Assembly (NCBI RefSeq): GCF_000378765.1
Contig: NZ_KB905342.1
Coordinates: 620,001 to 684,000 of the forward strand
DNA from: Psychroflexus tropicus DSM 15496
Lineage (GTDB): Bacteria; Bacteroidota; Bacteroidia; Flavobacteriales; Flavobacteriaceae
Length of the DNA: 64,000 nt
Reading direction: 5' to 3'
The translations under genes were made by a program, and so were the position numbers. Shown here piece after piece: positions 1-64,000 of this stretch. The first letter of the stretch is position 1. Every line of letters begins with the position of its first letter. Below the pieces are notes generated by a model that had not been told where the DNA came from, did no database searches, and saw nothing but the letters and a program-made list of their open reading frames with translations.

Positions 1-1140
1 CTTGGATTCGTTATGCTCCTTAACTATATTGTATATGCTCTAGTAAAAAAGAAAATAATGCTGAACTGGGTGTTTATAAGTTTTTTACTTTATATGCTCA
101 GTATATTAATAAGCGCGTTATTTAATGGTACGAATACTGCTAAAACCCTTATTTATCTTAATTTTTCGATTTTACCCTTAAGCACATTTTATTTTTTTTA
201 TATAAACAGAAAGGAAGGTTATTTAAATCCTAGGTCGTATCTGCAATTTATATTGTTTATTGCTTGTATTCAGCTTCCAGTATTACTAATTCAAGGAAAC
301 TTCTATGATCAGCTTATGACCTTCAATAATAGTGGGCAAAATATAGCATCATTTGATTTTTTATATGGTACATTTTTAGTTAAGTCGGATCATTCTTTAG
401 GATGCTTTTTGTTGTTTATAATTGCTGGTTTATTGTTTGATTTTAATAATATATCAAATTATGTAAAGTATAGATTTTTTTATGCTTTGTACTTAAGTAT
501 TACAGTATTGTTAGCAGAATCAAATATATCTAAAGCATTATTAATCTCTACTTGGGCTATTTATATTATCTATTTAGTTTATTCTAGAATTCCGAAATCA
601 ATTTATAATCGGAAATTCTATATAATAGTTACGTCTCTAGCTTTTGTTTTCCTTGTTTATAACATTAGAAATATAGGCTTTATCACCTCAAAGCTTGGAG
701 GTACGATTGAGAATAATTATACGGTAGAAAAGGCAAAATATTTCTACGATGAAGCTAAAGCCAAAAGGCTACAAATAATAATAGTTGCCATAAATGAATT
801 GGAAACAAAATACATAGGAAGTGGGCCTTATTCTTACTTTGATATTCTAACAGGTAAATTTAAGAATACAATACATTTTTCTCAATTCATATGGTGCTAT
901 TTTGATCTGGGCCTATTTGGATTATTAACTTTGTTGTTTTACATATATCATTTGATCAGATCAACATTAAAGAAAAATCAATATTTATTCATATTCATTT
1001 TTCCAATAACCATCATTTATATGATGTATACGACTCCATTTTCCGAAATAGGGATTTTGATTAGTCTTTTTTTAATTTTTAGCATTAAGTACCCCAATGA
1101 ATTTAATAATAATACCATTCCACGACTGGAGAAAAAGTGA
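1..1140 (+). CDS. Polytopic membrane protein, probable polysaccharide polymerase/ligase (5' truncated)
   Basis: The reading frame is open from the first base of the window, so the true start probably lies outside; the first ATG inside is at base 13. The product is strongly hydrophobic, with roughly ten membrane segments. Between about residues 225 and 290 there is a longer hydrophilic loop, followed by a GSGPYSYFD segment and more membrane helices. This architecture is that of Wzy-type O-antigen/exopolysaccharide polymerases and ligases of the inner membrane, families with low sequence conservation, so the assignment rests on topology and neighbourhood. The gene is very AT rich and overlaps the next glycosyltransferase gene by 44 bases. 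Another membrane protein of unknown role in the same locus cannot be excluded. Confidence 0.55.
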   Translation, partial: LGFVMLLNYIVYALVKKKIMLNWVFISFLLYMLSILISALFNGTNTAKTLIYLNFSILPLSTFYFFYINRKEGYLNPRSYLQFILFIACIQLPVLLIQGNFYDQLMTFNNSGQNIASFDFLYGTFLVKSDHSLGCFLLFIIAGLLFDFNNISNYVKYRFFYALYLSITVLLAESNISKALLISTWAIYIIYLVYSRIPKSIYNRKFYIIVTSLAFVFLVYNIRNIGFITSKLGGTIENNYTVEKAKYFYDEAKAKRLQIIIVAINELETKYIGSGPYSYFDILTGKFKNTIHFSQFIWCYFDLGLFGLLTLLFYIYHLIRSTLKKNQYLFIFIFPITIIYMMYTTPFSEIGILISLFLIFSIKYPNEFNNNTIPRLEKK

Positions 1141-2263
1141 AAATGAAGGTTTTAGAACAAGAGATGTTCACTTCATAAAAGCTTTTGCAAAAAATGATAG
1201 GGTTGAAAAAATCTTAATTATAAACAGGCCGTTCACCAAATTAGAGTTGCTATTAAATCAATATAAACAAAGGTTGCCGGGTGAATTGATATTTAAGCGA
1301 AGAGGTTTTGCATTAACAAAGGTTTCAGACAAAATTTATGTTTTAGATTATTTGTCTTTAGATGTTATAAATCAGATACTTTTAAGGCATAAGTGGTTTA
1401 TAAGACGTTACGGTGATAAAAAATTATTGCAATTTATTTATCAAGTATTAGATATGCTTGATATATCAAACACTTCACTTATATGCCAAAATGTTTTCTC
1501 TAATAAACTGGCAATCAAATTAAAATCTAAATTCAAACTGTTTGATGCATGGGATAACTTCACTAAGTTCCCTAATTATTCACATTTAAATTCGGAAATT
1601 AGTAATGGTTATAATTCATTAAGTGAACATATTAAAACGTGGATAACTAACTCTAAAGAAAACCAAGACTTTTTCAAGGATAATTTTGGTGCAAAAAAAA
1701 TTAGTCTAATCAAAAACGGAGTTAGCCAATCATTTGCTAAGAATTGTTTAGAAGTGCCTCAAGACATGAGGAGTATACCCCACCCAATTGCTGGATTTGG
1801 AGGAAAAATGTCATACCTAATCGATACGGATATTATAAATTACATTGTAAAAGATAATCCAGATATAAGCTTCGTTTTTGTAGGTCAAATATTAGATAAG
1901 GAAAAGTTTAAGGAAATTAACAATTCAGCTAATCTATACTTTTTGGGTGATAAAAAATATGATATTTACCCCTGCTATGTAAATAATTTTGATGTTGGTA
2001 TAATTCCCTATGAGATTAATGATAAACAGCATGGTGGTGATTCTATTAAAGCATATGAATACCTTCAAGCAGGATTAAAGGTCATAGGCACTCATGGTAA
2101 TGGATTATTAGATTTATCTGACTACCTATACTTAGCTAAAGATAAGTTTCAATTCTCTGAATTCCTTAAAAAAGATCTAGATTCCAAAAAAAAATTTGAT
2201 TCCGATAAGTTTAGTTGGGAGTCTAAGTCTGAAAAAATTATATCGCTACTTGAGCATGAATAA
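1097..2263 (+). CDS. GT-B glycosyltransferase
   Basis: A 388-residue soluble protein with the layout of GT-B glycosyltransferases (GT4-like). A first Rossmann-like half opens with a beta strand (LIIIPFHDW), and the C-terminal half contains the donor-binding region: a VGIIPYE segment near residue 300 and a KAYEYLQAGLKVIGT segment near 315-330. These resemble the usual 'P..E..A.G.PV' signature. It would add a sugar to the lipid-linked repeat unit on the cytoplasmic face. It overlaps the upstream membrane gene by 44 bases and the downstream O-antigen ligase gene by 8 bases, so the genes are almost certainly co-transcribed. Donor and acceptor cannot be told from the sequence. Confidence 0.75.
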   Translation: MNLIIIPFHDWRKSENEGFRTRDVHFIKAFAKNDRVEKILIINRPFTKLELLLNQYKQRLPGELIFKRRGFALTKVSDKIYVLDYLSLDVINQILLRHKWFIRRYGDKKLLQFIYQVLDMLDISNTSLICQNVFSNKLAIKLKSKFKLFDAWDNFTKFPNYSHLNSEISNGYNSLSEHIKTWITNSKENQDFFKDNFGAKKISLIKNGVSQSFAKNCLEVPQDMRSIPHPIAGFGGKMSYLIDTDIINYIVKDNPDISFVFVGQILDKEKFKEINNSANLYFLGDKKYDIYPCYVNNFDVGIIPYEINDKQHGGDSIKAYEYLQAGLKVIGTHGNGLLDLSDYLYLAKDKFQFSEFLKKDLDSKKKFDSDKFSWESKSEKIISLLEHE

Positions 2264-3524
2264 AGTACTCTTACATCCGAACCTTCACTTGATTTTATTG
2301 ACTGGGATTTCAATAAGTATACCACTGCCTAGATTGGTAGGAAATATATTTATTATAGTTTCATTCGCAATTTCATTATATGTTTTTAAAAAAAACAAAA
2401 AAGGTTTAAAGGATTTACTAGATGCTTCTTTCATTTTTCCTGCAGTGTTTTATACTTATATTTTGCTAAATGGTTTATACGGATATAATTCAAATGAATT
2501 TTTAAGACAGATTGATAAGAATTTTCTGGCTTTGATTATTCCTTTTTCCCTTTTGACACTTTTAAAACCTTTCTTTTTTGACAAAATTAAAAAGACCTAC
2601 TCTTATGCTTTAGTATTAATTACTTTAAGTCTTATTTTAATTAATATTATTAATTTATTAAGCGGAGGTCCAAGTTCAATGTATTATTTTCATGATTTCA
2701 CCGAGTTTGTAGGTATAAACGCTGTCTATTTTTCACTTTTTCTCTCCTTAGGAATTTTGATTTGCTTAAATCAGGTTTATAAAAGAATTGATATTAAAAT
2801 CAACCTTATTTTTTTATTAACCTTTGCGTTGGGTCTTTTGTTTTGTGCGTCTAAAGCTATTATTGCTGCAACAATAATAGTTTCACTTATTCATGAAATT
2901 TTTTCGAAAAAGTCAAAGAAGACTTTATTATTTATTATATCAATAGGTACAATATTCACTTTTATAATTTATTCAAATCCATACCTTAAAGAAAGATTCG
3001 TTGAAGGGGTTAAATACGATTTGATTTTTGAAACCAGTGATGAATTAGCAAACGCTAAAGAATTTAGTAATTCTGAAATCGATAATATATCTGATTTAGA
3101 ACTAAGAGCTATTTTTTTAAAAATTAGTATTTATCATTTAGTAAATGATGGTAATCTACTCTTTGGTTATGGGGTAAGTGATTATCAAGATTACTTAGAT
3201 TACTACTACATGGTTTATGGCCTTGCTCCATTTCACTATGAAGGGTATAGTCCACATAATCAATATGCATATTCATTGGTTAGTTCGGGAATAATTGGAT
3301 TATTGATCCTGGTTTTATATTTAGTTTATAGTTTTTTTCAAAATTTCAAATATAATAATCTTTTGGGTCTGTGTTTTTTAATACTAATATGTATAGCGAT
3401 GCTATTCGAAACATACTTATTGAGAACCAAGGGAATTATTTTTTTCTTTTTCTTTAATACTTATTTCTTATTAGACAATAAACAACATGAAAATAGCAAT
3501 TTTAGGAACAAGGGGTATACCTAA
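2256..3524 (+). CDS. O-antigen ligase/polymerase family membrane protein (Wzy_C type)
   Basis: A 422-residue inner-membrane protein with about eleven hydrophobic segments. The large loop in the C-terminal half contains the GYGVSDY segment and then YSPHNQYAYSLVSSGIIG. This matches the conserved 'G.G ... HN.y ... G..G' pattern of the O-antigen ligase family (PF04932), in which the histidine is functionally important. It would polymerise repeat units or ligate the glycan to its acceptor on the periplasmic face. The frame extends upstream to a TTG at 2196, but the ATG at 2256 is preferred: it overlaps the preceding stop in an ATGAATAA arrangement typical of coupling. The next gene starts 38 bases before its stop. 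Confidence 0.75.
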   Translation: MNKVLLHPNLHLILLTGISISIPLPRLVGNIFIIVSFAISLYVFKKNKKGLKDLLDASFIFPAVFYTYILLNGLYGYNSNEFLRQIDKNFLALIIPFSLLTLLKPFFFDKIKKTYSYALVLITLSLILINIINLLSGGPSSMYYFHDFTEFVGINAVYFSLFLSLGILICLNQVYKRIDIKINLIFLLTFALGLLFCASKAIIAATIIVSLIHEIFSKKSKKTLLFIISIGTIFTFIIYSNPYLKERFVEGVKYDLIFETSDELANAKEFSNSEIDNISDLELRAIFLKISIYHLVNDGNLLFGYGVSDYQDYLDYYYMVYGLAPFHYEGYSPHNQYAYSLVSSGIIGLLILVLYLVYSFFQNFKYNNLLGLCFLILICIAMLFETYLLRTKGIIFFFFFNTYFLLDNKQHENSNFRNKGYT

Positions 3525-4587
3525 CTACCATGGAGGATTTGAGCAGTTTGCTGAGAATTTTTCTATTTATCTTGTAGAAAAAGGCCACCAGACATATGTA
3601 TATAACTCAAGCCTTCATCCTTTTAAAGGTGATAAATACAGGGGTGTAAGCATTATACATTGTAAAGATTATGAGGATAAACTAAATACGGCAGGACAGT
3701 TTATATATGACTTAAACTGTATAAAAGATGCACGTAATCGAGATTTTGACATCATACTCCAACTAGGGTATACAAGTAGTTCAATTTGGTATAGACTTCT
3801 TCCAAAAAAAACCATAATTATTACAAATATGGATGGCCTAGAATGGAAGAGGTCTAAATATTCTAAGCCAGTTAGAACATTTTTAAAATATGCAGAATAC
3901 TTAGCGGTAAAAAGCAGTGATTATTTAATATCTGATTCACCAGGGATACAAGCATATATAAGAACTAAGTATGATGTAGATTCTAAATTTATAGCATATG
4001 GATCTAATCCTATAAACAATGTTGATGAATCGATATTAAATAACTATAGTTTAATTAAATATGAATATAACATGCTTATTGCTAGATTAGAACCAGAGAA
4101 TAATATTGAAGTTATTCTAGATGGAGTTGAAAAGAGCAATTCTATAAAGCCATTTGTTGTTATTGGTAAGTATGATACAAATAGTTTTGGCAATTATATC
4201 TTTAACAAGTTCCGAAATTCAAAAAAAATTATTTTTCTTGGGGGTATATATAATCAAAACCACTTGAATGTAATGAGGTGGTTTTCAAACCTCTATTTCC
4301 ATGGACATACTGTAGGAGGTACAAATCCATCATTACTAGAAGCCATGGCCTCAAATTGCCTTATTGTAGCTCACAATAATAGTTTCAATAAGTTTATTTT
4401 GGGATCTGATGGGTTTTATTTTGAGAATAAAAATGAAGTAGCTTTATGTATTGAGTCTTTAAATAAAAAGAATCATGTAGAGAAAATTAAAAATAATAAA
4501 AATAAAATAACTAATAATTTTAGTTGGAACTATATAAATCAATCTTATTTAGATTTTTTTAAACAATGTACGGTTCAAAGAACATAA
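3487..4587 (+). CDS. DUF1972 family glycosyltransferase
   Basis: A 366-residue glycosyltransferase. The N-terminus (KIAILGTRGIPNYHGGFEQF) is the hallmark of DUF1972 proteins, a GT4-like group that includes rhamnosyl- and galactosyl-transferases of capsule and exopolysaccharide loci. The C-terminal half carries a GT-B donor-site motif, GGTNPSLLEAMASNC, around residues 277-292, with the expected acidic residue. The start is an ATG inside the end of the O-antigen ligase gene (38-base overlap). It is the last gene of the very AT-rich block; about 100 bases of AT-rich spacer follow before ugd. The sugar transferred is not deducible. Confidence 0.85.
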   Translation: MKIAILGTRGIPNYHGGFEQFAENFSIYLVEKGHQTYVYNSSLHPFKGDKYRGVSIIHCKDYEDKLNTAGQFIYDLNCIKDARNRDFDIILQLGYTSSSIWYRLLPKKTIIITNMDGLEWKRSKYSKPVRTFLKYAEYLAVKSSDYLISDSPGIQAYIRTKYDVDSKFIAYGSNPINNVDESILNNYSLIKYEYNMLIARLEPENNIEVILDGVEKSNSIKPFVVIGKYDTNSFGNYIFNKFRNSKKIIFLGGIYNQNHLNVMRWFSNLYFHGHTVGGTNPSLLEAMASNCLIVAHNNSFNKFILGSDGFYFENKNEVALCIESLNKKNHVEKIKNNKNKITNNFSWNYINQSYLDFFKQCTVQRT

Positions 4588-4657
4588 TTAAGTTACAACC
4601 AATTCTAATGAGTTATATATTTAAATTATTTTTTCTCGCTAGTTGTGTATCTTTTGA

Positions 4658-4665
4658 TATTTTTG
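4658..4665 (+). promoter_or_regulatory. Putative -7 promoter element upstream of ugd
   Basis: TATTTTTG fits the Bacteroidota -7 consensus TAnnTTTG and lies 22 bases before the ugd start. No convincing TTTG -33 element stands at the usual distance. It would start a transcript for ugd-uxs and the following sugar-transferase genes separately from the AT-rich block upstream. Confidence 0.4.
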
Positions 4666-4687
4666 GAAACATTTTTAATTCAACCTT

Positions 4688-5995
4688 ATGAAAATAGCTG
4701 TCATCGGGACTGGCTATGTAGGCCTGGTTACAGGAACCTGTTTAGCAGAAAACGGAAATGAAGTCCTTTGTGTCGACATCGATAAAAATAAAGTCGAACA
4801 AATGAAAGCGGGGGTAGTTCCAATATACGAGCCTCATTTAGATGTCCTCTTCGAAAGAAACATAGAAGCCGGTCGCTTAAATTTTACAACCAGCCTAAAG
4901 GAGGGATTGGACTTTGGTGAGGTTATTTTCCTCGCCTTGCCAACTCCTGAAGATGAAGACGGCTCTGCCGATTTAAAATATGTGTTAGGCGTGGCCAAAG
5001 AGATAGGAGAATATATTACCTCGTATAAGGTTATCGTAGACAAAAGCACAGTCCCTGTGGGTACGGCTGATCTTGTTCATGCGACAATAGCCAAAACCTG
5101 CAAAACAGACTTTGATGTGGTTTCTAACCCTGAATTTCTAAGAGAAGGCTTTGCTGTAGACGATTTTATGAAGCCTGAACGAATTGTTATTGGGTCCAGT
5201 AGCGAGAGAGCTACTGAAGTCATGCAGCGCTTGTATCAGCCATTTGTAAGGTCAGGTAACCCAGTAATCACTATGGATGAAAAGTCAGCTGAACTGACCA
5301 AATATGCATCCAACTCCTTTCTGGCAACCAAGATCACCTTTATGAACGAGATAGCTAACTACTGTCAGAAAGTAGGGGCAGATGTCGATAAAGTGAGAAT
5401 TGGAATGGGAACCGACTCCAGAATCGGAAAACGCTTTCTGTTTCCAGGCATTGGGTACGGAGGTTCTTGTTTCCCTAAAGATGTAAAAGCACTTCATAAA
5501 TCAGGTCAAGACATCGATTACAGCTTCAAAATCCTAGAGGCAGTGGTGGATGTGAATGAAAAACAAAAAACTATACTTTTTCCAGAACTTTCTAGCTATT
5601 TCGATGCTGATTTAAAAGGAAAAACCATTGCAGTTTGGGGCTTAGCCTTCAAGCCCGAAACCGATGATATTCGTGAAGCTCCAGCTTTATATATGATCGA
5701 TAAATTGTTGGAAGTGGGAGCTAAGATAAAAGCCTTTGATCCCGAAGCAATGGAAAATGTAGAGCAGAAATATGGAGGTAAAATCAGTTTTGGAGAAGAC
5801 ATGTATGAGGTGACTCAGGATGCTGATGCTCTTCTTATTTGTACCGAATGGAGTATTTTCAGAACTCCAGACTATAAACGCTTAAAATCAAATTTAAAAC
5901 AACCTGTTATTTTTGATGGTAGAAATTTATATCCGACGGTTGAGTTGGCTAAAGAAGGTATTCATTATATTTCAATAGGAAGACAGAAGGTATAA
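4688..5995 (+). CDS. ugd: UDP-glucose 6-dehydrogenase
   Basis: Oxidises UDP-glucose to UDP-glucuronate with two NAD+ in the cytoplasm, supplying an acidic sugar donor for surface polysaccharide. The 435-residue length is normal for the family. The NAD-binding Rossmann motif GTGYVGLVTG is at residues 7-16. The active-site cysteine is C261 in GYGGSCFPKD, and the C-terminal UDP-binding domain includes AVWGLAFKPETDDIREAP. It is separated by only three bases from the UDP-glucuronate decarboxylase gene, so the two make a UDP-Glc to UDP-GlcA to UDP-Xyl pathway. Codon and base usage is visibly less AT rich than in the four genes before it. Confidence 0.95.
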   Translation: MKIAVIGTGYVGLVTGTCLAENGNEVLCVDIDKNKVEQMKAGVVPIYEPHLDVLFERNIEAGRLNFTTSLKEGLDFGEVIFLALPTPEDEDGSADLKYVLGVAKEIGEYITSYKVIVDKSTVPVGTADLVHATIAKTCKTDFDVVSNPEFLREGFAVDDFMKPERIVIGSSSERATEVMQRLYQPFVRSGNPVITMDEKSAELTKYASNSFLATKITFMNEIANYCQKVGADVDKVRIGMGTDSRIGKRFLFPGIGYGGSCFPKDVKALHKSGQDIDYSFKILEAVVDVNEKQKTILFPELSSYFDADLKGKTIAVWGLAFKPETDDIREAPALYMIDKLLEVGAKIKAFDPEAMENVEQKYGGKISFGEDMYEVTQDADALLICTEWSIFRTPDYKRLKSNLKQPVIFDGRNLYPTVELAKEGIHYISIGRQKV

Positions 5996-5998
5996 GGC

Positions 5999-6985
5999 AT
6001 GAAAAATGTATTGATCACAGGAGCTGCAGGATTTTTAGGATCTCACTTGTGCGATAAATTTATAGAGGAAGGGTTCAAAGTAATAGGGATGGACAACCTG
6101 ATTACGGGTGATCTTAAAAATATTGAACACCTGATGAAATTAGAGAATTTTGAATTCTATCACCATGATGTGAGTAAATTTGTTCATGTTCCAGATGATT
6201 TAGACTACATTTTACATTTTGCTTCTCCAGCAAGCCCAATTGATTATCTTAAAATTCCTATCCAGACCCTTAAAGTAGGTTCTCTAGGGACACACAATCT
6301 TTTAGGCTTAGCTAAAGCCAAAGGAGCTAGGTTATTGATAGCGTCTACTAGTGAAGTCTACGGAGATCCTTTGGTGCATCCTCAAACCGAAGATTATTAT
6401 GGCAATGTCAATACGATTGGCCCTAGAGGGGTTTATGACGAAGCTAAACGCTTTCAGGAGTCCATCACTATGGCTTATCATCGCTTTCATGGTTTAGAGA
6501 CTAGAATTGTAAGGATTTTTAATACCTATGGGCCAAGAATGCGATTAAATGATGGTCGTGTTATTCCTGCCTTTATAGGACAGGCGTTGAGGGGAGAAGA
6601 TCTTACCGTTTTTGGAGATGGTTCTCAAACTCGCTCTTTTTGTTATGTGGATGATCAAGTCGAAGGAATTTACAGACTGCTGATGAGTGATTACGCAGAA
6701 CCAATTAATATTGGCAATCCTTATGAAATTTCGATCTTGGACTTTGCCAAGGAGATTATAAAGCTCACAGGTACAGACCAAAAATTAATTTTTAAACCTC
6801 TTCCTAAGGATGATCCTATGCAGCGCCAGCCCGATATTTCTAAGGCCAAATCTATTTTAAGCTGGGAGCCTAAAGTAGAAAGAGAAGAAGGAATGAAATT
6901 GACTTATCAGTATTTTAAATCACTTAGTAAAGAAGAGCTTAGGAGAAGTGAGCATAAAGACTTTACAGACCGAAATAAGCGTTAA
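5999..6985 (+). CDS. uxs: UDP-glucuronate decarboxylase (UDP-xylose synthase)
   Basis: An extended short-chain dehydrogenase/reductase of 328 residues. The NAD-binding motif [10 protein letters not shown] is at residues 8-17, and the catalytic pair YxxxK is Y146/K150 within GVYDEAKR. The segment [18 protein letters not shown] is typical of UDP-glucuronate decarboxylases rather than epimerases. The enzyme converts UDP-glucuronate to UDP-xylose through a bound NAD+ cycle. It sits between ugd, which makes its substrate, and the sugar-phosphate transferase, with gaps of three bases on each side, indicating one operon. A dTDP-glucose dehydratase is less likely because of the motif set and the neighbour. 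Confidence 0.9.
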
Positions 6986-6988
6986 TAC

Positions 6989-8338
6989 ATGCCAAAAACA
7001 GGTCGTTATTCTGGTTTAATCCGCCCCATATCCTACTTTGTAGATATTAGCATTTTACTTTCATTAGCCTTGCAGTTCAAATTTGATTTACAATTGAATC
7101 TGGCCTTTTATCTGTATGTTGTCATTACTTGGATTTTACTTTCTCTGAAATCAAATTTTTATGAAGTCTACAGGTATACAAAGGTGACCAGAATCGTATC
7201 CCTTACCATTCAGCAATTTGTTATATTTACCCTGATTGTATTTGCTTTTTTCGGTTATTTTTATGAGTATGGAAGAGATTCTTCAAGGATTTTTCTTTAT
7301 TTAGGAAAAGCTTTTGGCCTGATTTTTTTGATCAAAATCTCTTTCTATTACTTTCTAAAGAAATATAGAAAAGATCTAGGTGGTAACTATAGAGTAACTG
7401 TTATTCTTGGAAAAACAAAACGTAGTCTCCAGCTCAACACGTTTTTTAAACATAATCCTGAATATGGGTATAAATGTCTAAAAGTTTTTGACCTCAATAA
7501 ATCTGAAAATGATTTAGATACAATATTTGAATTTATTCTCAAAAATCAAGTAGATGAGATATACTGTTCTATGGAAGAGTTGTCCAATAAAAAACTAAAT
7601 TCCATCATAACTTATGCAGACAATAATTTAAAAGTATTAAAATTTTTGCCAGATAATAAAGACGTCTATTCTCGTCAATTGAATTATGAGTATTATGGAT
7701 TCCTTCCTATTCTTTCCTTAAGAAAAATTCCACTTGATGATGCCTTAAATAAGTTTTTGAAACGTACATTCGACATCATAATTAGTCTAATTGTATTAAT
7801 CTTTATACTTTCTTGGTTAACACCTTTAATTGCAATACTGATAAAAATTGAAAGTAAAGGTGCTGTTTTTTTTAAACAAAAACGAAATGGATTAGATTAT
7901 AAAGAGTTTTATTGTTACAAATTTCGATCTATGAAACCCAATCCTGAAGCAGATCTTCATCAAGTCCGTAAAAATGACAAAAGAATAACTAAAATTGGGA
8001 AGTTTCTAAGAAAAACAAGCATAGATGAATTACCTCAATTCTATAATGTACTACTTGGTGATATGAGCGTGGCCGGTCCAAGACCTCATATGGTAAGCCA
8101 TACTCATATGTATGCAGAAAACGTCGATAAATTTATGGTACGTCATTTCGTGAAACCAGGGATCACAGGATTAGCACAGGTAAGTGGATACAGAGGTGAA
8201 GTGGAGACAGATCAGGATATCATCAACAGGGTGAAATACGATATTTTCTATTTAGAAAACTGGTCCTTGCTTATGGATATCAAAATAGTTTTTCTAACCA
8301 TCAGAAATGCTATTCAAGGTGAGAAAAAAGCTTATTGA
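6989..8338 (+). CDS. Polyprenyl-phosphate glycosylphosphotransferase (WcaJ/WbaP-like)
   Basis: Transfers a sugar-1-phosphate from a nucleotide sugar to undecaprenyl phosphate, the first membrane step of repeat-unit assembly. The N-terminal part has four membrane segments and a soluble CoA-binding-like domain. The C-terminal catalytic domain begins near residue 258 with KRTFDIIISLIVL, then FFKQKRNGLDYKEFYCYKFRSM, RKTSIDELPQFYNVLLGDMS and VAGPRPH, the standard bacterial sugar transferase motifs. The 449-residue length is normal for the two-domain form. Its stop codon overlaps the start of the next glycosyltransferase by one base. The exact sugar (glucose, galactose or xylose phosphate) is not visible. 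Confidence 0.92.
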   Translation: MPKTGRYSGLIRPISYFVDISILLSLALQFKFDLQLNLAFYLYVVITWILLSLKSNFYEVYRYTKVTRIVSLTIQQFVIFTLIVFAFFGYFYEYGRDSSRIFLYLGKAFGLIFLIKISFYYFLKKYRKDLGGNYRVTVILGKTKRSLQLNTFFKHNPEYGYKCLKVFDLNKSENDLDTIFEFILKNQVDEIYCSMEELSNKKLNSIITYADNNLKVLKFLPDNKDVYSRQLNYEYYGFLPILSLRKIPLDDALNKFLKRTFDIIISLIVLIFILSWLTPLIAILIKIESKGAVFFKQKRNGLDYKEFYCYKFRSMKPNPEADLHQVRKNDKRITKIGKFLRKTSIDELPQFYNVLLGDMSVAGPRPHMVSHTHMYAENVDKFMVRHFVKPGITGLAQVSGYRGEVETDQDIINRVKYDIFYLENWSLLMDIKIVFLTIRNAIQGEKKAY

Positions 8339-9090
8339 TGTCAGATCTAGTTTCCATAATCACCCCGGTTTATAATTCCGAAGCTTACATCTTAGAGACT
8401 ATAAAATCAGTTCAAGATCAATTATATACTAACTGGGAACACATTTTGGTTGATGATAAATCCTCAGACAATTCACCGGCTATTATTAAAGAAGTAGCAA
8501 AAGAAGACCAAAGAATAAAATTCACCCAACTTGAAGAAAATAGCGGTCCAGCCATCGCAAGAAATAAAGCGATAGAACTTGCTAAAGGCCGTTATTTAGC
8601 ATTTTTGGATGCAGATGACATCTGGTTTGATTTTCACCTTAAAGATTCTCTTCTGTTCATGGAAAAAGGCAAGCATCAATTTGTCTTTGCTTCCTATAAA
8701 AGGTCGAATGCTCAACTTAAATTTGTACATTCAGATTTTATCGTGCCAGAAAAAGTTACTTATCAAGACATTCTTAAATCCAATTCTATCAGTTGCCTTA
8801 CTGCTGTAGTAGACATCTCTCAGTTAGGTAAAAAATACATGCCGCTTATCCGAAAACGTCAGGATATGGGTCTATGGCTCAACTACCTCAAAGATCTCGA
8901 TTACGCTAACGGAATTCAAAAACCTCATGCTATATATAGAATGCGAGAGGATTCACTGTCCAGAAATAAAATTGACTTAATTAGGTATCAGTGGAAATTT
9001 TACAGAACTATAGAAAAGCTTTCCATTGCCCACTCTTTTTATTATCTATTGTGGTGGACTTACTTGGGTTACAAGAAATATAGGAAGTAA
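8338..9090 (+). CDS. GT2 family glycosyltransferase
   Basis: A 250-residue GT-A fold enzyme. The N-terminus SIITPVYNSEAYI and the DDKSSDNS segment near residue 40 form the nucleotide-binding part. DADDIW near residue 97 supplies the DxD-like metal and sugar-phosphate site. The ATG at 8338 is preferred; it overlaps the preceding TGA by one base (TGATG), giving translational coupling. An in-frame TTG three bases earlier is a weaker alternative. As the last gene of the locus it probably adds the second sugar to the lipid-linked primer. No membrane anchor is evident. Confidence 0.88.
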   Translation: MSDLVSIITPVYNSEAYILETIKSVQDQLYTNWEHILVDDKSSDNSPAIIKEVAKEDQRIKFTQLEENSGPAIARNKAIELAKGRYLAFLDADDIWFDFHLKDSLLFMEKGKHQFVFASYKRSNAQLKFVHSDFIVPEKVTYQDILKSNSISCLTAVVDISQLGKKYMPLIRKRQDMGLWLNYLKDLDYANGIQKPHAIYRMREDSLSRNKIDLIRYQWKFYRTIEKLSIAHSFYYLLWWTYLGYKKYRK

Positions 9091-9204
9091 TCATCATTCA
9101 ATTTATAAGCTCAAATTTTCAAAACACTGGTTTTTTCAATTAATATATCCAGTGCTTTAGCATTAATTTATAAACCAAAGCAGTTCAACTCGTTTTGTAA
9201 TCCT

Positions 9205-9212
9205 TAATTTTG
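9205..9212 (+). promoter_or_regulatory. Putative -7 promoter element upstream of pncB
   Basis: TAATTTTG matches TAnnTTTG and lies 19 bases before the ATG of pncB. The 141-base spacer before it also contains a weak inverted repeat (CACTGG around 9125 and CCAGTG around 9150) that might end the polysaccharide transcript, but it lacks a clear T tract. Confidence 0.45.
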
Positions 9213-9231
9213 AAGAAACACAATAGCTAAG

Positions 9232-10635
9232 ATGCATCACTTTACTGCCACCTATACCGATCTGTATCAGATCAACATGGCACAAGTTTATTTTCAGCAA
9301 GGGAAACATAAGCATGAAGCGGTATTCGATTACTTTTTTAGAAAACTTCCTTATCAAGGTGGCTATGCTGTATTCGCAGGCTTAGAAACCCTTTTGGAAA
9401 TTCTTGAAGAATTTAGATTTTCCCAAGATGATCTGGATTTTTTGAGTGACTACGGTTTAGACCCTGAGTTTATAAATTATCTCAAGGAGTTCAAATTTCA
9501 AGGAACAATCTACAGCGCACAGGAAGGGGATCTTGTGTTCCCAACCAGACCAGTGCTTCAGTTGGAGGCCAATATGATAGAGGCTCAGCTGGTCGAGACC
9601 ATCTTACTGAATACACTCAACTTTCAAACCCTAATCGCCACAAAGGCGAGTCGAATAAAAAAATCTTCTGGAGATCAACAACTTATCGACTTTGGAATGC
9701 GAAGAGCTCAGGGTTCTGGAGCTTATCATGCCAGCAGAGCAGCCTTTATTGGAGGTTTTGAAGCGACGAGTAATGTCGTTGCCGGTAAAGATTTTGAGAT
9801 TCCAATTTCAGGAACCATGGCCCATTCTTTTATCCAAAGCTATGATGATGAACTCACCGCTTTCAGAGACTTTGCTAAAAGTCATCCAAAGAATACCATT
9901 CTCCTAATTGATACTTACGATACGCTTAAAAGCGGTTTACCCAACGCCATTAAGGTAGGTAAAGAAATGAAGGCTAGAGGCGAAGCTCTCAAAGGTATAC
10001 GGCTGGATAGTGGCGATCTATCTTATCTCGCCAAGAAATGCAGAAAAACCCTGGATGAGGCTGGATTGAATCATGTAAAGATTGCAGTGTCCAATCAGTT
10101 GGACGAGTACGTCATCCGAAGTTTAAAAGACCAAAATGGACCCATAGATGTTTTTGGAGTAGGAACCAATTTAGTGATTGGAAAGCCAGATGCAGCTTTG
10201 GATGGAGTGTATAAGTTGGCCTTTGCCAACGACAAGCCCAGAATCAAACTTTCAGAAAATCTAGCTAAGCTGACTCTGCCACACAAAAAACAAGTTTACA
10301 GAATTAGAAATGATAAGGGAGAATTAATAGGTGCCGATGCGATCACCTTAAGAGAAGAAACCGAAATCGATCAGATGAATCATCCTTTCGATAGGTCTAA
10401 ATCATTGCAATTCGTCAATTGTTCAGCAGAACCTTTGTTGTCTAAGGTGATGGAAAACGGTAAACGCCTTCAGCCAACAAAATCACTGATAGAGATTAGA
10501 AATTATTCTGAAAAGCGACTTTCAGAATTGACAGAAGAGTTTCTTCGTTTTGAAAATCCCCACATTTATAAAATTGGGATTTCAGACCGATTACTGGAAG
10601 AACGCGAATTGCTTAGGAACCATTATAAAAATTAA
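9232..10635 (+). CDS. pncB: Nicotinate phosphoribosyltransferase
   Basis: Converts nicotinate and PRPP to nicotinate mononucleotide, the committed step of NAD salvage (Preiss-Handler pathway). The 467-residue length suits the bacterial enzyme. Recognisable segments are TDLYQINMAQVYF at the N-terminus, FGMRRAQGSGA, and GTMAHSFIQSYDDELTAF, in which H198 corresponds to the histidine phosphorylated during ATP-coupled turnover. GIRLDSGDL further on belongs to the phosphoribosyl-binding part. The nicotinamidase gene follows four bases later, so the pair makes nicotinamide usable: nicotinamide to nicotinate to NaMN. Confidence 0.95.
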   Translation: MHHFTATYTDLYQINMAQVYFQQGKHKHEAVFDYFFRKLPYQGGYAVFAGLETLLEILEEFRFSQDDLDFLSDYGLDPEFINYLKEFKFQGTIYSAQEGDLVFPTRPVLQLEANMIEAQLVETILLNTLNFQTLIATKASRIKKSSGDQQLIDFGMRRAQGSGAYHASRAAFIGGFEATSNVVAGKDFEIPISGTMAHSFIQSYDDELTAFRDFAKSHPKNTILLIDTYDTLKSGLPNAIKVGKEMKARGEALKGIRLDSGDLSYLAKKCRKTLDEAGLNHVKIAVSNQLDEYVIRSLKDQNGPIDVFGVGTNLVIGKPDAALDGVYKLAFANDKPRIKLSENLAKLTLPHKKQVYRIRNDKGELIGADAITLREETEIDQMNHPFDRSKSLQFVNCSAEPLLSKVMENGKRLQPTKSLIEIRNYSEKRLSELTEEFLRFENPHIYKIGISDRLLEERELLRNHYKN

Positions 10636-10639
10636 TGCC

Positions 10640-11230
10640 ATGAAAACCTTACTCATTGTAGACGCTCAAAACGATTTCATGCCAGGGGGTAGCCTGGAGG
10701 TAAAACATGGAGACGACATTGTGTCTCATATCAATTTGATTCAGCCACAGTACGATTTGGTGCTGGCCACTCAAGATTGGCATCCGCAACACCACATGAG
10801 TTTTGCATCCAATCATGAGGATCAAAAAGCATTTCAAAATCTAACCATCGATGGTTATGAGCAGACCTTATGGCCAGATCACTGTGTTCAGGGAACCAAA
10901 GGTGCAGAATTTCATCCCCAAATGAACACCAATTGTATAGAAGCCATTTTTAGAAAGGGAACAGATGCTAAAATCGATAGCTACAGTGCCTTCTACGATA
11001 ACCACCATAAGAAATCAACTGGCTTAGCGGGTTACCTAAAGGATAAAGAATGTAAAAGCATCGACATTTGCGGTTTAGCAGGAGATATTTGTGTCTATTT
11101 TACCATCAAAGATGCCTTAAACGAAGGCTTCAAGGTGAGGCTTATTGACCAAGCGACCAAAGCTTTGGATCAGGAAAAATTTGAGCAACAGAAACAAGAG
11201 TTAAAAGCCGAGGGCGTAGTCATTGTATAA
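10640..11230 (+). CDS. pncA: Nicotinamidase
   Basis: Hydrolyses nicotinamide to nicotinate and ammonia. The 196-residue protein has the isochorismatase-fold catalytic set: D8 in VDAQNDFMPGGSL, the metal-binding segment TQDWHPQHHMSF, a lysine in FRKGTD, and the nucleophile C151 in CGLAGDICVYFT. The frame is open further upstream inside pncB, but the ATG at 10640 gives the conserved N-terminus (MKTLLIVDAQNDF) and a four-base gap after the pncB stop, so it is the likely start. Its product is the substrate of the upstream enzyme. Confidence 0.95.
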   Translation: MKTLLIVDAQNDFMPGGSLEVKHGDDIVSHINLIQPQYDLVLATQDWHPQHHMSFASNHEDQKAFQNLTIDGYEQTLWPDHCVQGTKGAEFHPQMNTNCIEAIFRKGTDAKIDSYSAFYDNHHKKSTGLAGYLKDKECKSIDICGLAGDICVYFTIKDALNEGFKVRLIDQATKALDQEKFEQQKQELKAEGVVIV

Positions 11231-11291
11231 TTTCTATTGAATTTGCTATTGTTAGCTTTGTGCATTTTGAGATAGTCAACTTAAGTGTTCT

Positions 11292-11345
11292 CGTACATCT
11301 TATCCGGCGCCTTGGGTGTAAAGTTTTAACTGAAGTCGGCGTGGG
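11292..11345 (+). repeat. Short dispersed intergenic repeat, copy 1
   Basis: This stretch shares an interrupted similarity with 22485-22540: cgta(c/t)atctt, then a (c/t)cttgggtg block, then a ttaact block. It lies in the 285-base gap between pncA and the convergent helicase gene. Neither copy encodes a protein. It may be part of a dispersed flavobacterial intergenic element; the similarity was judged by eye. Confidence 0.45.
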
Positions 11346-11393
11346 GAATATTTTAGATTTTACATTTCTAATCTGATATTTCAAATTTACTAT

Positions 11394-11449
11394 CAACTCA
11401 CCAACTCACCAACTCACCAACTCACCAACTCACCAACTCACCAACTCAT
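11394..11449 (+). repeat. 8-bp tandem repeat (CAACTCAC x7)
   Basis: Seven tandem copies of CAACTCAC, the last ending in T. The array starts directly after AT-rich spacer and ends 66 bases before the stop codon of the helicase gene. It is perfect apart from the last unit, so slippage-type expansion is likely. It lies outside coding sequence and is in neither gene's upstream region, so phase variation is not suggested. Confidence 0.9.
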
Positions 11450-11515
11450 TAACTAATTTCTCATTCCAAATTTACGAGTTAATTTTAGATAATTTAATTT
11501 TTACTCACGACTCGA

Positions 11516-13969
11516 CTACTTCTGCAGCTTCTTGATCATTTTCTGAATGCGATCACTCAATTTTTCTGAAGATAATTTTTCACGTAACCGGTCTGTAATG
11601 ATGGGAAAGGAAAAGGGAGTAGGTTTATGGCATGACTTCCAGACGATCTCTTGAGTAGCAATCCGTTCCATAGCATTTTGCAAACGTCCTTGTTCCAGAG
11701 AATGCTCAAAAGTTTCGGTAAAAGCTTGCTGATACAATGGATTATCTGGATCAAAGTCTTTAAAGACATCAAAAATCAATTGAGAACTCGATTGCAGGTG
11801 TTTGTTTTTGATCAGTTTATTAGGATAACCTGTAAAAACCAAACCAGCAATTACTGCAATATCTCTAAATTTTCGTCTTGCCATTTCGGTGGCATTTAAA
11901 CTTTTAGATAAATCATCCAGTAAATATTCCGCAGAAAACAGGTTGTTATCCAGTACAGATTGCATGTCTACCGGTTGGTCCGATAGTAGTTCAAAGCCAT
12001 AATCATTAAAGGCCAAAGAAAATGAAATAGGCGATAGTAAACTTATTCGATAAGCCAGCAAGCTCCCCATTGCTTCGTGAACAAACCTACCCTCAAAAGG
12101 ATAGAAAATATGATGATAACCATCACGGGTTTTAAAGGTTTCAATCAAAAATTGATGAGGTCTGGGAACAATAGACTCTAATTTTTGACGTTCGAAGATG
12201 GGTTCCAGAGCCACGAGTTCAGGGCTTTTATTGTCAGCATCCTGGTTGTATAATTCCTCCCGAAGAAGCTCACTCATTTGAGAAGTCAATGTTAATCTTC
12301 CGCCCATCCAGCTCGGTACTTTAGAGGTTTTAGATTTAGATTTTCTCACCAGGACCTGCATCTGCTTTACCCGGACCAATTCCAAGTTTCTGCCTGCAAA
12401 CGTAAACACATCCCCTGGCTTCAATTTGGAAATAAACCATTCTTCGATGGAGCCGATAAAACCTCCAGTCATATATTTAACGGTCAAAACAGCATCGCTT
12501 ACAATAGTTCCGATTTGCAGTCGATGACGCATCGCAATTCCTTTTCGGTTCACTTTAAGCAAGCCGTCTTCCTCAATGTCTACTTTTCTGTATTCATCGT
12601 AAGTCTGCAAAGCTTCTCCGCCTTTGGTAATAAAATTCAAAGCCCAGTTCCACTGTTCCTCCGTGAGGGTCTGGAAGCAAAAGGTGGATTGGATTTCTGG
12701 TAAAATATCAGAAGGGTAAAAGCCATCGGAAACCGCAAGAGTAGTCAAGTATTGAACTAACACATCAAAACTATTCAAATACGGCAAACGATCTTCTACT
12801 GCTTTACTTTCTACCGCCTTTTGTAGAGCCGAAGCTTCAATCAATTCAATAGCATGGGTAGGTAAAAAATAGATCACGCTGGCTTTACCTGGCTGGTGAC
12901 CGCTTCTTCCAGCGCGCTGTAAAAATCTCGCTACGCCCTTGGGTCCACCAATTTGAATAATGGTTTCTACAGGCGCAAAATCAACTCCCAGGTCCAAACT
13001 CGAAGTGCAAACCACCGCTTTTAAACTTTCGTTTCGGATGGCGCTCTCTACCCAAAGCCGAGTTTCTTTATTAATACTCCCGTGGTGCATTGCCAGTTCC
13101 CCGGCAAATTCTGGATGCTTTTCCAGAATTTTTTGAAACCAGATTTCACACTGAGAGCGGGTATTGGTAAAGAGAAGGGTTGTTTTGGAAGCTTTGAGGA
13201 TAGGGATTACCTCTTCTAATAAATGCAATCCCAAATGACCACGCCAGGGGAATTTATCCATGGTGTCTGGAATGATGCTTTGAACACGAATAGCCTTTTC
13301 GAGATCTGCTTTTACGAGCTTGGAATTTTCGAGAAGTTCAGGATTTACACCCAGGAGTACCTCACGGGCCTGATCCAGATTTCCGATGGTGGCCGAAATT
13401 CCCCAGATGCGAAGTTTAGAATTAATGGTTTTAAAGCGAGAGAGCGCCAATTCCATTTGTACACCACGTTTGGTGCCCAAGAGTTCATGCCATTCATCTA
13501 CCACAATCGCCTGGCAATCTCTAAAGGTTTTAGGATAGTCTTTAGAGGCTAACAAAAGCTGAAGACTCTCTGGAGTAGTCACCAAGAGGTCGGGCATTTT
13601 CCTCTTTTGTTTGGCTCTTTCTTTTTGTGGAGTATCCCCCGTTCGAATACCGATGCTCATATCCAGGTCCAGATCCAAAATCAATTGCTCTGCAGCCTGT
13701 TGGATTTCAATAGAAAGCGCTCTTAGCGGCGTGATCCAGACTGCCTTTAAGCTTGAAGACTTGCGTTTTTGCCCTGATTTGAGTTTTAAAATTTCCAAAA
13801 AAATAGGAACCCAAAGCGCGTAGGTTTTACCACTGCCGGTGGGAGCATTTAGCAAACCGTGTTTACCTTCTGCAAAAGCTTGCCAGGTTTCAGTCTGGAA
13901 TTTAAAAGGAGTCCAGCCCTTGGAGGCAAACCAATTGGTGAATAAGGATATATCAGCTGGCTTAGGCAT
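11516..13969 (-). CDS. Ligase-associated DNA damage response DEXH-box helicase (Lhr-like)
   Basis: A superfamily 2 helicase of about 817 residues. The Walker A motif APTGSGKT is near residue 46, the DEWH motif (VVDEWHELLG) near 165, motif III is SATIGN, and the arginine-finger region is QRAGRSGHQPG. An Lhr/DUF4145-like C-terminal extension follows. Length and motifs match the TIGR04121-type helicase, which in many bacteria sits with an ATP-dependent ligase, an exonuclease and a phosphoesterase in a repair operon. None of those partners is in this window. The frame opens at an ATG at 13981; the internal ATG at 13969 (MPKPADI) looks the better start. Role in repair is inferred from the family. 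Confidence 0.88.
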   Translation of the reverse strand: MPKPADISLFTNWFASKGWTPFKFQTETWQAFAEGKHGLLNAPTGSGKTYALWVPIFLEILKLKSGQKRKSSSLKAVWITPLRALSIEIQQAAEQLILDLDLDMSIGIRTGDTPQKERAKQKRKMPDLLVTTPESLQLLLASKDYPKTFRDCQAIVVDEWHELLGTKRGVQMELALSRFKTINSKLRIWGISATIGNLDQAREVLLGVNPELLENSKLVKADLEKAIRVQSIIPDTMDKFPWRGHLGLHLLEEVIPILKASKTTLLFTNTRSQCEIWFQKILEKHPEFAGELAMHHGSINKETRLWVESAIRNESLKAVVCTSSLDLGVDFAPVETIIQIGGPKGVARFLQRAGRSGHQPGKASVIYFLPTHAIELIEASALQKAVESKAVEDRLPYLNSFDVLVQYLTTLAVSDGFYPSDILPEIQSTFCFQTLTEEQWNWALNFITKGGEALQTYDEYRKVDIEEDGLLKVNRKGIAMRHRLQIGTIVSDAVLTVKYMTGGFIGSIEEWFISKLKPGDVFTFAGRNLELVRVKQMQVLVRKSKSKTSKVPSWMGGRLTLTSQMSELLREELYNQDADNKSPELVALEPIFERQKLESIVPRPHQFLIETFKTRDGYHHIFYPFEGRFVHEAMGSLLAYRISLLSPISFSLAFNDYGFELLSDQPVDMQSVLDNNLFSAEYLLDDLSKSLNATEMARRKFRDIAVIAGLVFTGYPNKLIKNKHLQSSSQLIFDVFKDFDPDNPLYQQAFTETFEHSLEQGRLQNAMERIATQEIVWKSCHKPTPFSFPIITDRLREKLSSEKLSDRIQKMIKKLQK

Positions 13970-14071
13970 ATGTACAAACATAAGTATATTTCTACTTCAA
14001 CTATTCCTTCAACTTTACCAAAATTCAGAATCATATTCATTGATAGTTAAAGAGATCTTGAAAATTAGAAT

Positions 14072-14079
14072 TAACTTTG
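14072..14079 (+). promoter_or_regulatory. Putative -7 promoter element
   Basis: TAACTTTG fits TAnnTTTG and lies 24 bases upstream of the thioredoxin-like gene, in the divergent gap after the helicase start. A -33 TTTG at the expected distance is not clear. Confidence 0.4.
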
Positions 14080-14103
14080 TGACCTAAATTATTTTAAAGA
14101 CTT

Positions 14104-14583
14104 ATGAGATATTGCTTCCTCTTAATCACTTTCTTGAGTTTTCAGATCAATCTTGCTCAGGAGTATCCTGAAACCTTGCCAGACTTCAATCTTATAACCT
14201 TAGAGGAAGATGCATTCACTCGAGAAGAAGTTAAGGAGAATGACTATTCTTATTTTATTTACTTTAGTCCAACTTGTGGTCATTGCATAGATGCTTTTAA
14301 ATTTCTAAATCTAAAAGCAACTCAAGTTGAAAAGGCTAATGTTCAGGTGTATCCTGTTTCTACCAATACGAAAGAGCTCACCCTAAATTTCTTTGATAAG
14401 CATGCCTCTAAAATCTTTGATTTAGAAAATGTTTTTGTGACTAGAGATGAGGGTTTCAGATTTGCCGACTTAATGAACGTCGTTTCCTTTCCTACTTCCT
14501 TTTTGTATGATAGTAATGGTAAATTGATTAAGGCTTATGAAGGAGAGGCAGAAATTCTTCTCTTTTTAAACGACATAAAATAA
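14104..14583 (+). CDS. Secreted thioredoxin-like thiol-disulfide protein
   Basis: A 159-residue protein with an N-terminal signal peptide ending near residue 18 (ITFLSFQINLAQ). It has a thioredoxin fold: the redox motif CGHC (C58, C61) follows the strand YFIYFSPT, and a cis-proline-type segment VVSFPTSFLYDSNGKL lies near residues 132-147. The protein is therefore expected in the periplasm, in thiol-disulfide exchange of the TlpA/ResA type. It stands alone between a convergent-free gap and the haem genes. The partner protein is unknown; cytochrome c maturation is possible but nothing here shows it. Confidence 0.8.
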   Translation: MRYCFLLITFLSFQINLAQEYPETLPDFNLITLEEDAFTREEVKENDYSYFIYFSPTCGHCIDAFKFLNLKATQVEKANVQVYPVSTNTKELTLNFFDKHASKIFDLENVFVTRDEGFRFADLMNVVSFPTSFLYDSNGKLIKAYEGEAEILLFLNDIK

Positions 14584-14655
14584 GATTCTGTCGTTACTTG
14601 CTTTTTTTATAACCCTTAGCTTTAGACCTATCACAAGATTCTATCAAAATTAGCT

Positions 14656-14683
14656 TTTGTTAAAATCATTCGGCTTAATTTTG
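14656..14683 (+). promoter_or_regulatory. Putative promoter of hemH
   Basis: TTTG at 14656-14659 and TAATTTTG at 14676-14683 (TAnnTTTG) are separated by 16 bases, slightly short of the usual spacing. A leader of about 70 bases would precede the hemH start. Confidence 0.45.
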
Positions 14684-14758
14684 AAGAAGTTAATTTGAAT
14701 CTATCTTTTTAAAAAGTTCAGATCCAATATCTATTTACCTAAGCATTAAAACGAAACT

Positions 14759-15796
14759 ATGAAAGGAGTATTAATGGTCAACTTGGGATCCCCAAAGTCT
14801 ACCGATCCCAAAGATGTAAAAACCTACTTGGGCGAATTCCTCATGGATGAAAGGGTGATAGACGTTCCTAAATTTTTCAGAACCTTACTGGTCAAAGGAA
14901 TTGTCTTAAACACACGACCTAAAAAATCAGCTGAGGCTTATTCTAAAATCTGGTGGGATGAAGGCTCACCGCTTATCGTATTATCCAAACGCCTTAGAAC
15001 TGGCGTGGACGAAAAAACTAGTGTTCCAGTTTCATTAGCCATGCGCTACGGACAGCCTGATATCAAATCTGGACTACAAGAGCTGCATGATCAAGGCGTA
15101 GATGAAGTGTTGTTGATGCCCTTATATCCTCAATTTGCCATGGCGACTACCGAAACTATTCTGGTGCTGGCAGAGGAATTGAGAAGAGAGCATTTTCCTA
15201 ACATGTCTTTTACTACCGTACCGCCATTTTATAATCACCCAGATTACGTGACTGTCCTTTCGCGTAGTATAGGAGAAAAGCTAGATGAATTCGATTACGA
15301 TCATCTTTTGTTTAGTTATCATGGTGTTCCAGAACGTCACATCAGAAAAAGCGATATCACCAACTCCCATTGTAAAGTCGACGGCTCCTGTTGTCAAACG
15401 CCTTCCAAAGCGCATCAATTTTGCTATAGACATCAGTGTTTTGAAACGACTCGTGGTGTTGCCAAAACACTTGGGTTGAAAGAAGGTACTTACAGTACTT
15501 CGTTTCAGTCACGCTTAGGATTTGACCCATGGTTGAAGCCCTACACCGATAGAACCGTTGAGAAATTAGGTTTGGAAGGGACCAAGAAACTAGCAGTAGT
15601 CTCTCCAGCCTTTGTTTCCGACTGTTTGGAAACTCTGGAAGAAATCAATATGGAAGCCAGAGAAATTTTTGAAGAATCTGGTGGAGATGATTTTATGTTT
15701 ATTCCCTGCCTTAACGATAGGGAAGACTGGATCAAAACACTAAGCCGTTGGGTAGATGAATGGGCGCATCAGGAAGAAGCGGTAAAAACCTCATAA
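14759..15796 (+). CDS. hemH: Ferrochelatase
   Basis: Inserts iron into the porphyrin ring in the last step of haem synthesis. The 345-residue protein starts with KGVLMVNLGSPKSTDPKDV, the family's N-terminal signature. It contains the catalytic histidine H188 in FSYHGVPERH and an acidic metal-path segment SDCLETLEEINMEAREIF. A cysteine-rich insert (CKVDGSCC, then CYRHQC) follows the catalytic histidine, as in many bacterial ferrochelatases. The MATE transporter gene starts on the next base after its stop, and hemJ, hemB and hemE follow within 7 kb, so this is a loose haem locus. Confidence 0.95.
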   Translation: MKGVLMVNLGSPKSTDPKDVKTYLGEFLMDERVIDVPKFFRTLLVKGIVLNTRPKKSAEAYSKIWWDEGSPLIVLSKRLRTGVDEKTSVPVSLAMRYGQPDIKSGLQELHDQGVDEVLLMPLYPQFAMATTETILVLAEELRREHFPNMSFTTVPPFYNHPDYVTVLSRSIGEKLDEFDYDHLLFSYHGVPERHIRKSDITNSHCKVDGSCCQTPSKAHQFCYRHQCFETTRGVAKTLGLKEGTYSTSFQSRLGFDPWLKPYTDRTVEKLGLEGTKKLAVVSPAFVSDCLETLEEINMEAREIFEESGGDDFMFIPCLNDREDWIKTLSRWVDEWAHQEEAVKTS

Positions 15797-17167
15797 ATGG
15801 CTAAAGTCAACTCTGAAGAATTAGGAAACAAACCCATCGGGCCACTGCTTATAAAACAAGCGGTACCAGCGTCTATAGGAATTTTAGTGATGTCCATCAA
15901 TATTTTGGTGGACACTATTTTTGTAGGAAACTGGATCGGCTCCATCGGGATCGCAGCGATCAATGTAGTTTTGCCTGTTTCCTTCTTTATTGCAGCTTTA
16001 GGGATGGCGATAGGAATTGGAGGATCCTCTATTATCTCCAGAGCTTTAGGAGCAGATAATGACAAAAAGGCACTCAAAACCTTTGGTAACCAAATTACCA
16101 TCACCCTGCTGGTGACCGTCACCATGGTCATTATTGGCTTAACTTTCATCAATGAATTGATTCCCGCATTTGGGGGCAAAGGCGATATTTTTGACCCTGC
16201 TAAAATATATTACAGAGTTGTTCTTTATGGTGTGCCCATATTGGCTTTAGCGATGATGGGGAATAGCGTCATCAGAGCCGAAGGCAAGCCTAAATTTGCA
16301 ATGGTAGCGATGATTATCCCTTCCGTGGGAAACCTAATTATGGACTACGTGTTTATCCATGTGATGGACTATGGCATGCTAGGTGCTGCCTGGGCAACTA
16401 CAGGCTCATACATACTTTGTATGGGTTATATTTTATGGTTCTTCCTCTCTAAACATTCAGAACTTAAGATTCGATTTTCAGATTTTGGATTTGATTTCAG
16501 TATTCTCAAAGAAATAGGTGCTTTAGGATTTGTAACCCTATCCAGGCAAGCTGTCGTCAGTGTAACCTATTTGCTGCTCAATAACATTTTATTCGAACTT
16601 GGAGGTGAATCTTCAGTAGCCTCTTATGCGATCATTGCCCGAATGCTTATGTTTGCCTTATTTCCTGTACTAGGCGTGACTCAAGGATTTCTGCCCATCG
16701 CAGGATACAATTATGGAGCAGAGCAGTATTCAAGAGTGAGAGAAAGCATCAACAAAGCTATAGGCTACGCTTCAGCTGTGGCTTTTTTGGTATTTGCTTT
16801 AATCATGATTTTTCCAGAAGCTATCGTGTCTGTGTTTACCAACAATGAGCAAGTAATTCAAGAAACGCCCTCAGCGATGCGTTGGGTGTTTGCTGCCATT
16901 CCTATAATCGCTTTACAGCTTATAGGGAGTGCCTACTTTCAAGCTATTGGTAAAGCCATTCCAGCCCTTTTACTCACATTATCCAGACAGGGTTTTGTCT
17001 TTATTCCTCTAATTTTAATTTTACCGAATTATTACGGTGAGCTCGGAGTGTGGATATCCTTTCCTCTAGCCGATCTTTTGTCTACTATTATTACTGGTTA
17101 TTTCCTTAGACGCGAAGTGAAATCGAATTTAATTATTAAGAATGAGGCTGAAGTGGAAGCGACTTAG
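15797..17167 (+). CDS. MATE family efflux transporter
   Basis: A 456-residue inner-membrane protein with twelve predicted helices in two halves, the MATE arrangement. The N-terminal segment KQAVPASIGILVMSINILVD and GTIFVGNWIG-like residues after it are typical, as is SRALGADNDKKA after helix 2. The second half contains a parallel segment (GYNYGAEQYSRVRESI). It would exchange a cation or organic substrate against Na+ or H+. Its start is immediately after the hemH stop with no gap, so it is co-transcribed with hemH. Export of porphyrins is a tempting idea but only context supports it. Confidence 0.9.
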   Translation: MAKVNSEELGNKPIGPLLIKQAVPASIGILVMSINILVDTIFVGNWIGSIGIAAINVVLPVSFFIAALGMAIGIGGSSIISRALGADNDKKALKTFGNQITITLLVTVTMVIIGLTFINELIPAFGGKGDIFDPAKIYYRVVLYGVPILALAMMGNSVIRAEGKPKFAMVAMIIPSVGNLIMDYVFIHVMDYGMLGAAWATTGSYILCMGYILWFFLSKHSELKIRFSDFGFDFSILKEIGALGFVTLSRQAVVSVTYLLLNNILFELGGESSVASYAIIARMLMFALFPVLGVTQGFLPIAGYNYGAEQYSRVRESINKAIGYASAVAFLVFALIMIFPEAIVSVFTNNEQVIQETPSAMRWVFAAIPIIALQLIGSAYFQAIGKAIPALLLTLSRQGFVFIPLILILPNYYGELGVWISFPLADLLSTIITGYFLRREVKSNLIIKNEAEVEAT

Positions 17168-17205
17168 TCAAATAGTCTTTGAGTTGGTTAGTCTTTGAGT
17201 TTATG
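17168..17205 (+). repeat. Degenerate GAGTTGGT-type tandem repeat
   Basis: Two copies of a tagtctttgagtt unit, joined by ggt. The core GAGTTGGT is the complement of the ACCAACTC unit in the array at 11394-11449, so this may be a decayed, inverted relative. The rest of the 133-base gap before hemJ is AT rich without a clear signal. Confidence 0.45.
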
Positions 17206-17300
17206 AGTAAAAAAAAAGTCTATGTTCTTTAAGAAGTCGCATAGGACTAATAAATCTTCCAGTAATGATTATCTTTGATTTATAAACATAACTGCTACGA

Positions 17301-17846
17301 GTGGAATACAATTATATCAAATCCCTTCACCTCATTTTTGTGATTACCTGGTTTGCGGGTTTGTTTTATATCCCTCGACTTTTTATCTACCATATCGAAG
17401 CCCGGGAAAAACCACAACCCGATGCTGATATTTTGAGTGAACAACTTAAACTCATGTCGAAGCGCCTATGGTACATCATCACCTGGCCCTCTGCTGTTCT
17501 TGCTACTGGTTTTGCCATCTGGCTTTTGATCTTAGTTCCCGGCTGGCTGGAGCAAAGCTGGATGCACGTCAAGCTCACTTTTGTCGCTTTGCTTTTTGCT
17601 TATCACATCAAAAATCATTTGATTTTTAAGCAATTTCAAAACGATGATATCCGCTGGACTTCCAACGGAATGCGTCTGTGGAATGAAGGGGCGACGCTTA
17701 TCTTATTTGCGATTGTGTTTTTGGTCATCGTGAAAAGTGCCCTCAGCTGGGTTTGGGGGTTAGTGGGACTAATTGGCCTTGGTGTGGTTTTGATGCTTGG
17801 TATCAAACTTTATAAAAGAATTAGAAATCGTAATCCTTCAGCCTGA
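17301..17846 (+). CDS. hemJ: Protoporphyrinogen oxidase HemJ (CopD-like membrane protein)
   Basis: A 181-residue membrane protein with four to five helices, in the UPF0093/HemJ family. HemJ oxidises protoporphyrinogen IX to protoporphyrin IX, the substrate of the ferrochelatase encoded nearby. The conserved H10 lies in KSLHLIFVITWFAGLFY, and K91 in MHVKLTF corresponds to the second residue needed for activity in studied members. The start codon is GTG. Its TGA overlaps the ATG of the histidine kinase by one base. No HemG or HemY is visible in the window. Confidence 0.88.
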   Translation: MEYNYIKSLHLIFVITWFAGLFYIPRLFIYHIEAREKPQPDADILSEQLKLMSKRLWYIITWPSAVLATGFAIWLLILVPGWLEQSWMHVKLTFVALLFAYHIKNHLIFKQFQNDDIRWTSNGMRLWNEGATLILFAIVFLVIVKSALSWVWGLVGLIGLGVVLMLGIKLYKRIRNRNPSA

Positions 17847-19297
17847 TGTTTAGCTATAGACGATCTTTAAGGACTCGTATTTTTTTCTCCATGATCGCTT
17901 TGGTAGTTGGAGCTTCTATTTTGATCGCTGGAGTCACCATCTATCAATTTAAGGAAGAAGCTAAAGAGCTACATCGTGAAAAACTCAATCGTAAGGAAAA
18001 CGCTATTAAAGCGAATATTAATTACGTCTTAAGAACTACTACTTATCCAGTAGATACTGAGAATTTACCTCTCATCTTTAAAGAGAAAATCTATGAAATC
18101 CAGGATATTCATAATACAGAGATCAATATTTATGATTTAGATGGGTACCTTTTGAAATCTTCTTCAGCTAAGTTTTATATGGATTCTGTGCAGACTCGAA
18201 TGAACGAGGAAAAAGTAGAGGCATTAAAAAATTCTGCTCAAAAAAAATATATAGAGAACTTTAAATTAGAAAGCCAAAATTACCAATCCTCCTATACTTA
18301 TATACTTGATAATTATTTCAAACCCATCGGGATTTTAAATCTCCCCTACATTGAGGATGACGGCTTTTTAGATAGAGAATTAAATGACTTCCTCATCCTC
18401 CTATCTCAGGTGTATCTATTCATGCTCATCTCAGCCATTGTTTTAGCTTATTTCCTCTCCAAATATATCACCAGATCCTTACAAACCATCAGCAAAAAGA
18501 TCACCAAGACGCGCTTCGACCAGTCTAATCCAAAAATTTCCTATGAAGAAATAAGCTATGAGATCAAACCTTTGGTGGTCGCTTACAACCAAATGATCGA
18601 TGAGCTGGAAGAAAGCGCTCAAAAGCTAGCTAAAACAGAACGCGAAGAAGCCTGGAGGCAAATGGCTAGACAAGTTGCGCATGAGATTAAGAACCCACTC
18701 ACCCCTATGCGACTGAGCATGCAGAGTTTTGAAAGAAAATTCGATCCAAACGATCCAGAAGTTCACGAACGGGTTAAAGAATTTTCTAAGACGATCATTC
18801 AGCAGATCGATAACCTCAGTGCCATTGCAGGAGCATTTTCAGATTTTGCCAAAATGCCCGCCCAGCAAAATGAAAGTTTAAATGCAGTTGAAATCATCAG
18901 GTTGGCGACAGACATCTTCAACGATAATAAAATTCAATTCAATTCAGAGCAGGATACTATTTTAATTAAATTCGACAGAAGTCAGTTGATTCGTATCATT
19001 ACCAATCTGGTTAAAAATTCAATTCAGGCAACTGAACATTTAGACCAACCTTTCATAGCAGTTAGTATCTCCACAGAAAAGGACCTGGCTGTTATTACGG
19101 TAGAAGACAATGGAAGCGGTATCCCACAAGAAACACAGGAGCGAATTTTTGAACCTAGATTTACAACCAAAACCAGTGGGATGGGGTTGGGTCTGGGTAT
19201 GGTTAAAAATATTGTTGAAACTTATAAAGGAGATATAAAACTCACCTCAAAACCTGATCAAGGCACTATATTTACCATAAAACTCCCAAAAATCTAA
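17846..19297 (+). CDS. Membrane sensor histidine kinase (NtrY-like)
   Basis: A 483-residue kinase. A membrane helix near residues 12-30, a periplasmic sensor stretch of about 150 residues and a second helix near 185-208 are followed by a HAMP region. The phosphorylation box [18 protein letters not shown] has H279. The ATPase domain has the N box ([10 protein letters not shown]) and G boxes (VEDNGSGIP, then [14 protein letters not shown]). The box sequence is close to NtrY-type kinases. No response regulator gene is adjacent, so it is an orphan here. Overlap with hemJ and the five-base gap to the enoyl-CoA hydratase gene place it inside the operon; its signal is unknown. Confidence 0.9.
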
Positions 19298-19302
19298 TTC
19301 TA

Positions 19303-20079
19303 ATGACATTTGAAAACTTAAAAGTCAACATTCAAGACCGTATCGCTACGGTTTATATCGATAGGCCTAAAAAATTAAATGCTCTGAATAGAGCTACGAT
19401 TAAGGAACTCCACGAGGCATTCAAAACGCTTCTGAACAATGAAGACGCTTCTGTAATTATTTTAACGGGTAGCGGAGAAAAGGCCTTTGTCGCCGGAGCA
19501 GATATTTCAGAATTTGCAGATTACTCTGTCGAAGAGGGTAAGGATTTGGCTGCTCAAGGTCAGGAAACCGTTTTCGACTACATCGCTAATTTTCCAAAAC
19601 CTGTGATTGCAGCTGTCAATGGATTTGCGCTTGGTGGCGGATTAGAACTGGCCATGTCTGCACATTTCAGAATAGCTAGTGATAATGCTAGGCTAGGCCT
19701 TCCAGAAACTTCTTTAGGGGTTATCCCTGGTTATGGTGGTACACAGCGCTTGCCACAGTTGGTGGGAAAAGGACGAGCAATGGAAATGATCATGACCGCT
19801 GGAATGATAGATGCAGAAACCGCAAAAGATTACGGCCTTGTAAACCATACCACAAGCCTCGAAGAATTAATTCCGCTTGCAGAGAAATTAGCTAATAAAA
19901 TATTAAACAACTCCATGCAAGCCATTTCAGTAGCAATCGAAGCCGTAAACGATAATTATAAAGACGGAGTCAATGGATTTGAAACGGAAATCGAGAATTT
20001 CGGAAAATCTTTTGGAACCGATGATTTTAAAGAAGGCACTCAGGCCTTTTTGAACAAACGAAAAGCAAATTTTAAGTAA
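19303..20079 (+). CDS. Enoyl-CoA hydratase/isomerase family protein
   Basis: A 258-residue crotonase-fold enzyme. The CoA-binding and oxyanion-hole segments are AFVAGADISEF (residues about 63-73) and NGFALGGGLELAMSAHF. The segment LPETSLGVIPGYGGTQRLP carries the catalytic glutamate pair position of true hydratases. It would hydrate trans-2-enoyl-CoA in fatty-acid or amino-acid breakdown. Position between a kinase and hemB, with gaps of five and one bases, indicates co-transcription; no metabolic link to haem is evident. A close relative such as a crotonase for 3-hydroxybutyryl-CoA is equally possible. Confidence 0.9.
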   Translation: MTFENLKVNIQDRIATVYIDRPKKLNALNRATIKELHEAFKTLLNNEDASVIILTGSGEKAFVAGADISEFADYSVEEGKDLAAQGQETVFDYIANFPKPVIAAVNGFALGGGLELAMSAHFRIASDNARLGLPETSLGVIPGYGGTQRLPQLVGKGRAMEMIMTAGMIDAETAKDYGLVNHTTSLEELIPLAEKLANKILNNSMQAISVAIEAVNDNYKDGVNGFETEIENFGKSFGTDDFKEGTQAFLNKRKANFK

Positions 20080-20080
20080 T

Positions 20081-21067
20081 ATGTTTCCTTTACAAAGACA
20101 CCGCCGTTTAAGGCAAAATGAATCTATACGAGCTTTAATTCGTGAAACTCATTTAAGCCCTAATGATTTTATTGTTCCGCTTTTTGTCGTAGAAGGCAAA
20201 GGCGTTAAAGATGAAATCGCTTCTATGCCCAATTATTATAGATTTAGCCTGGACCTTTTAGCAAAGGAAGTAAAAGAGCTTTGGCAGCTGGGTTTAAAGT
20301 CAGTCCTGCTGTTCGTCAAAGTAGATGAAAAACTGAAAGATAACAGAGGGGAGGAAGCGGTGAATCCCAACGGATTGATGCAAAGAGCGATCAAAACCGT
20401 TAAAGAGGCAGTGCCAGAAATGCTGGTGATGACCGATGTGGCTTTGGATCCCTATTCAATTTACGGACACGACGGTATCGTGGATCAAGGAAAGATTGTG
20501 AACGACAGAACTAACTCATTTTTGGCTCAGATGGCATTGAGCCATGCTCAGGCTGGTGCAGATTTTGTTGCCCCTAGCGATATGATGGATGGGCGTATTT
20601 TGGAAATACGCAGTGTGCTGGAAGATGCTCACTTTACCGATGTTGGCATTATGAGTTACTCGGCTAAGTTTGCCTCAGCCTTTTATGGACCATTTCGTGA
20701 TGCTCTGGACTCTGCACCTGTCGATGTGAAAGATATTCCTAAAGATAAGAAAACTTATCAAATGGATCCTGCAAATAGAAATGAGGCGTTAAAAGAAACC
20801 TTTGCAGATATTGACGAAGGCGCTGATATCGTGATGGTAAAACCAGGCTTATGTTATCTGGACATTGTGAGAGACCTGTCGAATGAGGTGGAGGTTCCTG
20901 TGGCAGTTTACCAGGTGAGCGGTGAGTATGCCATGATCAAAGCAGCTTCAGAAAAAAGCTGGTTAGATCACGATGCCGTGATGTTGGAACAGTTAACCGC
21001 TATCAAAAGAGCAGGAGCTAGCATGATTGCGAGTTATTTTGCAAAAGACGCTGCAAAATTATTGTAA
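20081..21067 (+). CDS. hemB: Porphobilinogen synthase (delta-aminolevulinate dehydratase)
   Basis: Condenses two 5-aminolevulinate molecules to porphobilinogen. The 328-residue length is standard. Schiff-base lysines are K196 in SYSAKFASAFYGP and K254 in VMVKPGLCYLD. The metal-site region reads DVALDPYSIYGHDG, without the cysteines of zinc enzymes, so it should be the magnesium-type form seen in many bacteria. The gene begins one base after the hydratase stop, and hemE follows after 51 bases with its own likely promoter. Confidence 0.95.
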   Translation: MFPLQRHRRLRQNESIRALIRETHLSPNDFIVPLFVVEGKGVKDEIASMPNYYRFSLDLLAKEVKELWQLGLKSVLLFVKVDEKLKDNRGEEAVNPNGLMQRAIKTVKEAVPEMLVMTDVALDPYSIYGHDGIVDQGKIVNDRTNSFLAQMALSHAQAGADFVAPSDMMDGRILEIRSVLEDAHFTDVGIMSYSAKFASAFYGPFRDALDSAPVDVKDIPKDKKTYQMDPANRNEALKETFADIDEGADIVMVKPGLCYLDIVRDLSNEVEVPVAVYQVSGEYAMIKAASEKSWLDHDAVMLEQLTAIKRAGASMIASYFAKDAAKLL

Positions 21068-21072
21068 GTCAC

Positions 21073-21080
21073 TAATTTTG
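21073..21080 (+). promoter_or_regulatory. Putative -7 promoter element of hemE
   Basis: TAATTTTG matches TAnnTTTG, immediately downstream of the hemB stop and 38 bases before the hemE ATG. A matching -33 element would fall inside the end of hemB and is weak. Confidence 0.4.
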
Positions 21081-21118
21081 CGCTTTTAAAAAACAATTGA
21101 ATTTTCAATTCAGAATAC

Positions 21119-22141
21119 ATGATTAAAAACGATTTATTTTTAAAGGCTTTACGTGGAGAAACGGTGGAACGCCCACCAGTGTGGATGATGAGACAAGCCG
21201 GCAGATATCTGCCTGACTTCATGAAATTAAAAGCTAAATACGATTTCTTTACCCGTTGCCGAACTCCAGAACTCGCCACTGAAATCACTGTCATGCCAAT
21301 ACATCAAGTTGGGACAGATGCTGCCATTTTATTTAGTGATATTTTGGTGGTTCCACAGGCGATGAACATAGAAGTAGAGATGAAGCCTGGCGTTGGACCC
21401 TGGTTACCAACACCAATTCGCGATCGGAAAACTCTGGACCAAGTCGTTGTACCAAACGTATACGAAGAGTTGGGATACGTCTACGATGCCATTAAAATGA
21501 CCAAACAAGAACTCAATAATGAGGTGCCTCTCATTGGTTTTGCAGGTTCGCCATGGACCATCTTTTGCTATTGTGTACAAGGACAAGGCTCCAAAAACTT
21601 CGATAAAGCCAAAGAATTTTGCTTTACAGAACCTGAAATGGCTCACGAGCTATTACAAAAAATCACTGATACGACCATCGCTTATCTTAAAGGTAAGGTG
21701 GAGGCAGGAGTAGATGCTGTTCAGGTCTTCGATTCCTGGGGAGGCATGCTCTCTCCTGTGGACTATCAGGAATTTTCCTGGCCTTACATTCAGCAGATCA
21801 TCGATGCCTTAAAAGAAGATATTCCAGTGATTGCCTTTGGAAAAGGATGCTGGTTTGCGTTGGATGTGATGGCTAAATCCGGGGCTTCTGCTTTAGGGGT
21901 AGACTGGACGTGTTCGGCTCGAAACGCCAGATATCTATCTGGAGGAAACATCACCTTGCAAGGGAATTTTGACCCTTCTCGACTCTTTTCGCCTCCAAAA
22001 GACATCAAAAAGATGGTGCACCAGATGATCGATGAATTTGGTAAAGATCGCTACATCGTTAACTTAGGCCACGGCATCTTGCCCAATATTCCAGTAGAAA
22101 ACGCAAAAGCTTTCGTGGAGGCAGTTAAGGAGTATAAATAA
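21119..22141 (+). CDS. hemE: Uroporphyrinogen decarboxylase
   Basis: Removes four carboxyl groups from uroporphyrinogen III to give coproporphyrinogen III. The 340-residue protein has the N-terminal signature [17 protein letters not shown], the segment [15 protein letters not shown] with the catalytic aspartate, and [12 protein letters not shown]. The C-terminal [15 protein letters not shown] is also typical. Together with hemB, hemJ and hemH it covers early, middle and late haem steps. A hairpin 25 bases after the stop probably ends the transcript. Confidence 0.96.
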
Positions 22142-22165
22142 ATTGCTTTAGATTCAAGCTTTAAT

Positions 22166-22199
22166 AAGACCCGTGAGGTTTTCTAAACTTCACTGGTTT
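22166..22199 (+). terminator. Imperfect hairpin after hemE (GTGAGGTTT family)
   Basis: Arms AGACCCGTGAGGTTT and AAACTTCACTGGTTT pair over 15 positions with one mismatch and several G-U pairs, around a three-base loop. It is likely the hemE terminator and is related to the hairpins at 36937 and 41500. Confidence 0.6.
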
Positions 22200-22213
22200 G
22201 TTCGCCAAATACT

Positions 22214-22330
22214 ATGAAAACTACAAAACTGCTTAAAATAATAGGAATCGTAATTTTAGTTGTAGCTACCTTATATTTTTTAGGTTATGCAATAGGTCAA
22301 TTTATAGGAGGTTGGAACAATCCTAGCTAG
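22214..22330 (+). CDS. Small single-span membrane protein (38 residues)
   Basis: An ATG-initiated frame of 38 codons. The product begins MKTTKLLK, has one hydrophobic stretch of about 20 residues (IIGIVILVVATLYFLGYAIG) and a short polar tail ending WNNPS. The basic N-terminus and single helix suggest a small inner-membrane protein. It lies between two hairpins, so it would form its own transcript. I know no family for it; conservation in relatives would be needed to be sure that it is a gene. Confidence 0.4.
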   Translation: MKTTKLLKIIGIVILVVATLYFLGYAIGQFIGGWNNPS

Positions 22331-22371
22331 AAGTATTAGAGCAGCTTACTAAAAATTAAATTCAATTGAAT

Positions 22372-22414
22372 ACAAAAGGCCTTTGAGGTTTTAAAAACCT
22401 CAAAGGCCTTTTGT
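22372..22414 (+). terminator. Long perfect bidirectional hairpin terminator
   Basis: An inverted repeat with arms of about 21 bases (ACAAAAGGCCTTTGAGGTTTT and its complement) and almost no loop, flanked by A and T runs. It can terminate transcription from both directions and stands between the small membrane gene and the convergent ATPase gene. Confidence 0.8.
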
Positions 22415-22484
22415 ATTGCGACGGTGTTTCTTTTGATTTTACCTATTCTAACTTACAACTATTTTGATATCCAGATTAATGCGA

Positions 22485-22540
22485 CGTATATCTTGATGTA
22501 GCGTCTTGGGTGAGGATGTTTAACTAAAATCAGTTAGTGT
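22485..22540 (+). repeat. Short dispersed intergenic repeat, copy 2
   Basis: Similar in interrupted blocks to 11292-11345 (cgtatatctt, gcgtcttgggtg, tttaact). Its end is one base from the stop codon of the convergent ATPase gene, whereas copy 1 lies 170 bases from the helicase stop. No coding capacity. Confidence 0.45.
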
Positions 22541-22541
22541 A

Positions 22542-23984
22542 TTAACTGTTAGCCTTCATTTTTAGAGTGATGTTTCCGATATTGTAAGCATATATGGAAG
22601 CAGGAACAAATGTAAATTTTAATCCTTGTATTCCTTTAGCTCCAATTTGATCGACTGAAGTGACTAAGGCTGATTTTAATTCATTTTCATTACAAAAACG
22701 AATTAGACTTTTTAATTCTTGTGGCTTATCAAAATATCGATTACTCCATTTTATTTCTACTCCCCAGACAGGCTTATAGTTCTTGTCATCTACTAAAACA
22801 AGATCTACTTCACCTTCTTTTCTTCCATATTTCCATCTAGCGTAGGTTAAATCAAGCTGCTCTCTGTGCATCCACTGAGAAAGAATAGCTGTTTCCACCA
22901 TATTTCCCATTTCTTGATCTATCTCGCTTATTGGAGAAAACAAAGCTGTACGAAGTGATGGATTTGTAAGGTAAACTTTGAAACTTGTAACTCGTTTTAA
23001 TCGCTTTGCATTTATGCCAATCTTGTTTAGTACTTTAACAAGAAAAGCTGATTCTAAATATTCTAAATATTTTTTTAAAGTATCTTTTTGGATACCACTT
23101 TCTCTAGACATTGTTTCATAAGAAAATTCATTTCCCGTATTATATGCAATGTATGTAAAAAATCTATTTAACTCCTGCACGTCTTTTATACCGTAGAGAC
23201 TTGGCAAGTCCCTGAGTAATACTTTATCTACAATATCATTTTTGACGTATCTACCCATGTCGTTTTGCATTGTTTCATTCAAAACAACTTCTGGGTATCC
23301 TCCAAAATTTAAATAATTTATAAATTCTTTATTCAATACTTTGATATCATGAGTTAAGCAATACTTTACATTCTTTTCATCATATTGAATAACATCTTCA
23401 TATATCAAATGATCCAATTTTTTCAAATGAATATATTCTTGAAAAGTTAAAGGAGGTAGAAGGAAATCAGTAAATCTACCTGCTCCGCTTTCGGTACTAT
23501 GCCATTTTAAAGCAGCTGCAGCTGAACCTGAAACAATAAATTTTGTTTCAGGATAATTGTCAACTAATACTTTTAAGTGTCTTTCCCAATCTTTCAAATA
23601 TTGTATTTCATCAAAAAAAACATAACATCCATTTAAATTTTCAAGACTCAAAGACTTTTTACATAAAGTTAAAACATCTTCCAAGCTTAGATTGACGTAA
23701 ATAGGGTTATCAATTCCAATAAAAAATAACTTATGAGGGTTCGTACCTTCTTTTATTAAGTTTCCTATGCAATGAAATAGCATAACTGTTTTTCCAACTC
23801 TTCGCGGCCCCATTAGAACCAATGCTCTTTTTACACTCCTTTCTATTACAAAAGGATAAAATAAATCAAAGTATAACCTCTTTGACATTGAGCTATAGGT
23901 CTCTGGAATCGCTTTTGTGATCCACCACGGATTTTCATAACGAAGCCGCTCAATAATTTTTTCGGTAGGTATAAGGTTAGCCAT
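22542..23984 (-). CDS. AAA ATPase with DUF4143 domain
   Basis: A 480-residue protein of the AAA_14/DUF4143 group. The Walker A motif is GPRRVGKT near residues 59-66 and the Walker B motif is CYVFFDEIQYL. A winged-helix-like part lies in the middle (SYETMSRESGIQKDTLKKYL). The C-terminal DUF4143 region contains EGEVDLVLVDD and GVEIKWSN, spaced like the D and ExK of PD-(D/E)xK nucleases. Such genes are patchily distributed and often look mobile; the cellular role is not established. It stands alone with its own likely promoter, and its base use is AT rich relative to neighbours. Confidence 0.85.
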   Translation of the reverse strand: MANLIPTEKIIERLRYENPWWITKAIPETYSSMSKRLYFDLFYPFVIERSVKRALVLMGPRRVGKTVMLFHCIGNLIKEGTNPHKLFFIGIDNPIYVNLSLEDVLTLCKKSLSLENLNGCYVFFDEIQYLKDWERHLKVLVDNYPETKFIVSGSAAAALKWHSTESGAGRFTDFLLPPLTFQEYIHLKKLDHLIYEDVIQYDEKNVKYCLTHDIKVLNKEFINYLNFGGYPEVVLNETMQNDMGRYVKNDIVDKVLLRDLPSLYGIKDVQELNRFFTYIAYNTGNEFSYETMSRESGIQKDTLKKYLEYLESAFLVKVLNKIGINAKRLKRVTSFKVYLTNPSLRTALFSPISEIDQEMGNMVETAILSQWMHREQLDLTYARWKYGRKEGEVDLVLVDDKNYKPVWGVEIKWSNRYFDKPQELKSLIRFCNENELKSALVTSVDQIGAKGIQGLKFTFVPASIYAYNIGNITLKMKANS

Positions 23985-24007
23985 CGTTTAATTATGTCTT
24001 ATTATAA

Positions 24008-24015
24008 CAAATATA
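24008..24015 (-). promoter_or_regulatory. Putative -7 promoter element of the DUF4143 ATPase
   Basis: On the minus strand TATATTTG fits TAnnTTTG, 23 bases before the ATG at 23984. A TTGG lies about 16 bases further upstream as a possible -33 element. Confidence 0.5.
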
Positions 24016-24206
24016 TTAAAATAGATAGATCCAATTCTGTTTATTTGTTTTAAAAATTACTTTTTAAGCTCGAATGTATTTAAAATCACGTTTAATCTAT
24101 CATATAAAATCATCAAAAAGAATTGATTAAACAGCTTTAATAGTGGAGCTGAAATTAGTTTTGTGTTTATTTGATATCTATAAAATTAAAGTTAGCCAAA
24201 AGCTTT
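24016..24206. other. AT-rich intergenic spacer
   Basis: Part of the 407-base gap between the ATPase and the dipeptidase. Apart from the promoter on its left edge and the structured repeat on its right, I see no gene, hairpin or repeat. Confidence 0.5.
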
Positions 24207-24386
24207 GCGTTAGGGATAGCAGTGGAAGGCCTATGAGGTGAACTCCTCTACAAACTTAGGCCTGGTGAAGCGACCAGAGGAAGCTCTTGCCAGGCTTTAG
24301 GTTGTGGAGTGAACTGACATAGCTTGAAACGGATAGCCCGACCCCTCTCCATCCCCAATGCTTTGGGGAGGGGAGGAGTAACGCCC
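24207..24386 (+). repeat. Structured intergenic repeat, copy A (possible ncRNA)
   Basis: The element opens with GCGTTAGGGATAG and closes with TAACGCCC, so its ends (GCGTTA/TAACGC) are complementary. Inside are a conserved AAGCGACC..GAGGAAGCTCTT block flanked by complementary cctgg/ccagg, and an ACGGATAGCCCGACC block. Near the end is a strong hairpin (CCCCAA / TTGGGG with flanking pairs). The same blocks in the same order occur at 41548-41717. The right end lies five bases from the stop codon of the minus-strand dipeptidase gene. I recall similar sequences in flavobacterial intergenic regions but cannot name a family. Confidence 0.65.
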
Positions 24387-24391
24387 AAATG

Positions 24392-25789
24392 CTATTGATT
24401 TTCTTTTTGATACAGTTCAGTAAAATGCTTATAAAAGTAAGGGATAGTTTCTATGCCTTTGAGGTAATTCCAAACTCCAAAATGTTCGTTGGGGGAGTGG
24501 ATAGCATCAGAATTTAAACCAAAGCCCATTAAGACTGTTTTGCTGCCGAGGTATTTCTCAAACATCGAAACGATAGGAATACTGCCACCACTTCGCTGAG
24601 GAACAGCTGGCTTGCCAAAGGCATCCTGAAACGCCAGATCTGCCGCCTGATATTCTATACCATCTATCGGTGTGACGTAACCTTGTCCGCCATGATGTGG
24701 TTTTACCTTGACTTTTACACTTTTGGGTGCGATGCTCTCGAAGTGGGTTTTAAACAGCTCGGTGATTTCTCTCCAATCCTGGTTGGGAACTAATCGCATC
24801 GAAATTTTGGCAAACGCCTTACTAGGAATCACGGTTTTGGCTCCCTCGCCAGTATAACCTCCCCAAATGCCGTTGACGTCTAGCGTAGGTCGTATGGAGT
24901 TGCGCTCGTTAGTGGTAAAGCCTTTTTCGCCGTGTACATCGTTAATGCCAATGTGATCTTTATAGTCTTTTAAATTAAAAGGAGCTTCGGCCATTTTTGC
25001 TCGCTCTTCGCTGCTTAACTCCTCTACTTTGTCATAGAATCCAGGAATGGTAATGTGATTGTTTTCATCATGTAGCGAAGCAATCATTTTAGATAAAATG
25101 TTGATGGGGTTGGCGACCGCTCCACCGTAAAGTCCAGAGTGTAAATCCCTATTAGGACTTTCGACTTCTACTTCGACATAACTCAGCCCTCTTAGCCCTG
25201 TGGTGATCGACGGGACTTCTTTACTAATCATGCCTGTATCCGAGATCAGGATCACATCGTTGGATAATTTTTCTCGGTTATGTTCTAAAAACGCTTCCAA
25301 ACTTACGCTGCCTACTTCTTCCTCACCTTCTATCATAAACTTGATATTACACGGCAGCTCATCGGTTTGCATCATCACTTCCATGGCTTTCACGTGCATA
25401 TACATTTGCCCTTTGTCATCACAAGCCCCTCTAGCGAAAATGGCTCCTTCGGGGTGGATGTCTGTTTCTTTAATAACAGGCTTAAAGGGTGGACTGTTCC
25501 ACAACTCCATAGGGTCTGGTGGTTGCACGTCATAATGACCGTAGACCAGCACAGTAGGAAGAGATTTGTCTATAATTTTTTCACCGTAAACAATTGGAAA
25601 ACCAGACGTTTCACAAATCTCAACGTTCTCGCAACCAGCGGCTTCCAGATTGATTTTTACCGCCCCCGCTGTCATTAGAACTTCTTTCTTAAAGTTGGGG
25701 TCTGCACTAACAGATGGAATTTTGAGTAATTCAACGAGTTCGTCGATGAAGCGTTGCTGGTGTTTATCGATGTAAGGTCTAGTATTCAT
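24392..25789 (-). CDS. M20 family dipeptidase
   Basis: A 465-residue zinc peptidase. Metal-binding segments are VYGHYDVQPP (His and Asp near residue 83), ARGACDDKGQ and MIEGEEEVGS with the catalytic glutamate. A dimerisation domain lies in the middle, and near the C-terminus there is a GGSIPIVSMFE segment with a metal histidine in SDAIHSPNEHF. No signal peptide is seen, so it should work in the cytoplasm on dipeptides, of the carnosinase-like M20A/F type. It is a single gene. Its 3' end touches the structured repeat, which may act as its terminator. Confidence 0.92.
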   Translation of the reverse strand: MNTRPYIDKHQQRFIDELVELLKIPSVSADPNFKKEVLMTAGAVKINLEAAGCENVEICETSGFPIVYGEKIIDKSLPTVLVYGHYDVQPPDPMELWNSPPFKPVIKETDIHPEGAIFARGACDDKGQMYMHVKAMEVMMQTDELPCNIKFMIEGEEEVGSVSLEAFLEHNREKLSNDVILISDTGMISKEVPSITTGLRGLSYVEVEVESPNRDLHSGLYGGAVANPINILSKMIASLHDENNHITIPGFYDKVEELSSEERAKMAEAPFNLKDYKDHIGINDVHGEKGFTTNERNSIRPTLDVNGIWGGYTGEGAKTVIPSKAFAKISMRLVPNQDWREITELFKTHFESIAPKSVKVKVKPHHGGQGYVTPIDGIEYQAADLAFQDAFGKPAVPQRSGGSIPIVSMFEKYLGSKTVLMGFGLNSDAIHSPNEHFGVWNYLKGIETIPYFYKHFTELYQKENQ

Positions 25790-25837
25790 GGTCTATATTT
25801 GTGTTTTTACAATATAAAATATTTTCTTGAAATAGGA

Positions 25838-25867
25838 TTTGAAAGTTCCATTTATTCTCTATATTTG
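25838..25867 (+). promoter_or_regulatory. Promoter of the tRNA-Leu locus
   Basis: TTTG at 25838-25841 and TATATTTG at 25860-25867 are separated by 18 bases, close to the Bacteroidota sigma-A consensus TTTG-N19-TAnnTTTG. Transcription would begin just before the broken tRNA copy and run into the intact one. Confidence 0.65.
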
Positions 25868-25883
25868 CAATCGCAAAATTAAC

Positions 25884-25961
25884 GCGGGCGTGGTGGAACC
25901 TGCCTACCTATTGTAAGCAGGCAGGTTGGTAAAAAGCTAGACTTAGGATCTAGTGCCACGA
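25884..25961 (+). pseudogene. Broken tRNA-Leu copy with inserted palindrome
   Basis: The first half of this stretch repeats the neighbouring tRNA-Leu: GCGGGCGTGGTGGAA, then TTGGTA, then the anticodon arm GCTAGACTTAGGATCTAGTGCC. A 27-base palindromic insert separates GGAA from TTGGTA in the D arm. After the variable region, similarity stops, so the T arm and the 3' acceptor strand are missing. It cannot fold into a tRNA. It lies directly behind a good promoter and 27 bases before the intact gene. Confidence 0.85.
25899..25925 (+). repeat. REP-like palindrome CCTGCCT...AGGCAGG
   Basis: A 27-base segment with 7-base perfect inverted ends (CCTGCCT / AGGCAGG) sits precisely where the intact tRNA has continuous D-arm sequence. 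A similar imperfect palindrome (CCTGCC...GGCAGACAGG) is at 41683-41704, inside structured repeat B. It resembles a short mobile hairpin. Confidence 0.65.
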
Positions 25962-25988
25962 AGAGTTTATTTAGAATAGTATAAGTAT

Positions 25989-26070
25989 GCGGGCGTGGTG
26001 GAATTGGTAGACACGCTAGACTTAGGATCTAGTGCCGCGAGGTGTGAGAGTTCGAGTCTCTCCGCCCGTA
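25989..26070 (+). tRNA. tRNA-Leu (anticodon TAG)
   Basis: An 82-nucleotide tRNA. The acceptor stem is GCGGGCG paired with CGCCCGT (one G-U), with A as the discriminator base. The anticodon stem CTAGA/TCTAG encloses the loop CTTAGGA, giving anticodon TAG, which reads CUA leucine codons. A GTTCGAGTC T loop and a variable arm are present. The CCA end is not encoded. It is followed by a hairpin terminator. Confidence 0.95.
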
Positions 26071-26075
26071 CTTTA

Positions 26076-26107
26076 AAAAGCTTCTCATTTAATGAGAGGC
26101 TTTTTTT
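26076..26107 (+). terminator. Terminator after tRNA-Leu
   Basis: Arms AAGCTTCTCATT and AATGAGAGGCTT pair with one G-U and are followed by seven T residues. From 26108 to 26329 (about 220 bases, AT rich) I see nothing else. Confidence 0.8.
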
Positions 26108-26329
26108 ATTATAATTTTTTGTGTTTCTTATTTTTAGTCTAATCTCGGAGTTTACCCTGTTCATTGCTGAAATGCCCGTAATTTGAAATAGCTTTTTTGA
26201 ATTCCACTAAGTAAAATTTCAACTGCTAAGTACTTTACGTATTAAAAATTAAATTTATTTAATTTTTGTGCCTGTTGCTTAAAAGGATTTGAATCTATTA
26301 TATTGTAGGTTTAATCTATTGACCAGATT

Positions 26330-27063
26330 TTGAAAAAAGCTTTATTTTATGTTTTCATTTTCAGTTGTGTCTATGCTTACGGACAGGAGATTGAAGGTTA
26401 CACCTACGATGATTCAGGGAGGGTTCCAGGGGTACGTATAAGTAATTTAACTCAAGACAGGGTTGAGGTTTCCAATCCCAACGGTTATTTCAGAGTTGAA
26501 GCAGCTGTGGGAGATACTGTTCATTTTACATCTGTTGCCTACGATTTATATGACTTAATTGTCGAGAAAAAACATCTTGAAAAAAAGATAGTAGTGGAAT
26601 TAAGTATATCCACTTTAGATGAAGTGCGAATTACGGGTTATAGAGCAAGAAATACAGCTATTGAAGACCTGGACAATCAGCTAGAAAGCAAATCCAAAAA
26701 GACATTAAAAGACGTCCAAACTTATACAGACCCTCCAAAGGGAACATCGGTAATATCATTCAATCCATTTTTGACTTGTTTAAAAAAGACTCCAAGCCTG
26801 AAATCGCCACTCCTAAGTTCTTAAGTTTTAAAGATTTTGAAGTCCTATTTCTCAGTGATGATTTTTTCAATGCTGAGTTTCTAACGGGAGAACTCAATAT
26901 TCCAGAAGGTAAGTACAAATTGTTTTATGAGTTTTTGGCTTTGCAACAATTGGAGTATGTCTATCTGCAACCGTCTTATAAACTTGATTTAATAGATGAA
27001 CTTTATAAATGTAGTAAGGAGTTTAATAACACGTCTTTCACTCAAGATCTCGATAGCAATTAG
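26330..27063 (+). pseudogene. Frameshifted surface protein with carboxypeptidase-regulatory-like domain
   Basis: The first part (TTG start at 26330, the only plausible one) has a signal peptide ending near residue 18 (VYAYGQ). It then has a CarboxypepD_reg-like fold (EIEGYTYDDSGRVPGVRIS ... NGYFRVEAAVGDTVHFTSVAY) ending in LDEVRITGYRA. The frame then runs into a nonsense tail. A second frame from about 26745 to 27063 continues sensibly (IGNIIQSIFDLFKK ... SFTQDLDSN). The joint is near 26741-26745, in GGGAACATC, where one extra A would restore KGNIGNII. It is either a true one-base deletion or a sequence error. The intact protein would be about 244 residues; such proteins are common, poorly known envelope proteins in Bacteroidota. 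Confidence 0.75.
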
Positions 27064-27185
27064 TAAAGAGAAAGGAATGATTAATTTATCCAATCTCAGC
27101 TCTGTGTTAAAAAATCTATTTTTCATAACAAAACCTTAATTTTTCGAAGATTTTTTTTAAATTAGAAATTCAAATTAAGAGTAAT

Positions 27186-27782
27186 ATGAGATTATTTTGT
27201 TTTTTACTGATGGCTTGTTTTAGCCTAAACCTGACCGCTGCAGACCCTACCAATCCTAGTAAGATTAAAGTGGTGATCGATGCTGGACACGGGGGGATAG
27301 ATACCGGAGCAAAGAACAATTCCGTTCTAGAAAAGCAAATAGTTGCCGATGTGTCGTCTCATCTTAAGGAATTGTGTACCGATAAAAACATTGAGATTAT
27401 TCTGTTGAGAACTGAAGACCAATTTATATCTCTTCAAGACCGCGTTAAAAAAATTGAAGCCCTTTCACCAGATCTTGTTATTTCTTTACATGCTAATTAT
27501 TCTAATGACAGAGAACGAAATGGTGTAGAAGTTTATGTAGCCGAAAACGATTTTACGATGAAATCTTCTTATTTTGGAACTAAAATTTTAGAATCCTTCA
27601 AACGCAAAGACTTTAAAACCTCCGCTTTGAAGTCAGCTAATTTTTTTCTACTTAAGAATTTGAAATGTCCAGCAGTTACGGTTGAGCTTGGCTTTTTATC
27701 CAATTCTGAGGATATGAAGTACCTCAACTCTGATTTTGGTCAGAAATTCCTGGCTAAGCAGATCGCTTCTTCTCTAGATTAA
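27186..27782 (+). CDS. N-acetylmuramoyl-L-alanine amidase (Amidase_3)
   Basis: Cleaves the bond between N-acetylmuramate and L-alanine in peptidoglycan. The 198-residue protein has a signal peptide (cleavage near residue 20, NLTAA). The zinc-amidase motifs follow: VVIDAGHGGIDTGA with the first histidine, a glutamate in VLEKQI, VISLHANYS with the second histidine, and the catalytic glutamate in VTVELGFLSN. It is a minimal enzyme with no LysM or SPOR targeting domain. The hemerythrin-like gene follows after four bases. Confidence 0.92.
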   Translation: MRLFCFLLMACFSLNLTAADPTNPSKIKVVIDAGHGGIDTGAKNNSVLEKQIVADVSSHLKELCTDKNIEIILLRTEDQFISLQDRVKKIEALSPDLVISLHANYSNDRERNGVEVYVAENDFTMKSSYFGTKILESFKRKDFKTSALKSANFFLLKNLKCPAVTVELGFLSNSEDMKYLNSDFGQKFLAKQIASSLD

Positions 27783-27786
27783 AAAT

Positions 27787-28245
27787 TTGTCACGTCCCCT
27801 TAAAAGACATCCTGCGCTTCAGCCATTTAGTAGAGAGCACCATCAAATTTTACTGCTTGGCTTCAAAATAAGACAGGGACTAAAAAAAGAAATTGAACCC
27901 GAACGCATTGTCAATTACTGCCTCTGGTTTTATAAAGCTTATTTAAAAGTTCATTTTGAGAAGGAAGTCCAAATTCTTTCAAAAGTAGTTTCCGGCAATT
28001 CAGATCTGATTGCACGCTTGGCCGCCAACCATCAAAAAGTAAAGGGAAGCCTGAAGACATTAACTACTTCTGAAAATTCTTTAAAACAATTCGAAAAGGT
28101 TATTGTATCTCATGTAAGACTAGAAGAACGAATTTTATTTGAAGAACTACAATCGAAACTAACTCCAGATGCTATTCAGTATTTAGAATCCACGCTTAAA
28201 GAACAGAACTTTCGGGAACATCTTCAAGATGTATTTTGGCATTAG
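27787..28245 (+). CDS. Hemerythrin-like domain protein
   Basis: A 152-residue helical protein starting SRPLKRHPALQPFSREHHQILLL, the common N-terminus of hemerythrin HHE-type proteins in Bacteroidota. Histidines at REHH, in KVHFEKEV, and in SHVRLEER are spaced across helices as metal ligands of a di-iron site. The start is TTG at 27787, because an in-frame stop lies 12 bases upstream and no ATG is available. Oxygen, nitric oxide or iron sensing or storage are the usual proposals; nothing here decides. It probably shares a transcript with the amidase. Confidence 0.8.
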   Translation: MSRPLKRHPALQPFSREHHQILLLGFKIRQGLKKEIEPERIVNYCLWFYKAYLKVHFEKEVQILSKVVSGNSDLIARLAANHQKVKGSLKTLTTSENSLKQFEKVIVSHVRLEERILFEELQSKLTPDAIQYLESTLKEQNFREHLQDVFWH

Positions 28246-28268
28246 AAGGATCTATTCCATTACTTTTG
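28235..28268 (+). promoter_or_regulatory. Putative promoter of the flavoprotein gene
   Basis: TTTG (28235-28238) and TACTTTTG (28261-28268, fitting TAnnTTTG) are 22 bases apart. The ATG follows the -7 element after only four bases, so the transcript would be leaderless or nearly so. Confidence 0.5.
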
Positions 28269-28272
28269 CATT

Positions 28273-29538
28273 ATGAAAACGACGGAAACAGATGTAGCCA
28301 TCATCGGTGGTGGAGCTGCGGGTTTTTTTGCGGGAATTAATCTGGCTAATTTTAACTCAGCAATCAAAGTAACCATTCTTGAAAAAGGGAAGCAGGTGTT
28401 GAGTAAAGTTAAAATCTCGGGTGGAGGACGTTGCAATGTCACCCATGCTGAATTCGATCCTAAAACGTTGTCCACTAATTATCCTCGAGGTCAAAAAGAA
28501 ATGCTGGGTCCATTTCATCAATTCATGACGGGGGATATGTTCGCCTGGCTGGAAGAAAGAGGCGTTGAGCTTAAGATTGAAGAAGACGGTCGAGTCTTCC
28601 CAGTGTCAGATTCCTCTCAAACTATTATAGACTGTTTTAAAAGTGAAGCCGATAGGTTAGATGTAAACGTCATAACCAACACGGGTATTGATGAAATTAT
28701 TCGCTTAAACGAGTCAGAGTTTTCATGGGAGCTACTAGGAAAAGGGAGTCGTGTAAAAGCGAAGACCTTAATTATTGCTTCTGGAAGTAGTCCTAAAATG
28801 TGGCGTCTTGTTCAAACTTTGGGTCATAAAATTATAGAACCTGTTCCATCACTTTTTACTTTCAATATAAAAGACGATCGGATAAAGGACCTTGCAGGAA
28901 TCAGCCTTAATGCAGCTGTTGAGGTCTTCACGACGAAAGACAGAGGAGTTTCAAAGCAACAGATGAAAAGTTTACAATCTTCAGGTCCTTTATTAATTAC
29001 GCATTGGGGGTTGAGCGGGCCATGCATACTTAAGTTATCGGCCTGGGGGGCTAGAACCTTCTATGGGCTCAACCATCAGTTTCAGATGCGTATCAATTGG
29101 TTGCCACAGCATAATGTTGAATCTGTAAAATCTTTATTGGAAGATTTAAAAGACTCCCAGCCTAAGACTTTTCTTTATCCTAATCCGACAGAAGGTATTC
29201 CCAAACGACTATGGCAAAGTTTGTTGAATTATCTCTCAATCGATAGAGAAATGAATTGGTCAAATATAAGTAAATCCCAAATTCAGTTACTCTCTGAAGA
29301 AATTTGCTCTGGAGTTTTTCATGTCAATGGTAAGAGTACATTTAAGGATGAGTTTGTTACCGCTGGCGGAGTGGATTTAAAAGAAATTGACTTTAAGACC
29401 TTTCAAAGCAAAAGGCATAATGACTTGTTTTTTGTAGGAGAGGTTCTTAACATAGACGCAGTTACTGGTGGGTTTAATTTTCAGGCAGCCTGGACTAGTG
29501 CTTACCTATGCGCTAAGCATCTTAGTGAGGCAGTCTAA
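28273..29538 (+). CDS. HI0933-family FAD-dependent oxidoreductase
   Basis: A 421-residue flavoprotein of the HI0933/YhiN family (also labelled aminoacetone oxidase family). The dinucleotide-binding motif AIIGGGAAGFFAGINLA is at residues 9-25, followed by KVKISGGGRCNVTHAEF, the family hallmark. The C-terminal FAD-binding motif is NIDAVTGGFNFQAAW. The natural substrate of this family is not firmly established. It is a single gene with its own likely promoter right before the start. Confidence 0.9.
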   Translation: MKTTETDVAIIGGGAAGFFAGINLANFNSAIKVTILEKGKQVLSKVKISGGGRCNVTHAEFDPKTLSTNYPRGQKEMLGPFHQFMTGDMFAWLEERGVELKIEEDGRVFPVSDSSQTIIDCFKSEADRLDVNVITNTGIDEIIRLNESEFSWELLGKGSRVKAKTLIIASGSSPKMWRLVQTLGHKIIEPVPSLFTFNIKDDRIKDLAGISLNAAVEVFTTKDRGVSKQQMKSLQSSGPLLITHWGLSGPCILKLSAWGARTFYGLNHQFQMRINWLPQHNVESVKSLLEDLKDSQPKTFLYPNPTEGIPKRLWQSLLNYLSIDREMNWSNISKSQIQLLSEEICSGVFHVNGKSTFKDEFVTAGGVDLKEIDFKTFQSKRHNDLFFVGEVLNIDAVTGGFNFQAAWTSAYLCAKHLSEAV

Positions 29539-29616
29539 TGTTAAATTTCTCTTTAGTCAAAAGTGAGATCGGAGATTTCCTTTTATATTGATAAATCAAC
29601 ATAAAAACCTAACATC

Positions 29617-30201
29617 ATGAAAAAGAAAATTTTTATTTGCGGAGCCTTATCAATGACCCTTTTAAGCACAAGCTGCTTAGGTTCTTTTAGTGCTTTTAAT
29701 TCTTTAAGAGACTGGAATGACGGATTAACTGACAATAAATTTTTAGATAACCTAATTTTTTGGGCTTTGAATATCGTGCCTGTTTATGGATTATTCATCG
29801 CAGGTGATGTTCTATTCTTCAATTTTTTAGAATTTTGGACGGGTGATAATCCTATCGCTATGGCAGAAGGTGAAGAAGACATCCAATATGCTAACATTGA
29901 AGGTCAGGATGTAAAAATGACAGCAACAAAAAATCATTTCACAGTAGAAGTACTTTCAGGAGAAAATGAAGGTAAAACTTTAGAAATGGTTTATACCCCA
30001 GAAAATAAAACTTGGAATGCTATTGGTGAAGATGGAGAATTGACCAAATTAGCTTCTATGCAAGATGGTTTCTATATGGTATATACACCAGAAGGAAAAG
30101 CGATTCAAATGGATCCATCTGCTTCTAAAGAGCAGAACATGGCTATTTTACAGGGTAAAGTTGCAGATTACGAAACCTCTATGTGGGCTGAAGCTAAATA
30201 A
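29617..30201 (+). CDS. DUF3332 lipoprotein
   Basis: A 194-residue protein with a lipoprotein signal (LLSTSC, cysteine at residue 20). After it comes FSAFNSLRDWNDGLTDNKF and two hydrophobic stretches around residues 45-75, then a soluble C-terminal part. The N-terminal pattern is that of DUF3332 proteins, of unknown function in the envelope of Bacteroidota. A strong terminator follows its stop, so it ends a transcript; it is likely monocistronic. Confidence 0.75.
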   Translation: MKKKIFICGALSMTLLSTSCLGSFSAFNSLRDWNDGLTDNKFLDNLIFWALNIVPVYGLFIAGDVLFFNFLEFWTGDNPIAMAEGEEDIQYANIEGQDVKMTATKNHFTVEVLSGENEGKTLEMVYTPENKTWNAIGEDGELTKLASMQDGFYMVYTPEGKAIQMDPSASKEQNMAILQGKVADYETSMWAEAK

Positions 30202-30224
30202 TATAGCTTATCCATATCAATATC

Positions 30225-30252
30225 AAAACCACTTTTTTTAAAGTGGTTTTTT
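30225..30252 (+). terminator. Terminator after the DUF3332 gene
   Basis: Arms AAAACCACTTT and AAAGTGGTTTT around a short T loop, followed by more T residues. A typical intrinsic terminator. Confidence 0.85.
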
Positions 30253-30333
30253 TAATTTTTAAAAATTAACAAGTGTTAGTCTAGATTAAGTTTTTTTATG
30301 ATTATGTTGCTTAAAAATTAATAATTATATAAC

Positions 30334-32934
30334 ATGAAATTAAAATTACTTCTATTTCTACTAGTGTTTGGTCTAATACCAAATGCTTTTGCTCAATCTC
30401 AAGTTGAACTGGTGAAAGATTATCTGGATCAAAATAAAACGGAGCATGCGCTATCTAATGAGGATTTCTCAGACCTTAGACTTAATTCAAAACACTTTTC
30501 AAAAAGTACCGACGCAGAATTCATTTACATACAGCAGGCATATTCTGGAGTGCCTGTATTTAATTCTATAGGAAGTTTTGTTATTAAAAATAATCAAGTT
30601 AAATATGCTACTTATAATTTTGAGGAAAACCTTAGCTCTAGAATTGTAAATCAAACCCCTTCCTTAACTCCAGAAGAAGCTTTAAATTCTGCTGCTACTC
30701 ACCTTGGAGCTGGACAGCCAAATGGTCCTTCAGTGTTAGAGTCTAAATCAACTACGGACTATTTATTATCAGATTCAGGCATTTCCATAGACGATATCCC
30801 GGTTAAGTTGGTTTATTTTAAATCTGATAACGGTACTTTCAATTTAGCCTGGGATTTATCTATCCATATGGTAGATGGGTCTCATTGGTGGAGTGTTCGA
30901 GTAGACGCGCTAAATGGAAGAATTTTAGATCAACAGGATTGGATTGTTAACTGTAATTTTGATCATTCGCCTTTGGCAGATCGAAAATTAAGGACTCCTT
31001 CTAAAAACTTAAAGTCTAATAATTATGTAACTGCTTCTACCGCTGTAGATGGATCCTCATACAATGTTTTTCCTTATCCGGTAGAATCTCCAAACCATGG
31101 GTCGAGAGAGTTGATTAGCAATCCCGCTGACTTAGAATTTTCACCTTTTGGATGGCATGATACCGATGGCGTTGAAGGCCCAGAGTTCACTATTACGAGA
31201 GGAAATAATGTTAATGCTTATGAAGATAGATCTGCAGCCAATGTTCCTGGCTATTCTCCAGATGCTGGTGAATCTTTGGTTTTTGATTATCCTTTGGATT
31301 TTAATCAGCCACCAGCATTGTATGAAGATGCAGCGATAACGAACTTGTTTTATTGGAATAATATCATACATGACATGTGGGCTCACTACGGATTTGACGA
31401 GGCTGCAGGAAATTTCCAGCAATTTAATTACACAGGAGAGGGAAACGGCAATGACTATGTAAGAGCTGAAGCTCAGGATGGTGGTGGTATAAACAATGCT
31501 ACATTTGGAACTCCTCCAGATGGAGTTCGCCCTAGAATGACAATGTTCTTATGGAATCCAGAAGGCCCACCAGCAGAAAATTTAACTATTGCTGCTCCAG
31601 AAACTTTAGCCGGCTCTTACGCTGGTGTCCCTGCCGCCTTTGGGCCAATTCTTGGTACAGATCCTATAACCGCAGACTTTGCTTTAGCAGTCGATGTGGA
31701 ACCTGACCCAGATGAAAACGATATTTGCGAAGATCTTGCGAATGCTGGTGAGCTAGACCAAAAAATAGCAATTATCAGAAGAGGATCTTGCTCATTTGTT
31801 AGTAAAATAGAGAAGGCAGAAGCTGCCGGAGCGATAGCAGTGATTATGGTTAATAACGTACCTGGAGAAGCTATAACTATGGGTGGTGATGATACAGGAA
31901 TTTCAATTCCATCTATTATGTTGAGTCAAGCCGACGGAGAAGCTATTATTGCAGCGCTTCAAAATAACGAAGTTGTTTCTGGAACCTTAGTCAATAACGG
32001 TCCTTTCCAAATTGATGGAGATTTTGACAACGGTATTATCGCCCATGAGTACGGGCATGGTATATCCAATCGTTTAACAGGTGGTGCAGCTGCAGCATCT
32101 TGTTTGACTAATGATGAACAAATGGGAGAAGGATGGAGTGATTGGGTAGGTCTTATGATGACTATAAAGCAAGAAGACCTTGCTACTCAAGGTAGAGGTA
32201 TTGGTACCTTTGCTGTATCACAACCAACAAATGGTAATGGAATACGACCATTTCAATATACTACAGACACAAGCTTGAACCCGGCAACATACGATCTTAC
32301 CAACAATCCTGGATTAAGTCAACCTCACGGTATTGGATTTGTTTGGGCTACTGTTTTGTGGGATCTTAACTGGGCCTTAATCGATCGTTATGGCTTTGAT
32401 TCTGACCTTTACACTGGAACTGGTGGTAATAATATCAATATGCAACTGGTCATCGATGGTATGAAATTACAAGCTTGTTCTCCAGGTTTTATTGATGGAA
32501 GAGATGCGATTTTAGAAGCCGATAGGTTAGCAAATGATGGAGCTAATCAATGTTTGATTTGGGAAGTTTTTGCTAGTAGAGGATTAGGCTGGAGTGCAGA
32601 CCAAGGAAGCTCATTTAGCAGAAGTGACCAGGAAGAGGCTTTTGATCTTCCTCCTACAGATGTTTTAAATTGCTCTTTATCTAATGATGGATTTGGATTA
32701 GATAGTTTTGGTATTTACCCAAACCCTGCTAAAGAAAGCTTTAAGTTAAGCTTAACCAACAGTGATTTGGCCAATTCAAAAGTTGATATTTACGATATGA
32801 ATGGTAAATTGATTCTTTCTCAAACCTCTGATAATAATCAACAGGTCAATATTCAAACTCTCAACTCTGGAATGTATATTGTTCTGGTAGAGTCTGGAAG
32901 CAAAACCTACACGAAAAAACTTATCGTAAGATAA
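30334..32934 (+). CDS. Secreted M36 (fungalysin) metalloprotease with PA domain and T9SS sorting domain
   Basis: An 866-residue exported protease. A signal peptide ends near residue 20 (PNAFAQ). An FTP/PepSY-like propeptide region follows to about residue 210. The zinc site is HEYGHG with H571, E572 and H575, and the third ligand is E599 in MGEGWSDW. A PA domain (about residues 440-555, including RGSCSFVSKIEKAEAAGA) is inserted just before the zinc motif. The C-terminal ~80 residues (FGIYPNPAKESF ... MYIVLVESGSKTYTKKLIVR) are a type A T9SS sorting domain, so the enzyme should reach the cell surface or medium. It is flanked by terminators and works as a single gene for protein degradation. Confidence 0.94.
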   Translation: MKLKLLLFLLVFGLIPNAFAQSQVELVKDYLDQNKTEHALSNEDFSDLRLNSKHFSKSTDAEFIYIQQAYSGVPVFNSIGSFVIKNNQVKYATYNFEENLSSRIVNQTPSLTPEEALNSAATHLGAGQPNGPSVLESKSTTDYLLSDSGISIDDIPVKLVYFKSDNGTFNLAWDLSIHMVDGSHWWSVRVDALNGRILDQQDWIVNCNFDHSPLADRKLRTPSKNLKSNNYVTASTAVDGSSYNVFPYPVESPNHGSRELISNPADLEFSPFGWHDTDGVEGPEFTITRGNNVNAYEDRSAANVPGYSPDAGESLVFDYPLDFNQPPALYEDAAITNLFYWNNIIHDMWAHYGFDEAAGNFQQFNYTGEGNGNDYVRAEAQDGGGINNATFGTPPDGVRPRMTMFLWNPEGPPAENLTIAAPETLAGSYAGVPAAFGPILGTDPITADFALAVDVEPDPDENDICEDLANAGELDQKIAIIRRGSCSFVSKIEKAEAAGAIAVIMVNNVPGEAITMGGDDTGISIPSIMLSQADGEAIIAALQNNEVVSGTLVNNGPFQIDGDFDNGIIAHEYGHGISNRLTGGAAAASCLTNDEQMGEGWSDWVGLMMTIKQEDLATQGRGIGTFAVSQPTNGNGIRPFQYTTDTSLNPATYDLTNNPGLSQPHGIGFVWATVLWDLNWALIDRYGFDSDLYTGTGGNNINMQLVIDGMKLQACSPGFIDGRDAILEADRLANDGANQCLIWEVFASRGLGWSADQGSSFSRSDQEEAFDLPPTDVLNCSLSNDGFGLDSFGIYPNPAKESFKLSLTNSDLANSKVDIYDMNGKLILSQTSDNNQQVNIQTLNSGMYIVLVESGSKTYTKKLIVR

Positions 32935-32956
32935 AGTTGGATCCTAAAATAATTTG

Positions 32957-32989
32957 AAAGACCGAAGTCATTTGACTTCGGTCTTTTTG
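32957..32989 (+). terminator. Terminator after the M36 protease gene
   Basis: Arms AAAGACCGAAGTCA and TGACTTCGGTCTTT around a short loop, followed by T residues. Confidence 0.85.
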
Positions 32990-32996
32990 CTTTGAT

Positions 32997-33004
32997 TAAC
33001 TTTG
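32997..33004 (+). promoter_or_regulatory. Putative -7 promoter element of the ABC ATPase gene
   Basis: TAACTTTG (TAnnTTTG) lies 13 bases before the ATG. A TTTG at 32971-32974, 22 bases upstream, falls in the loop and right arm of the preceding terminator. Confidence 0.5.
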
Positions 33005-33017
33005 AAAAAAATATAGA

Positions 33018-33986
33018 ATGCTTAATGTAAAAGACCTTTCTTACCATTATCCAAACGGCGAAGGAATAACCCATATTTCTTTCAAACTTGAAAAGGGAGA
33101 TCATTTGGCCTTTATAGGTGAAAGCGGCTGCGGCAAAAGCACGCTCATTAAGTGTCTTTACGGATTGATGGACCTCGATCAAGGGAGCATACTTTGGAAA
33201 GGCGATAAAGTTCTTGGACCAGCGTATAATTTAGTTCCAGGTTATAGTAAATTCAAGCACTTGTCCCAGGAATTTGATTTGATGCCTTTTACAACAGCAG
33301 AGGAAAACATCCAAAAGTTCTTATCCCGCGAAACTCCAGAAGACAATCAAAGGCGAAGCGATGAATTGATTTCTCTTTTTGAGCTTGAAGATGTCAAGGA
33401 TCAAAAAGTGAAAACTCTGAGTGGTGGTCAAAAACAGCGGGTTGCACTGGCTCAGGCCTTAGCCAATCCTCCAGAACTGATTCTGCTAGATGAGCCGTTT
33501 AGTCATATTGATCAGTTTTTAAAACATCGCTTAAGGCGGCGTTTATTTCAATTTCTAAAAAGTGAACACATTACCTGCATTTTTGCGACCCATGATGCCG
33601 ACGATGTCTTATCTTTCTCAGACTGGACAATGATTTTAAAACAGGGGAAAGTCATAGATCTTCGTTCTACAAAAAGCGTTTACAATAGCCCAGTTGATAA
33701 GTATTCTGCATCTTTATTTGGAGATGTGAATTTGATAGACTCCAAAGCATTCCAATTTGAATCAGATCAAAGTCAAATATTGATATATCCCCATGAAGTA
33801 GATGTTGAAGAAAGTGCTCAATTTACGGGTAGGCTAAAACATTGTTATTTCAAAGGCTCACATTATTTGCTTGAACTGGATTATAACTCTCAAACCATAT
33901 TTGCACAATCTCAATCTCCTTTTGAAGAAGGAAGTCAAGTCAATTTTGAGCCGAATTTTAAAAAAATAAAGCAGCGATTCAATTAA
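33018..33986 (+). CDS. ABC transporter ATP-binding protein
   Basis: A 322-residue ATPase. The Walker A motif GESGCGKST is at residues 34-42, the signature LSGGQKQR near 135, Walker B LILLDEPF near 155, and the switch histidine in FATHDADD near 190. A C-terminal extension of about 90 residues may be a regulatory TOBE-like domain, as in importer ATPases of the CysA/PotA type. No permease or binding-protein gene is adjacent, so its partner and substrate are unknown. It converges on the next gene with an eight-base overlap of the 3' ends. Confidence 0.85.
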   Translation: MLNVKDLSYHYPNGEGITHISFKLEKGDHLAFIGESGCGKSTLIKCLYGLMDLDQGSILWKGDKVLGPAYNLVPGYSKFKHLSQEFDLMPFTTAEENIQKFLSRETPEDNQRRSDELISLFELEDVKDQKVKTLSGGQKQRVALAQALANPPELILLDEPFSHIDQFLKHRLRRRLFQFLKSEHITCIFATHDADDVLSFSDWTMILKQGKVIDLRSTKSVYNSPVDKYSASLFGDVNLIDSKAFQFESDQSQILIYPHEVDVEESAQFTGRLKHCYFKGSHYLLELDYNSQTIFAQSQSPFEEGSQVNFEPNFKKIKQRFN

Positions 33987-34404
33987 AAATTCTTAGGACG
34001 CCGCCGCTTTCTGTAACGCGGTATGCAAACAATGGAAAGCGCAAATCCTCTTCCAAAGGTTGTCCAGTGATTAAGCTATAACTATTAGGTTCTCCGTCGC
34101 AATTAGATTCAGCATTAAGACCGTCTATGATCAATCTTGAGCAGTCTCTCGGGGTTAGGTTAGGGTCCGCAGCGTCCCAGGCTAAATAACTGCTTCCAGA
34201 GTTAACAACTATGAGACCTAAATTGCCCTGTCCGGGAATATAAACAGAATTTCCACTAAAGTTGAGATTATTAAATTGTGGCAAATTTAAGTTGACTTCA
34301 TAATCTACATTAATATTGAGCAAATTGGGATTTCTTCTTACGTTGTCATCTTTTTCACAACCTAAGACAATACATATTCCGATAAAGAGGTAAACAGCTC
34401 TCAT
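33979..34404 (-). CDS. Lipoprotein with degenerate Rieske-like fold
   Basis: A protein of 141 residues from the ATG at 34404. An upstream in-frame ATG at 34440 gives a poorer N-terminus. The signal MRAVYLFIGICIVLGC has a lipobox cysteine. The C-terminal part (SYSLITGQPLEEDLRFPLFAYRVTESGGVLRIF) resembles the end of Rieske-type proteins in Bacteroidota, where CxH...CxxH ligands bind a 2Fe-2S cluster. The ligand set is missing here: only isolated cysteines remain and the histidines are absent. It is probably a non-cofactor relative of unknown role. The gene converges on the ABC ATPase gene and is divergent from greA. Confidence 0.5.
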   Translation of the reverse strand: MRAVYLFIGICIVLGCEKDDNVRRNPNLLNINVDYEVNLNLPQFNNLNFSGNSVYIPGQGNLGLIVVNSGSSYLAWDAADPNLTPRDCSRLIIDGLNAESNCDGEPNSYSLITGQPLEEDLRFPLFAYRVTESGGVLRIFN

Positions 34405-34446
34405 ATTAAAGTTAAGGTGTTTAAGACCTATGTAATGCAAAACTAT

Positions 34447-34454
34447 TATATTTG
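34447..34454 (+). promoter_or_regulatory. Putative -7 promoter element of greA
   Basis: TATATTTG fits TAnnTTTG, 58 bases before the greA ATG. The leader between contains a small inverted repeat (GAATCTCG ... CGGGATTC) around 34461-34484. Confidence 0.5.
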
Positions 34455-34512
34455 TGTATAGAATCTCGAAAACTACCGGGATTCTTTTTTGTTATATATA
34501 AACGTCGAGATT

Positions 34513-34989
34513 ATGAGTAAAGTATCTTATTACACAGAGGAAGGTCTAAAAAAGCTAAAGGCTGAATTAGACCACATGCGCGATGTAGAACGTCCTAAGG
34601 CGTCACAAGATATTGCAGACGCCAGAGACAAGGGAGATTTAAGTGAAAATGCTGAATATGATGCGGCCAAAGAGGCACAAGGTATGTTGGAAATGCGCAT
34701 AGCTAAACTGGAAGAAGTCGTCGCTAATGCACGAGTGATAGACGAGTCCCAATTGGATACCTCCAAGGTGTTAATCCATAGTAAAGTTAGGTTAAAGAAT
34801 ACCAAGATGAAGCAAGAAATGACCTATAAATTGGTCGCTCAAAGTGAAGCTGATCTCAAAGCAGGTAAAATTTCTGTGGACTCTCCCATAGGTAAAGGAC
34901 TTTTAGGGAAAGAAGCAGGAGATACAGCCGAAATAGACGTGCCTAACGGAAAGATTACTTTTGAAATTTTAGAAGTGACACGTGATTAA
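34513..34989 (+). CDS. greA: Transcription elongation factor GreA
   Basis: Rescues backtracked RNA polymerase by stimulating transcript cleavage. The 158-residue protein has the N-terminal coiled coil (KLKAELDHMRDVERPKAS) and the tip segment GDLSENAEYDAAKEAQ with the acidic residues D and E needed for activity. A FKBP-like C-terminal domain ends ITFEILEV. The frame extends eight codons upstream, but the ATG at 34513 gives the conserved start MSKVSYYTEEGLKKL. It is followed by a hairpin that lies within the convergent gene. Confidence 0.95.
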   Translation: MSKVSYYTEEGLKKLKAELDHMRDVERPKASQDIADARDKGDLSENAEYDAAKEAQGMLEMRIAKLEEVVANARVIDESQLDTSKVLIHSKVRLKNTKMKQEMTYKLVAQSEADLKAGKISVDSPIGKGLLGKEAGDTAEIDVPNGKITFEILEVTRD

Positions 34990-34994
34990 AAGCT

Positions 34995-35744
34995 TTATTC
35001 GAAAATAAGTTTGCCCGTATAAAATTCTTCAACCTCCACTTGTGGAGGTTTTTTTATGCTGATGAGATTCCCAGAAGATCGAAGTTCTCCTTCAAGGCGT
35101 TGACTGGGGTTCACAACAGCATCTCGGAAGGATCGATGGAAAAAGGTAATGGTTTCAACTTCAAGCTCGCGCGCAAGGACAGTCCCAGAGCCAGAAAAAG
35201 TGCCAAAATTAAAGAGCTGAGTCTTACCACTTATTCTGAAGTCTGAGATGCCGTTCCCTACAACATTAAGCCTTTCATTATCAACTTCAATAGTAAAATT
35301 TCCAAGGTTGAGGGCCTCAGATTGATTAGAATCTTCTGAGATCAGGCTGAGTTCAGGGAATTCTAAAACATTGGTACTTATGACTTCAAATTGAGAGGAG
35401 TTTCTCACCCGATTCAACTTAGAGCTTTTCAATCTAATAACAATAGGAGCTTCAGAAAATCCAGTTTTGCAAAGCCCGTTTGTTTTGAATTCGTATGCAC
35501 TATCATTTTGAATAACCTCAAGCTTATCCAAATGCTTATCACCTCCTTCAACTTTAACCTCATCCACTTCGCTGAAGGTGATTTCAAGGCGAATATTTTC
35601 TCGAATTGTAATCTGTTCTAAGTTGGAGATGTTTAAGTCTCTCAGTTCTGTTTGATCGCTACTTTGTAAACAGTCTAAGGTAGCTTCAGTATCGCAGCTT
35701 AACTGCGTGAGAACAAAAAGTATTAAAACTATAATTTTTTTCAT
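34995..35744 (-). CDS. DUF2807 (head GIN domain) lipoprotein
   Basis: A 249-residue exported protein. The signal peptide has a lipobox (LTQLSC, cysteine near residue 17), so it should be a lipoprotein. The body is a beta-helix-like DUF2807 (GIN) domain with repeated short strands (LRDLNISNLEQITIRENIRLEI, SSKLNRVRNSSQFEV). Such proteins are frequent in Bacteroidota and of unknown function. An alternative ATG at 35753 adds three residues. It follows the acyloxyacyl hydrolase gene by 15 bases on the same strand. The greA terminator is embedded in its last codons. Confidence 0.78.
   Translation of the reverse strand: MKKIIVLILFVLTQLSCDTEATLDCLQSSDQTELRDLNISNLEQITIRENIRLEITFSEVDEVKVEGGDKHLDKLEVIQNDSAYEFKTNGLCKTGFSEAPIVIRLKSSKLNRVRNSSQFEVISTNVLEFPELSLISEDSNQSEALNLGNFTIEVDNERLNVVGNGISDFRISGKTQLFNFGTFSGSGTVLARELEVETITFFHRSFRDAVVNPSQRLEGELRSSGNLISIKKPPQVEVEEFYTGKLIFE
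35031..35055 (+). terminator. greA terminator inside the 3' end of the convergent gene
   Basis: AACCTCC and GGAGGTT pair around ACTTGT and are followed by seven T residues. It lies 42 bases after the greA stop, within the coding end of the DUF2807 gene on the other strand. Confidence 0.7.
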
Positions 35745-35759
35745 TGAATTCAATTCAAA

Positions 35760-36860
35760 TTAAAAACGCAGGCCTACACCATATTCTATAGCTTCTGCTT
35801 TAGAATAATGAGATTTAAGCATTAATGAAGCATAAAAATGTTCGGTAAAATAGCGTCTTAGTCCTACTTTTACATACTCTCTATCCAGATAATCGATAGG
35901 GTAATACACATAATAGCCTACCTGACTCATTACACTCCACTGTCCCAAAAATAACTCATGCCCAAAAAACAAACCAACTCGCCTCCAGTCTTCATCGCCC
36001 TGAAACTGGTTTTCCTCAGGGAAAGCAGCCGCGCGATATTGAATAAAGGATTTGACAGAGGGTGTGAAAAAAACATCAACACCAAGGCGTAACCCACTCC
36101 GGTGTGATAATCGTTTGTTGATGGATGTGGTTAAAGTCAAAAAAGCTTCATTGGATTCTCCCCAGATGCCGCTATCGTTAGCTCCCGTTGCTGCTAAAAT
36201 ATCCAAGGACCAATTTTTAGAGACAGGCTCCAAAATTGAAGTATCGTATTTCTTTTCAGCATCAGATAGGTTATAGCTTAACCCAGCCTGGAGACCATAA
36301 TTATTGGTACTGGTGTTAGGCGATTTGGTTTTACCGTTGGAATAGTGTACCAGAAAGCTTCCGACCTTAAAATCAATAGGTAAATTAAAAATTTGCTGAA
36401 AACGATATTCTAAGCCAAACAAGATGGAGGCCGTAAACTTAGAACCGTAGGCCGTGTTTCTTGGATTGTCAACAGGATCATAAGTGTTGGGGATATATCC
36501 AGCGCCAAGTCCAGCTTTGAGGCTGAGTTTTCTGTCCAGAAAATAAAAACGGTACTCTCCATGGAGGCTATAGACCCGACCTAGTTCTGGCGAGCCCATA
36601 TTCTGAACTAAAAGAGAGGCGCCGTAACTCGGGTAGTTGTAAAGCTGTTGCCAGTCTTTGTCTCCAAAGGTTTCACGCTCCCAGGAGAAAAGGATTCCAT
36701 TGGTAGGTCCTTGAATGAGATGTAAGATCTGCGGACTATGCCGCATGATTTTACCGTAGAGGTAATCGACATGGAATATATCTGAGCTGCTCTTTTCTTG
36801 TGCAAAGCCTGTGGTCGCAAAAAAACATAGACTTAAGCGGAGAATGGCTTTAGGAATCAT
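35760..36860 (-). CDS. Acyloxyacyl hydrolase / PagL-like outer-membrane protein
   Basis: A 366-residue protein with a signal peptide (cleavage near residue 20, TGFAQ). Amphipathic strands suggest an outer-membrane barrel. The segment VGSFLVHYSNGKT has the H-x-S-N pattern of PagL-type lipid A 3-O-deacylases (PF09411), and the preceding repeats of glycines and aromatics fit the barrel. It may modify lipid A by removing an acyl chain. It is longer than PagL (about 180 residues) because of a C-terminal extension of about 160 residues that looks like additional beta strands. Its own promoter is likely. Confidence 0.72.
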   Translation of the reverse strand: MIPKAILRLSLCFFATTGFAQEKSSSDIFHVDYLYGKIMRHSPQILHLIQGPTNGILFSWERETFGDKDWQQLYNYPSYGASLLVQNMGSPELGRVYSLHGEYRFYFLDRKLSLKAGLGAGYIPNTYDPVDNPRNTAYGSKFTASILFGLEYRFQQIFNLPIDFKVGSFLVHYSNGKTKSPNTSTNNYGLQAGLSYNLSDAEKKYDTSILEPVSKNWSLDILAATGANDSGIWGESNEAFLTLTTSINKRLSHRSGLRLGVDVFFTPSVKSFIQYRAAAFPEENQFQGDEDWRRVGLFFGHELFLGQWSVMSQVGYYVYYPIDYLDREYVKVGLRRYFTEHFYASLMLKSHYSKAEAIEYGVGLRF

Positions 36861-36880
36861 TTAAGCTAAATTGGTCGTAG

Positions 36881-36888
36881 CAAACTTA
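36881..36888 (-). promoter_or_regulatory. Putative -7 promoter element of the PagL-like gene
   Basis: On the minus strand TAAGTTTG matches TAnnTTTG, 20 bases before the start codon. Confidence 0.45.
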
Positions 36889-36936
36889 AAACTTTTTAAT
36901 GAAGTGAATTTAAGTTTTGTAAGTCCCTTTTGTTAT

Positions 36937-36972
36937 GACCTGTGAGGTTTTTGAAACCTCACAGGTCTTTTT
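36937..36972 (+). terminator. Perfect GACCTGTGAGGTTT hairpin
   Basis: Two 14-base arms (GACCTGTGAGGTTT and its complement) around a three-base loop, followed by five T residues. No + strand gene ends just upstream, so it may be a dispersed palindrome or a terminator of an antisense transcript. The rest of 36861-37085 holds only the minus-strand promoter. Confidence 0.7.
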
Positions 36973-37085
36973 AACATTTTTCTCCCAAAAACCGCATCAA
37001 GTTTATGGTCAAACCGTAGTACAGAAATAGATATTTAAGTTATCTTTAAATAATTGAATTTCAGTTTTTTAAAAATTAAATCGAT

Positions 37086-37582
37086 ATGAAAAGAAAACAA
37101 TTTATTCTTCTGATACTATTCTTTACCATAGCTGGATTAGTGAGTATTTCCTGCAACAACGATGATGACAATAATTCTCAAAACCCAATTAACCAATTAC
37201 CTCCTGCAACTCAAACTGGCGAAAACACATTTGGAGCTTTATTAGATGGAGAACCTTTTATACCAAGTGGCGGAACAAACCCATTAGATTGTGTTTATCA
37301 ACTGATTAATGGAGAGTACTACTTTTCATTACAAGGTAATAACAGAGATAGTGAAAACAATGGGCGATTAATTGGTTTAAGCACAAATAATCTACAAATT
37401 GAACAGAGTTCGGAATATTTTCTACAACCAATGCAACAAATACAGGTCAATTAACAATAACTAAACTTGATACTGATAATCAAATCGTTTCAGGAACCTT
37501 TTGGTTCGACGTTGAACATCCAACCACTGGAGAAGTTTTAGAAATCCGTGAGGGACGTTTTGATATGCAATACACTGAATAA
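37086..37582 (+). pseudogene. Frameshifted lipoprotein, paralogue of the gene at 38439
   Basis: The first frame (37086-37454) encodes a lipoprotein signal (LVSISCNNDDDNN) and the segment INQLPPATQTGENTFGALLDGEPF. This matches LDQLPPMTTTGENTIGCLVNGEPF of the later gene, identical at most positions. The frame then ends early. The correct continuation is one frame over, to 37582 (TNTGQLTITKLDTDNQIVSG ... GRFDMQYTE), again matching the paralogue's end (DTENQIMSGTF ... GRFDLTFTN). Relative to the paralogue about 25 residues are missing around 37420, so an internal deletion probably caused the frameshift. The family may be DUF6252; function unknown. Confidence 0.8.
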
Positions 37583-37634
37583 TATAATCAATCAAAAACA
37601 TAAAAATTATGAAAACACAACAATTCTTTTTAAG

Positions 37635-38432
37635 ATGTTGCTATTGGCTTTAATTAGCTTTAGCTCATATCTAAATGCTCAAACGGTATCTAACAACTTT
37701 GCCAACACCATGAATGATGTTTTTGCAGGTGTAGATTTAAACCGTGTACCACACCATTTATTAACCGATTATGCTATGGAATTTGTAGATATACGCTCTT
37801 ATAATGGCGTTAATACTGCGAATAATTATGTGCATAAAGGCATCTATACATCGGCATATAATACATTACTCATGGCACGTACCAAAACCAATGTGCCAGA
37901 TTTAGTAAACCCTAATCTATTTGAAAACAACTGGAAAACAGCAAGAGTACCTTATACCATTGCATTATCTGGTTTGTATTATAAGTACTCTCGCATTAGA
38001 GAAAATGCCCATCCTAATGCCATAACAGTAAGTAACAACAAGCTCTATGATAAATATACCAATGACATTTGGCAAAATCCTTATGAGACCGATAATGTAT
38101 TTATGATAACTGCACCCATATTAAAATACAACTATAAAAATATGAATGTAGTATTGCCAACTAATCTATGGTATAGCAATCAAGATAGTCAAGTACAAAG
38201 TATTGCCGTAAATTTTAATGATGGTAATGGCTATCAAGCTATTACAATGGGTCAAATTATCTATGTTAGCTATAATAATGAAGGGACTTATACTTGGGAT
38301 TATAAACTAACACTAACCAATGGGCAAATACTATACAGTCATAGCAAACTTATTGTAGGTAGCCAAATTGCGCCAATTGGAGGTGCACAAGCAACTACAG
38401 CCTCTTGGAGTAGTCATAAACGTAAAAACTAA
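37635..38432 (+). CDS. Secreted protein of unknown function with disturbed N-terminus
   Basis: From the ATG at 37635 the product has 265 residues and starts MLLLALISFSSYLNAQTV, a signal peptide without the usual basic head. An ATG at 37609 in another frame starts MKTQQFFLR, and one extra A in TTTTTAAGATG would join it to this frame to give a normal signal peptide. So a one-base loss is likely. The body (NTMNDVFAGVDLNRVPHHLL ... YTSAYNTLLMARTKTNVPDL) is rich in aromatics and Asn. It resembles, from memory, the N-terminal part of large T9SS hydrolase proteins like the one encoded at 38993-41455. No catalytic motif is visible. Confidence 0.5.
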   Translation: MLLLALISFSSYLNAQTVSNNFANTMNDVFAGVDLNRVPHHLLTDYAMEFVDIRSYNGVNTANNYVHKGIYTSAYNTLLMARTKTNVPDLVNPNLFENNWKTARVPYTIALSGLYYKYSRIRENAHPNAITVSNNKLYDKYTNDIWQNPYETDNVFMITAPILKYNYKNMNVVLPTNLWYSNQDSQVQSIAVNFNDGNGYQAITMGQIIYVSYNNEGTYTWDYKLTLTNGQILYSHSKLIVGSQIAPIGGAQATTASWSSHKRKN

Positions 38433-38438
38433 ACTGAG

Positions 38439-38987
38439 ATGAAAAACTATATAATATACATATTCATTGCATTATTATTCACAAGCTGTGATAATGATGA
38501 TGATAATAGTACAAGTAATCCCTTAGACCAATTACCACCAATGACAACCACAGGCGAAAACACCATAGGTTGTTTAGTTAACGGCGAACCTTTTACAGAC
38601 AGCGGATTAATGAATAATTTCTACCAGTTTGTAAATGGAGAATATTTTCTCGCAATTAATATGCAAAGAGGATTTTCAAATGATTTCGAAGATGCAAGTA
38701 TAAGCATTAGAAGGATAGAAGTATTTGAAGGTGAAACATATATTCTAAATATGAATTCTATTCAAAATGATTTCACAGGAGGTTCTGCTGGCTATGTTTT
38801 TTCAAATGATACTGATTCAGGTGAGTTTGAAACTAATCAAGTTTATCTCGGCTCGATTACTTTTACTCGTTTTGACACTGAAAATCAGATAATGTCCGGT
38901 ACATTCGAATTTCAAGCAGAAGAGATTACAACGGGAGAAGTTGTCAATATTACTAATGGAAGATTCGATTTAACATTTACAAACTAA
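38439..38987 (+). CDS. Small lipoprotein, intact paralogue (DUF6252-like)
   Basis: A 182-residue protein with a lipoprotein signal (ALLFTSCDNDDDN, cysteine near residue 16) and an acidic Asn/Asp-rich linker. The soluble domain begins GENTIGCLVNGEPF and ends with an immunoglobulin-like beta pattern (QIMSGTFEFQAEEITTGEVV ... GRFDLTFTN). It is the complete version of the broken gene at 37086. It lies six bases after the preceding gene and five bases before the next. I think this belongs to the DUF6252 group, without certainty; function unknown. Confidence 0.7.
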   Translation: MKNYIIYIFIALLFTSCDNDDDNSTSNPLDQLPPMTTTGENTIGCLVNGEPFTDSGLMNNFYQFVNGEYFLAINMQRGFSNDFEDASISIRRIEVFEGETYILNMNSIQNDFTGGSAGYVFSNDTDSGEFETNQVYLGSITFTRFDTENQIMSGTFEFQAEEITTGEVVNITNGRFDLTFTN

Positions 38988-38992
38988 TAATC

Positions 38993-41455
38993 ATGAAAAA
39001 CTATATAACACTAATGATACTTTGCATTTGTATATTTCAAATAAATGCTCAGATATTTACGCAAGATATTACCGCAAGTAGGGCCTTTGATGGTGTTTTT
39101 GGTTCTGCTACTTTGCAAATAGATGATGCAGGAAATGATGGTATGATTACAAGACCACTTATTGTTGCCGAAGGCTTTGAAAGTGGTTTACTTGGAGCTG
39201 AGAATCCTTTTGGAGAAAATGATATCAGAAGCTTTTCAAGAGGTGTAAATCTAGGTCAATCAAATAATCTTGAATTTTTTCTAACAGGAGGTACAGTAAA
39301 TACTACAGGTGACCAAGATTACGACATTATTTACGTTAACTGGGATAATGGAAGAGATGATTTACGGCGTAATGCCTATGTATTACAAGAGGTTATTAAT
39401 TGGGTAAACTAAGAAAAAGTTGATGCAGGCAGTACCGAGCAGAATGTAGTGTTAGGTCAAAGCATGGGAGGGCTTATAGCGCGCTATGCCCTTGCAGATA
39501 TGGAGCAAGACCCAAACCAAGACCATGATACTCGTTTATATGTTAGCCATGATGCACCACATCAAGGCGCAAATATTCCTATTAGTATTTAGTATTTGGC
39601 AAGGCATTTAGCCAATGAATTTGTCAGCACACCAGTAGGCGATTTTAATCTGCCAGCCGCAGGTGGTGGATCTGTAACCATCAGTGATATAAATAATGTG
39701 TTTAATAGTATTGGTACACGGCAGTTATTGGCAAATAATATTAATGCTATTTTTGAATTAGACAATAATGCTTTTGATAGTTTTCAATCCGATTTACAAA
39801 CAAAAGGGTATCCGCAGCAAACACGCAACATAGCTATAAGTAATGGTAGCCATTGTGCTAATGACCAAGAAATTCAAGCATTACAAGAATTGTTGTATTT
39901 GAGCGGAGATATAGAACCTACCATTCTTTTAGATACTATTATTAATTACTTTCCCTTATTATCTTTTGTCGAAGGTTTAGGCTATGTCGGTTTAGCTATT
40001 GTTCTTGAAGATCCAGCTTACTTAGCTGGTTTGTTGCCGGACAGAACAAACCTAAACGCCATGTTCCAAGCAAAATCGCTACCTGCAGTTGGGCAAATTG
40101 GGACTATTTACAAAGGTCGTATTAGAATTACTAAAAAGATAAATTTTATTTTAGCGACATTGACTTATAATATAAATATAACAGATCGTAACTTGCCTAA
40201 TCCAACGGAAGTTCAGCTCCCTTTAGATTCTTATCCTGGAGGAGCATTTAATACACCTTTTGATTTAACTGAACTTAACGAAATCGTTGGTGGTGATATA
40301 GATTTTCTTATTAATCTAAATGTAACGGCTCGTACCGCAAACAGCTTTAATTTTATTCCTACTATCTCAGCGTTAGATGTTGGTGGTGGTTCTACGACTT
40401 TAAATAACAATGATTATACAAGATTCTATACGGCAGCTAATCCACCAATTGGAAATAAAGAAATTCCATTTGACAATTTCACCACGTCATTTGACTCTTC
40501 GGGACTTAATGAAACACACATTTCGTTTAATAGAAGAAATGGTGATTGGCTGGCTGCGGAGCTTGATGAGAATAATGAAGTTTTCGACTGTAGTTTTGTT
40601 TGTAGCGATATCAACATTACAGCCCCATCACTGCTTTGTACTTCAGGCACCTTTAGTGTTACAGCGGGCGCAGATTCGGTGATATGGTCTGTATCGCCTT
40701 CAAACAGTGGTGTAGCCATAAGCTCCGGGCAAGGTACCAACGAGGCTACTCTAACTTTAACAGGAGGTTATTCTGGACAAGTTACAATAACAGCCAATTT
40801 AATATCAGGGGATTGTGGAAATGTATTATCAAATCCACTTGTGATTTGGACTGGTAAACCCTCTACTCCAAATCCAATTGTTGGTCCAAGCTCTGTCAAT
40901 ACTGGTGCTCTGGTGAATTATCAAAGTGGAGGCTCTTCTGGAGCCACTTCTTACGAATGGTGGCTACCATTTCCATACGAAACTGTAACTACATTCGACT
41001 ATTTTGGGCAAAACTGGCAAAAATTATCTGGAGCAAGCTCCTCTCCATCTATTCAAGTCTTTACGGGTTATGCTGGTACTAGTGGAAATATTCAAGTGAT
41101 GGGTAGAAATAGTTGTGGGATTGGAGGTGCTAGAATATTAAGTGTTAATCACGGTGGCGGAGGTGGAGAAATTCCTGTAGCCCCTCCTGGTGATGATGAA
41201 GAATATAAATTTATTGCTTACCCTAATCCTTCTAAAAATTTACTAAACATTAATGCTATAGATACATCTAAAAGTAATGGCATTTATACCTCTGTAAGTG
41301 GTGGCCTTTATAATTTAAATGGAAAAGAAGTACGCTCAGTGAAATTTTATAATGATAAATCAATAATAGATACTTACGGATTGAAAAGGGGCGTATATAT
41401 TTTGAAAGTTTATTATGATAATACCATTGAAACTCATCAGATCATTGTGGAATAG
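38993..41455 (+). pseudogene. T9SS-exported alpha/beta hydrolase gene with two in-frame stops
   Basis: One continuous frame of 820 codons interrupted by TAA at 39410 and TAG at 39590, with no frameshift. It begins with a signal peptide (IFQINAQ). The hydrolase part contains RPLIVAEGFESGLLG and, between the two stops, GQSMGGLIARYALADMEQD, a GxSxG nucleophile elbow. After the second stop it continues through two beta-sandwich segments (CSDINITAPSLLCTSGTFSV; PSTPNPIVGPSSVNTGALVN) and ends in a type A T9SS sorting domain (KFIAYPNPSKNLLNI ... DNTIETHQIIVE). Both stops differ by one base from glutamine codons. The protein would be a surface or secreted esterase/lipase. Confidence 0.85.
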
Positions 41456-41499
41456 TAATTTATTTAATGTATGATTAGATTTTTAAAAAGTTTTAGCCA

Positions 41500-41530
41500 C
41501 GTGAGGTTTTCAAGACCTCACGGGTCTTTT
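41500..41530 (+). terminator. GTGAGG hairpin after the hydrolase pseudogene
   Basis: CGTGAGGT and ACCTCACG pair around TTTCAAG, and GGGTCTTTT follows. It is related to the hairpins at 22166 and 36937 and probably terminates the hydrolase transcript. Confidence 0.65.
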
Positions 41531-41547
41531 ATGTTCAGGTGAGTGAA

Positions 41548-41717
41548 GCGCTAAGGATTGAAGTGAAAAGCCCATTGGTGCAAAAAGCATTTTTAAACGA
41601 TAAAGTCTGGCAAAGCGACCGGCGGAAGCTCTTTCCAGACTTGTAGAGGTTGCTTTTTGCTCATATGGCTTGTAGCGGAAAGCCTGCCTTTGTCGGCAGA
41701 CAGGACCGTCAACACCC
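41548..41717 (+). repeat. Structured intergenic repeat, copy B (possible ncRNA)
   Basis: It shares with 24207-24386 the blocks GCGCTAAGGATTGAAGTG, AAGCGACCGGCGGAAGCTCTT flanked by TCTGG/CCAGA, TGTAGCGGAAAGCC and AACACCC, in the same order and spacing. The 3' hairpin is different: here it is the REP-like palindrome CCTGCC...GGCAGACAGG. The element ends exactly at the stop codon of the convergent PNP gene. Compensating changes between copies (cctgg/ccagg and tctgg/ccaga) suggest RNA structure. Confidence 0.65.
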
Positions 41718-42529
41718 TAAATACTTTCTATAAGCCCTTTAAACAAAGTCACCAGCTTTGGCTCTGCTTGCTTTGCTACCGCAATAATTTCTTCTACATT
41801 TACCGGTTGTAAGTTGTCGGGATCACATTCGTCGGTTAACACCGATATGGCGGCGACTGGCAGTTGTAAATGATTAGCGACAATCACCTCAGGCACGGTA
41901 CTCATCCCTACAGCATCGGCGCCAATGATGCCCAGGTAACGGTACTCGGCACGGGTTTCCAGCTGAGGGCCCACCACCGAGGCGTAAACGCCTTGATGTA
42001 AAGTGATATCCTCTTGTTTAGCGATGTGTTTAAAAGTTGTATTCATCTCCTTATCGTAAGGGGCCAGCATATCCACAAAGCGTTCGCCAAATTGAGACAC
42101 GCCCTTAAAAGCCAGTGGCGATCCTCCCTGTAGATTGATGTGATCGTCAATTAGCATCAAGTCTCCTTTTTTGAAGTTTTTGTTGATAGCGCCTGCGGCA
42201 TTAGACACCAAAAGTTTTTGGATGCCCAGTTGCTTCATAATCCGAACAGGGTATGTGATGTCTTGAAGCGAATAGCCTTCGTAAAAGTGAAAACGCCCCT
42301 GCATCACTACGACTTTCTTGCCCGAAAGCTCACCATAAATAAATTTACCCTGATGAAACTCTACCGTGGCGGTGGGAAAATGCGGAATGTGGTTGTAACT
42401 GATTTCTTTTTCGATGTCAATGTGTTCGATAAGCTGGCCTAGGCCAGTCCCTAGAATAATACCAATTTCAGGCTTCTCGAAGCCCTTCTCCTTTAGAAAG
42501 GCTACGGTTTTATCAAGTCTGTTTTTCAT
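41717..42529 (-). CDS. Purine-nucleoside phosphorylase
   Basis: Cleaves inosine or guanosine (and deoxy forms) with phosphate to base and ribose-1-phosphate in the cytoplasm. The 270-residue trimeric-type enzyme shows GIILGTGLGQL with the phosphate site, QGRFHFYEGYS, LVSNAAGAIN, YASVVGPQLETRAEYRYL, and GADAVGMSTVPEVIVA with the base-binding asparagine region. It is the type I/punA class rather than the hexameric deoD class. It is the last gene of a minus-strand series starting with SusC, 29 bases after the DUF547 gene. A role in nucleoside salvage fits the nucleoside hydrolase further upstream. Confidence 0.92.
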   Translation of the reverse strand: MKNRLDKTVAFLKEKGFEKPEIGIILGTGLGQLIEHIDIEKEISYNHIPHFPTATVEFHQGKFIYGELSGKKVVVMQGRFHFYEGYSLQDITYPVRIMKQLGIQKLLVSNAAGAINKNFKKGDLMLIDDHINLQGGSPLAFKGVSQFGERFVDMLAPYDKEMNTTFKHIAKQEDITLHQGVYASVVGPQLETRAEYRYLGIIGADAVGMSTVPEVIVANHLQLPVAAISVLTDECDPDNLQPVNVEEIIAVAKQAEPKLVTLFKGLIESI

Positions 42530-42558
42530 TTCGCTAAAAATTCTATTAATTAAAGGTC

Positions 42559-43323
42559 TTAAAGTGCTCTGTAATTGCCTAAGCTTAGGGTCCAGTCATA
42601 GGATTTAAATTCGATGGTTTCCGCGACTTCTGGTGTTATGCCATAGGAATGTAAAATCTCTTTGGCGCCGCTTTTACCTCCAAAATCTCCTCTAAACCAG
42701 GACATTAAAGCCGTTGTCTTCACGGTTTGTGTAGCGTCGTCGTAGGTGCTATGCTCTGTGAGGTAAGCGGTTGCCATGAGGTCTAGCTCTTCATCAAGTC
42801 TTTCTGCTGAGTAAATGGCTATCGGCGGACAACTGATGGCCCCACAGTTGAGGGCAAAATGTATACGCCAGTCTACTTCATTTACTCTTAGTTTTCGCTC
42901 CCATTTAGGATTAAACCATTTTTTGAGATAACCCAAAGACCATTTAATTCTGGATTTCCTGATGATCCCGTGTTCAATATCATCAAAGGATAAAAGCTCT
43001 CCTGCAATTTTGATGCGGGGTTCACTAAAAAACTGACCTCTCGTATCCGCATTGAACAACTCAGGTTGCTCTGACAGGATTTTTTGTATGTAAGCGTTAT
43101 AAACGTTGATCCAAAAGGCTTTTTTTTGATTGTCAGTTTTTAATTGACCAGTCAAATCCTCCAAATTTGTAGTAGATAAAATCTCGATCTGAGCTTTGGT
43201 CTCTTTGCCGTTTTTGATGTTGGAGAGCAACTCTCGAGAACATTCGATATAGTCGGTTTGCTCTTGTGCCATGCTGCTATTAAGGCACATAAATGCCGTT
43301 AAAAGGACTAAAATCTTCATCAT
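42559..43323 (-). CDS. DUF547 domain protein
   Basis: A 254-residue exported protein. From the ATG at 43323 the sequence starts MMKILVLLTAFMCLNSSMAQ, a clear signal peptide; an in-frame ATG at 43395 would add 24 unlikely residues. The DUF547 core has KKAFWINVYNAYIQKILSEQ, KIAGELLSFDDIEHGIIRKS, and HFALNCGAISCPPIAIYS, the last with the conserved Cys pair. DUF547 proteins have a papain-like relative but no proven activity. It is divergent from the GT2 gene; the two start codons are 18 bases apart. Confidence 0.85.
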   Translation of the reverse strand: MMKILVLLTAFMCLNSSMAQEQTDYIECSRELLSNIKNGKETKAQIEILSTTNLEDLTGQLKTDNQKKAFWINVYNAYIQKILSEQPELFNADTRGQFFSEPRIKIAGELLSFDDIEHGIIRKSRIKWSLGYLKKWFNPKWERKLRVNEVDWRIHFALNCGAISCPPIAIYSAERLDEELDLMATAYLTEHSTYDDATQTVKTTALMSWFRGDFGGKSGAKEILHSYGITPEVAETIEFKSYDWTLSLGNYRAL

Positions 43324-43329
43324 AAAACG

Positions 43330-43337
43330 TATTTTTG
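43330..43337 (+). promoter_or_regulatory. Putative -7 promoter element of the GT2 gene
   Basis: TATTTTTG (TAnnTTTG) lies four bases before the ATG at 43342, suggesting a leaderless transcript. The gap to the divergent DUF547 gene is only 18 bases, so its -33 element would lie inside that gene. Confidence 0.4.
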
Positions 43338-43341
43338 AGGT

Positions 43342-44043
43342 ATGCTTAGTATCATCATACCAAATTACAACGAAGAGAAAAACCTGCCCAACCAATTAAC
43401 GTTTTTACAGGCTAAATCGGAGCAGTTTCCCATAGAAATCATAGTCTCCAATTCTCCGGAAACCACAGACGCCAGCCCAGAGATTTGCAAGTCCTATACT
43501 AAGGTTCAGTTTTTGGAATGCGAACGCAGTGGCCGAGCCATACAAATGAATTTTGGGGCTTCTAAAGCCAAAGGTGACATCCTATTATTTCTCCATGCGG
43601 ATATTCAGTTGCCCGATGATTTTTACGAACAGATCACAGGCGCTATAGATGCAGGCAACCAATTTGGATTTTTTGCCTACAGGTTCGATCGCCGTTCTTT
43701 GATGCTGAATATCAACAGTTATTTTACCAAAAATGACGGGGTGTTTGCTGGTGCAGGAGACCAGGCCCAATTCATTACTAAGTCTGCTTTTGATAGGCTG
43801 GGAGGCTTTGATGAAAACTATTGCATTATGGAAGATTTTAAGTTGACGGATACCGTGCGTCAACACAAACTACCATACACGATCATTCAAAGCAGAGCAA
43901 CAGTAAGCGCCAGAAAATACGATAAGGGGTCCTGGCTGAAAGTCAATTTGATCAATGGTTATGTGTTCTTGCTCTACAAACTAGGGACTGAGCCACAAAA
44001 GCTGAGAAAAATTTACAAAGGTTTGTTGAGAGAAAAGGTATAA
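43342..44043 (+). CDS. TIGR04283-type GT2 glycosyltransferase (rSAM/arsenosugar-associated transferase 2)
   Basis: A 233-residue GT-A enzyme: LSIIIPNYNEEKNLPNQL at the N-terminus, CERSGRAIQMNFGASKAKGD, then FLHADIQLP with the metal-binding Asp, and a GGFDENYCIMEDFKLTDTVR segment. Family TIGR04283 is found next to radical-SAM ArsS and is now often named for arsenosugar biosynthesis. No ArsS or ArsM gene is in this window. It is the only + strand gene in this part and converges with the TIGR04282 gene, one base apart at their 3' ends. The acceptor is unknown. Confidence 0.85.
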   Translation: MLSIIIPNYNEEKNLPNQLTFLQAKSEQFPIEIIVSNSPETTDASPEICKSYTKVQFLECERSGRAIQMNFGASKAKGDILLFLHADIQLPDDFYEQITGAIDAGNQFGFFAYRFDRRSLMLNINSYFTKNDGVFAGAGDQAQFITKSAFDRLGGFDENYCIMEDFKLTDTVRQHKLPYTIIQSRATVSARKYDKGSWLKVNLINGYVFLLYKLGTEPQKLRKIYKGLLREKV

Positions 44044-44044
44044 T

Positions 44045-44659
44045 TCACTCTACTATCTTTCCTTCAATAATCGCTTTTAGGTCCTGATGTTGTAGCGCAT
44101 TCTCTACATAGTCGATATCGGTTTTGGTCTCTAGTAAGGCATACTTCAAGCCTTTTAAATCCTTAAGTGTATCCTTGAGGACGGTCTCGGTACTCCAGGC
44201 TTTGTCCAGAAATGCACGTTTATAAAGCTGGGTCATGCCCATGAGGTAAAATCCGCCATCCTGGGCGGGTCCAAATACGAGATCGTGAGCTTCCAATTCC
44301 ATAAAGGCCTGGTCCAGGTCTGTCACTTTTAGTTCCATCAGGTCACTGCCAACGATGCAAATTTCGGAATACCCCTGTGCAAACCCCCATTCAAAAGCGG
44401 CTTGCATCTTTTCACCTAAATGACCTTGGATTTGGACTTGTTTTTGAAAAACATCCTCGCCCCAAAGATCATGGTGTTGAATGGTTTCAGAATAAAACAC
44501 TACCCGATCGGCTTCTACCTGTGCTAAGGTTTCGGCAGTGTGCTTCAATAATGTTTTATAAACCTCTAAGGCTTTTTCGTCTCCAATACTTTTGGCTAAA
44601 CGTGTTTTACACTTTCCCAATTCAGGGTTTTTGGCAAACACTATCACTAATTTATGCAT
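44045..44659 (-). CDS. TIGR04282-type glycosyltransferase, DUF2064 (rSAM/arsenosugar-associated transferase 1)
   Basis: A 204-residue nucleotidyl/glycosyl-transferase-like protein. The motif FAKNPELGKCKTRLAKSIG at the N-terminus is the nucleotide-binding signature of DUF2064. A VGSDLMEL metal-site segment and FGPAQDGGFYLMGM follow. The frame opens at 44698, but the ATG at 44659 gives the conserved start MHKLVIVFAKNP. It overlaps the rhodanese stop by one base (TGATG), implying coupling. A divergent paralogue is encoded at 52185-52847. Its partner family TIGR04283 is encoded in the convergent gene. Confidence 0.85.
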   Translation of the reverse strand: MHKLVIVFAKNPELGKCKTRLAKSIGDEKALEVYKTLLKHTAETLAQVEADRVVFYSETIQHHDLWGEDVFQKQVQIQGHLGEKMQAAFEWGFAQGYSEICIVGSDLMELKVTDLDQAFMELEAHDLVFGPAQDGGFYLMGMTQLYKRAFLDKAWSTETVLKDTLKDLKGLKYALLETKTDIDYVENALQHQDLKAIIEGKIVE

Positions 44660-45165
44660 CAATATACCTTTTGTCCTCGTTCTAAATACTTTCCCCAAAA
44701 ACGGTTATAACTATGGATTCTCTCGGTTGGTTTTTCGCTTTGGTCAAACACCTTGTGTCCTTTATTGAACCAGTCAAAGATACCGCCGTAGAGGTTATAG
44801 ACATGTGAGTAACCAGCGTCTTGTAGTTCTTCACCTATATTTTCAGATCGAACCCCAATCGAACAGTAAACCACAATAGTATCATTTTTTGAAATCTTAT
44901 CCTGAATCGCTTCTAATGTAAAATCATCATAGCCAGCATAAATAGCATCTTGGATGTGGCTAATGCTATATTCTGAGGGCTCCCGCGCATCTAAAAGTTT
45001 GACTTTAGGATTTGATTTTCTTAGCTGAATCAAATCTTCAACGCTGATGTATTCTACAGAATTGCTGTTGTAGCGCTCTAAAGCCTTTTCGATTTGACTT
45101 TGAGACCAGCTTGTGAAAGAAAGTCCCAGTAGCATGAAGGCTAACCATAACAACCGAATATTCAT
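44659..45165 (-). CDS. Secreted rhodanese-like domain protein
   Basis: A 168-residue protein with a signal peptide (cleavage near residue 22, FTSWSQS). A single rhodanese domain follows: ISVEDLIQLRKSN, KLLDAREPSEYSISHI, and the active-site loop VYCSIGVRSENIG with the nucleophilic cysteine. A C-terminal tail (ERIHSYNRFWGKYLERGQKVY) extends past the domain. It should act in the periplasm on sulfur transfer or related chemistry. It is translationally coupled to the TIGR04282 gene. The kinase-like gene lies 54 bases upstream on the same strand. Confidence 0.85.
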   Translation of the reverse strand: MNIRLLWLAFMLLGLSFTSWSQSQIEKALERYNSNSVEYISVEDLIQLRKSNPKVKLLDAREPSEYSISHIQDAIYAGYDDFTLEAIQDKISKNDTIVVYCSIGVRSENIGEELQDAGYSHVYNLYGGIFDWFNKGHKVFDQSEKPTERIHSYNRFWGKYLERGQKVY

Positions 45166-45219
45166 TTGATTTTGTTTTATCCTGGGTTTCTAATCTTGTA
45201 AAGATACTATCTTTCTTTT

Positions 45220-46227
45220 TTAATCATCGCTAAGCAATAGTGTTCTAGCCTCTTTCAACAAAGACTCACGCTGGGCGAGATCCAGACTAAGTGGAAGCTG
45301 AGCTAAGCCTAAAATACGTCTTAAGATTTCTACAGCCATAAATTGTTGACATAAGCTTTCGTCAATAGGATTCAAGTTCTTGTAGGTTTTTAGGGCTTTT
45401 TCTATGGTTGCTTCAGTTTGATTTGCCATTTTTAAATGGGCCAAAGTCACACCAATCTCAAATTCGACTTCTCCAAAAAAGCAAAATTCAGGATCGATGA
45501 ATTTTATGCCAACATCTGTTTTTAACCAGCTGCCCGGAAAAAAATCTCCATGAAGTAAGGTGGTTCCATCTTGTAAATAACGTTTACCAAGCACTTCCAC
45601 TTTACGTTTTAAATGCTCATCCTTTTTGAAAGGCTGTCCAATAGCTTTTAAGCCTGGAAGAATGTCGTCTAGATTGAGGCCATTGTTTTCTAGGTAGGGA
45701 TAGATAAAAATGTGTTCGTGGTTCAGCTTTCGCATTTCCAGATTTGGCAGACTTGCTCTGGTTGTGTTTGTATTTATACTATTGTGTAAGTCCGTGATAA
45801 AACTCATAATTTGTTCCAGCTCAGCTTCATCGATGATTTGGCCTTCCTGATATAGAAAAGTGTAATCCACTCCGTCACCTAAATCTTCCAGATTGAGAAC
45901 ATGATTTGCTTTATCTACACCTTTGAGCTGAGGCATCTGTCGACTTAGCGACTCATGCTTTGCCACCATCTGATAAAACTCGGCTTCTCGAAGTGCTCGC
46001 TCTTCTGGGGCGGGTACCTGAGGATATTTTTCAACGTAATTTCGGCTTTGCTTGATGATAAAACTACGTTCTTTAGTTTTGACCCTAATGGTAAAATTCA
46101 TATTGCCATCACCAGGGACCTCTACGGCGGTAATCTGTTCATTTAATTGTAACCAGGTCTGGGCTTTAAGGTAGTTTTCTAGACTGGCTTTATCGGCAGT
46201 TAATTCTTGTACGTGTTTCAAACTCAT
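45220..46227 (-). CDS. Methylthioribose kinase-like phosphotransferase
   Basis: A 335-residue cytoplasmic kinase of the aminoglycoside-phosphotransferase fold. The N-lobe has EVPGDGNMNFTIRV and FIIKQSRNYVEKY, close to the pattern DGNLN..FRV and IVKQ.....Y of S-methyl-5-thioribose kinases (MtnK). The catalytic loop is LLHGDFFPGSWL and the metal-binding loop KFIDPEFCFFGEVEFEIG, again like MtnK (HGD..xGS and DPEF.F.G...F.IG). It may phosphorylate methylthioribose or a similar 5'-modified ribose. Eight bases separate it from the nucleoside hydrolase gene upstream. Other sugar kinases of this fold are the alternative. Confidence 0.7.
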   Translation of the reverse strand: MSLKHVQELTADKASLENYLKAQTWLQLNEQITAVEVPGDGNMNFTIRVKTKERSFIIKQSRNYVEKYPQVPAPEERALREAEFYQMVAKHESLSRQMPQLKGVDKANHVLNLEDLGDGVDYTFLYQEGQIIDEAELEQIMSFITDLHNSINTNTTRASLPNLEMRKLNHEHIFIYPYLENNGLNLDDILPGLKAIGQPFKKDEHLKRKVEVLGKRYLQDGTTLLHGDFFPGSWLKTDVGIKFIDPEFCFFGEVEFEIGVTLAHLKMANQTEATIEKALKTYKNLNPIDESLCQQFMAVEILRRILGLAQLPLSLDLAQRESLLKEARTLLLSDD

Positions 46228-46234
46228 ATGAATT

Positions 46235-47296
46235 TTATTTTAAAAGACTTTGCATCAGCTTTTGATGATAATCTTCACTTACATCATAACAATAAGTGAT
46301 TGGCGCCCCTTCAGATGTATTGCAAAGGAGGTAATTTTTAAAATGATGACCTGAAGCCTTTAGCTTCATATCGTTAGGATGTATTTCAAGATGAGCCTTG
46401 AGTTCTTCTTTTACAATATCCTCTGGAGCCATAAGATAATGACTGGCCAGAACATCAAATGGATTGAAGCCTTCTTCCCCCATCGCTTTCCACTGGTTGA
46501 TCCAGGGTTGAGATTTTTCAGCCATCCATTGTGCTCCTGGACTGCCTCCACTCAGAGCTTCAAGATCGTCTTGAGTGATCCAGACTTTATTGGAGATTTC
46601 AAAGGGACAAAGCACTACAGGGATTTCGTTCTCAAGAAGAATACGAAAAGCATTATTATCAAGGTCAAAGTTCAGATCCGGGGCGTGTCTTACAGTAGGT
46701 TTTCCAATCTCAAAATAAGCTGTCGGACTCCGTCGACCCGCGACCAAAACCACTTCTTTGATTTGAGACTTTAACTCAGGATAAAGTAAAACTAGGGTAG
46801 CAATGTTGGTAGCAGGGCCAATAGCTAAAATATGCAAAGGCTCTTTTTTCAATTGCTTTGCGAGCGCTTCTACCGCATCATTAGTTTGAATACTGTCCAG
46901 GTTCATAGCTTTACCAGCTCCTTTGTAAACAGGAATATCATAAGGTGCAAATTCTGTTGACATTTTTTGGGACAGCCTAAAAGCATCATCAATTCTGGTG
47001 TTGCCAAAGACTGCACTCATGCCTTTGATAGATATGTTTTCAGCTTTGAACAGCTGTAATATGGCGTAACCGTCATCCACATCGCTGTAGCCCTCACGAC
47101 CATAACGTTCCATACCAACGGCAACATCCGCATCAATCCAAACCTTTTTTTTAGATTCTGGTGTCTGATTCTGTTGCATTTGACTTGATGCTGCCTCTTG
47201 GTCATTCTTTTCAGTAGAATCGGTTTTACTTTTTTGACAGCTTAGCATACCAATGGCAAAGCAAGTCAAAAGGCTAATTTTTATAAGATTATTCAT
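46235..47296 (-). CDS. Lipoprotein nucleoside hydrolase (IunH family)
   Basis: Hydrolyses N-ribosidic bonds of nucleosides. The 353-residue protein has a lipoprotein signal (IGMLSC, cysteine near residue 20) and a Gln/Ser-rich linker, so it should sit in the periplasm or at the membrane surface. The metal-binding motif is split: DADVAVGM, about ten residues, then YSDVDDGYAI. The usual form is a compact DxDxxxDDA. A VVLVAGR segment, DLNFDLDN and a C-terminal SHY histidine segment follow. It lies 22 bases after susD and eight bases before the kinase gene, so it is in the same operon. Confidence 0.85.
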   Translation of the reverse strand: MNNLIKISLLTCFAIGMLSCQKSKTDSTEKNDQEAASSQMQQNQTPESKKKVWIDADVAVGMERYGREGYSDVDDGYAILQLFKAENISIKGMSAVFGNTRIDDAFRLSQKMSTEFAPYDIPVYKGAGKAMNLDSIQTNDAVEALAKQLKKEPLHILAIGPATNIATLVLLYPELKSQIKEVVLVAGRRSPTAYFEIGKPTVRHAPDLNFDLDNNAFRILLENEIPVVLCPFEISNKVWITQDDLEALSGGSPGAQWMAEKSQPWINQWKAMGEEGFNPFDVLASHYLMAPEDIVKEELKAHLEIHPNDMKLKASGHHFKNYLLCNTSEGAPITYCYDVSEDYHQKLMQSLLK

Positions 47297-47318
47297 GAGT
47301 TTTCAGTTTTGAATTCGA

Positions 47319-48764
47319 TTAATTTTCCCACCAGTTTGTGGAGTTGATGTTATCTCCACCGATGCGTTCTACAGCGGTTTCATAATTTTCTTTGTTGACC
47401 GCCTGTTCCGATTCCGGATATAAATAGCGTACAGGGTATCTGTCATTATTGAAGTTATCGGGTCCTGGTGTGAGTTCTGGAATCCCTGTTCTTCTTACAT
47501 TGAACCAGGCTTCATGACCTATCATAAATAGACTTAACCATTTTTGAGTCAGTATTTTTTCCAAATTATCTTCAGTTGAACCATTTAAAGCAACGGCCTC
47601 TCTCATAAAATAATCGTCAGGCACCGTCGCACCATAATAGTCAAAATGCGCTTCAATGGCATTTTGATAATAGGTGTTGGCGTTGCCAGAAATAAAGCCG
47701 CGTTCTGTAGCTTCAGCCAAAGCAAATTGCACTTCAGAATACAACATAATTTGTGCATCAACTCCATTGGGCATGGCTCTGAATCGGTCTGATAAAATAG
47801 AAAGATCGTTTAAATCTACGCCGTTTTCACTAATACTTTGTGTACTTAGTCCATTTTGTAGACCTTTAAATTCTGGAGCTCCAACCAGAACACTTTTTGG
47901 GGTAGGTTTAAAAAACACACCTAGTCTAGGGTCATCCCATTCTTTGAGTTGATTCTCTACCGTTTCACTCATTTTTAGACCCTGGTAAATACCTTCAGAG
48001 GCATTGAACAAAGGAAATTGATTTGGAGCTGCACTTAAATAAGGTACTACAGCATTGTCGGCATTGGATTGCATAAGCTGCCCTCCATCAGCAAGTTCCT
48101 GTAGCTTGGTAAAGTCGGTAAGTCTATTGCTGATGCGTAATCTAAACCGAACCTGAAGAGAGTTGGCAAAACGGATCCATTGGTTAAGGTCATTATCAAA
48201 CATTATATCTCCACTTATACTTTCGCTGGTATTTTCAAGCTGAAAAGCTGCCGCTTCCAGCCGGGCTAATAAACCATCATCTGAATTAGTATAGATCTCT
48301 TCCTGTGTGTCATAAACCGGTGTAAAGTTGAGTTCATCAAACTGAATGGCTTCCGTGTAAGGCACATCTCCCCACATATCCGTCAGTTGAGAAAACAGAT
48401 ACACTTTGTAAATCTCTGCAACCCCATCATAGGCTTCATTGTATCCTGGCAATTCTTTCATAGACTCCAAATCGGTTAGAAGTCCGTAAATCATATCCCA
48501 ATAACCACTGTTGCTTCCTAATTCATAACGATCTATTCTCTCAAACTCAACATCAGCATTGAATTGTGCTAAATAGTTATTAAGCCTTAAGCCTTGATTA
48601 TAAGTATGTTCGTTGATTTGCTCAAAAATGACATTGGTGAGTAAAAACTCAGGACTTACCTCCTGGGGGGCATTAGGATTATCATTGATATCTTCGAAGT
48701 CTTCTGTGCAGCTTAAAGCCAACAGAGACATAATTAAAAGTAAATAGACTTGTATAGGTTTCAT
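47319..48764 (-). CDS. SusD/RagB family outer-membrane lipoprotein (SusD-like_2)
   Basis: A 481-residue substrate-binding lipoprotein. The signal ends in LLALSC (cysteine near residue 19), followed by TEDFEDINDNPNAPQEVSPE, typical of the SusD-like_2 group. Tetratricopeptide-like helical segments run through the body (AFQLENTSESISGD ... EVQFALAEATERGF), ending in a conserved C-terminus WFNVRRTGIPEL. SusD caps the SusC barrel and captures ligand at the cell surface. The gene is ten bases after susC. Ligand type cannot be read from the sequence; the operon's nucleoside enzymes suggest a nucleoside. Confidence 0.92.
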   Translation of the reverse strand: MKPIQVYLLLIMSLLALSCTEDFEDINDNPNAPQEVSPEFLLTNVIFEQINEHTYNQGLRLNNYLAQFNADVEFERIDRYELGSNSGYWDMIYGLLTDLESMKELPGYNEAYDGVAEIYKVYLFSQLTDMWGDVPYTEAIQFDELNFTPVYDTQEEIYTNSDDGLLARLEAAAFQLENTSESISGDIMFDNDLNQWIRFANSLQVRFRLRISNRLTDFTKLQELADGGQLMQSNADNAVVPYLSAAPNQFPLFNASEGIYQGLKMSETVENQLKEWDDPRLGVFFKPTPKSVLVGAPEFKGLQNGLSTQSISENGVDLNDLSILSDRFRAMPNGVDAQIMLYSEVQFALAEATERGFISGNANTYYQNAIEAHFDYYGATVPDDYFMREAVALNGSTEDNLEKILTQKWLSLFMIGHEAWFNVRRTGIPELTPGPDNFNNDRYPVRYLYPESEQAVNKENYETAVERIGGDNINSTNWWEN

Positions 48765-48774
48765 AACTGAGATC

Positions 48775-51700
48775 TTAAAAATTAGTTTTTAAACTGATCC
48801 CGAAACTTCGGGTTGAGGGGTAAGAAAAATCTTCAACGCCTTGAACGATATTTCTTTCCTGAAGGGCATTCAGCTCTGGATCAAAATGTGGGTTTTCTGT
48901 AAACAACAGTAAGTTGCTGCCTATAAGTCCAATCTTTAGATCTTCTGTACCTAAAGATTTCGCAATTTTATCAGAAAACGTATAATAAATGCTGAGTTGT
49001 CTCAACTTGACATAGGAAGCGTCGTAAAGCGCACTAGCTTCATTCCCTCGGTCGTAAAAGGCATTGTTGTAAGTGCTGGCGGCGACAGCTGTGGTATTTG
49101 GTACATAATTAGGATTTTCTGCAGTGCCTACATTGGTGACACCTTGGCCAATAATTCCGTTCCCATCCGCAAATTGAGTGTTTGGTGAACCTCCTTCTCT
49201 TCCCAGTAAAGTTTCTTGCAAAACACCAGAGGTGCTCCCTAATGCTTTTATTCTTGAAACGATAGTACCGCCCTGGCGCCAGTCGAATAAAATATTAACA
49301 TCGAAATGGCTAAAGGAAAAACTATTGTTGAAGCCAACAGAGAAATCTGGATTGTAATTTCCAAGTTTACGGAGAGTAGGATCCTGGACCGGTAAACCAT
49401 TGGCATCGAAAAGAGTTTGTCCATCGATTTCTACAAATCCAGTTCCGAACATATCGCCCACGCGACCGCCTTCTCTGGCGATATAAAATACGGTGTTAGA
49501 ACCTCCACTGCCGCCAAACACATTAGCCGTAGCTGTCACAAATTGATCTACACCTTGTGGAAGTTCGGTGACAACACTTCTAAAACTGCTAAAATTGATA
49601 TTAGTGTTCCATTGGAAATCACTCGTTTTGATTGGTGTGGCTGAAAGCATTAACTCTATACCTCTGGTCCTAATCTGGCCCCCATTTTCATTAAAGCTAG
49701 AAAAGCCACTGGCAGTAGAAATAGGTCTCGAAATGATCTGATCTTTACTGACGTTTTGATAAACCGAGGCGTCTAATTGAAGCCGTCCTTTTAAAAACCA
49801 GGCTTCCAATCCAGCTTCATACGCATCCAGGCGCTCTGGTCTAAGATTAGTGTTTTGTAAGACTGTGGCGTTCGTCACTCTGAAATTGGAGCCGTAATTT
49901 CCATTTAAATCAAAGGTTTGTGTGTTTTGAAAGGGATCTGTATCATTTCCTACCGAAGCTGCACTTAGTCTGAATTTCAAGAAAGAAATTGCTTCCGGCA
50001 ACTTTAAGCGTTCTGAAGCAATATAACTTAGTCCAGCCGAGTAATAACTAAACGAATTATTTTCTGAAGGTAGCGTACTGCTCCAATCGTTTCTAAAGGT
50101 GAAATCAGCATAAAGTTCATCTTTATAAGCAAAATTAGCTGTGCTGTACACACTATTGATTCGTTTTTTAAAACGTTCGCTATTGCTAAGCAGAGGGGAA
50201 CGTGAATTGGCTAAGGTATAAATCTCAGGAAGTGCTAGCTGTGAAGCTTCAGAAAAGGAATATTCAATTTCCTGATCCAGTCTGTTAGCTCCTGCGGTTA
50301 ATGTATAATTCCAGTCTTCGTTGATTTTATCCTGGTAAGTAAGTAACAGGTCAGAATTCATCTCTGTAAAACGAACATTATCTTCTCGGTAAGAGCCAAA
50401 CGGATTGGCGTTGGTGCTCACGGCCCTTCTAAATGTGCGTTTATCGTCGTAAGTATCTATACTGGTTCTTACCTTAAGCGATAATTTTTCGGAGAAGTTG
50501 TAAACTGCATAGGCATTTCCTAACACCCTGTTTTTATCAAAACTATTGGTGTTTTCAAATAAGGTGAGGTAGGGGTTGGTTAGCCATAGGTAATTGATAT
50601 CAAAATGCTGTCTGCCGGTTTGTCCAGCCTGCCAGTAATCTCTCAAGGCTCCAATATTGGTCTGTCGTCCAGTCCAGTTAAAGCCATAGAGCACATTTTC
50701 ATAACCGTAGCCTAAATTTGGCCTGTTGCCGCTTCGTGTGTTGATAAAATTTAGAAAGGTGTTGACTTCAAGTTTATCACTGAGCTGTTGATCCAGACTT
50801 ATCGAAATACCATCGCGTTTAAGATCGGTATTGGGAACTATGCCTTCGTTACGGAGGTTGCTATAGGATAATCTCATTCCTCCAATATCTCCTCGCTTGC
50901 TAATGGCAATATTGTTTTGATAAGTGATTCCTGTATTAAAGAAATCACGAACATTATCGGGTCTGGATATCCAGGGTGTTGGCGTAATTTCTGTAAACGA
51001 ACCGTCTGGAAATCTTCTCGCAATCACATCTCCTCCTCGCACAGGGTTGCCATTGATGTCTACCGATGGACTATCGAACTGAGGAATTAAAAGCCCAGCA
51101 TCCAACCGTGGTCCATAGCTACTGATTGCTCCATCATTCACTCCGGCTCCTACACCATCTTGAAAAGCGTATTGCCCATTGGAACCGACGCCATATTCAT
51201 TTTGATAATCTGGTAAAGTTAATAAAGTTTCAATCGTAAAATTACTGTTGATGCTTACCCCAAGGCCTTCCGATTTTTTGCCGCGTTTTGTGGTGATGAG
51301 AACCACTCCATTGGCGGCTCGCGTACCGTAGAGTGCAGCAGAACCCGCACCTTTCAAAATCGAAATAGATTCGATATCATCGGGGCTGAATTCTGAAGCG
51401 CCATTTCCATAATCTACTTCTTGCAAGGCACCATTATTCACTAAGTCACTAGTGATTTGCTGATTGCTGATGGGTACACCATCAACAACAAACAAGGGTT
51501 GATTGCTGCCACTCAATGAATTCTCACCACGAATAATAATTCGTGAGGAAGAACCTACACCACTGGAGCCGTTTGTGATCTGGACTCCCGCGACTTGCCC
51601 AGCCAGTCCATTAACCATATTGGTTTGCGGGACGTCAACCATTTGTTTAGAGTTGATGGTAGAGACCGCCGAGGATAATGAGCGTCTTTCTTTTTTTATC

Positions 51701-52026
51701 CCAAGTGCAGTTACTACTACTTCGTTGAGTTGTTCTTCAGAAACCTCTAGGGTAATTTCTTTTTGGAGTTGCCCATTTCTAACCTCTAAGCTTTGGGTTT
51801 TAAAACCTATAGAAGAAATTTCTAGAGTAAAATCTTGAGAGTCAGTTTCCAAACTAAACATGCCGTCAATATTAGTAGTGGCGTAATTTTGAGTGCCCTG
51901 CTCGTATACAGCTGCGTAAGGTATGGGCTGGCCATTGCTGTCAACAACTTTGGATTCATATACTCTGGATTGAGAAAACATAGTCATGGCGACCAATTGC
52001 CAAGAGACAATAAGAATTAGTTTCAT
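48775..52026 (-). CDS. SusC/RagA family TonB-linked outer-membrane transporter
   Basis: A 1083-residue TonB-dependent transporter. A signal peptide ends near residue 18. A carboxypeptidase-regulatory-like domain (SKVVDSNGQPIPYAAVYEQG ... SSIGFKTQSLEV) occupies about residues 24-90. The TonB-box-like region and plug follow (NEVVVTALGIKKERRSLSSA; SILKGAGSAALYGTRAANG). The rest is a barrel ending in a terminal aromatic (SFGISLKTNF). Plug length is ordinary for SusC. There is no sigma/anti-sigma pair or hybrid regulator beside it, so its control is not visible here. First gene of the predicted SusC-SusD-hydrolase-kinase operon. Confidence 0.95.
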   Translation of the reverse strand: MKLILIVSWQLVAMTMFSQSRVYESKVVDSNGQPIPYAAVYEQGTQNYATTNIDGMFSLETDSQDFTLEISSIGFKTQSLEVRNGQLQKEITLEVSEEQLNEVVVTALGIKKERRSLSSAVSTINSKQMVDVPQTNMVNGLAGQVAGVQITNGSSGVGSSSRIIIRGENSLSGSNQPLFVVDGVPISNQQITSDLVNNGALQEVDYGNGASEFSPDDIESISILKGAGSAALYGTRAANGVVLITTKRGKKSEGLGVSINSNFTIETLLTLPDYQNEYGVGSNGQYAFQDGVGAGVNDGAISSYGPRLDAGLLIPQFDSPSVDINGNPVRGGDVIARRFPDGSFTEITPTPWISRPDNVRDFFNTGITYQNNIAISKRGDIGGMRLSYSNLRNEGIVPNTDLKRDGISISLDQQLSDKLEVNTFLNFINTRSGNRPNLGYGYENVLYGFNWTGRQTNIGALRDYWQAGQTGRQHFDINYLWLTNPYLTLFENTNSFDKNRVLGNAYAVYNFSEKLSLKVRTSIDTYDDKRTFRRAVSTNANPFGSYREDNVRFTEMNSDLLLTYQDKINEDWNYTLTAGANRLDQEIEYSFSEASQLALPEIYTLANSRSPLLSNSERFKKRINSVYSTANFAYKDELYADFTFRNDWSSTLPSENNSFSYYSAGLSYIASERLKLPEAISFLKFRLSAASVGNDTDPFQNTQTFDLNGNYGSNFRVTNATVLQNTNLRPERLDAYEAGLEAWFLKGRLQLDASVYQNVSKDQIISRPISTASGFSSFNENGGQIRTRGIELMLSATPIKTSDFQWNTNINFSSFRSVVTELPQGVDQFVTATANVFGGSGGSNTVFYIAREGGRVGDMFGTGFVEIDGQTLFDANGLPVQDPTLRKLGNYNPDFSVGFNNSFSFSHFDVNILFDWRQGGTIVSRIKALGSTSGVLQETLLGREGGSPNTQFADGNGIIGQGVTNVGTAENPNYVPNTTAVAASTYNNAFYDRGNEASALYDASYVKLRQLSIYYTFSDKIAKSLGTEDLKIGLIGSNLLLFTENPHFDPELNALQERNIVQGVEDFSYPSTRSFGISLKTNF

Positions 52027-52184
52027 TTTTTTAAATTATGTCCGTAATCAGGTTTCGCTAGGATTAGAAAAATCTACATTAAGATTATACCTGGTATGCG
52101 AGTTTCGCTTTATTAAAGATTTCGAATAAGATTTGACCCGGAAATTATTACAAGTTTTTAAATTTTTAAAAGCCAAAATTAGGC
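52027..52184 (-). promoter_or_regulatory. Leader region of susC (no clear signal)
   Basis: The 158-base spacer between the DUF2064 gene and susC. On the minus strand a weak AAGCC...GGCTT hairpin overlaps the end of the DUF2064 gene and could terminate it. Two copies of AGCGAAAC occur further on. I find no TAnnTTTG element and no recognisable riboswitch. Confidence 0.3.
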
Positions 52185-52847
52185 TTATAAAGGGGAACCC
52201 TTGTTGTAATAAACCGAGGAGTAGTTTGAAGTAAAGTGTAGAGGGGAATCTAAAACATTTGTCTTTTGATTAGAGACGATGCTTTCTAAAATCATTTTCA
52301 ACTTTGAGAAGAAGCCAGGCTTAGAAACAAAATAAATGGCATTTTCCTGCCGATCCATTTCTGCTAAGGCCTCCAAACAGGATATAGATTTATTCTTTAA
52401 TTCTTCAAGGATTTCACTAAGAAGGGTAGACGTATTCCAGGAAAAATTCAAGAAATTTTCTTTCAAAAAATCATTTTTCTTTAGGCCCCAAAGATAAAAG
52501 CCTCCATCGTGTGAGGGCCCAAAACACATGTCATTAGTCTTTAAAACTGTAAGTGCTTTATTAATATGTTGCTTTTGAAGCTCAGGAGAATCATTTCCTA
52601 TGGTGATAACTTCATTATATCCCAACTCAAACAGGTTTTGAATTGCATTAAGGAAACGCTCTTCAAAAGAATTTCCAACCTGAAGTCGGTCATGAATCCA
52701 GTAGTAGTCTAATCCAGAGGTTTTTGCTATATTCAGCACCTTGTTGTTTTGGTACTCAAAAAAAGCTTTTGAAGCCAAAAATCGTTTATGCTTACTCTCT
52801 TCTGAAGCTGTTCTTGCAAAAATTAAAAGTGCTGTAGTTTTTCTCAT
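52185..52847 (-). CDS. Divergent DUF2064 (TIGR04282-like) protein
   Basis: A 220-residue paralogue of the protein encoded at 44045-44659. Shared features are a metal-site segment TIGNDSPEL and CFGPSHDGGFYLWGL. The N-terminal nucleotide-binding motif is altered: where the other copy has ELGKCKTRLAKSIG, this one has ESKHKRFLASKAF, without the glycine and Thr-Arg. The C-terminus carries an extra segment of about 40 residues. It may have lost transferase activity or changed substrate. It is the gene just upstream of susC on the same strand and may or may not share its transcript. Confidence 0.75.
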   Translation of the reverse strand: MRKTTALLIFARTASEESKHKRFLASKAFFEYQNNKVLNIAKTSGLDYYWIHDRLQVGNSFEERFLNAIQNLFELGYNEVITIGNDSPELQKQHINKALTVLKTNDMCFGPSHDGGFYLWGLKKNDFLKENFLNFSWNTSTLLSEILEELKNKSISCLEALAEMDRQENAIYFVSKPGFFSKLKMILESIVSNQKTNVLDSPLHFTSNYSSVYYNKGSPL

Positions 52848-52919
52848 TAAAACCCTTTAGATCTATTTACGAGTTTTATGTCGACTCAGTTTTCTAATAT
52901 GCTTACTTTTTTAAAAAGT

Positions 52920-53300
52920 TTATTTACCAGGTTTAATAATCAAAGCATTAGGGTATTCCGATTTGATTTGTTCTTTTACTCTATCGGCTTGAATTCTGTT
53001 TCTGAAACTTCCTATCCATACCTTGTAATTTGGAGTTTGGTATACGATTTTAGAAGTTAGATCAAGTTCCATAGCCTCTAATACTTGCTGGCTTTCTTTC
53101 GCTTTCTCCAATGCGCCAGAAAAGATTTGGATTTTGTAGGTGGTTTTGAGTTCGTAATTAGACTCTAATTCATGCTTTTTGTTTATCAATTCATCAACCT
53201 TTGTGAGTTCAGTTGAGGTTAATTTGGATTGGGCAAACTGATTGAATGTTGCTGCAAAAAAGAATATAATTGGGGCTAAAATGTTAAAAATTTTCGACAT
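52920..53300 (-). CDS. SPOR domain protein
   Basis: A 126-residue exported protein with a signal peptide (cleavage near residue 24, NQFAQS). A short coiled stretch (TKVDELINKKHELESNYEL) precedes a SPOR-type domain from about residue 52 (TTYKIQIFSGALEKAKESQQ ... YKVWIGSFRNRIQADRVKEQ). SPOR domains bind peptidoglycan lacking stem peptides, usually at division sites. It is divergent from the respiratory operon; the two starts are about 200 bases apart. Confidence 0.85.
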   Translation of the reverse strand: MSKIFNILAPIIFFFAATFNQFAQSKLTSTELTKVDELINKKHELESNYELKTTYKIQIFSGALEKAKESQQVLEAMELDLTSKIVYQTPNYKVWIGSFRNRIQADRVKEQIKSEYPNALIIKPGK

Positions 53301-53421
53301 ATTTTCAATTTTTAAACAAAGGTACTGATAAACCGATAGTCAGAGATTCATATTCTAATTTAGAAAGATTATAAATTGTCATTTAACATATGTAGGTATT
53401 CCAGAAACGCTCTTTAAGTGT

Positions 53422-53429
53422 TACTTTTG
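53422..53429 (+). promoter_or_regulatory. Putative -7 promoter element of the act operon
   Basis: TACTTTTG (TAnnTTTG) lies 71 bases before the start chosen for actA. No clear -33 element is seen at the expected distance. It would drive the actABCDEF-coxBA operon. Confidence 0.45.
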
Positions 53430-53500
53430 TAGTCAATTTTTTGACGCCTAAAACCTATGTATTTATGGGTGTCGCATTGAAAAAGACTAATAAATATTAT

Positions 53501-54865
53501 ATGAAAAAGACGATGGAACGCCCATTTATTCTGAAACATTTCTTCCTAGTGTTTTTATTGCTTTTCACCTTAACCACTTTTTCACAAGAAAGTGAGGCTG
53601 AGGCTCCTAAGGAAGAAAGTTCTCAAGAAGAGAGTGAGTCTGGATTTGGTTCTTATGTGCCCGATGTGGTGGCAAACGCAGATCCTGCTAAAGGTAAGGA
53701 GATGTTCAACTCTCTTTGTGCTGCTTGTCATAAGCGTTACAAAAATGCTACAGGTCCTTCTTTACATGAAGTTACTAAGCGTAGAGATATGGATTGGCTT
53801 TACAAATGGATTGTAAACAGTCAGGAGTTAATCAAATCTGGAGATACTCAAGCTGTTCAATTATATGAAGAGTGGAATAAGGTCGCGATGAATGCTTTTC
53901 CTCAGTTAAGCGAGGAAGATATGAACAACATCCTGGCTTATGTAGAACAGCCAAAGCCTGAGCCTAAAGTAGACGTTGCAGCCGCAGCTCCAGCAGAAGC
54001 GCAAGGTGGTGGTGGAATCTCTACTGAAATCGTATTAGGCCTGCTTGCTATTGTATTGCTCGTATTGTCGGTAATTCTTTATCTAGTCAATAAAACTTTG
54101 AACAGATTTGCTGAAGCCAATGGCATTCCTGTAAAAGCAGATAAACCTAAAGGAAAACCGATCTGGGTAGCCTTTGCAGAAAACCAATTCTTAGTTTTGG
54201 TTTCTGTAGTCTTTTTACTTCTCGCTGTGGCTTGGGGCGGATATGGCTTCCTAATGCAGGTTGGAGTTGACCAAGGTTACGCACCAATACAACCTATTCA
54301 TTACTCACACAGAATTCATGCTGGTGAAAACCAAATCGAATGTAAATATTGTCACTCCTCGGCGAGAGTCTCAAAACATTCTGGTATTCCTTCACTAAAC
54401 GTATGTATGAATTGTCATAAACAAATTGCTGAGGTGGCTGAAGAAACTCAGAAAGAAGGTCAGGAAGAATACGGTGTTGATTACAATGCTGAAATCCAAA
54501 AGCTTTACGAAGCAACAGGGTGGGATACTTCTACGCAGTCTTATACTGGTGAAACCAAGCCTGTAAAATGGATACGTATTCACAACTTGCCTGATTTTGC
54601 TTACTTCAATCACTCACAACACGTTACTGTCGGTGGGATCGATTGTCAAACTTGTCACGGCCCTGTTGAAACTTATGAAATACAGAAGCAATATGCTCCT
54701 TTAACCATGGGATGGTGTATCAATTGTCACCGTGAAACCAACATTAAGGTTGAGGGTAATGCTTACTACGAAAAAATACATGAAGAACTTTCCAAAAAAT
54801 ACAATGTCGAGGAGCTAACTGCAGCTGAGATGGGTGGATTGGAATGTGGAAAGTGTCATTATTAA
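53501..54865 (+). CDS. actA: Alternative complex III subunit A, multihaem cytochrome c fused to a monohaem domain
   Basis: Part of the quinol:cytochrome c oxidoreductase (alternative complex III). The 454-residue protein starts MKKTMERPF at the ATG at 53501; an open frame begins earlier at 53441 but without a signal. A signal peptide is followed by an acidic linker and a first haem motif CAACH (residues 73-77) in a monohaem cytochrome c domain. A membrane helix lies near residue 170. Then come five haem motifs: CKYCH, CMNCH, CQTCH, CINCH and CGKCH, the pentahaem ActA arrangement. The gene is 27 bases before actB. Confidence 0.9.
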   Translation: MKKTMERPFILKHFFLVFLLLFTLTTFSQESEAEAPKEESSQEESESGFGSYVPDVVANADPAKGKEMFNSLCAACHKRYKNATGPSLHEVTKRRDMDWLYKWIVNSQELIKSGDTQAVQLYEEWNKVAMNAFPQLSEEDMNNILAYVEQPKPEPKVDVAAAAPAEAQGGGGISTEIVLGLLAIVLLVLSVILYLVNKTLNRFAEANGIPVKADKPKGKPIWVAFAENQFLVLVSVVFLLLAVAWGGYGFLMQVGVDQGYAPIQPIHYSHRIHAGENQIECKYCHSSARVSKHSGIPSLNVCMNCHKQIAEVAEETQKEGQEEYGVDYNAEIQKLYEATGWDTSTQSYTGETKPVKWIRIHNLPDFAYFNHSQHVTVGGIDCQTCHGPVETYEIQKQYAPLTMGWCINCHRETNIKVEGNAYYEKIHEELSKKYNVEELTAAEMGGLECGKCHY

Positions 54866-54892
54866 TATTAATACAGAAAATTAAAGTTCAAT

Positions 54893-57800
54893 ATGTCATC
54901 AGAAAAGAAATATTGGAAAAGTGCTGAGCAACTTAAGGATGATAGTCCTTTAGTTGAAGCACTTGAACAAAATGAATTTGCAGAACATATTCCTGCAGAT
55001 GAGTTTTTAGGTGATAAGGATAAATTGGAGAGCTCTCAGACAACCCGTAGGGATTTCTTAAAATACGTTGGGTTTAGTACTGCTGCAGCCTCTTTAGCGG
55101 CCTGTGAAGGTCCGGTTGTGAAATCCATTCCTTATGTCGTCCAGCCGGAACGTATTATTCCTGGAGTTTCAGATTATTATGCAACTACCATTGCTAATGG
55201 TTTTGATTTTGCTAGTATTCTGGTAAAAACCAGAGAAGGACGTCCAATAAAAATTGAAACTAATAAGGAATCTAAAGGATTGTCTGCTGGTAAAGCTAGA
55301 GTTCACGCTTCTGTATTGGATTTATACGATATTAAGCGTCTTCAAAACCCTCAGATTGAAAATAGAGATGTCACCTGGACAGAGTTTTTCTCTTCTCTAG
55401 AATCAGACTTAAAAGCTAATTCGGATAAAAGAACTTATTTGTTAACTCAGACTTTCGCTTCTCCATCTACAGATAAGCTGATTAAGGAGTTTCAGGAAAA
55501 ATACCCTAACGTGGTTCACGTGGTTTATGATTCAATTTCAGAAGAGCCTGCTTTAGACGCTTTTGAAGCTAAGTATGGATTCAGAGCGCTTCCTAACTAC
55601 GATTTTTCTAAGTCAAAAATGATTGTATCTGTTGGCGCAGATTTTCTTGGAGACTGGCAAGGTGGTGCATTTGATTCTGGCTACAGTAAGAGCAGAGTTC
55701 CTAAAAATGGAAAAATGTCTCGCCACGTTCAGTTTGAAGCCAATATGACTCTGAGTGGAGCAAATTCCGATAAAAGAATTCCTGTAAAACCTTCGGTACA
55801 AAATCAAATTGTAGTTGAATTTTATAACCAAATTGTAGGAAGAGTAGCTTCTACAAATTTAAGTGATGCTGTACAGGCTCAGGTAGATAAAGCAGTAGCT
55901 CAATTAAAATCGAATTCAACAGGATCAGTATTTGTCACAGGATTACAATCTGTCGAGGCTCAGGCCATGGCATTGGAAATCAATGAAAAACTTTCAAGTG
56001 CTGTTTTAGATACTGATAATCCTAGGCTTATTCGTCAGGGTCAGAATTCTAAGATCAACACTTTGATTTCTGAAATGAATGCTGGCAATGTTGGAGCTTT
56101 GATGATTGCAGGCGCTAATCCTGCATATTCACTCCCGAGTGCTGATGCTTTTGTGTCTGCCATGGAGAAGGTAAATACAACTGTTAGCTTTTCAATGAAG
56201 AAAGATGAAACGGCTAAACTTTGTAAATACATAGCCGCCACTCCTCATTATCTAGAGTCATGGGGAGATGTGAGATTTACTAAAAAAGATTTCAGCCTCA
56301 TTCAGCCTACAATAAAGCCTCTCTTTAATACAAAGCAATTTGAAGATTGTTTATTAAAGCTGAATGGTAATTCAACTAAATATTATGAGTATGTGAAGGA
56401 TAATTTTAAGTCAACTTTTGAAGGTATGTCTTGGAATACTTCTTTACATGACGGTAGTTTTGAATATGATTTAAGTTTGCCGGCCCCTGTGGAGACCACT
56501 CCGATCAATATTTCTGCTGGAGCTAGAAAGCTTGTGTCTGGAAAAGACGCAGAAGGTTTAGAACTTACCTTATATACTAAGACCTCTCTTGGTGATGGTG
56601 AGCATGCCAATAACCCTTGGTTGCAGGAAATGCCAGACCCGGTTACCAGAACCTCCTGGGATAATTATGTTACGATGTCCAGAAGAGATGCAGAAGCACT
56701 TGGACTAGAAAACACGAATGTCGCTAACGGTGCTCTTAATGGTAACTACGTTGTGGTTTCACTTGGAGATAAGAAGCTTGAAAAGTTACCGGTCATCATA
56801 CAGCCTGGTCAGGCCCCTGGATCCATTGGTTTAGCCCTTGGTTACGGTAAAAAGGAGTCTATCCAGGCAGAAATGCAAGTTGGAGTTAATGCTTATCCTT
56901 TATATCAAAATTTTGATGTTAACCAAGTGGTTAGTGTAGAAGCTGTTGATGGAGTTCATGAGTTTGCTTGTGTTCAACTACATCACACAATGATGGGGAG
57001 AAAAGATATCGTAAAAGAAACCTCTCTCGAAATCTTTAATACAAAAGACAAACATCACTGGAACCCTACACCAGAAGTCTCTTTAAACCACCAAGAGGTT
57101 GAAGTGACCAATCCAGATGTAGATTTATGGGATGAGTTTGACAGATCTATCGGTCATCACTTCAATTTATCTATAGATTTAAACGCCTGTACAGGTTGTG
57201 GAGCTTGTGTTATTGCTTGTCATAGTGAAAACAACGTGCCTGTAGTAGGAAAAAATGAGATTCGTAAGAGTAGGGATATGCACTGGTTGAGAATTGACCG
57301 TTATTACTCTTCAGAAGATACGATAGAAGAAGATTACGAAAAGAAAAATGATATTTCTGGATTAGGTAGTGCTATTGGAACCTACGGCGAACTAGAGGTA
57401 GCTTCAGCAGAAGATGTACAGGTTATTTTCCAGCCTGTGATGTGTCAGCATTGTAATCACGCTCCTTGTGAAACTGTTTGTCCAGTTGCGGCATCTGCTC
57501 ACGGACGTCAAGGACAAAACCACATGACGTACAACCGTTGTGTAGGAACGCGTTACTGTGCCAACAACTGTCCTTATAAAGTAAGACGATTCAACTGGTT
57601 CTTATACAACCAAAACGATGAATTCGATTATCACATGAATAATGATTTAGGCAGAATGGTCTTAAATCCAGATGTGACTGTGAGATCTCGAGGTGTAATG
57701 GAAAAATGTTCTATGTGTATCCAAATGACACAAAAAACAATTCTTGATGCCAAACGTGAAGGCAGAGTTATAGAAGATGGTGAGTTTCAAACGGCCTGTT

Positions 57801-57967
57801 CTAATGCCTGTGACAACGGTGCCATGGTATTTGGTGACATCAACGATAAAGAAAGCGTTGTATATGAGAAAACACAAGAGGATAGAATGTATCACTTGCT
57901 TGAGTACTTAGGGACTAAGCCAAATGTGATGTATCACACCAAAATCCGAAATACAACAGAAGCATAA
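54893..57967 (+). CDS. actB: Alternative complex III subunit B (TAT-variant molybdopterin-like/4Fe-4S protein)
   Basis: A 1024-residue subunit that combines a molybdopterin-oxidoreductase-like domain, without visible cofactor ligands, and a C-terminal ferredoxin domain. Residues 50-75 carry TTRRDFLKYVGFSTAAASLA followed by a cysteine (twin-arginine signal and lipobox), after an unusual long cytoplasmic head, as in the TAT-variant family. Cysteine clusters for Fe-S centres are CTGCGACVIAC, CQHCNHAPCETVC, CVGTRYCANNCPY, and CSMCIQ with CSNAC. It passes electrons from the quinol side to the haems of ActA. Confidence 0.94.
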   Translation: MSSEKKYWKSAEQLKDDSPLVEALEQNEFAEHIPADEFLGDKDKLESSQTTRRDFLKYVGFSTAAASLAACEGPVVKSIPYVVQPERIIPGVSDYYATTIANGFDFASILVKTREGRPIKIETNKESKGLSAGKARVHASVLDLYDIKRLQNPQIENRDVTWTEFFSSLESDLKANSDKRTYLLTQTFASPSTDKLIKEFQEKYPNVVHVVYDSISEEPALDAFEAKYGFRALPNYDFSKSKMIVSVGADFLGDWQGGAFDSGYSKSRVPKNGKMSRHVQFEANMTLSGANSDKRIPVKPSVQNQIVVEFYNQIVGRVASTNLSDAVQAQVDKAVAQLKSNSTGSVFVTGLQSVEAQAMALEINEKLSSAVLDTDNPRLIRQGQNSKINTLISEMNAGNVGALMIAGANPAYSLPSADAFVSAMEKVNTTVSFSMKKDETAKLCKYIAATPHYLESWGDVRFTKKDFSLIQPTIKPLFNTKQFEDCLLKLNGNSTKYYEYVKDNFKSTFEGMSWNTSLHDGSFEYDLSLPAPVETTPINISAGARKLVSGKDAEGLELTLYTKTSLGDGEHANNPWLQEMPDPVTRTSWDNYVTMSRRDAEALGLENTNVANGALNGNYVVVSLGDKKLEKLPVIIQPGQAPGSIGLALGYGKKESIQAEMQVGVNAYPLYQNFDVNQVVSVEAVDGVHEFACVQLHHTMMGRKDIVKETSLEIFNTKDKHHWNPTPEVSLNHQEVEVTNPDVDLWDEFDRSIGHHFNLSIDLNACTGCGACVIACHSENNVPVVGKNEIRKSRDMHWLRIDRYYSSEDTIEEDYEKKNDISGLGSAIGTYGELEVASAEDVQVIFQPVMCQHCNHAPCETVCPVAASAHGRQGQNHMTYNRCVGTRYCANNCPYKVRRFNWFLYNQNDEFDYHMNNDLGRMVLNPDVTVRSRGVMEKCSMCIQMTQKTILDAKREGRVIEDGEFQTACSNACDNGAMVFGDINDKESVVYEKTQEDRMYHLLEYLGTKPNVMYHTKIRNTTEA

Positions 57968-57999
57968 TCAACTAACTAGGAATAAATTTATACTAAATT

Positions 58000-59466
58000 A
58001 TGTCTCATTACGAATCGCCTATTAGAAAACCCTTAGTTACAGGAGATAAATCATATCACGATGTTACTGTGGATGTGGTAAGACCTGTAGAGGGAAAGGC
58101 AAATAAATCATGGTGGGTTGTTTTTTCGATAGCACTCATCGCCTTTTTATGGGGTTTAGGCTGTATTGTCTATACTGTCTCTGAAGGTATAGGTACCTGG
58201 GGTCTTAACAAAACTATTGGTTGGGCCTGGGATATTACTAACTTTGTATGGTGGGTAGGTATTGGTCACGCCGGTACTTTGATTTCTGCCGTACTTTTAT
58301 TGTTTAGACAAAAATGGAGAATGGCCATCAACCGTTCTGCAGAAGCAATGACCATTTTCTCGGTCGTTCAGGCAGGTTTATTTCCAATCATTCACATGGG
58401 TCGTCCATGGTTAGCGTATTGGGTTTTGCCTATTCCAAACCAATTCGGATCTTTGTGGGTCAATTTTAACTCTCCTTTACTCTGGGATGTTTTTGCGATA
58501 TCTACTTATTTGTCTGTTTCTCTAGTGTTTTGGTGGACAGGTCTACTCCCTGACTTTGCCATGATAAGAGACAGAGCAGTAAAGCCTTTTCAAAAGCATA
58601 TCTATGGGATCCTTTCTTTTGGATGGAGTGGAAGAGCAAAAGACTGGCAACGTTTTGAAGAAGTTTCTCTGGTTTTAGCTGGACTTGCGACGCCTTTGGT
58701 ACTTTCTGTACACACGATTGTATCTTTTGACTTTGCGACTTCTGTGATTCCAGGATGGCACACCACAATTTTCCCACCATATTTTGTTGCAGGTGCTGTA
58801 TTTTCTGGTTTCGCCATGGTAAATACACTCCTTATTGTAATGAGAAAGGTTTCTAATTTAGAAAACTATATTACAATACAGCATATAGAATTGATGAACA
58901 TCGTTATTATGATCACAGGTTCTATTGTAGGTGTAGCTTATATCACTGAGTTATTCATGGCTTGGTATTCTGGTGTTGAATACGAACAATATGCCTTTTT
59001 AAATAGAGCTACAGGACCTTATGCCTGGGCTTATTGGGCAATGATGACTTGTAATGTATTCTCTCCACAGTTTATGTGGTTTCCTAAGCTGAGACGAAGC
59101 ATTATGTTCTCCTTCTTTATTTCGATTGTTGTAAACATTGGGATGTGGTTTGAACGTTTTGTCATTATCGTAACCTCACTGCATAGGGATTATATGCCAT
59201 CTGCCTGGACAATGTTCTCACCAACTTTTGTAGATATTGGGATATTTGTAGGAACTATAGGATTTTTCTTTGTATTGTTCCTTTTATATTCAAGAACCTT
59301 CCCTGTAATTGCTCAAGCTGAAGTTAAGTCTATCTTGAAATCATCAGGTGAAAAATATAAGAACATAAGAGCTGAAAAAGGCGATGATGCAAAGTTGTAC
59401 GATGAACCTGAACAAGAGCCTTTACCAGATTTTTCAGCACAGTTTAATTCTAAATCAAACTCATAA
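58000..59466 (+). CDS. actC: Alternative complex III subunit C (NrfD/PsrC family)
   Basis: A 488-residue inner-membrane protein with ten helices, NrfD/PsrC family. Typical features are WWVGIGHAGTLISAVLLLFRQ and HMGRPWLAYWVLPIPNQ in the first half, which bind quinol. It begins 32 bases after actB and overlaps the actD start by one base. The C-terminal tail after residue 430 is polar and acidic. It is the quinol-oxidising, possibly proton-translocating, part of the complex. Confidence 0.94.
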   Translation: MSHYESPIRKPLVTGDKSYHDVTVDVVRPVEGKANKSWWVVFSIALIAFLWGLGCIVYTVSEGIGTWGLNKTIGWAWDITNFVWWVGIGHAGTLISAVLLLFRQKWRMAINRSAEAMTIFSVVQAGLFPIIHMGRPWLAYWVLPIPNQFGSLWVNFNSPLLWDVFAISTYLSVSLVFWWTGLLPDFAMIRDRAVKPFQKHIYGILSFGWSGRAKDWQRFEEVSLVLAGLATPLVLSVHTIVSFDFATSVIPGWHTTIFPPYFVAGAVFSGFAMVNTLLIVMRKVSNLENYITIQHIELMNIVIMITGSIVGVAYITELFMAWYSGVEYEQYAFLNRATGPYAWAYWAMMTCNVFSPQFMWFPKLRRSIMFSFFISIVVNIGMWFERFVIIVTSLHRDYMPSAWTMFSPTFVDIGIFVGTIGFFFVLFLLYSRTFPVIAQAEVKSILKSSGEKYKNIRAEKGDDAKLYDEPEQEPLPDFSAQFNSKSNS

Positions 59467-59993
59467 TGGCATCAAAAGTTTTACATGCGATTTTTACAGA
59501 TGATGATATATTGATGCAGGCTGTCAAAGCATTGCGAGAAAAAAAATATACAATAAACGAAGTGTTTTGTCCATTCCCAGTACACGGTCTTGACAAGGCT
59601 ATGGGTATGCCACATACGCGTTTAGCTATTACATCTTTTCTTTATGGATTGGTTGGTTTAGCTGTCGCTACCTGGATGATGAATTTTATCATGATTGAGG
59701 ACTGGCCACAAAATATTGGTGGTAAGCCAAGTTTCAGTTATCTGGAAAATATGCCAGCATTTGTCCCGATCATGTTCGAGATGACAGTGTTTTTTGCTGC
59801 CCACCTTATGGTGATTACTTTCTACATGAGAAGTAAACTATGGCCTTTTAAAAAAGCAGAAAATCCAGATGTTAGAACCACCGATGATAAATTTTTAATG
59901 GAGATTTCAGTCAATGAAGCCAATGTTCAAGCTATTGCAGAAGTACTTCATGAGAACGGTGCAGCTGAAATCAAATTAATAGATAATAAATAA
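59466..59993 (+). CDS. actD: Alternative complex III subunit D (DUF3341)
   Basis: A 175-residue protein with an N-terminal soluble part (KVLHAIFTDDDILMQAVKAL ... VHGLDKAMG) and two membrane helices (ITSFLYGLVGLAVATWMMNF; PIMFEMTVFFAAHLMVITF). This is the DUF3341/ActD layout. Its ATG overlaps the actC stop. No cofactor site is visible; ActD is a structural membrane subunit in characterised complexes. Confidence 0.92.
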   Translation: MASKVLHAIFTDDDILMQAVKALREKKYTINEVFCPFPVHGLDKAMGMPHTRLAITSFLYGLVGLAVATWMMNFIMIEDWPQNIGGKPSFSYLENMPAFVPIMFEMTVFFAAHLMVITFYMRSKLWPFKKAENPDVRTTDDKFLMEISVNEANVQAIAEVLHENGAAEIKLIDNK

Positions 59994-59997
59994 GTTT

Positions 59998-60591
59998 ATG
60001 AAAAGTTTGTTGACCATATTACTTATAGCTTTAACGCTCATCTCCTGTAACGATGAGACGCAAAGAAACTATCAGTATTTTCCTAATATGTATGAGTCTG
60101 TTCCATACGATACTTATGGAGAATATGAAATTTTTCCTGAAGAGCAAGAAGCGCTTCAGGTGGACGAAGGAACTATTCCAAGAGGCTTTATGCCGTATGA
60201 CTATGAAGATAGCGCCGAAGGATATGATAAAGCTAAAGAAGAATTAAAAAATCCTCTTCCATACACAGAAGCCAATCTTGCAGAAGGAAGACAATTGTAC
60301 ACCATCTACTGTGCAACTTGTCATGGCGATAAAGGTAATGGAAAGGGTTATTTGGTAGAGCGTGAAAAAATTTTGGGGGTTCCTAGTTACGATGACCAAG
60401 GAAGAGCCATTACAGAAGGTAGTGTTTATCATGTCATGTGGCATGGTATTAATACCATGGGCTCTTACGCATCACAAATGAATAGTGAAGAATTATGGCT
60501 GGTAGACCATTACGTGATGCAACTTAAAGATGAGCTTGAAGGTAAAGAGCCTAGAGCATTTGAGTCAGAAAAAGGAACAGAATCAGAGTAA
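59998..60591 (+). CDS. actE: Alternative complex III subunit E (monohaem cytochrome c)
   Basis: A 197-residue lipoprotein-like protein; its signal has LTLISC with a cysteine near residue 17. The cytochrome domain has the haem motif CATCH near residue 104 (YTIYCATCHGDKGNGKGYL) and an axial methionine in the NTMGSYASQM segment. It accepts electrons at the periplasmic side of the complex. Four bases separate it from actD. Confidence 0.92.
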   Translation: MKSLLTILLIALTLISCNDETQRNYQYFPNMYESVPYDTYGEYEIFPEEQEALQVDEGTIPRGFMPYDYEDSAEGYDKAKEELKNPLPYTEANLAEGRQLYTIYCATCHGDKGNGKGYLVEREKILGVPSYDDQGRAITEGSVYHVMWHGINTMGSYASQMNSEELWLVDHYVMQLKDELEGKEPRAFESEKGTESE

Positions 60592-60620
60592 GAACAAGTA
60601 TAATACATAGCTGAGATATT

Positions 60621-61925
60621 ATGTACACAATGTCAAGTAAAATAAAATTATTCTCTTTAATCCTTATTATTGTAGGGGCTATTGGTTTGGTTTACGGATT
60701 TATAGATGCGCCATCTTCAGTTGAAGAAGTTAAAGAAATGCTTCATAATGACCATGCCTCTCACGGCGGAGAAAGCGTAGCTATGGAGTCAGGCCACGCT
60801 TCTGAGGAAGCACACGGCGATGAACACGCTGAGCATCTTTATCATCAATTACACAATAAACCTTGGGCTGCCATCTATGTGCCAGCTCTGTTTATATTCC
60901 TAATTTCATTAGGTGTTTTTGTATTCTATGCTTTGCAGAATGCTGCTCAGGCTGGATGGTCCCCTGTATTGTTCAGAGTCATGGAAGGCATAGCCTCCTA
61001 CCTTGTTCCAGGAGGAATTATTGTGTATTTACTTTTAATACTCTCTAGTCTTCACCTTAATCACCTCTTTGTTTGGATGGATCCTGAAGTTGTAGCACAT
61101 GATGAAATTATACAGAATAAAACAGCCTATCTCAATACACCGTTTTTCTTAATTAGAGCAGCCATTTATATCGTTGGGTGGATTTTATTTTCAAAGTTCA
61201 TTATCAAGAACTCTCGTAAAATGGATGATGGTTTTGACTTAAAGTTACATAAGCGTAATTTCAAGTTGTCCGCAATGTTTTTGGTCTTTTTCATCGTTAC
61301 AGAATCTATGATGTCTTGGGACTGGATCATGAGTATAGATACACACTGGTTTAGTACATTATTTGGATGGTTTGTATTGGCAAGTATCCTTGTGTCTGCG
61401 GTTACTACTATAGCTTTAGTTACTATTTACCTTAAAGGTAAAGGCTACCTTGAAATCGTCAATAACAGTCACATTCATGATCTAGCAAAATTCATGATGG
61501 GATTCTCAATATTTTGGGCTTACCTATGGTTCTCTCAGTTCCTATTGATTTGGTATTCAAATATACCAGAGGAGGTCACATATTATGCTTCAAGACTGGA
61601 GGACTACCCATTGTTATTTTTTGGAACAGTGATCCTAAACTGGGTTTTACCAATGTTGATTTTAATAAATTCAGATTTTAAAAGAATCAACTGGATTGTT
61701 GTATTTGCAGGAATTATAATCTTACTAGGACATTACCTCAATTTCTTTGTTATGATTATGCCTGGTACAGTTGGCGAGTCCTGGTTCATTGGAATACCAG
61801 AAATAAGTTCACTTATGTTAATCGCTGGTTTGTTTATATATACAGTGTTCAATGCTCTAGCGAAAGCTCCATTGACAGTAAAAAACAACGCTTTCTTAGA
61901 AGAAAGCAAACATTTTCACTACTAA
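60621..61925 (+). CDS. actF: Alternative complex III subunit F (NrfD-like quinol:cytochrome c oxidoreductase)
   Basis: A 434-residue membrane protein with about ten helices and a His-rich periplasmic loop (ESGHASEEAHGDEHAEHLYH, residues ~53-72). The start MYTMSSKIKLF at 60621 agrees with relatives; an in-frame ATG at 60630 is an alternative. Segments SMMSWDWIMSIDTHWFSTLF and FSIFWAYLWFSQFLLIWYSN are typical of ActF. It is the second NrfD-type subunit and is followed 22 bases later by coxB. Confidence 0.93.
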   Translation: MYTMSSKIKLFSLILIIVGAIGLVYGFIDAPSSVEEVKEMLHNDHASHGGESVAMESGHASEEAHGDEHAEHLYHQLHNKPWAAIYVPALFIFLISLGVFVFYALQNAAQAGWSPVLFRVMEGIASYLVPGGIIVYLLLILSSLHLNHLFVWMDPEVVAHDEIIQNKTAYLNTPFFLIRAAIYIVGWILFSKFIIKNSRKMDDGFDLKLHKRNFKLSAMFLVFFIVTESMMSWDWIMSIDTHWFSTLFGWFVLASILVSAVTTIALVTIYLKGKGYLEIVNNSHIHDLAKFMMGFSIFWAYLWFSQFLLIWYSNIPEEVTYYASRLEDYPLLFFGTVILNWVLPMLILINSDFKRINWIVVFAGIIILLGHYLNFFVMIMPGTVGESWFIGIPEISSLMLIAGLFIYTVFNALAKAPLTVKNNAFLEESKHFHY

Positions 61926-61947
61926 ATATTTAAAAGAAAGATAGAAG

Positions 61948-63000
61948 ATGACCGCATTACTTATAATATTAGTCGCAGCTCTACTTGGAATCACGATTTG
62001 GCAGATCTCAAAAATCTTCAAATTATCACAGCCTATTGAAAGTGATGATTCTCAAATTGCGAACAATAAAGACAACCAAAAGCAGGGAAAAATGTTTCTC
62101 GTTTTCACTGTCTTTTTATATGGATTGATGATTTATTCCTTTTGGGAACTTAGTAAATTCTATGCACCAGGAGCATCAGCTCATTCTGAAGATTACGATC
62201 AATTGTTCTTTATTTCCCTCGGTTTAATCATGTTTGTTCAGGTAATTATCCAATTCCTGATTCACTGGTTTGCTTACAAATACAGAGGAAAAGAAGGTCA
62301 AAAGGCGCTTTTCTATGCCGATAATGATAAGTTAGAATTCATTTGGACAATTATTCCTGTTATTACCCTTGCCGCCTTAATCATTTACGGATTATTTAGC
62401 TGGTCTGAAATTATGAATGTAGAAGAAACGGAGGATACTTTGGTAGTAGAAATTTACGCTTACCAGTTTGACTGGAGAGCACGATATTCTGGTTCAGATA
62501 AGACTTTAGGAGAAGCTAATGTTAGATTCATAGAAGGGGTTAATCAACTGGGCCTTAACGAGTCAGATCCTTACGCTCAGGATGATATTATTACCTCAGA
62601 GTTACATCTTCCTGTAGATAGACCTGTGTTATTCAAGTTTAGATCTCAGGATGTACTTCATTCAGCTTATTTTCCATTTTTCAGGTCTCAGATGAATGTT
62701 GTACCAGGTATGACCACTCAGTTCGGGTTCACACCTACAACAACTTCTAAAGAAATCCGAAATAGCGAATACATGGTTGAAAAAGTTCGTAATATCAACG
62801 AAATTCGTAAAAACAACGATAATTTAGGTCCTGACGAGAAAAGTTATGAGTTTGAGTATTATTTACTTTGTAACAAGATATGTGGAGTTTCGCACTACAA
62901 TATGCAAATGAAAATAGTAGTTGAAACTGAAGAAGAATATCAAAAATGGATTAATGAGCAGCAAACCTTTGGAGAATTAACTGCTCAATCACAAAATTAA
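61948..63000 (+). CDS. coxB: Cytochrome c oxidase subunit II
   Basis: Carries the CuA centre that receives electrons from cytochrome c. The 350-residue protein has three hydrophobic stretches: one at the N-terminus and two (residues ~50-65 and ~85-110) before the cupredoxin domain. A KLEFIWTIIPVITLAALI helix marks the domain's start. The CuA ligands are visible as C308, C312, H316 and M319 in CNKICGVSHYNMQM, and an earlier histidine in DVLHSAYFPFF. The arrangement after actF shows direct coupling of complex III and oxidase; in several Bacteroidota these form a supercomplex. Confidence 0.95.
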   Translation: MTALLIILVAALLGITIWQISKIFKLSQPIESDDSQIANNKDNQKQGKMFLVFTVFLYGLMIYSFWELSKFYAPGASAHSEDYDQLFFISLGLIMFVQVIIQFLIHWFAYKYRGKEGQKALFYADNDKLEFIWTIIPVITLAALIIYGLFSWSEIMNVEETEDTLVVEIYAYQFDWRARYSGSDKTLGEANVRFIEGVNQLGLNESDPYAQDDIITSELHLPVDRPVLFKFRSQDVLHSAYFPFFRSQMNVVPGMTTQFGFTPTTTSKEIRNSEYMVEKVRNINEIRKNNDNLGPDEKSYEFEYYLLCNKICGVSHYNMQMKIVVETEEEYQKWINEQQTFGELTAQSQN

Positions 63001-63022
63001 TATTAAATAAATAGAAATATAT

Positions 63023-64000
63023 ATGTCAGTAGCTGCACAACCACTTGCTAACGATCATGCACACGAGGAAGGTCACCACGAGCCAACTTTCATAGAGAAG
63101 TACATATTCAGTACAGATCATAAAATGATCGCTAAACAGTACCTCATAACAGGCCTTATTATGGGCTTTATAGGTATTGCCATGTCGATGCTTATGAGAC
63201 TTCAATTAGCTTGGCCTAATGAAACCTTTTGGATTTACGAAGTTCTTTTAGGTAAGTTTGGAGAAGATGGTGTTATGGATCCAAGCATTTACTTAGCACT
63301 TTCTACCATTCATGGTACCATTATGATCTTTTATGTATTGACAGCTGGATTGAGTGGTACTTTCAGTAACCTGCTTATTCCGCTTCAAATTGGAGCGCGA
63401 GATATGGCATCCGGATTTATGAACATGCTTTCATATTGGTTGTTCGCCATCTCATGTGTCGTTATTGTTTCATCCTTTTTTGTTGAAGCAGGACCTGCAT
63501 CCTCAGGATGGACGGTTTATCCACCATTGAGTGCTCTTCCACAAGCAATTGGTGGTTCTGGATTAGGAATGACATTATGGTTAGTAGCCATAACTATCTT
63601 TGTTGCATCATCACTTCTTGGTTCCCTAAACTATATTGTAACTGTTCTTAACCTTAGAACTCAGGGAATGACCATGACTAGATTACCACTTACCATTTGG
63701 GCATTTTTTGTGACTGCTATTATTGGAGTGGTTTCATTTCCAGTATTGCTTGCAGCTGGTTTGTTATTATTGATGGACAGAAGTTTTGGAACTTCTTTCT
63801 TCTTAAGTGATATTTACATTCAGGGAGAGGTACTTTCTTACCAAGGTGGGTCTCCTGTTTTATATGAACACTTATTCTGGTTCCTAGGTCACCCAGAGGT
63901 ATATATTGTATTACTACCTGCTCTGGGAATCACTTCAGAAATCATTGCCACGAACTCCAGAAAACCAATTTTTGGTTATAGAGCGATGATCGCTTCTATT
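63023..64000 (+). CDS. coxA: Cytochrome c oxidase subunit I (3' truncated by window)
   Basis: Haem-copper oxidase catalytic subunit. The frame runs from the ATG at 63023 to the window edge (326 codons). The N-terminal segment STDHKMIAKQYLITGLIMGF and HGTIMIFYVLTAGLSGTFSN contain the low-spin haem histidine. FWFLGHPEVYIVLLPALG holds the CuB histidine region and the cross-linked tyrosine. The rest of the protein, including the second CuB ligands, lies outside the window. It starts 22 bases after coxB. Confidence 0.95.
   Translation, partial: MSVAAQPLANDHAHEEGHHEPTFIEKYIFSTDHKMIAKQYLITGLIMGFIGIAMSMLMRLQLAWPNETFWIYEVLLGKFGEDGVMDPSIYLALSTIHGTIMIFYVLTAGLSGTFSNLLIPLQIGARDMASGFMNMLSYWLFAISCVVIVSSFFVEAGPASSGWTVYPPLSALPQAIGGSGLGMTLWLVAITIFVASSLLGSLNYIVTVLNLRTQGMTMTRLPLTIWAFFVTAIIGVVSFPVLLAAGLLLLMDRSFGTSFFLSDIYIQGEVLSYQGGSPVLYEHLFWFLGHPEVYIVLLPALGITSEIIATNSRKPIFGYRAMIASI

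Follow-up and report, generated by a model that had tools for sequence, protein, structure and literature searches.

What does a SusC/SusD pair take up when its neighbours are a nucleoside hydrolase (NH), a kinase resembling methylthioribose (MTR) kinase and proteins of arsenosugar clusters? Such a locus lies at 41717-52847 of the window, the whole stretch of 64,000 nucleotides of Psychroflexus tropicus DSM 15496 that was analysed. A search of openly licensed papers found nothing on it. The initial annotation had read the locus as an outer-membrane uptake and salvage route for a nucleoside, perhaps methylthioadenosine (MTA) or an arsenic nucleoside. Judged from comparison of sequences, the window on balance probably holds a set of scavenging genes, or head, that feeds an ArsS-type (arsenosugar-type) pathway.

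Genes of the locus

Open reading frames and family scans verified every gene named in the initial annotation (Table 1). The head runs from the DUF2064 gene to the kinase gene, and the tail from the rhodanese gene to the purine nucleoside phosphorylase (PNP) gene. The genes beyond the head are labelled SPOR, ActA and ActB. There is no sharp change of base composition at the head.

Table 1. Genes of the locus and its flank, in window coordinates, with model scores and cut-offs in bits
Feature	Position	Strand	Remarks
DUF2064 protein (T4282b)	52185..52847	-	head begins with this gene; fold like that of nucleotidyltransferases; PF09837, 72.6
SusC-type TonB-linked outer-membrane protein	48775..52026	-	TIGR04056, 605 (cut-off 368)
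SusD-like lipoprotein (SusD-like_2)	47319..48764	-	PF12771, 321
Lipoprotein NH, inosine-uridine type	46235..47296	-	PF01156, 111.4 (cut-off 34.2)
MTR-kinase-like sugar 1-kinase (putative activity)	45220..46227	-	PDB relatives 2pyw, 2olc
Rhodanese, signal-like N-terminal stretch	44659..45165	-	first gene of the tail; NF045521, 200 (cut-off 145)
TIGR04282 transferase	44045..44659	-	tail; 197.6 (cut-off 134)
TIGR04283 glycosyltransferase	43342..44043	+	within the tail; 196.2 (cut-off 182)
DUF547 protein	42559..43323	-	divergent from TIGR04283; PF04784, 110
PNP	41717..42529	-	tail; TIGR01700, 303
Small secreted protein (SPOR)	52920..53300	-	marks the boundary of the exchange site
Two respiratory-complex genes (ActA, ActB)	53441..57967	+	anchors for locating the site in other genomes

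Two starts were set by reading the translations: the TIGR04282 frame extends to 44698 with a probable ATG at 44659, which gives a 1-base overlap with the rhodanese gene, and the DUF547 frame is listed to 43395 with a probable ATG at 43323. TIGR04282 and TIGR04283, both proteins of arsenosugar clusters, score above their cut-offs, and the TIGR04283 gene is placed identically in genome G173. The DUF2064 protein reaches 91.6 bits with the TIGR04282 model, below the cut-off of 134, and the loop usual in TIGR04282 proteins is changed or lost; its predicted fold is closest to 3cgx and next to 2i5e. The PNP matches the PNP I model, while the MTA phosphorylase model gives just 98.5 bits (cut-off 275), and it looks like an ordinary PNP I.

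The SusC and SusD pair is present, and the family scan of the ten locus proteins found no glycan-degrading enzyme. Could the locus serve general nucleoside or ribose catabolism, with SusCD importing nucleosides, NH releasing ribose and the kinase phosphorylating it for use as carbon? In the ribose-utilisation system of Bacteroides, SusCD occurs with a nucleoside hydrolase, and a ribokinase stands beside both. In favour, the window shares the first two elements, and in other genera a gene of the ADP-ribosylglycohydrolase family adjoins the kinase. However, family scans of the ten proteins gave no ribokinase; the kinase belongs to the MTR-kinase type and has its RR motif, the DUF2064 partner recurs, and the locus has ties to ArsS-type genes, ArsS itself replacing the head at a single site. 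Ribose catabolism is an improbable explanation.

An exchange site in Psychroflexus

Where does this head come from? The ActA and ActB genes served to locate the site in 26 of the 27 genomes of Psychroflexus, the one left out being G166 (52% complete and lacking ActB); the window enters with its own open reading frames and family scans. Three kinds of head occur, one per genome at the site. The first, ArsS with a peroxidase-like companion, is found in 16 of the 26 placed genomes, including G169, for which the placement is only inferred because the contig with ActB breaks off behind SPOR, leaving the ArsS set on a separate contig. The second, an importer with NH and kinase, is found in five, the window among them. 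The third, also in five, has an importer of the same type as the second head, with a different radical-SAM protein and without NH or kinase; what this type of importer carries is therefore not necessarily a nucleoside. The SPOR protein is present in the other 25 placed genomes and adjoins the head except in G168, where two small frames intervene, and at the contig end in G169.

The tail is shared. Rhodanese and TIGR04282 follow the head in 24 of 26 genomes (rhodanese is absent in G161 and TIGR04282 in G172), and PNP belongs to the tail in 22. A tree of ActB requires six head changes; six switches between ArsS and either of the other heads already follow from its firm branches. The window, with NH and kinase, is sister to G158, with ArsS, and the same holds for G155 (NH-kinase) and G156 (ArsS). 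Identities of the window proteins to those of G158 and G155, respectively, are 66% and 68% for rhodanese, 68% and 66% for TIGR04282, and 90% and 88% for PNP; by these comparisons the tail proteins are equally near to neighbours with either head. The two sets are not strictly exclusive, since in G149 the site carries ArsS while an NH-kinase module lies at another location.

Might the site simply be a recombination hot spot, whose three heads are functionally unrelated cargo? Heads do switch among close neighbours, and additional genes stand in or next to the site in some genomes, G168 and G174 among them. Against this, merely three kinds of head occur over 26 genomes with the same two genes usually following, the TonB receptors of the second and third heads are 65-69% identical wherever both possess one, and the kinase has the same partners in other genera. 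We regard unrelated cargo as very doubtful.

Conservation in other genera

The congeneric genome G155 has the identical order DUF2064-SusC-SusD-NH-kinase-rhodanese-TIGR04282-PNP, without TIGR04283 and DUF547. The initial annotation had called for a check on conservation of gene order, and it came out in favour: DUF2064-SusC-SusD-NH-kinase recurs in further genera and in several families of Bacteroidota. Because of this recurrence and of the order in G155, the arrangement is above chance. In six Dyadobacter loci the kinase adjoins T4282, ArsS, TIGR04169, T4283 and DUF547, although three of these (L110, L111 and L112) are the same but for 1-3 of 20963 bases and are hardly independent. Of 15 Flavobacteriaceae loci, 10 have TIGR04282 no more than 10 kb from the kinase, and five of these ten have an arsenosugar-type ArsM (cut-offs verified on three ArsM copies).

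Nucleoside hydrolase and type of importer

Residues D55, D57, D74 and D75 of NH are invariant in the 12 aligned proteins, an acidic motif that we take to be the ribose/calcium motif. Among 19 loci that lack ABC importer genes, NH was assigned a signal sequence in 18; among the 20 that have such genes, in none. L055 breaks the pattern. The rule is home-made: signal calls have hydropathy maxima of about 2.2 or more, and L042/L047 and L043, with maxima of about 1.5, were scored as having no signal. One-genome duplicates (L040/L045, L041/L046, L042/L047, L044/L048) were each entered once, L077 (partial NH) was excluded, and the window NH was included from its translation. On firm branches the link comes down to three independent contrasts (sign test, p 0.25). 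The proposal of outer-membrane uptake and nucleoside-like salvage is supported by this pattern, in which the signal of NH tracks loci lacking ABC genes, and by the co-occurrence of importer, NH and kinase across families.

The kinase and methylthioadenosine salvage

The closest solved structures of the kinase are MTR kinases. Its score with the MTR kinase model TIGR01767 is 117.2 bits, below the curated cut-off of 275, and it is therefore named kinase-like. According to PMC2194712, the GxGNxN, HGD, IDxEF and RR motifs of MTR kinases bind ATP-Mg and ribose. In 21 aligned kinases, GxGNxN, HGD, DPEF and RR are invariant, as is a Glu three residues before RR, and the I of IDxEF is kept in 19. The semi-conserved Trp of the W-loop, which caps the 5-methylthio group, is found in none of the 21 in the aligned stretch.

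Does the locus then salvage MTA or 5'-deoxyadenosine, by the logic of methionine salvage or the DHAP shunt (hydrolase, C1 kinase, isomerase, aldolase)? The two initial steps, by a nucleosidase and by an MTR-kinase-type enzyme acting on C1 of the sugar, would be shared with the 5-deoxyribose/methylthioribose pathway as set out in PMC6079011, and the kinase structures point the same way. Unlike that pathway, the window has TonB uptake and a DUF2064 partner, and the genus gives no match to the isomerase: MtnA (TIGR00512) and the IF-2B family (PF01008) are each found in 0 of 27 Psychroflexus genomes, in searches whose controls matched in 9 of 14 cases each. In the 149 genomes of the window's family IF-2B is never above the cut-off, with a single weak sub-threshold match. 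MTA salvage is unlikely because the isomerase family was found in none of the 27 genomes of the genus; MTA as cargo was not borne out, and its salvage was rejected as the main reading. Together with the absent Trp, these searches make salvage of either compound highly improbable.

A radical-SAM gene lies downstream of the kinase in eight loci. Queuosine-type salvage combines NH with radical SAM, and was considered for this reason; it was set aside, as the one copy scanned reached no family cut-off.

The link to ArsS and possibly to arsenic

The initial annotation had pointed to ArsM or ArsS as neighbours to look for. For the window genome the check was negative: ArsS gave 0 matches, and the best arsenosugar-type ArsM (E 4.7e-7) is below the cut-off. 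The heads substitute for one another, and it is by position that the proposed ArsS-type link holds up, with ArsS filling the same site in the 16 genomes noted above. Across all 27 Psychroflexus genomes, ArsS exceeds the cut-off in 16. TIGR04283 is above its cut-off in 22 of the 27, some of them without ArsS. A positive correlation of kinase and ArsS across genomes was rejected, the reverse being seen. In the window's family, ArsS occurs in 8 of 16 kinase carriers and 102 of 133 others (Fisher p 0.033), and in the genus in 1 of 6 and 15 of 21 (p 0.027), both p values being rough because the genomes are related. Beyond this comparison, ArsS accompanies the importer-NH-kinase module in 10 of the 35 genomes searched that carry the module.

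The ArsS arsenosugar cluster consists of ArsM, ArsS (TIGR04167), TIGR04169, TIGR04282 and TIGR04283. The window resembles it in the tail, rhodanese-TIGR04282(-TIGR04283-DUF547)-PNP, and in the chromosomal position within Psychroflexus. It differs in having the importer-hydrolase-kinase set instead of ArsS and TIGR04169, and in the absence of ArsM, which is at the site in some near relatives.

A proposed role: scavenging what relatives make

How would a scavenging head work? A 5'-modified nucleoside or riboside would pass the outer membrane through SusCD, and in the periplasm the lipoprotein hydrolase would strip off the base. The freed 5-modified ribose would reach the cytosol, where the kinase would phosphorylate carbon 1; the SusCD version of the locus has no inner-membrane transporter gene. 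Relatives that possess an ABC importer would take in the whole compound and remove the base with a cytosolic hydrolase. The sugar 1-phosphate would pass to the DUF2064 proteins, with their nucleotidyl-transfer fold, and to the glycosyltransferase, taking the place of the product of ArsS and PNP in nucleoside-making species. We infer each of these reactions and their order, and, from position, the nature of the cargo as an arsenic nucleoside or arsenosugar. What the sequences themselves show is gene content, conservation, the exchange site, the motifs of the kinase, the association of the hydrolase signal with the type of importer, and the lack of ArsS, ArsM and MtnA matches. Several observations weigh against the scheme: the window genome has neither ArsS nor an arsenosugar-type ArsM above cut-off and so gives no direct sign of arsenic, ArsS and the NH-kinase module coexist in some genomes, TIGR04283 occurs in some Psychroflexus genomes without ArsS, the PNP looks ordinary, the locus has no inner-membrane transporter gene, the loop of the DUF2064 protein is lost, the link between NH signal and importer has few independent contrasts, and the third head shares the importer type without NH or kinase.

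The importer set stands where close relatives keep ArsS, and some species may therefore scavenge what others make. More tentatively, and with rather less confidence than in the scavenging head itself, the single site can be pictured as toggling between making and scavenging one metabolite, a third set having the same kind of importer with a second radical-SAM enzyme. Makers would use ArsS to adenosylate methylated arsenic; scavengers would import the arsenic nucleoside or arsenosugar by a dedicated TonB system, with re-entry through the hydrolase and the sugar 1-kinase. If so, arsenosugars would be goods that bacteria share. The close pairs, window with G158 and G155 with G156, offer a direct comparison of making and scavenging, and the repeated exchange of ArsS for importer, hydrolase and C1 kinase provides candidate enzymes for a 5-modified ribose 1-phosphate intermediate.

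The same architecture could also serve another, non-arsenic 5'-modified nucleoside or riboside. This seems rather unlikely, though less so than the other alternatives. It would fit a window genome lacking ArsS and arsenosugar-type ArsM above cut-off, and the YnjB-type importer of some relatives, for which we know of no established ligand. On the other side, ArsS is, to our knowledge, the sole enzyme of characterised reaction that shares the site.

A scavenging head would suggest a nucleoside-type ligand for both the SusCD and the YnjB-type importers. The ABC-bearing Psychroflexus relatives and the ydjXYZ-ynjABCDE operon of E. coli both have a YnjB-family importer in the vicinity of a sulfurtransferase gene. 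The E. coli operon has no annotated TonB receptor, hydrolase or kinase, whereas the window version has no ABC genes. E. coli YnjB is 31% identical to the Kriegella-type protein.

An exchange site in Psychroflexus

All ten genes that the initial annotation had named were found in their places by open reading frames and family scans. The methylthioribose (MTR)-kinase-like protein (the kinase) scores 117 bits against its family (cut-off 275) and the DUF2064 protein upstream of SusC, T4282b, scores 91.6 bits against TIGR04282 (cut-off 134); both fall below their cut-offs and are therefore divergent. The purine nucleoside phosphorylase (PNP) is, by family scan, of the inosine/guanosine type and not a methylthioadenosine (MTA) phosphorylase. 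Psychroflexus is a genus within the Flavobacteriaceae, and among named genomes the closest kinase, at 76%, is that of P. aestuariivivens. A second TIGR04283 protein, lying outside the locus (Table), scores 243 bits, against 196 for the window's copy.

What occupies this chromosomal site in other members of the genus? The site was placed through two neighbouring genes, which we take to be ActA and ActB, and the following genes were read; ActB was found in 26 of 27 Psychroflexus genomes. Between the flank (the Act genes and a small secreted protein) and a tail running from rhodanese to PNP stands one of three heads (Table), and in none of the 26 placed genomes is the site without a head or occupied by two. 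Rhodanese and TIGR04282 are both in the tail in 24/26 (rhodanese was not found in G161, nor TIGR04282 in G172) and PNP in 22/26 (not found in G149, G157, G169, and G172); in G169, contig ends split the site. Six of the 16 genomes with head A carry T4282b and ArsM in addition. Over the whole genomes, only G149 has both the kinase and an ArsS match above cut-off, and there the module of nucleoside hydrolase (NH) and kinase lies away from the site. Of all the evidence, the exchange of ArsS for other heads weighs most, and it is robust as genome anatomy.

Table. Heads at the exchange site of Psychroflexus, and other features with their positions
Feature	Description	Genomes or locus	Position
Head A	TIGR04169 - ArsS	16 genomes: G149, 150, 151, 156-164, 167, 169, 170, 173
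Head B	T4282b - importer genes (either SusC-SusD or a TonB receptor, the latter in some cases with ABC) - NH - kinase	5 genomes: window, G152, G155, G172, G174
Head C	T4282b - TonB receptor (absent in G171) - ABC - 320-residue radical-SAM protein	5 genomes: G153, 154, 165, 168, 171
Radical-SAM protein	about 320 residues; CxxxCxxC and additional conserved cysteines	L146	10644-11657
Radical-SAM protein	same features	L147	11244-12194
Radical-SAM protein	same features	L151, L152, L154
Second TIGR04283 protein	outside the window's locus	L134 (genome G000, contig C7)	29616-30272
Region left of PNP	one frame of 619 residues, and small frames of secreted or lipoprotein-like type	window	36000-41500

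Two genes past PNP are common to 11 genomes, among which every head is represented (A in 6, B in 3, C in 2); by our reading of the translations, the window's flank beyond PNP is unlike theirs, and the region left of PNP (Table) differs in the same way. Head C seems to be interrupted in G168 (locus L154): the TonB receptor is split in two, a solute-binding match occurs twice, and additional frames lie in between.

Have the heads changed repeatedly? Mapped on an ActB protein tree of 26 rows, their distribution takes six changes, and six switches between head A and the other two are required by well-supported branches; the head labels are still somewhat clustered (2/200 shuffles as low). G172 sits on a long branch. 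The sister of the window (head B) is G158 (head A; support 99/97), and that of G155 (head B) is G156 (head A; 100/99). The window's tail proteins are equally near to those of G158 and G155 (rhodanese 66 and 68%, TIGR04282 68 and 66%, PNP 90 and 88%), which suggests vertical inheritance for the tail and exchange for the head. Receptors in head B (G152) and head C share 65-69% identity, so these two heads probably take up compounds of one kind.

The radical-SAM protein of head C was counted at the site. Structure prediction (mean pLDDT 71.5) gives it a fold closest to BtrN and EpeE, and the copy scanned (L079) reaches no NCBIfam cut-off. It also directly follows the kinase in eight more loci (L057, L065, L071, L078-L081, and L090).

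The importer-NH-kinase module across Bacteroidota

The kinase is present in 16/149 genomes of a family sample and in 6/27 of the genus. Its neighbours were surveyed in the best 80 of 555 confirmed loci, in named genomes, and labelled by best match to proteins of the window and its relatives. The initial annotation had read these genes as one nucleoside uptake and salvage route, and their order is broadly kept in relatives: in the best 80 loci the set T4282b, SusC, SusD, an ABC solute-binding protein with two permeases and an ATPase (in some loci), NH, and kinase recurs with partly varied order. The genera include Psychroflexus, Cellulophaga, Maribacter, Leeuwenhoekiella, and Arenibacter, and the set reaches Algoriphagus, Marivirga, Portibacter, Membranihabitans, and Cryomorpha. 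Among the 58 loci that extend 8 kb or more to both sides, an NH-type gene adjoins the kinase in 45, while a DUF2064 gene lies within 11 kb in 40 and SusD in 30. The solute-binding protein of a Kriegella-type locus (L025) belongs to the YnjB family (PRK11622) and is 31% identical to E. coli YnjB.

An FAD-oxidoreductase-like protein of 480-498 residues adjoins the kinase in L052, L056, and L070, between the SusCD-NH-kinase module and TIGR04283. The relative that was scanned (L105) shows similarity to mercuric reductase and dihydrolipoyl dehydrogenase, with no cut-off reached among the 25 matches shown.

An NH that works on whatever is imported should be located according to the importer type. 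Amino ends were inspected in 43 loci, duplicates among these; for the tally, duplicates and one partial locus were taken out and the window put in. By our own hydropathy and lipobox rule, not a dedicated predictor, NH is signal-like in 0/20 loci with ABC genes versus 18/19 without (Fisher p 3e-10, the loci being related), L055 being the sole exception. Firm branches give no more than three independent contrasts; almost always these run as expected, but so few of them cannot reach significance (p 0.25).

Which compound is handled?

The initial annotation suggested MTA or an arsenic nucleoside. MTA salvage is a poor fit: MtnA, its isomerase, and the IF-2B family, which includes MtnA-type isomerases, are each found in 0/27 Psychroflexus genomes. 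Across the 149 genomes of the family sample, no IF-2B match exceeds the cut-off and one is weak and sub-threshold; controls were positive in 9/14 genomes, and therefore the search method works. Ordinary glycan uptake also fits poorly. As for ArsS and ArsM near the locus, which the annotation proposed to look for, neither passes its cut-off in the window's own genome (completeness 100% by the tool's measure): ArsS has no match, and no arsenosugar-type ArsM lies above cut-off.

Among solved structures the kinase is nearest to two MTR kinases, one being 2pyw (an entry labelled uncharacterized protein), which we take to be Arabidopsis MTR kinase. The motifs binding ATP-Mg and ribose O1, O2, and O3, as defined for the Arabidopsis enzyme in PMC2194712, are conserved in 21 aligned kinases, and the Trp capping the 5-methylthio group is present in 0/21. 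From this combination we infer that the kinase acts on C1 of a ribose bearing some other 5-substituent.

T4282b has a predicted nucleotidyl-transferase fold (mean pLDDT 84.5), nearest to 3cgx (TM 0.75) and then to 2i5e, a probable nucleotidyltransferase that is presumably CofC. Rv2983, which we assume to be FbiD, and a 3-phosphoglycerate guanylyltransferase are also among its structural matches. T4282b departs from TIGR04282 proteins in the loop where these carry the KTRL motif.

ArsS makes 5'-arsenic adenosine. PMC12159101 states that in oxo-arsenosugar biosynthesis a radical-SAM enzyme adenosylates arsenic. PNP would convert the ArsS product to a sugar 1-phosphate in one step, and NH with the kinase would reach a sugar 1-phosphate in two; such a shared intermediate would account for heads replacing each other. 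An arsenic cargo is plausible. The locus may instead serve generic nucleoside use, or its cargo may be another 5'-modified compound.

Kinase neighbourhoods in other genera

The kinase of six Dyadobacter loci (L085, L088, L110, L111, L112, and L114) stands beside DUF547, TIGR04283, TIGR04169, ArsS, and TIGR04282 genes; one ArsS copy and one TIGR04169 copy were compared with cut-offs. Three of them, L110, L111, and L112, are almost the same sequence, differing by only 1 and 3 of 20963 bases, which is odd for loci recorded from three Dyadobacter species. ArsS is over cut-off in 16/49 named kinase carriers searched, taken from 50 of the 80 loci (10/35 with the importer-NH-kinase module, 5/6 Dyadobacter, 1/8 others) and in 110/149 genomes of the family sample.

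TIGR04282 lies at most 10 kb from the kinase in 10/15 family loci; in these ten the kinase is always followed by an ADP-ribosylglycohydrolase-family gene and PNP is always present, and five have an arsenosugar-type ArsM nearby. All 11 Flavobacteriaceae loci L027-L037 have an ADP-ribosylglycohydrolase-like gene after the kinase (family checked in L036 and L030). Behind it, several carry a gene of about 525 residues, which in L036, the sole copy tested, is GH32.
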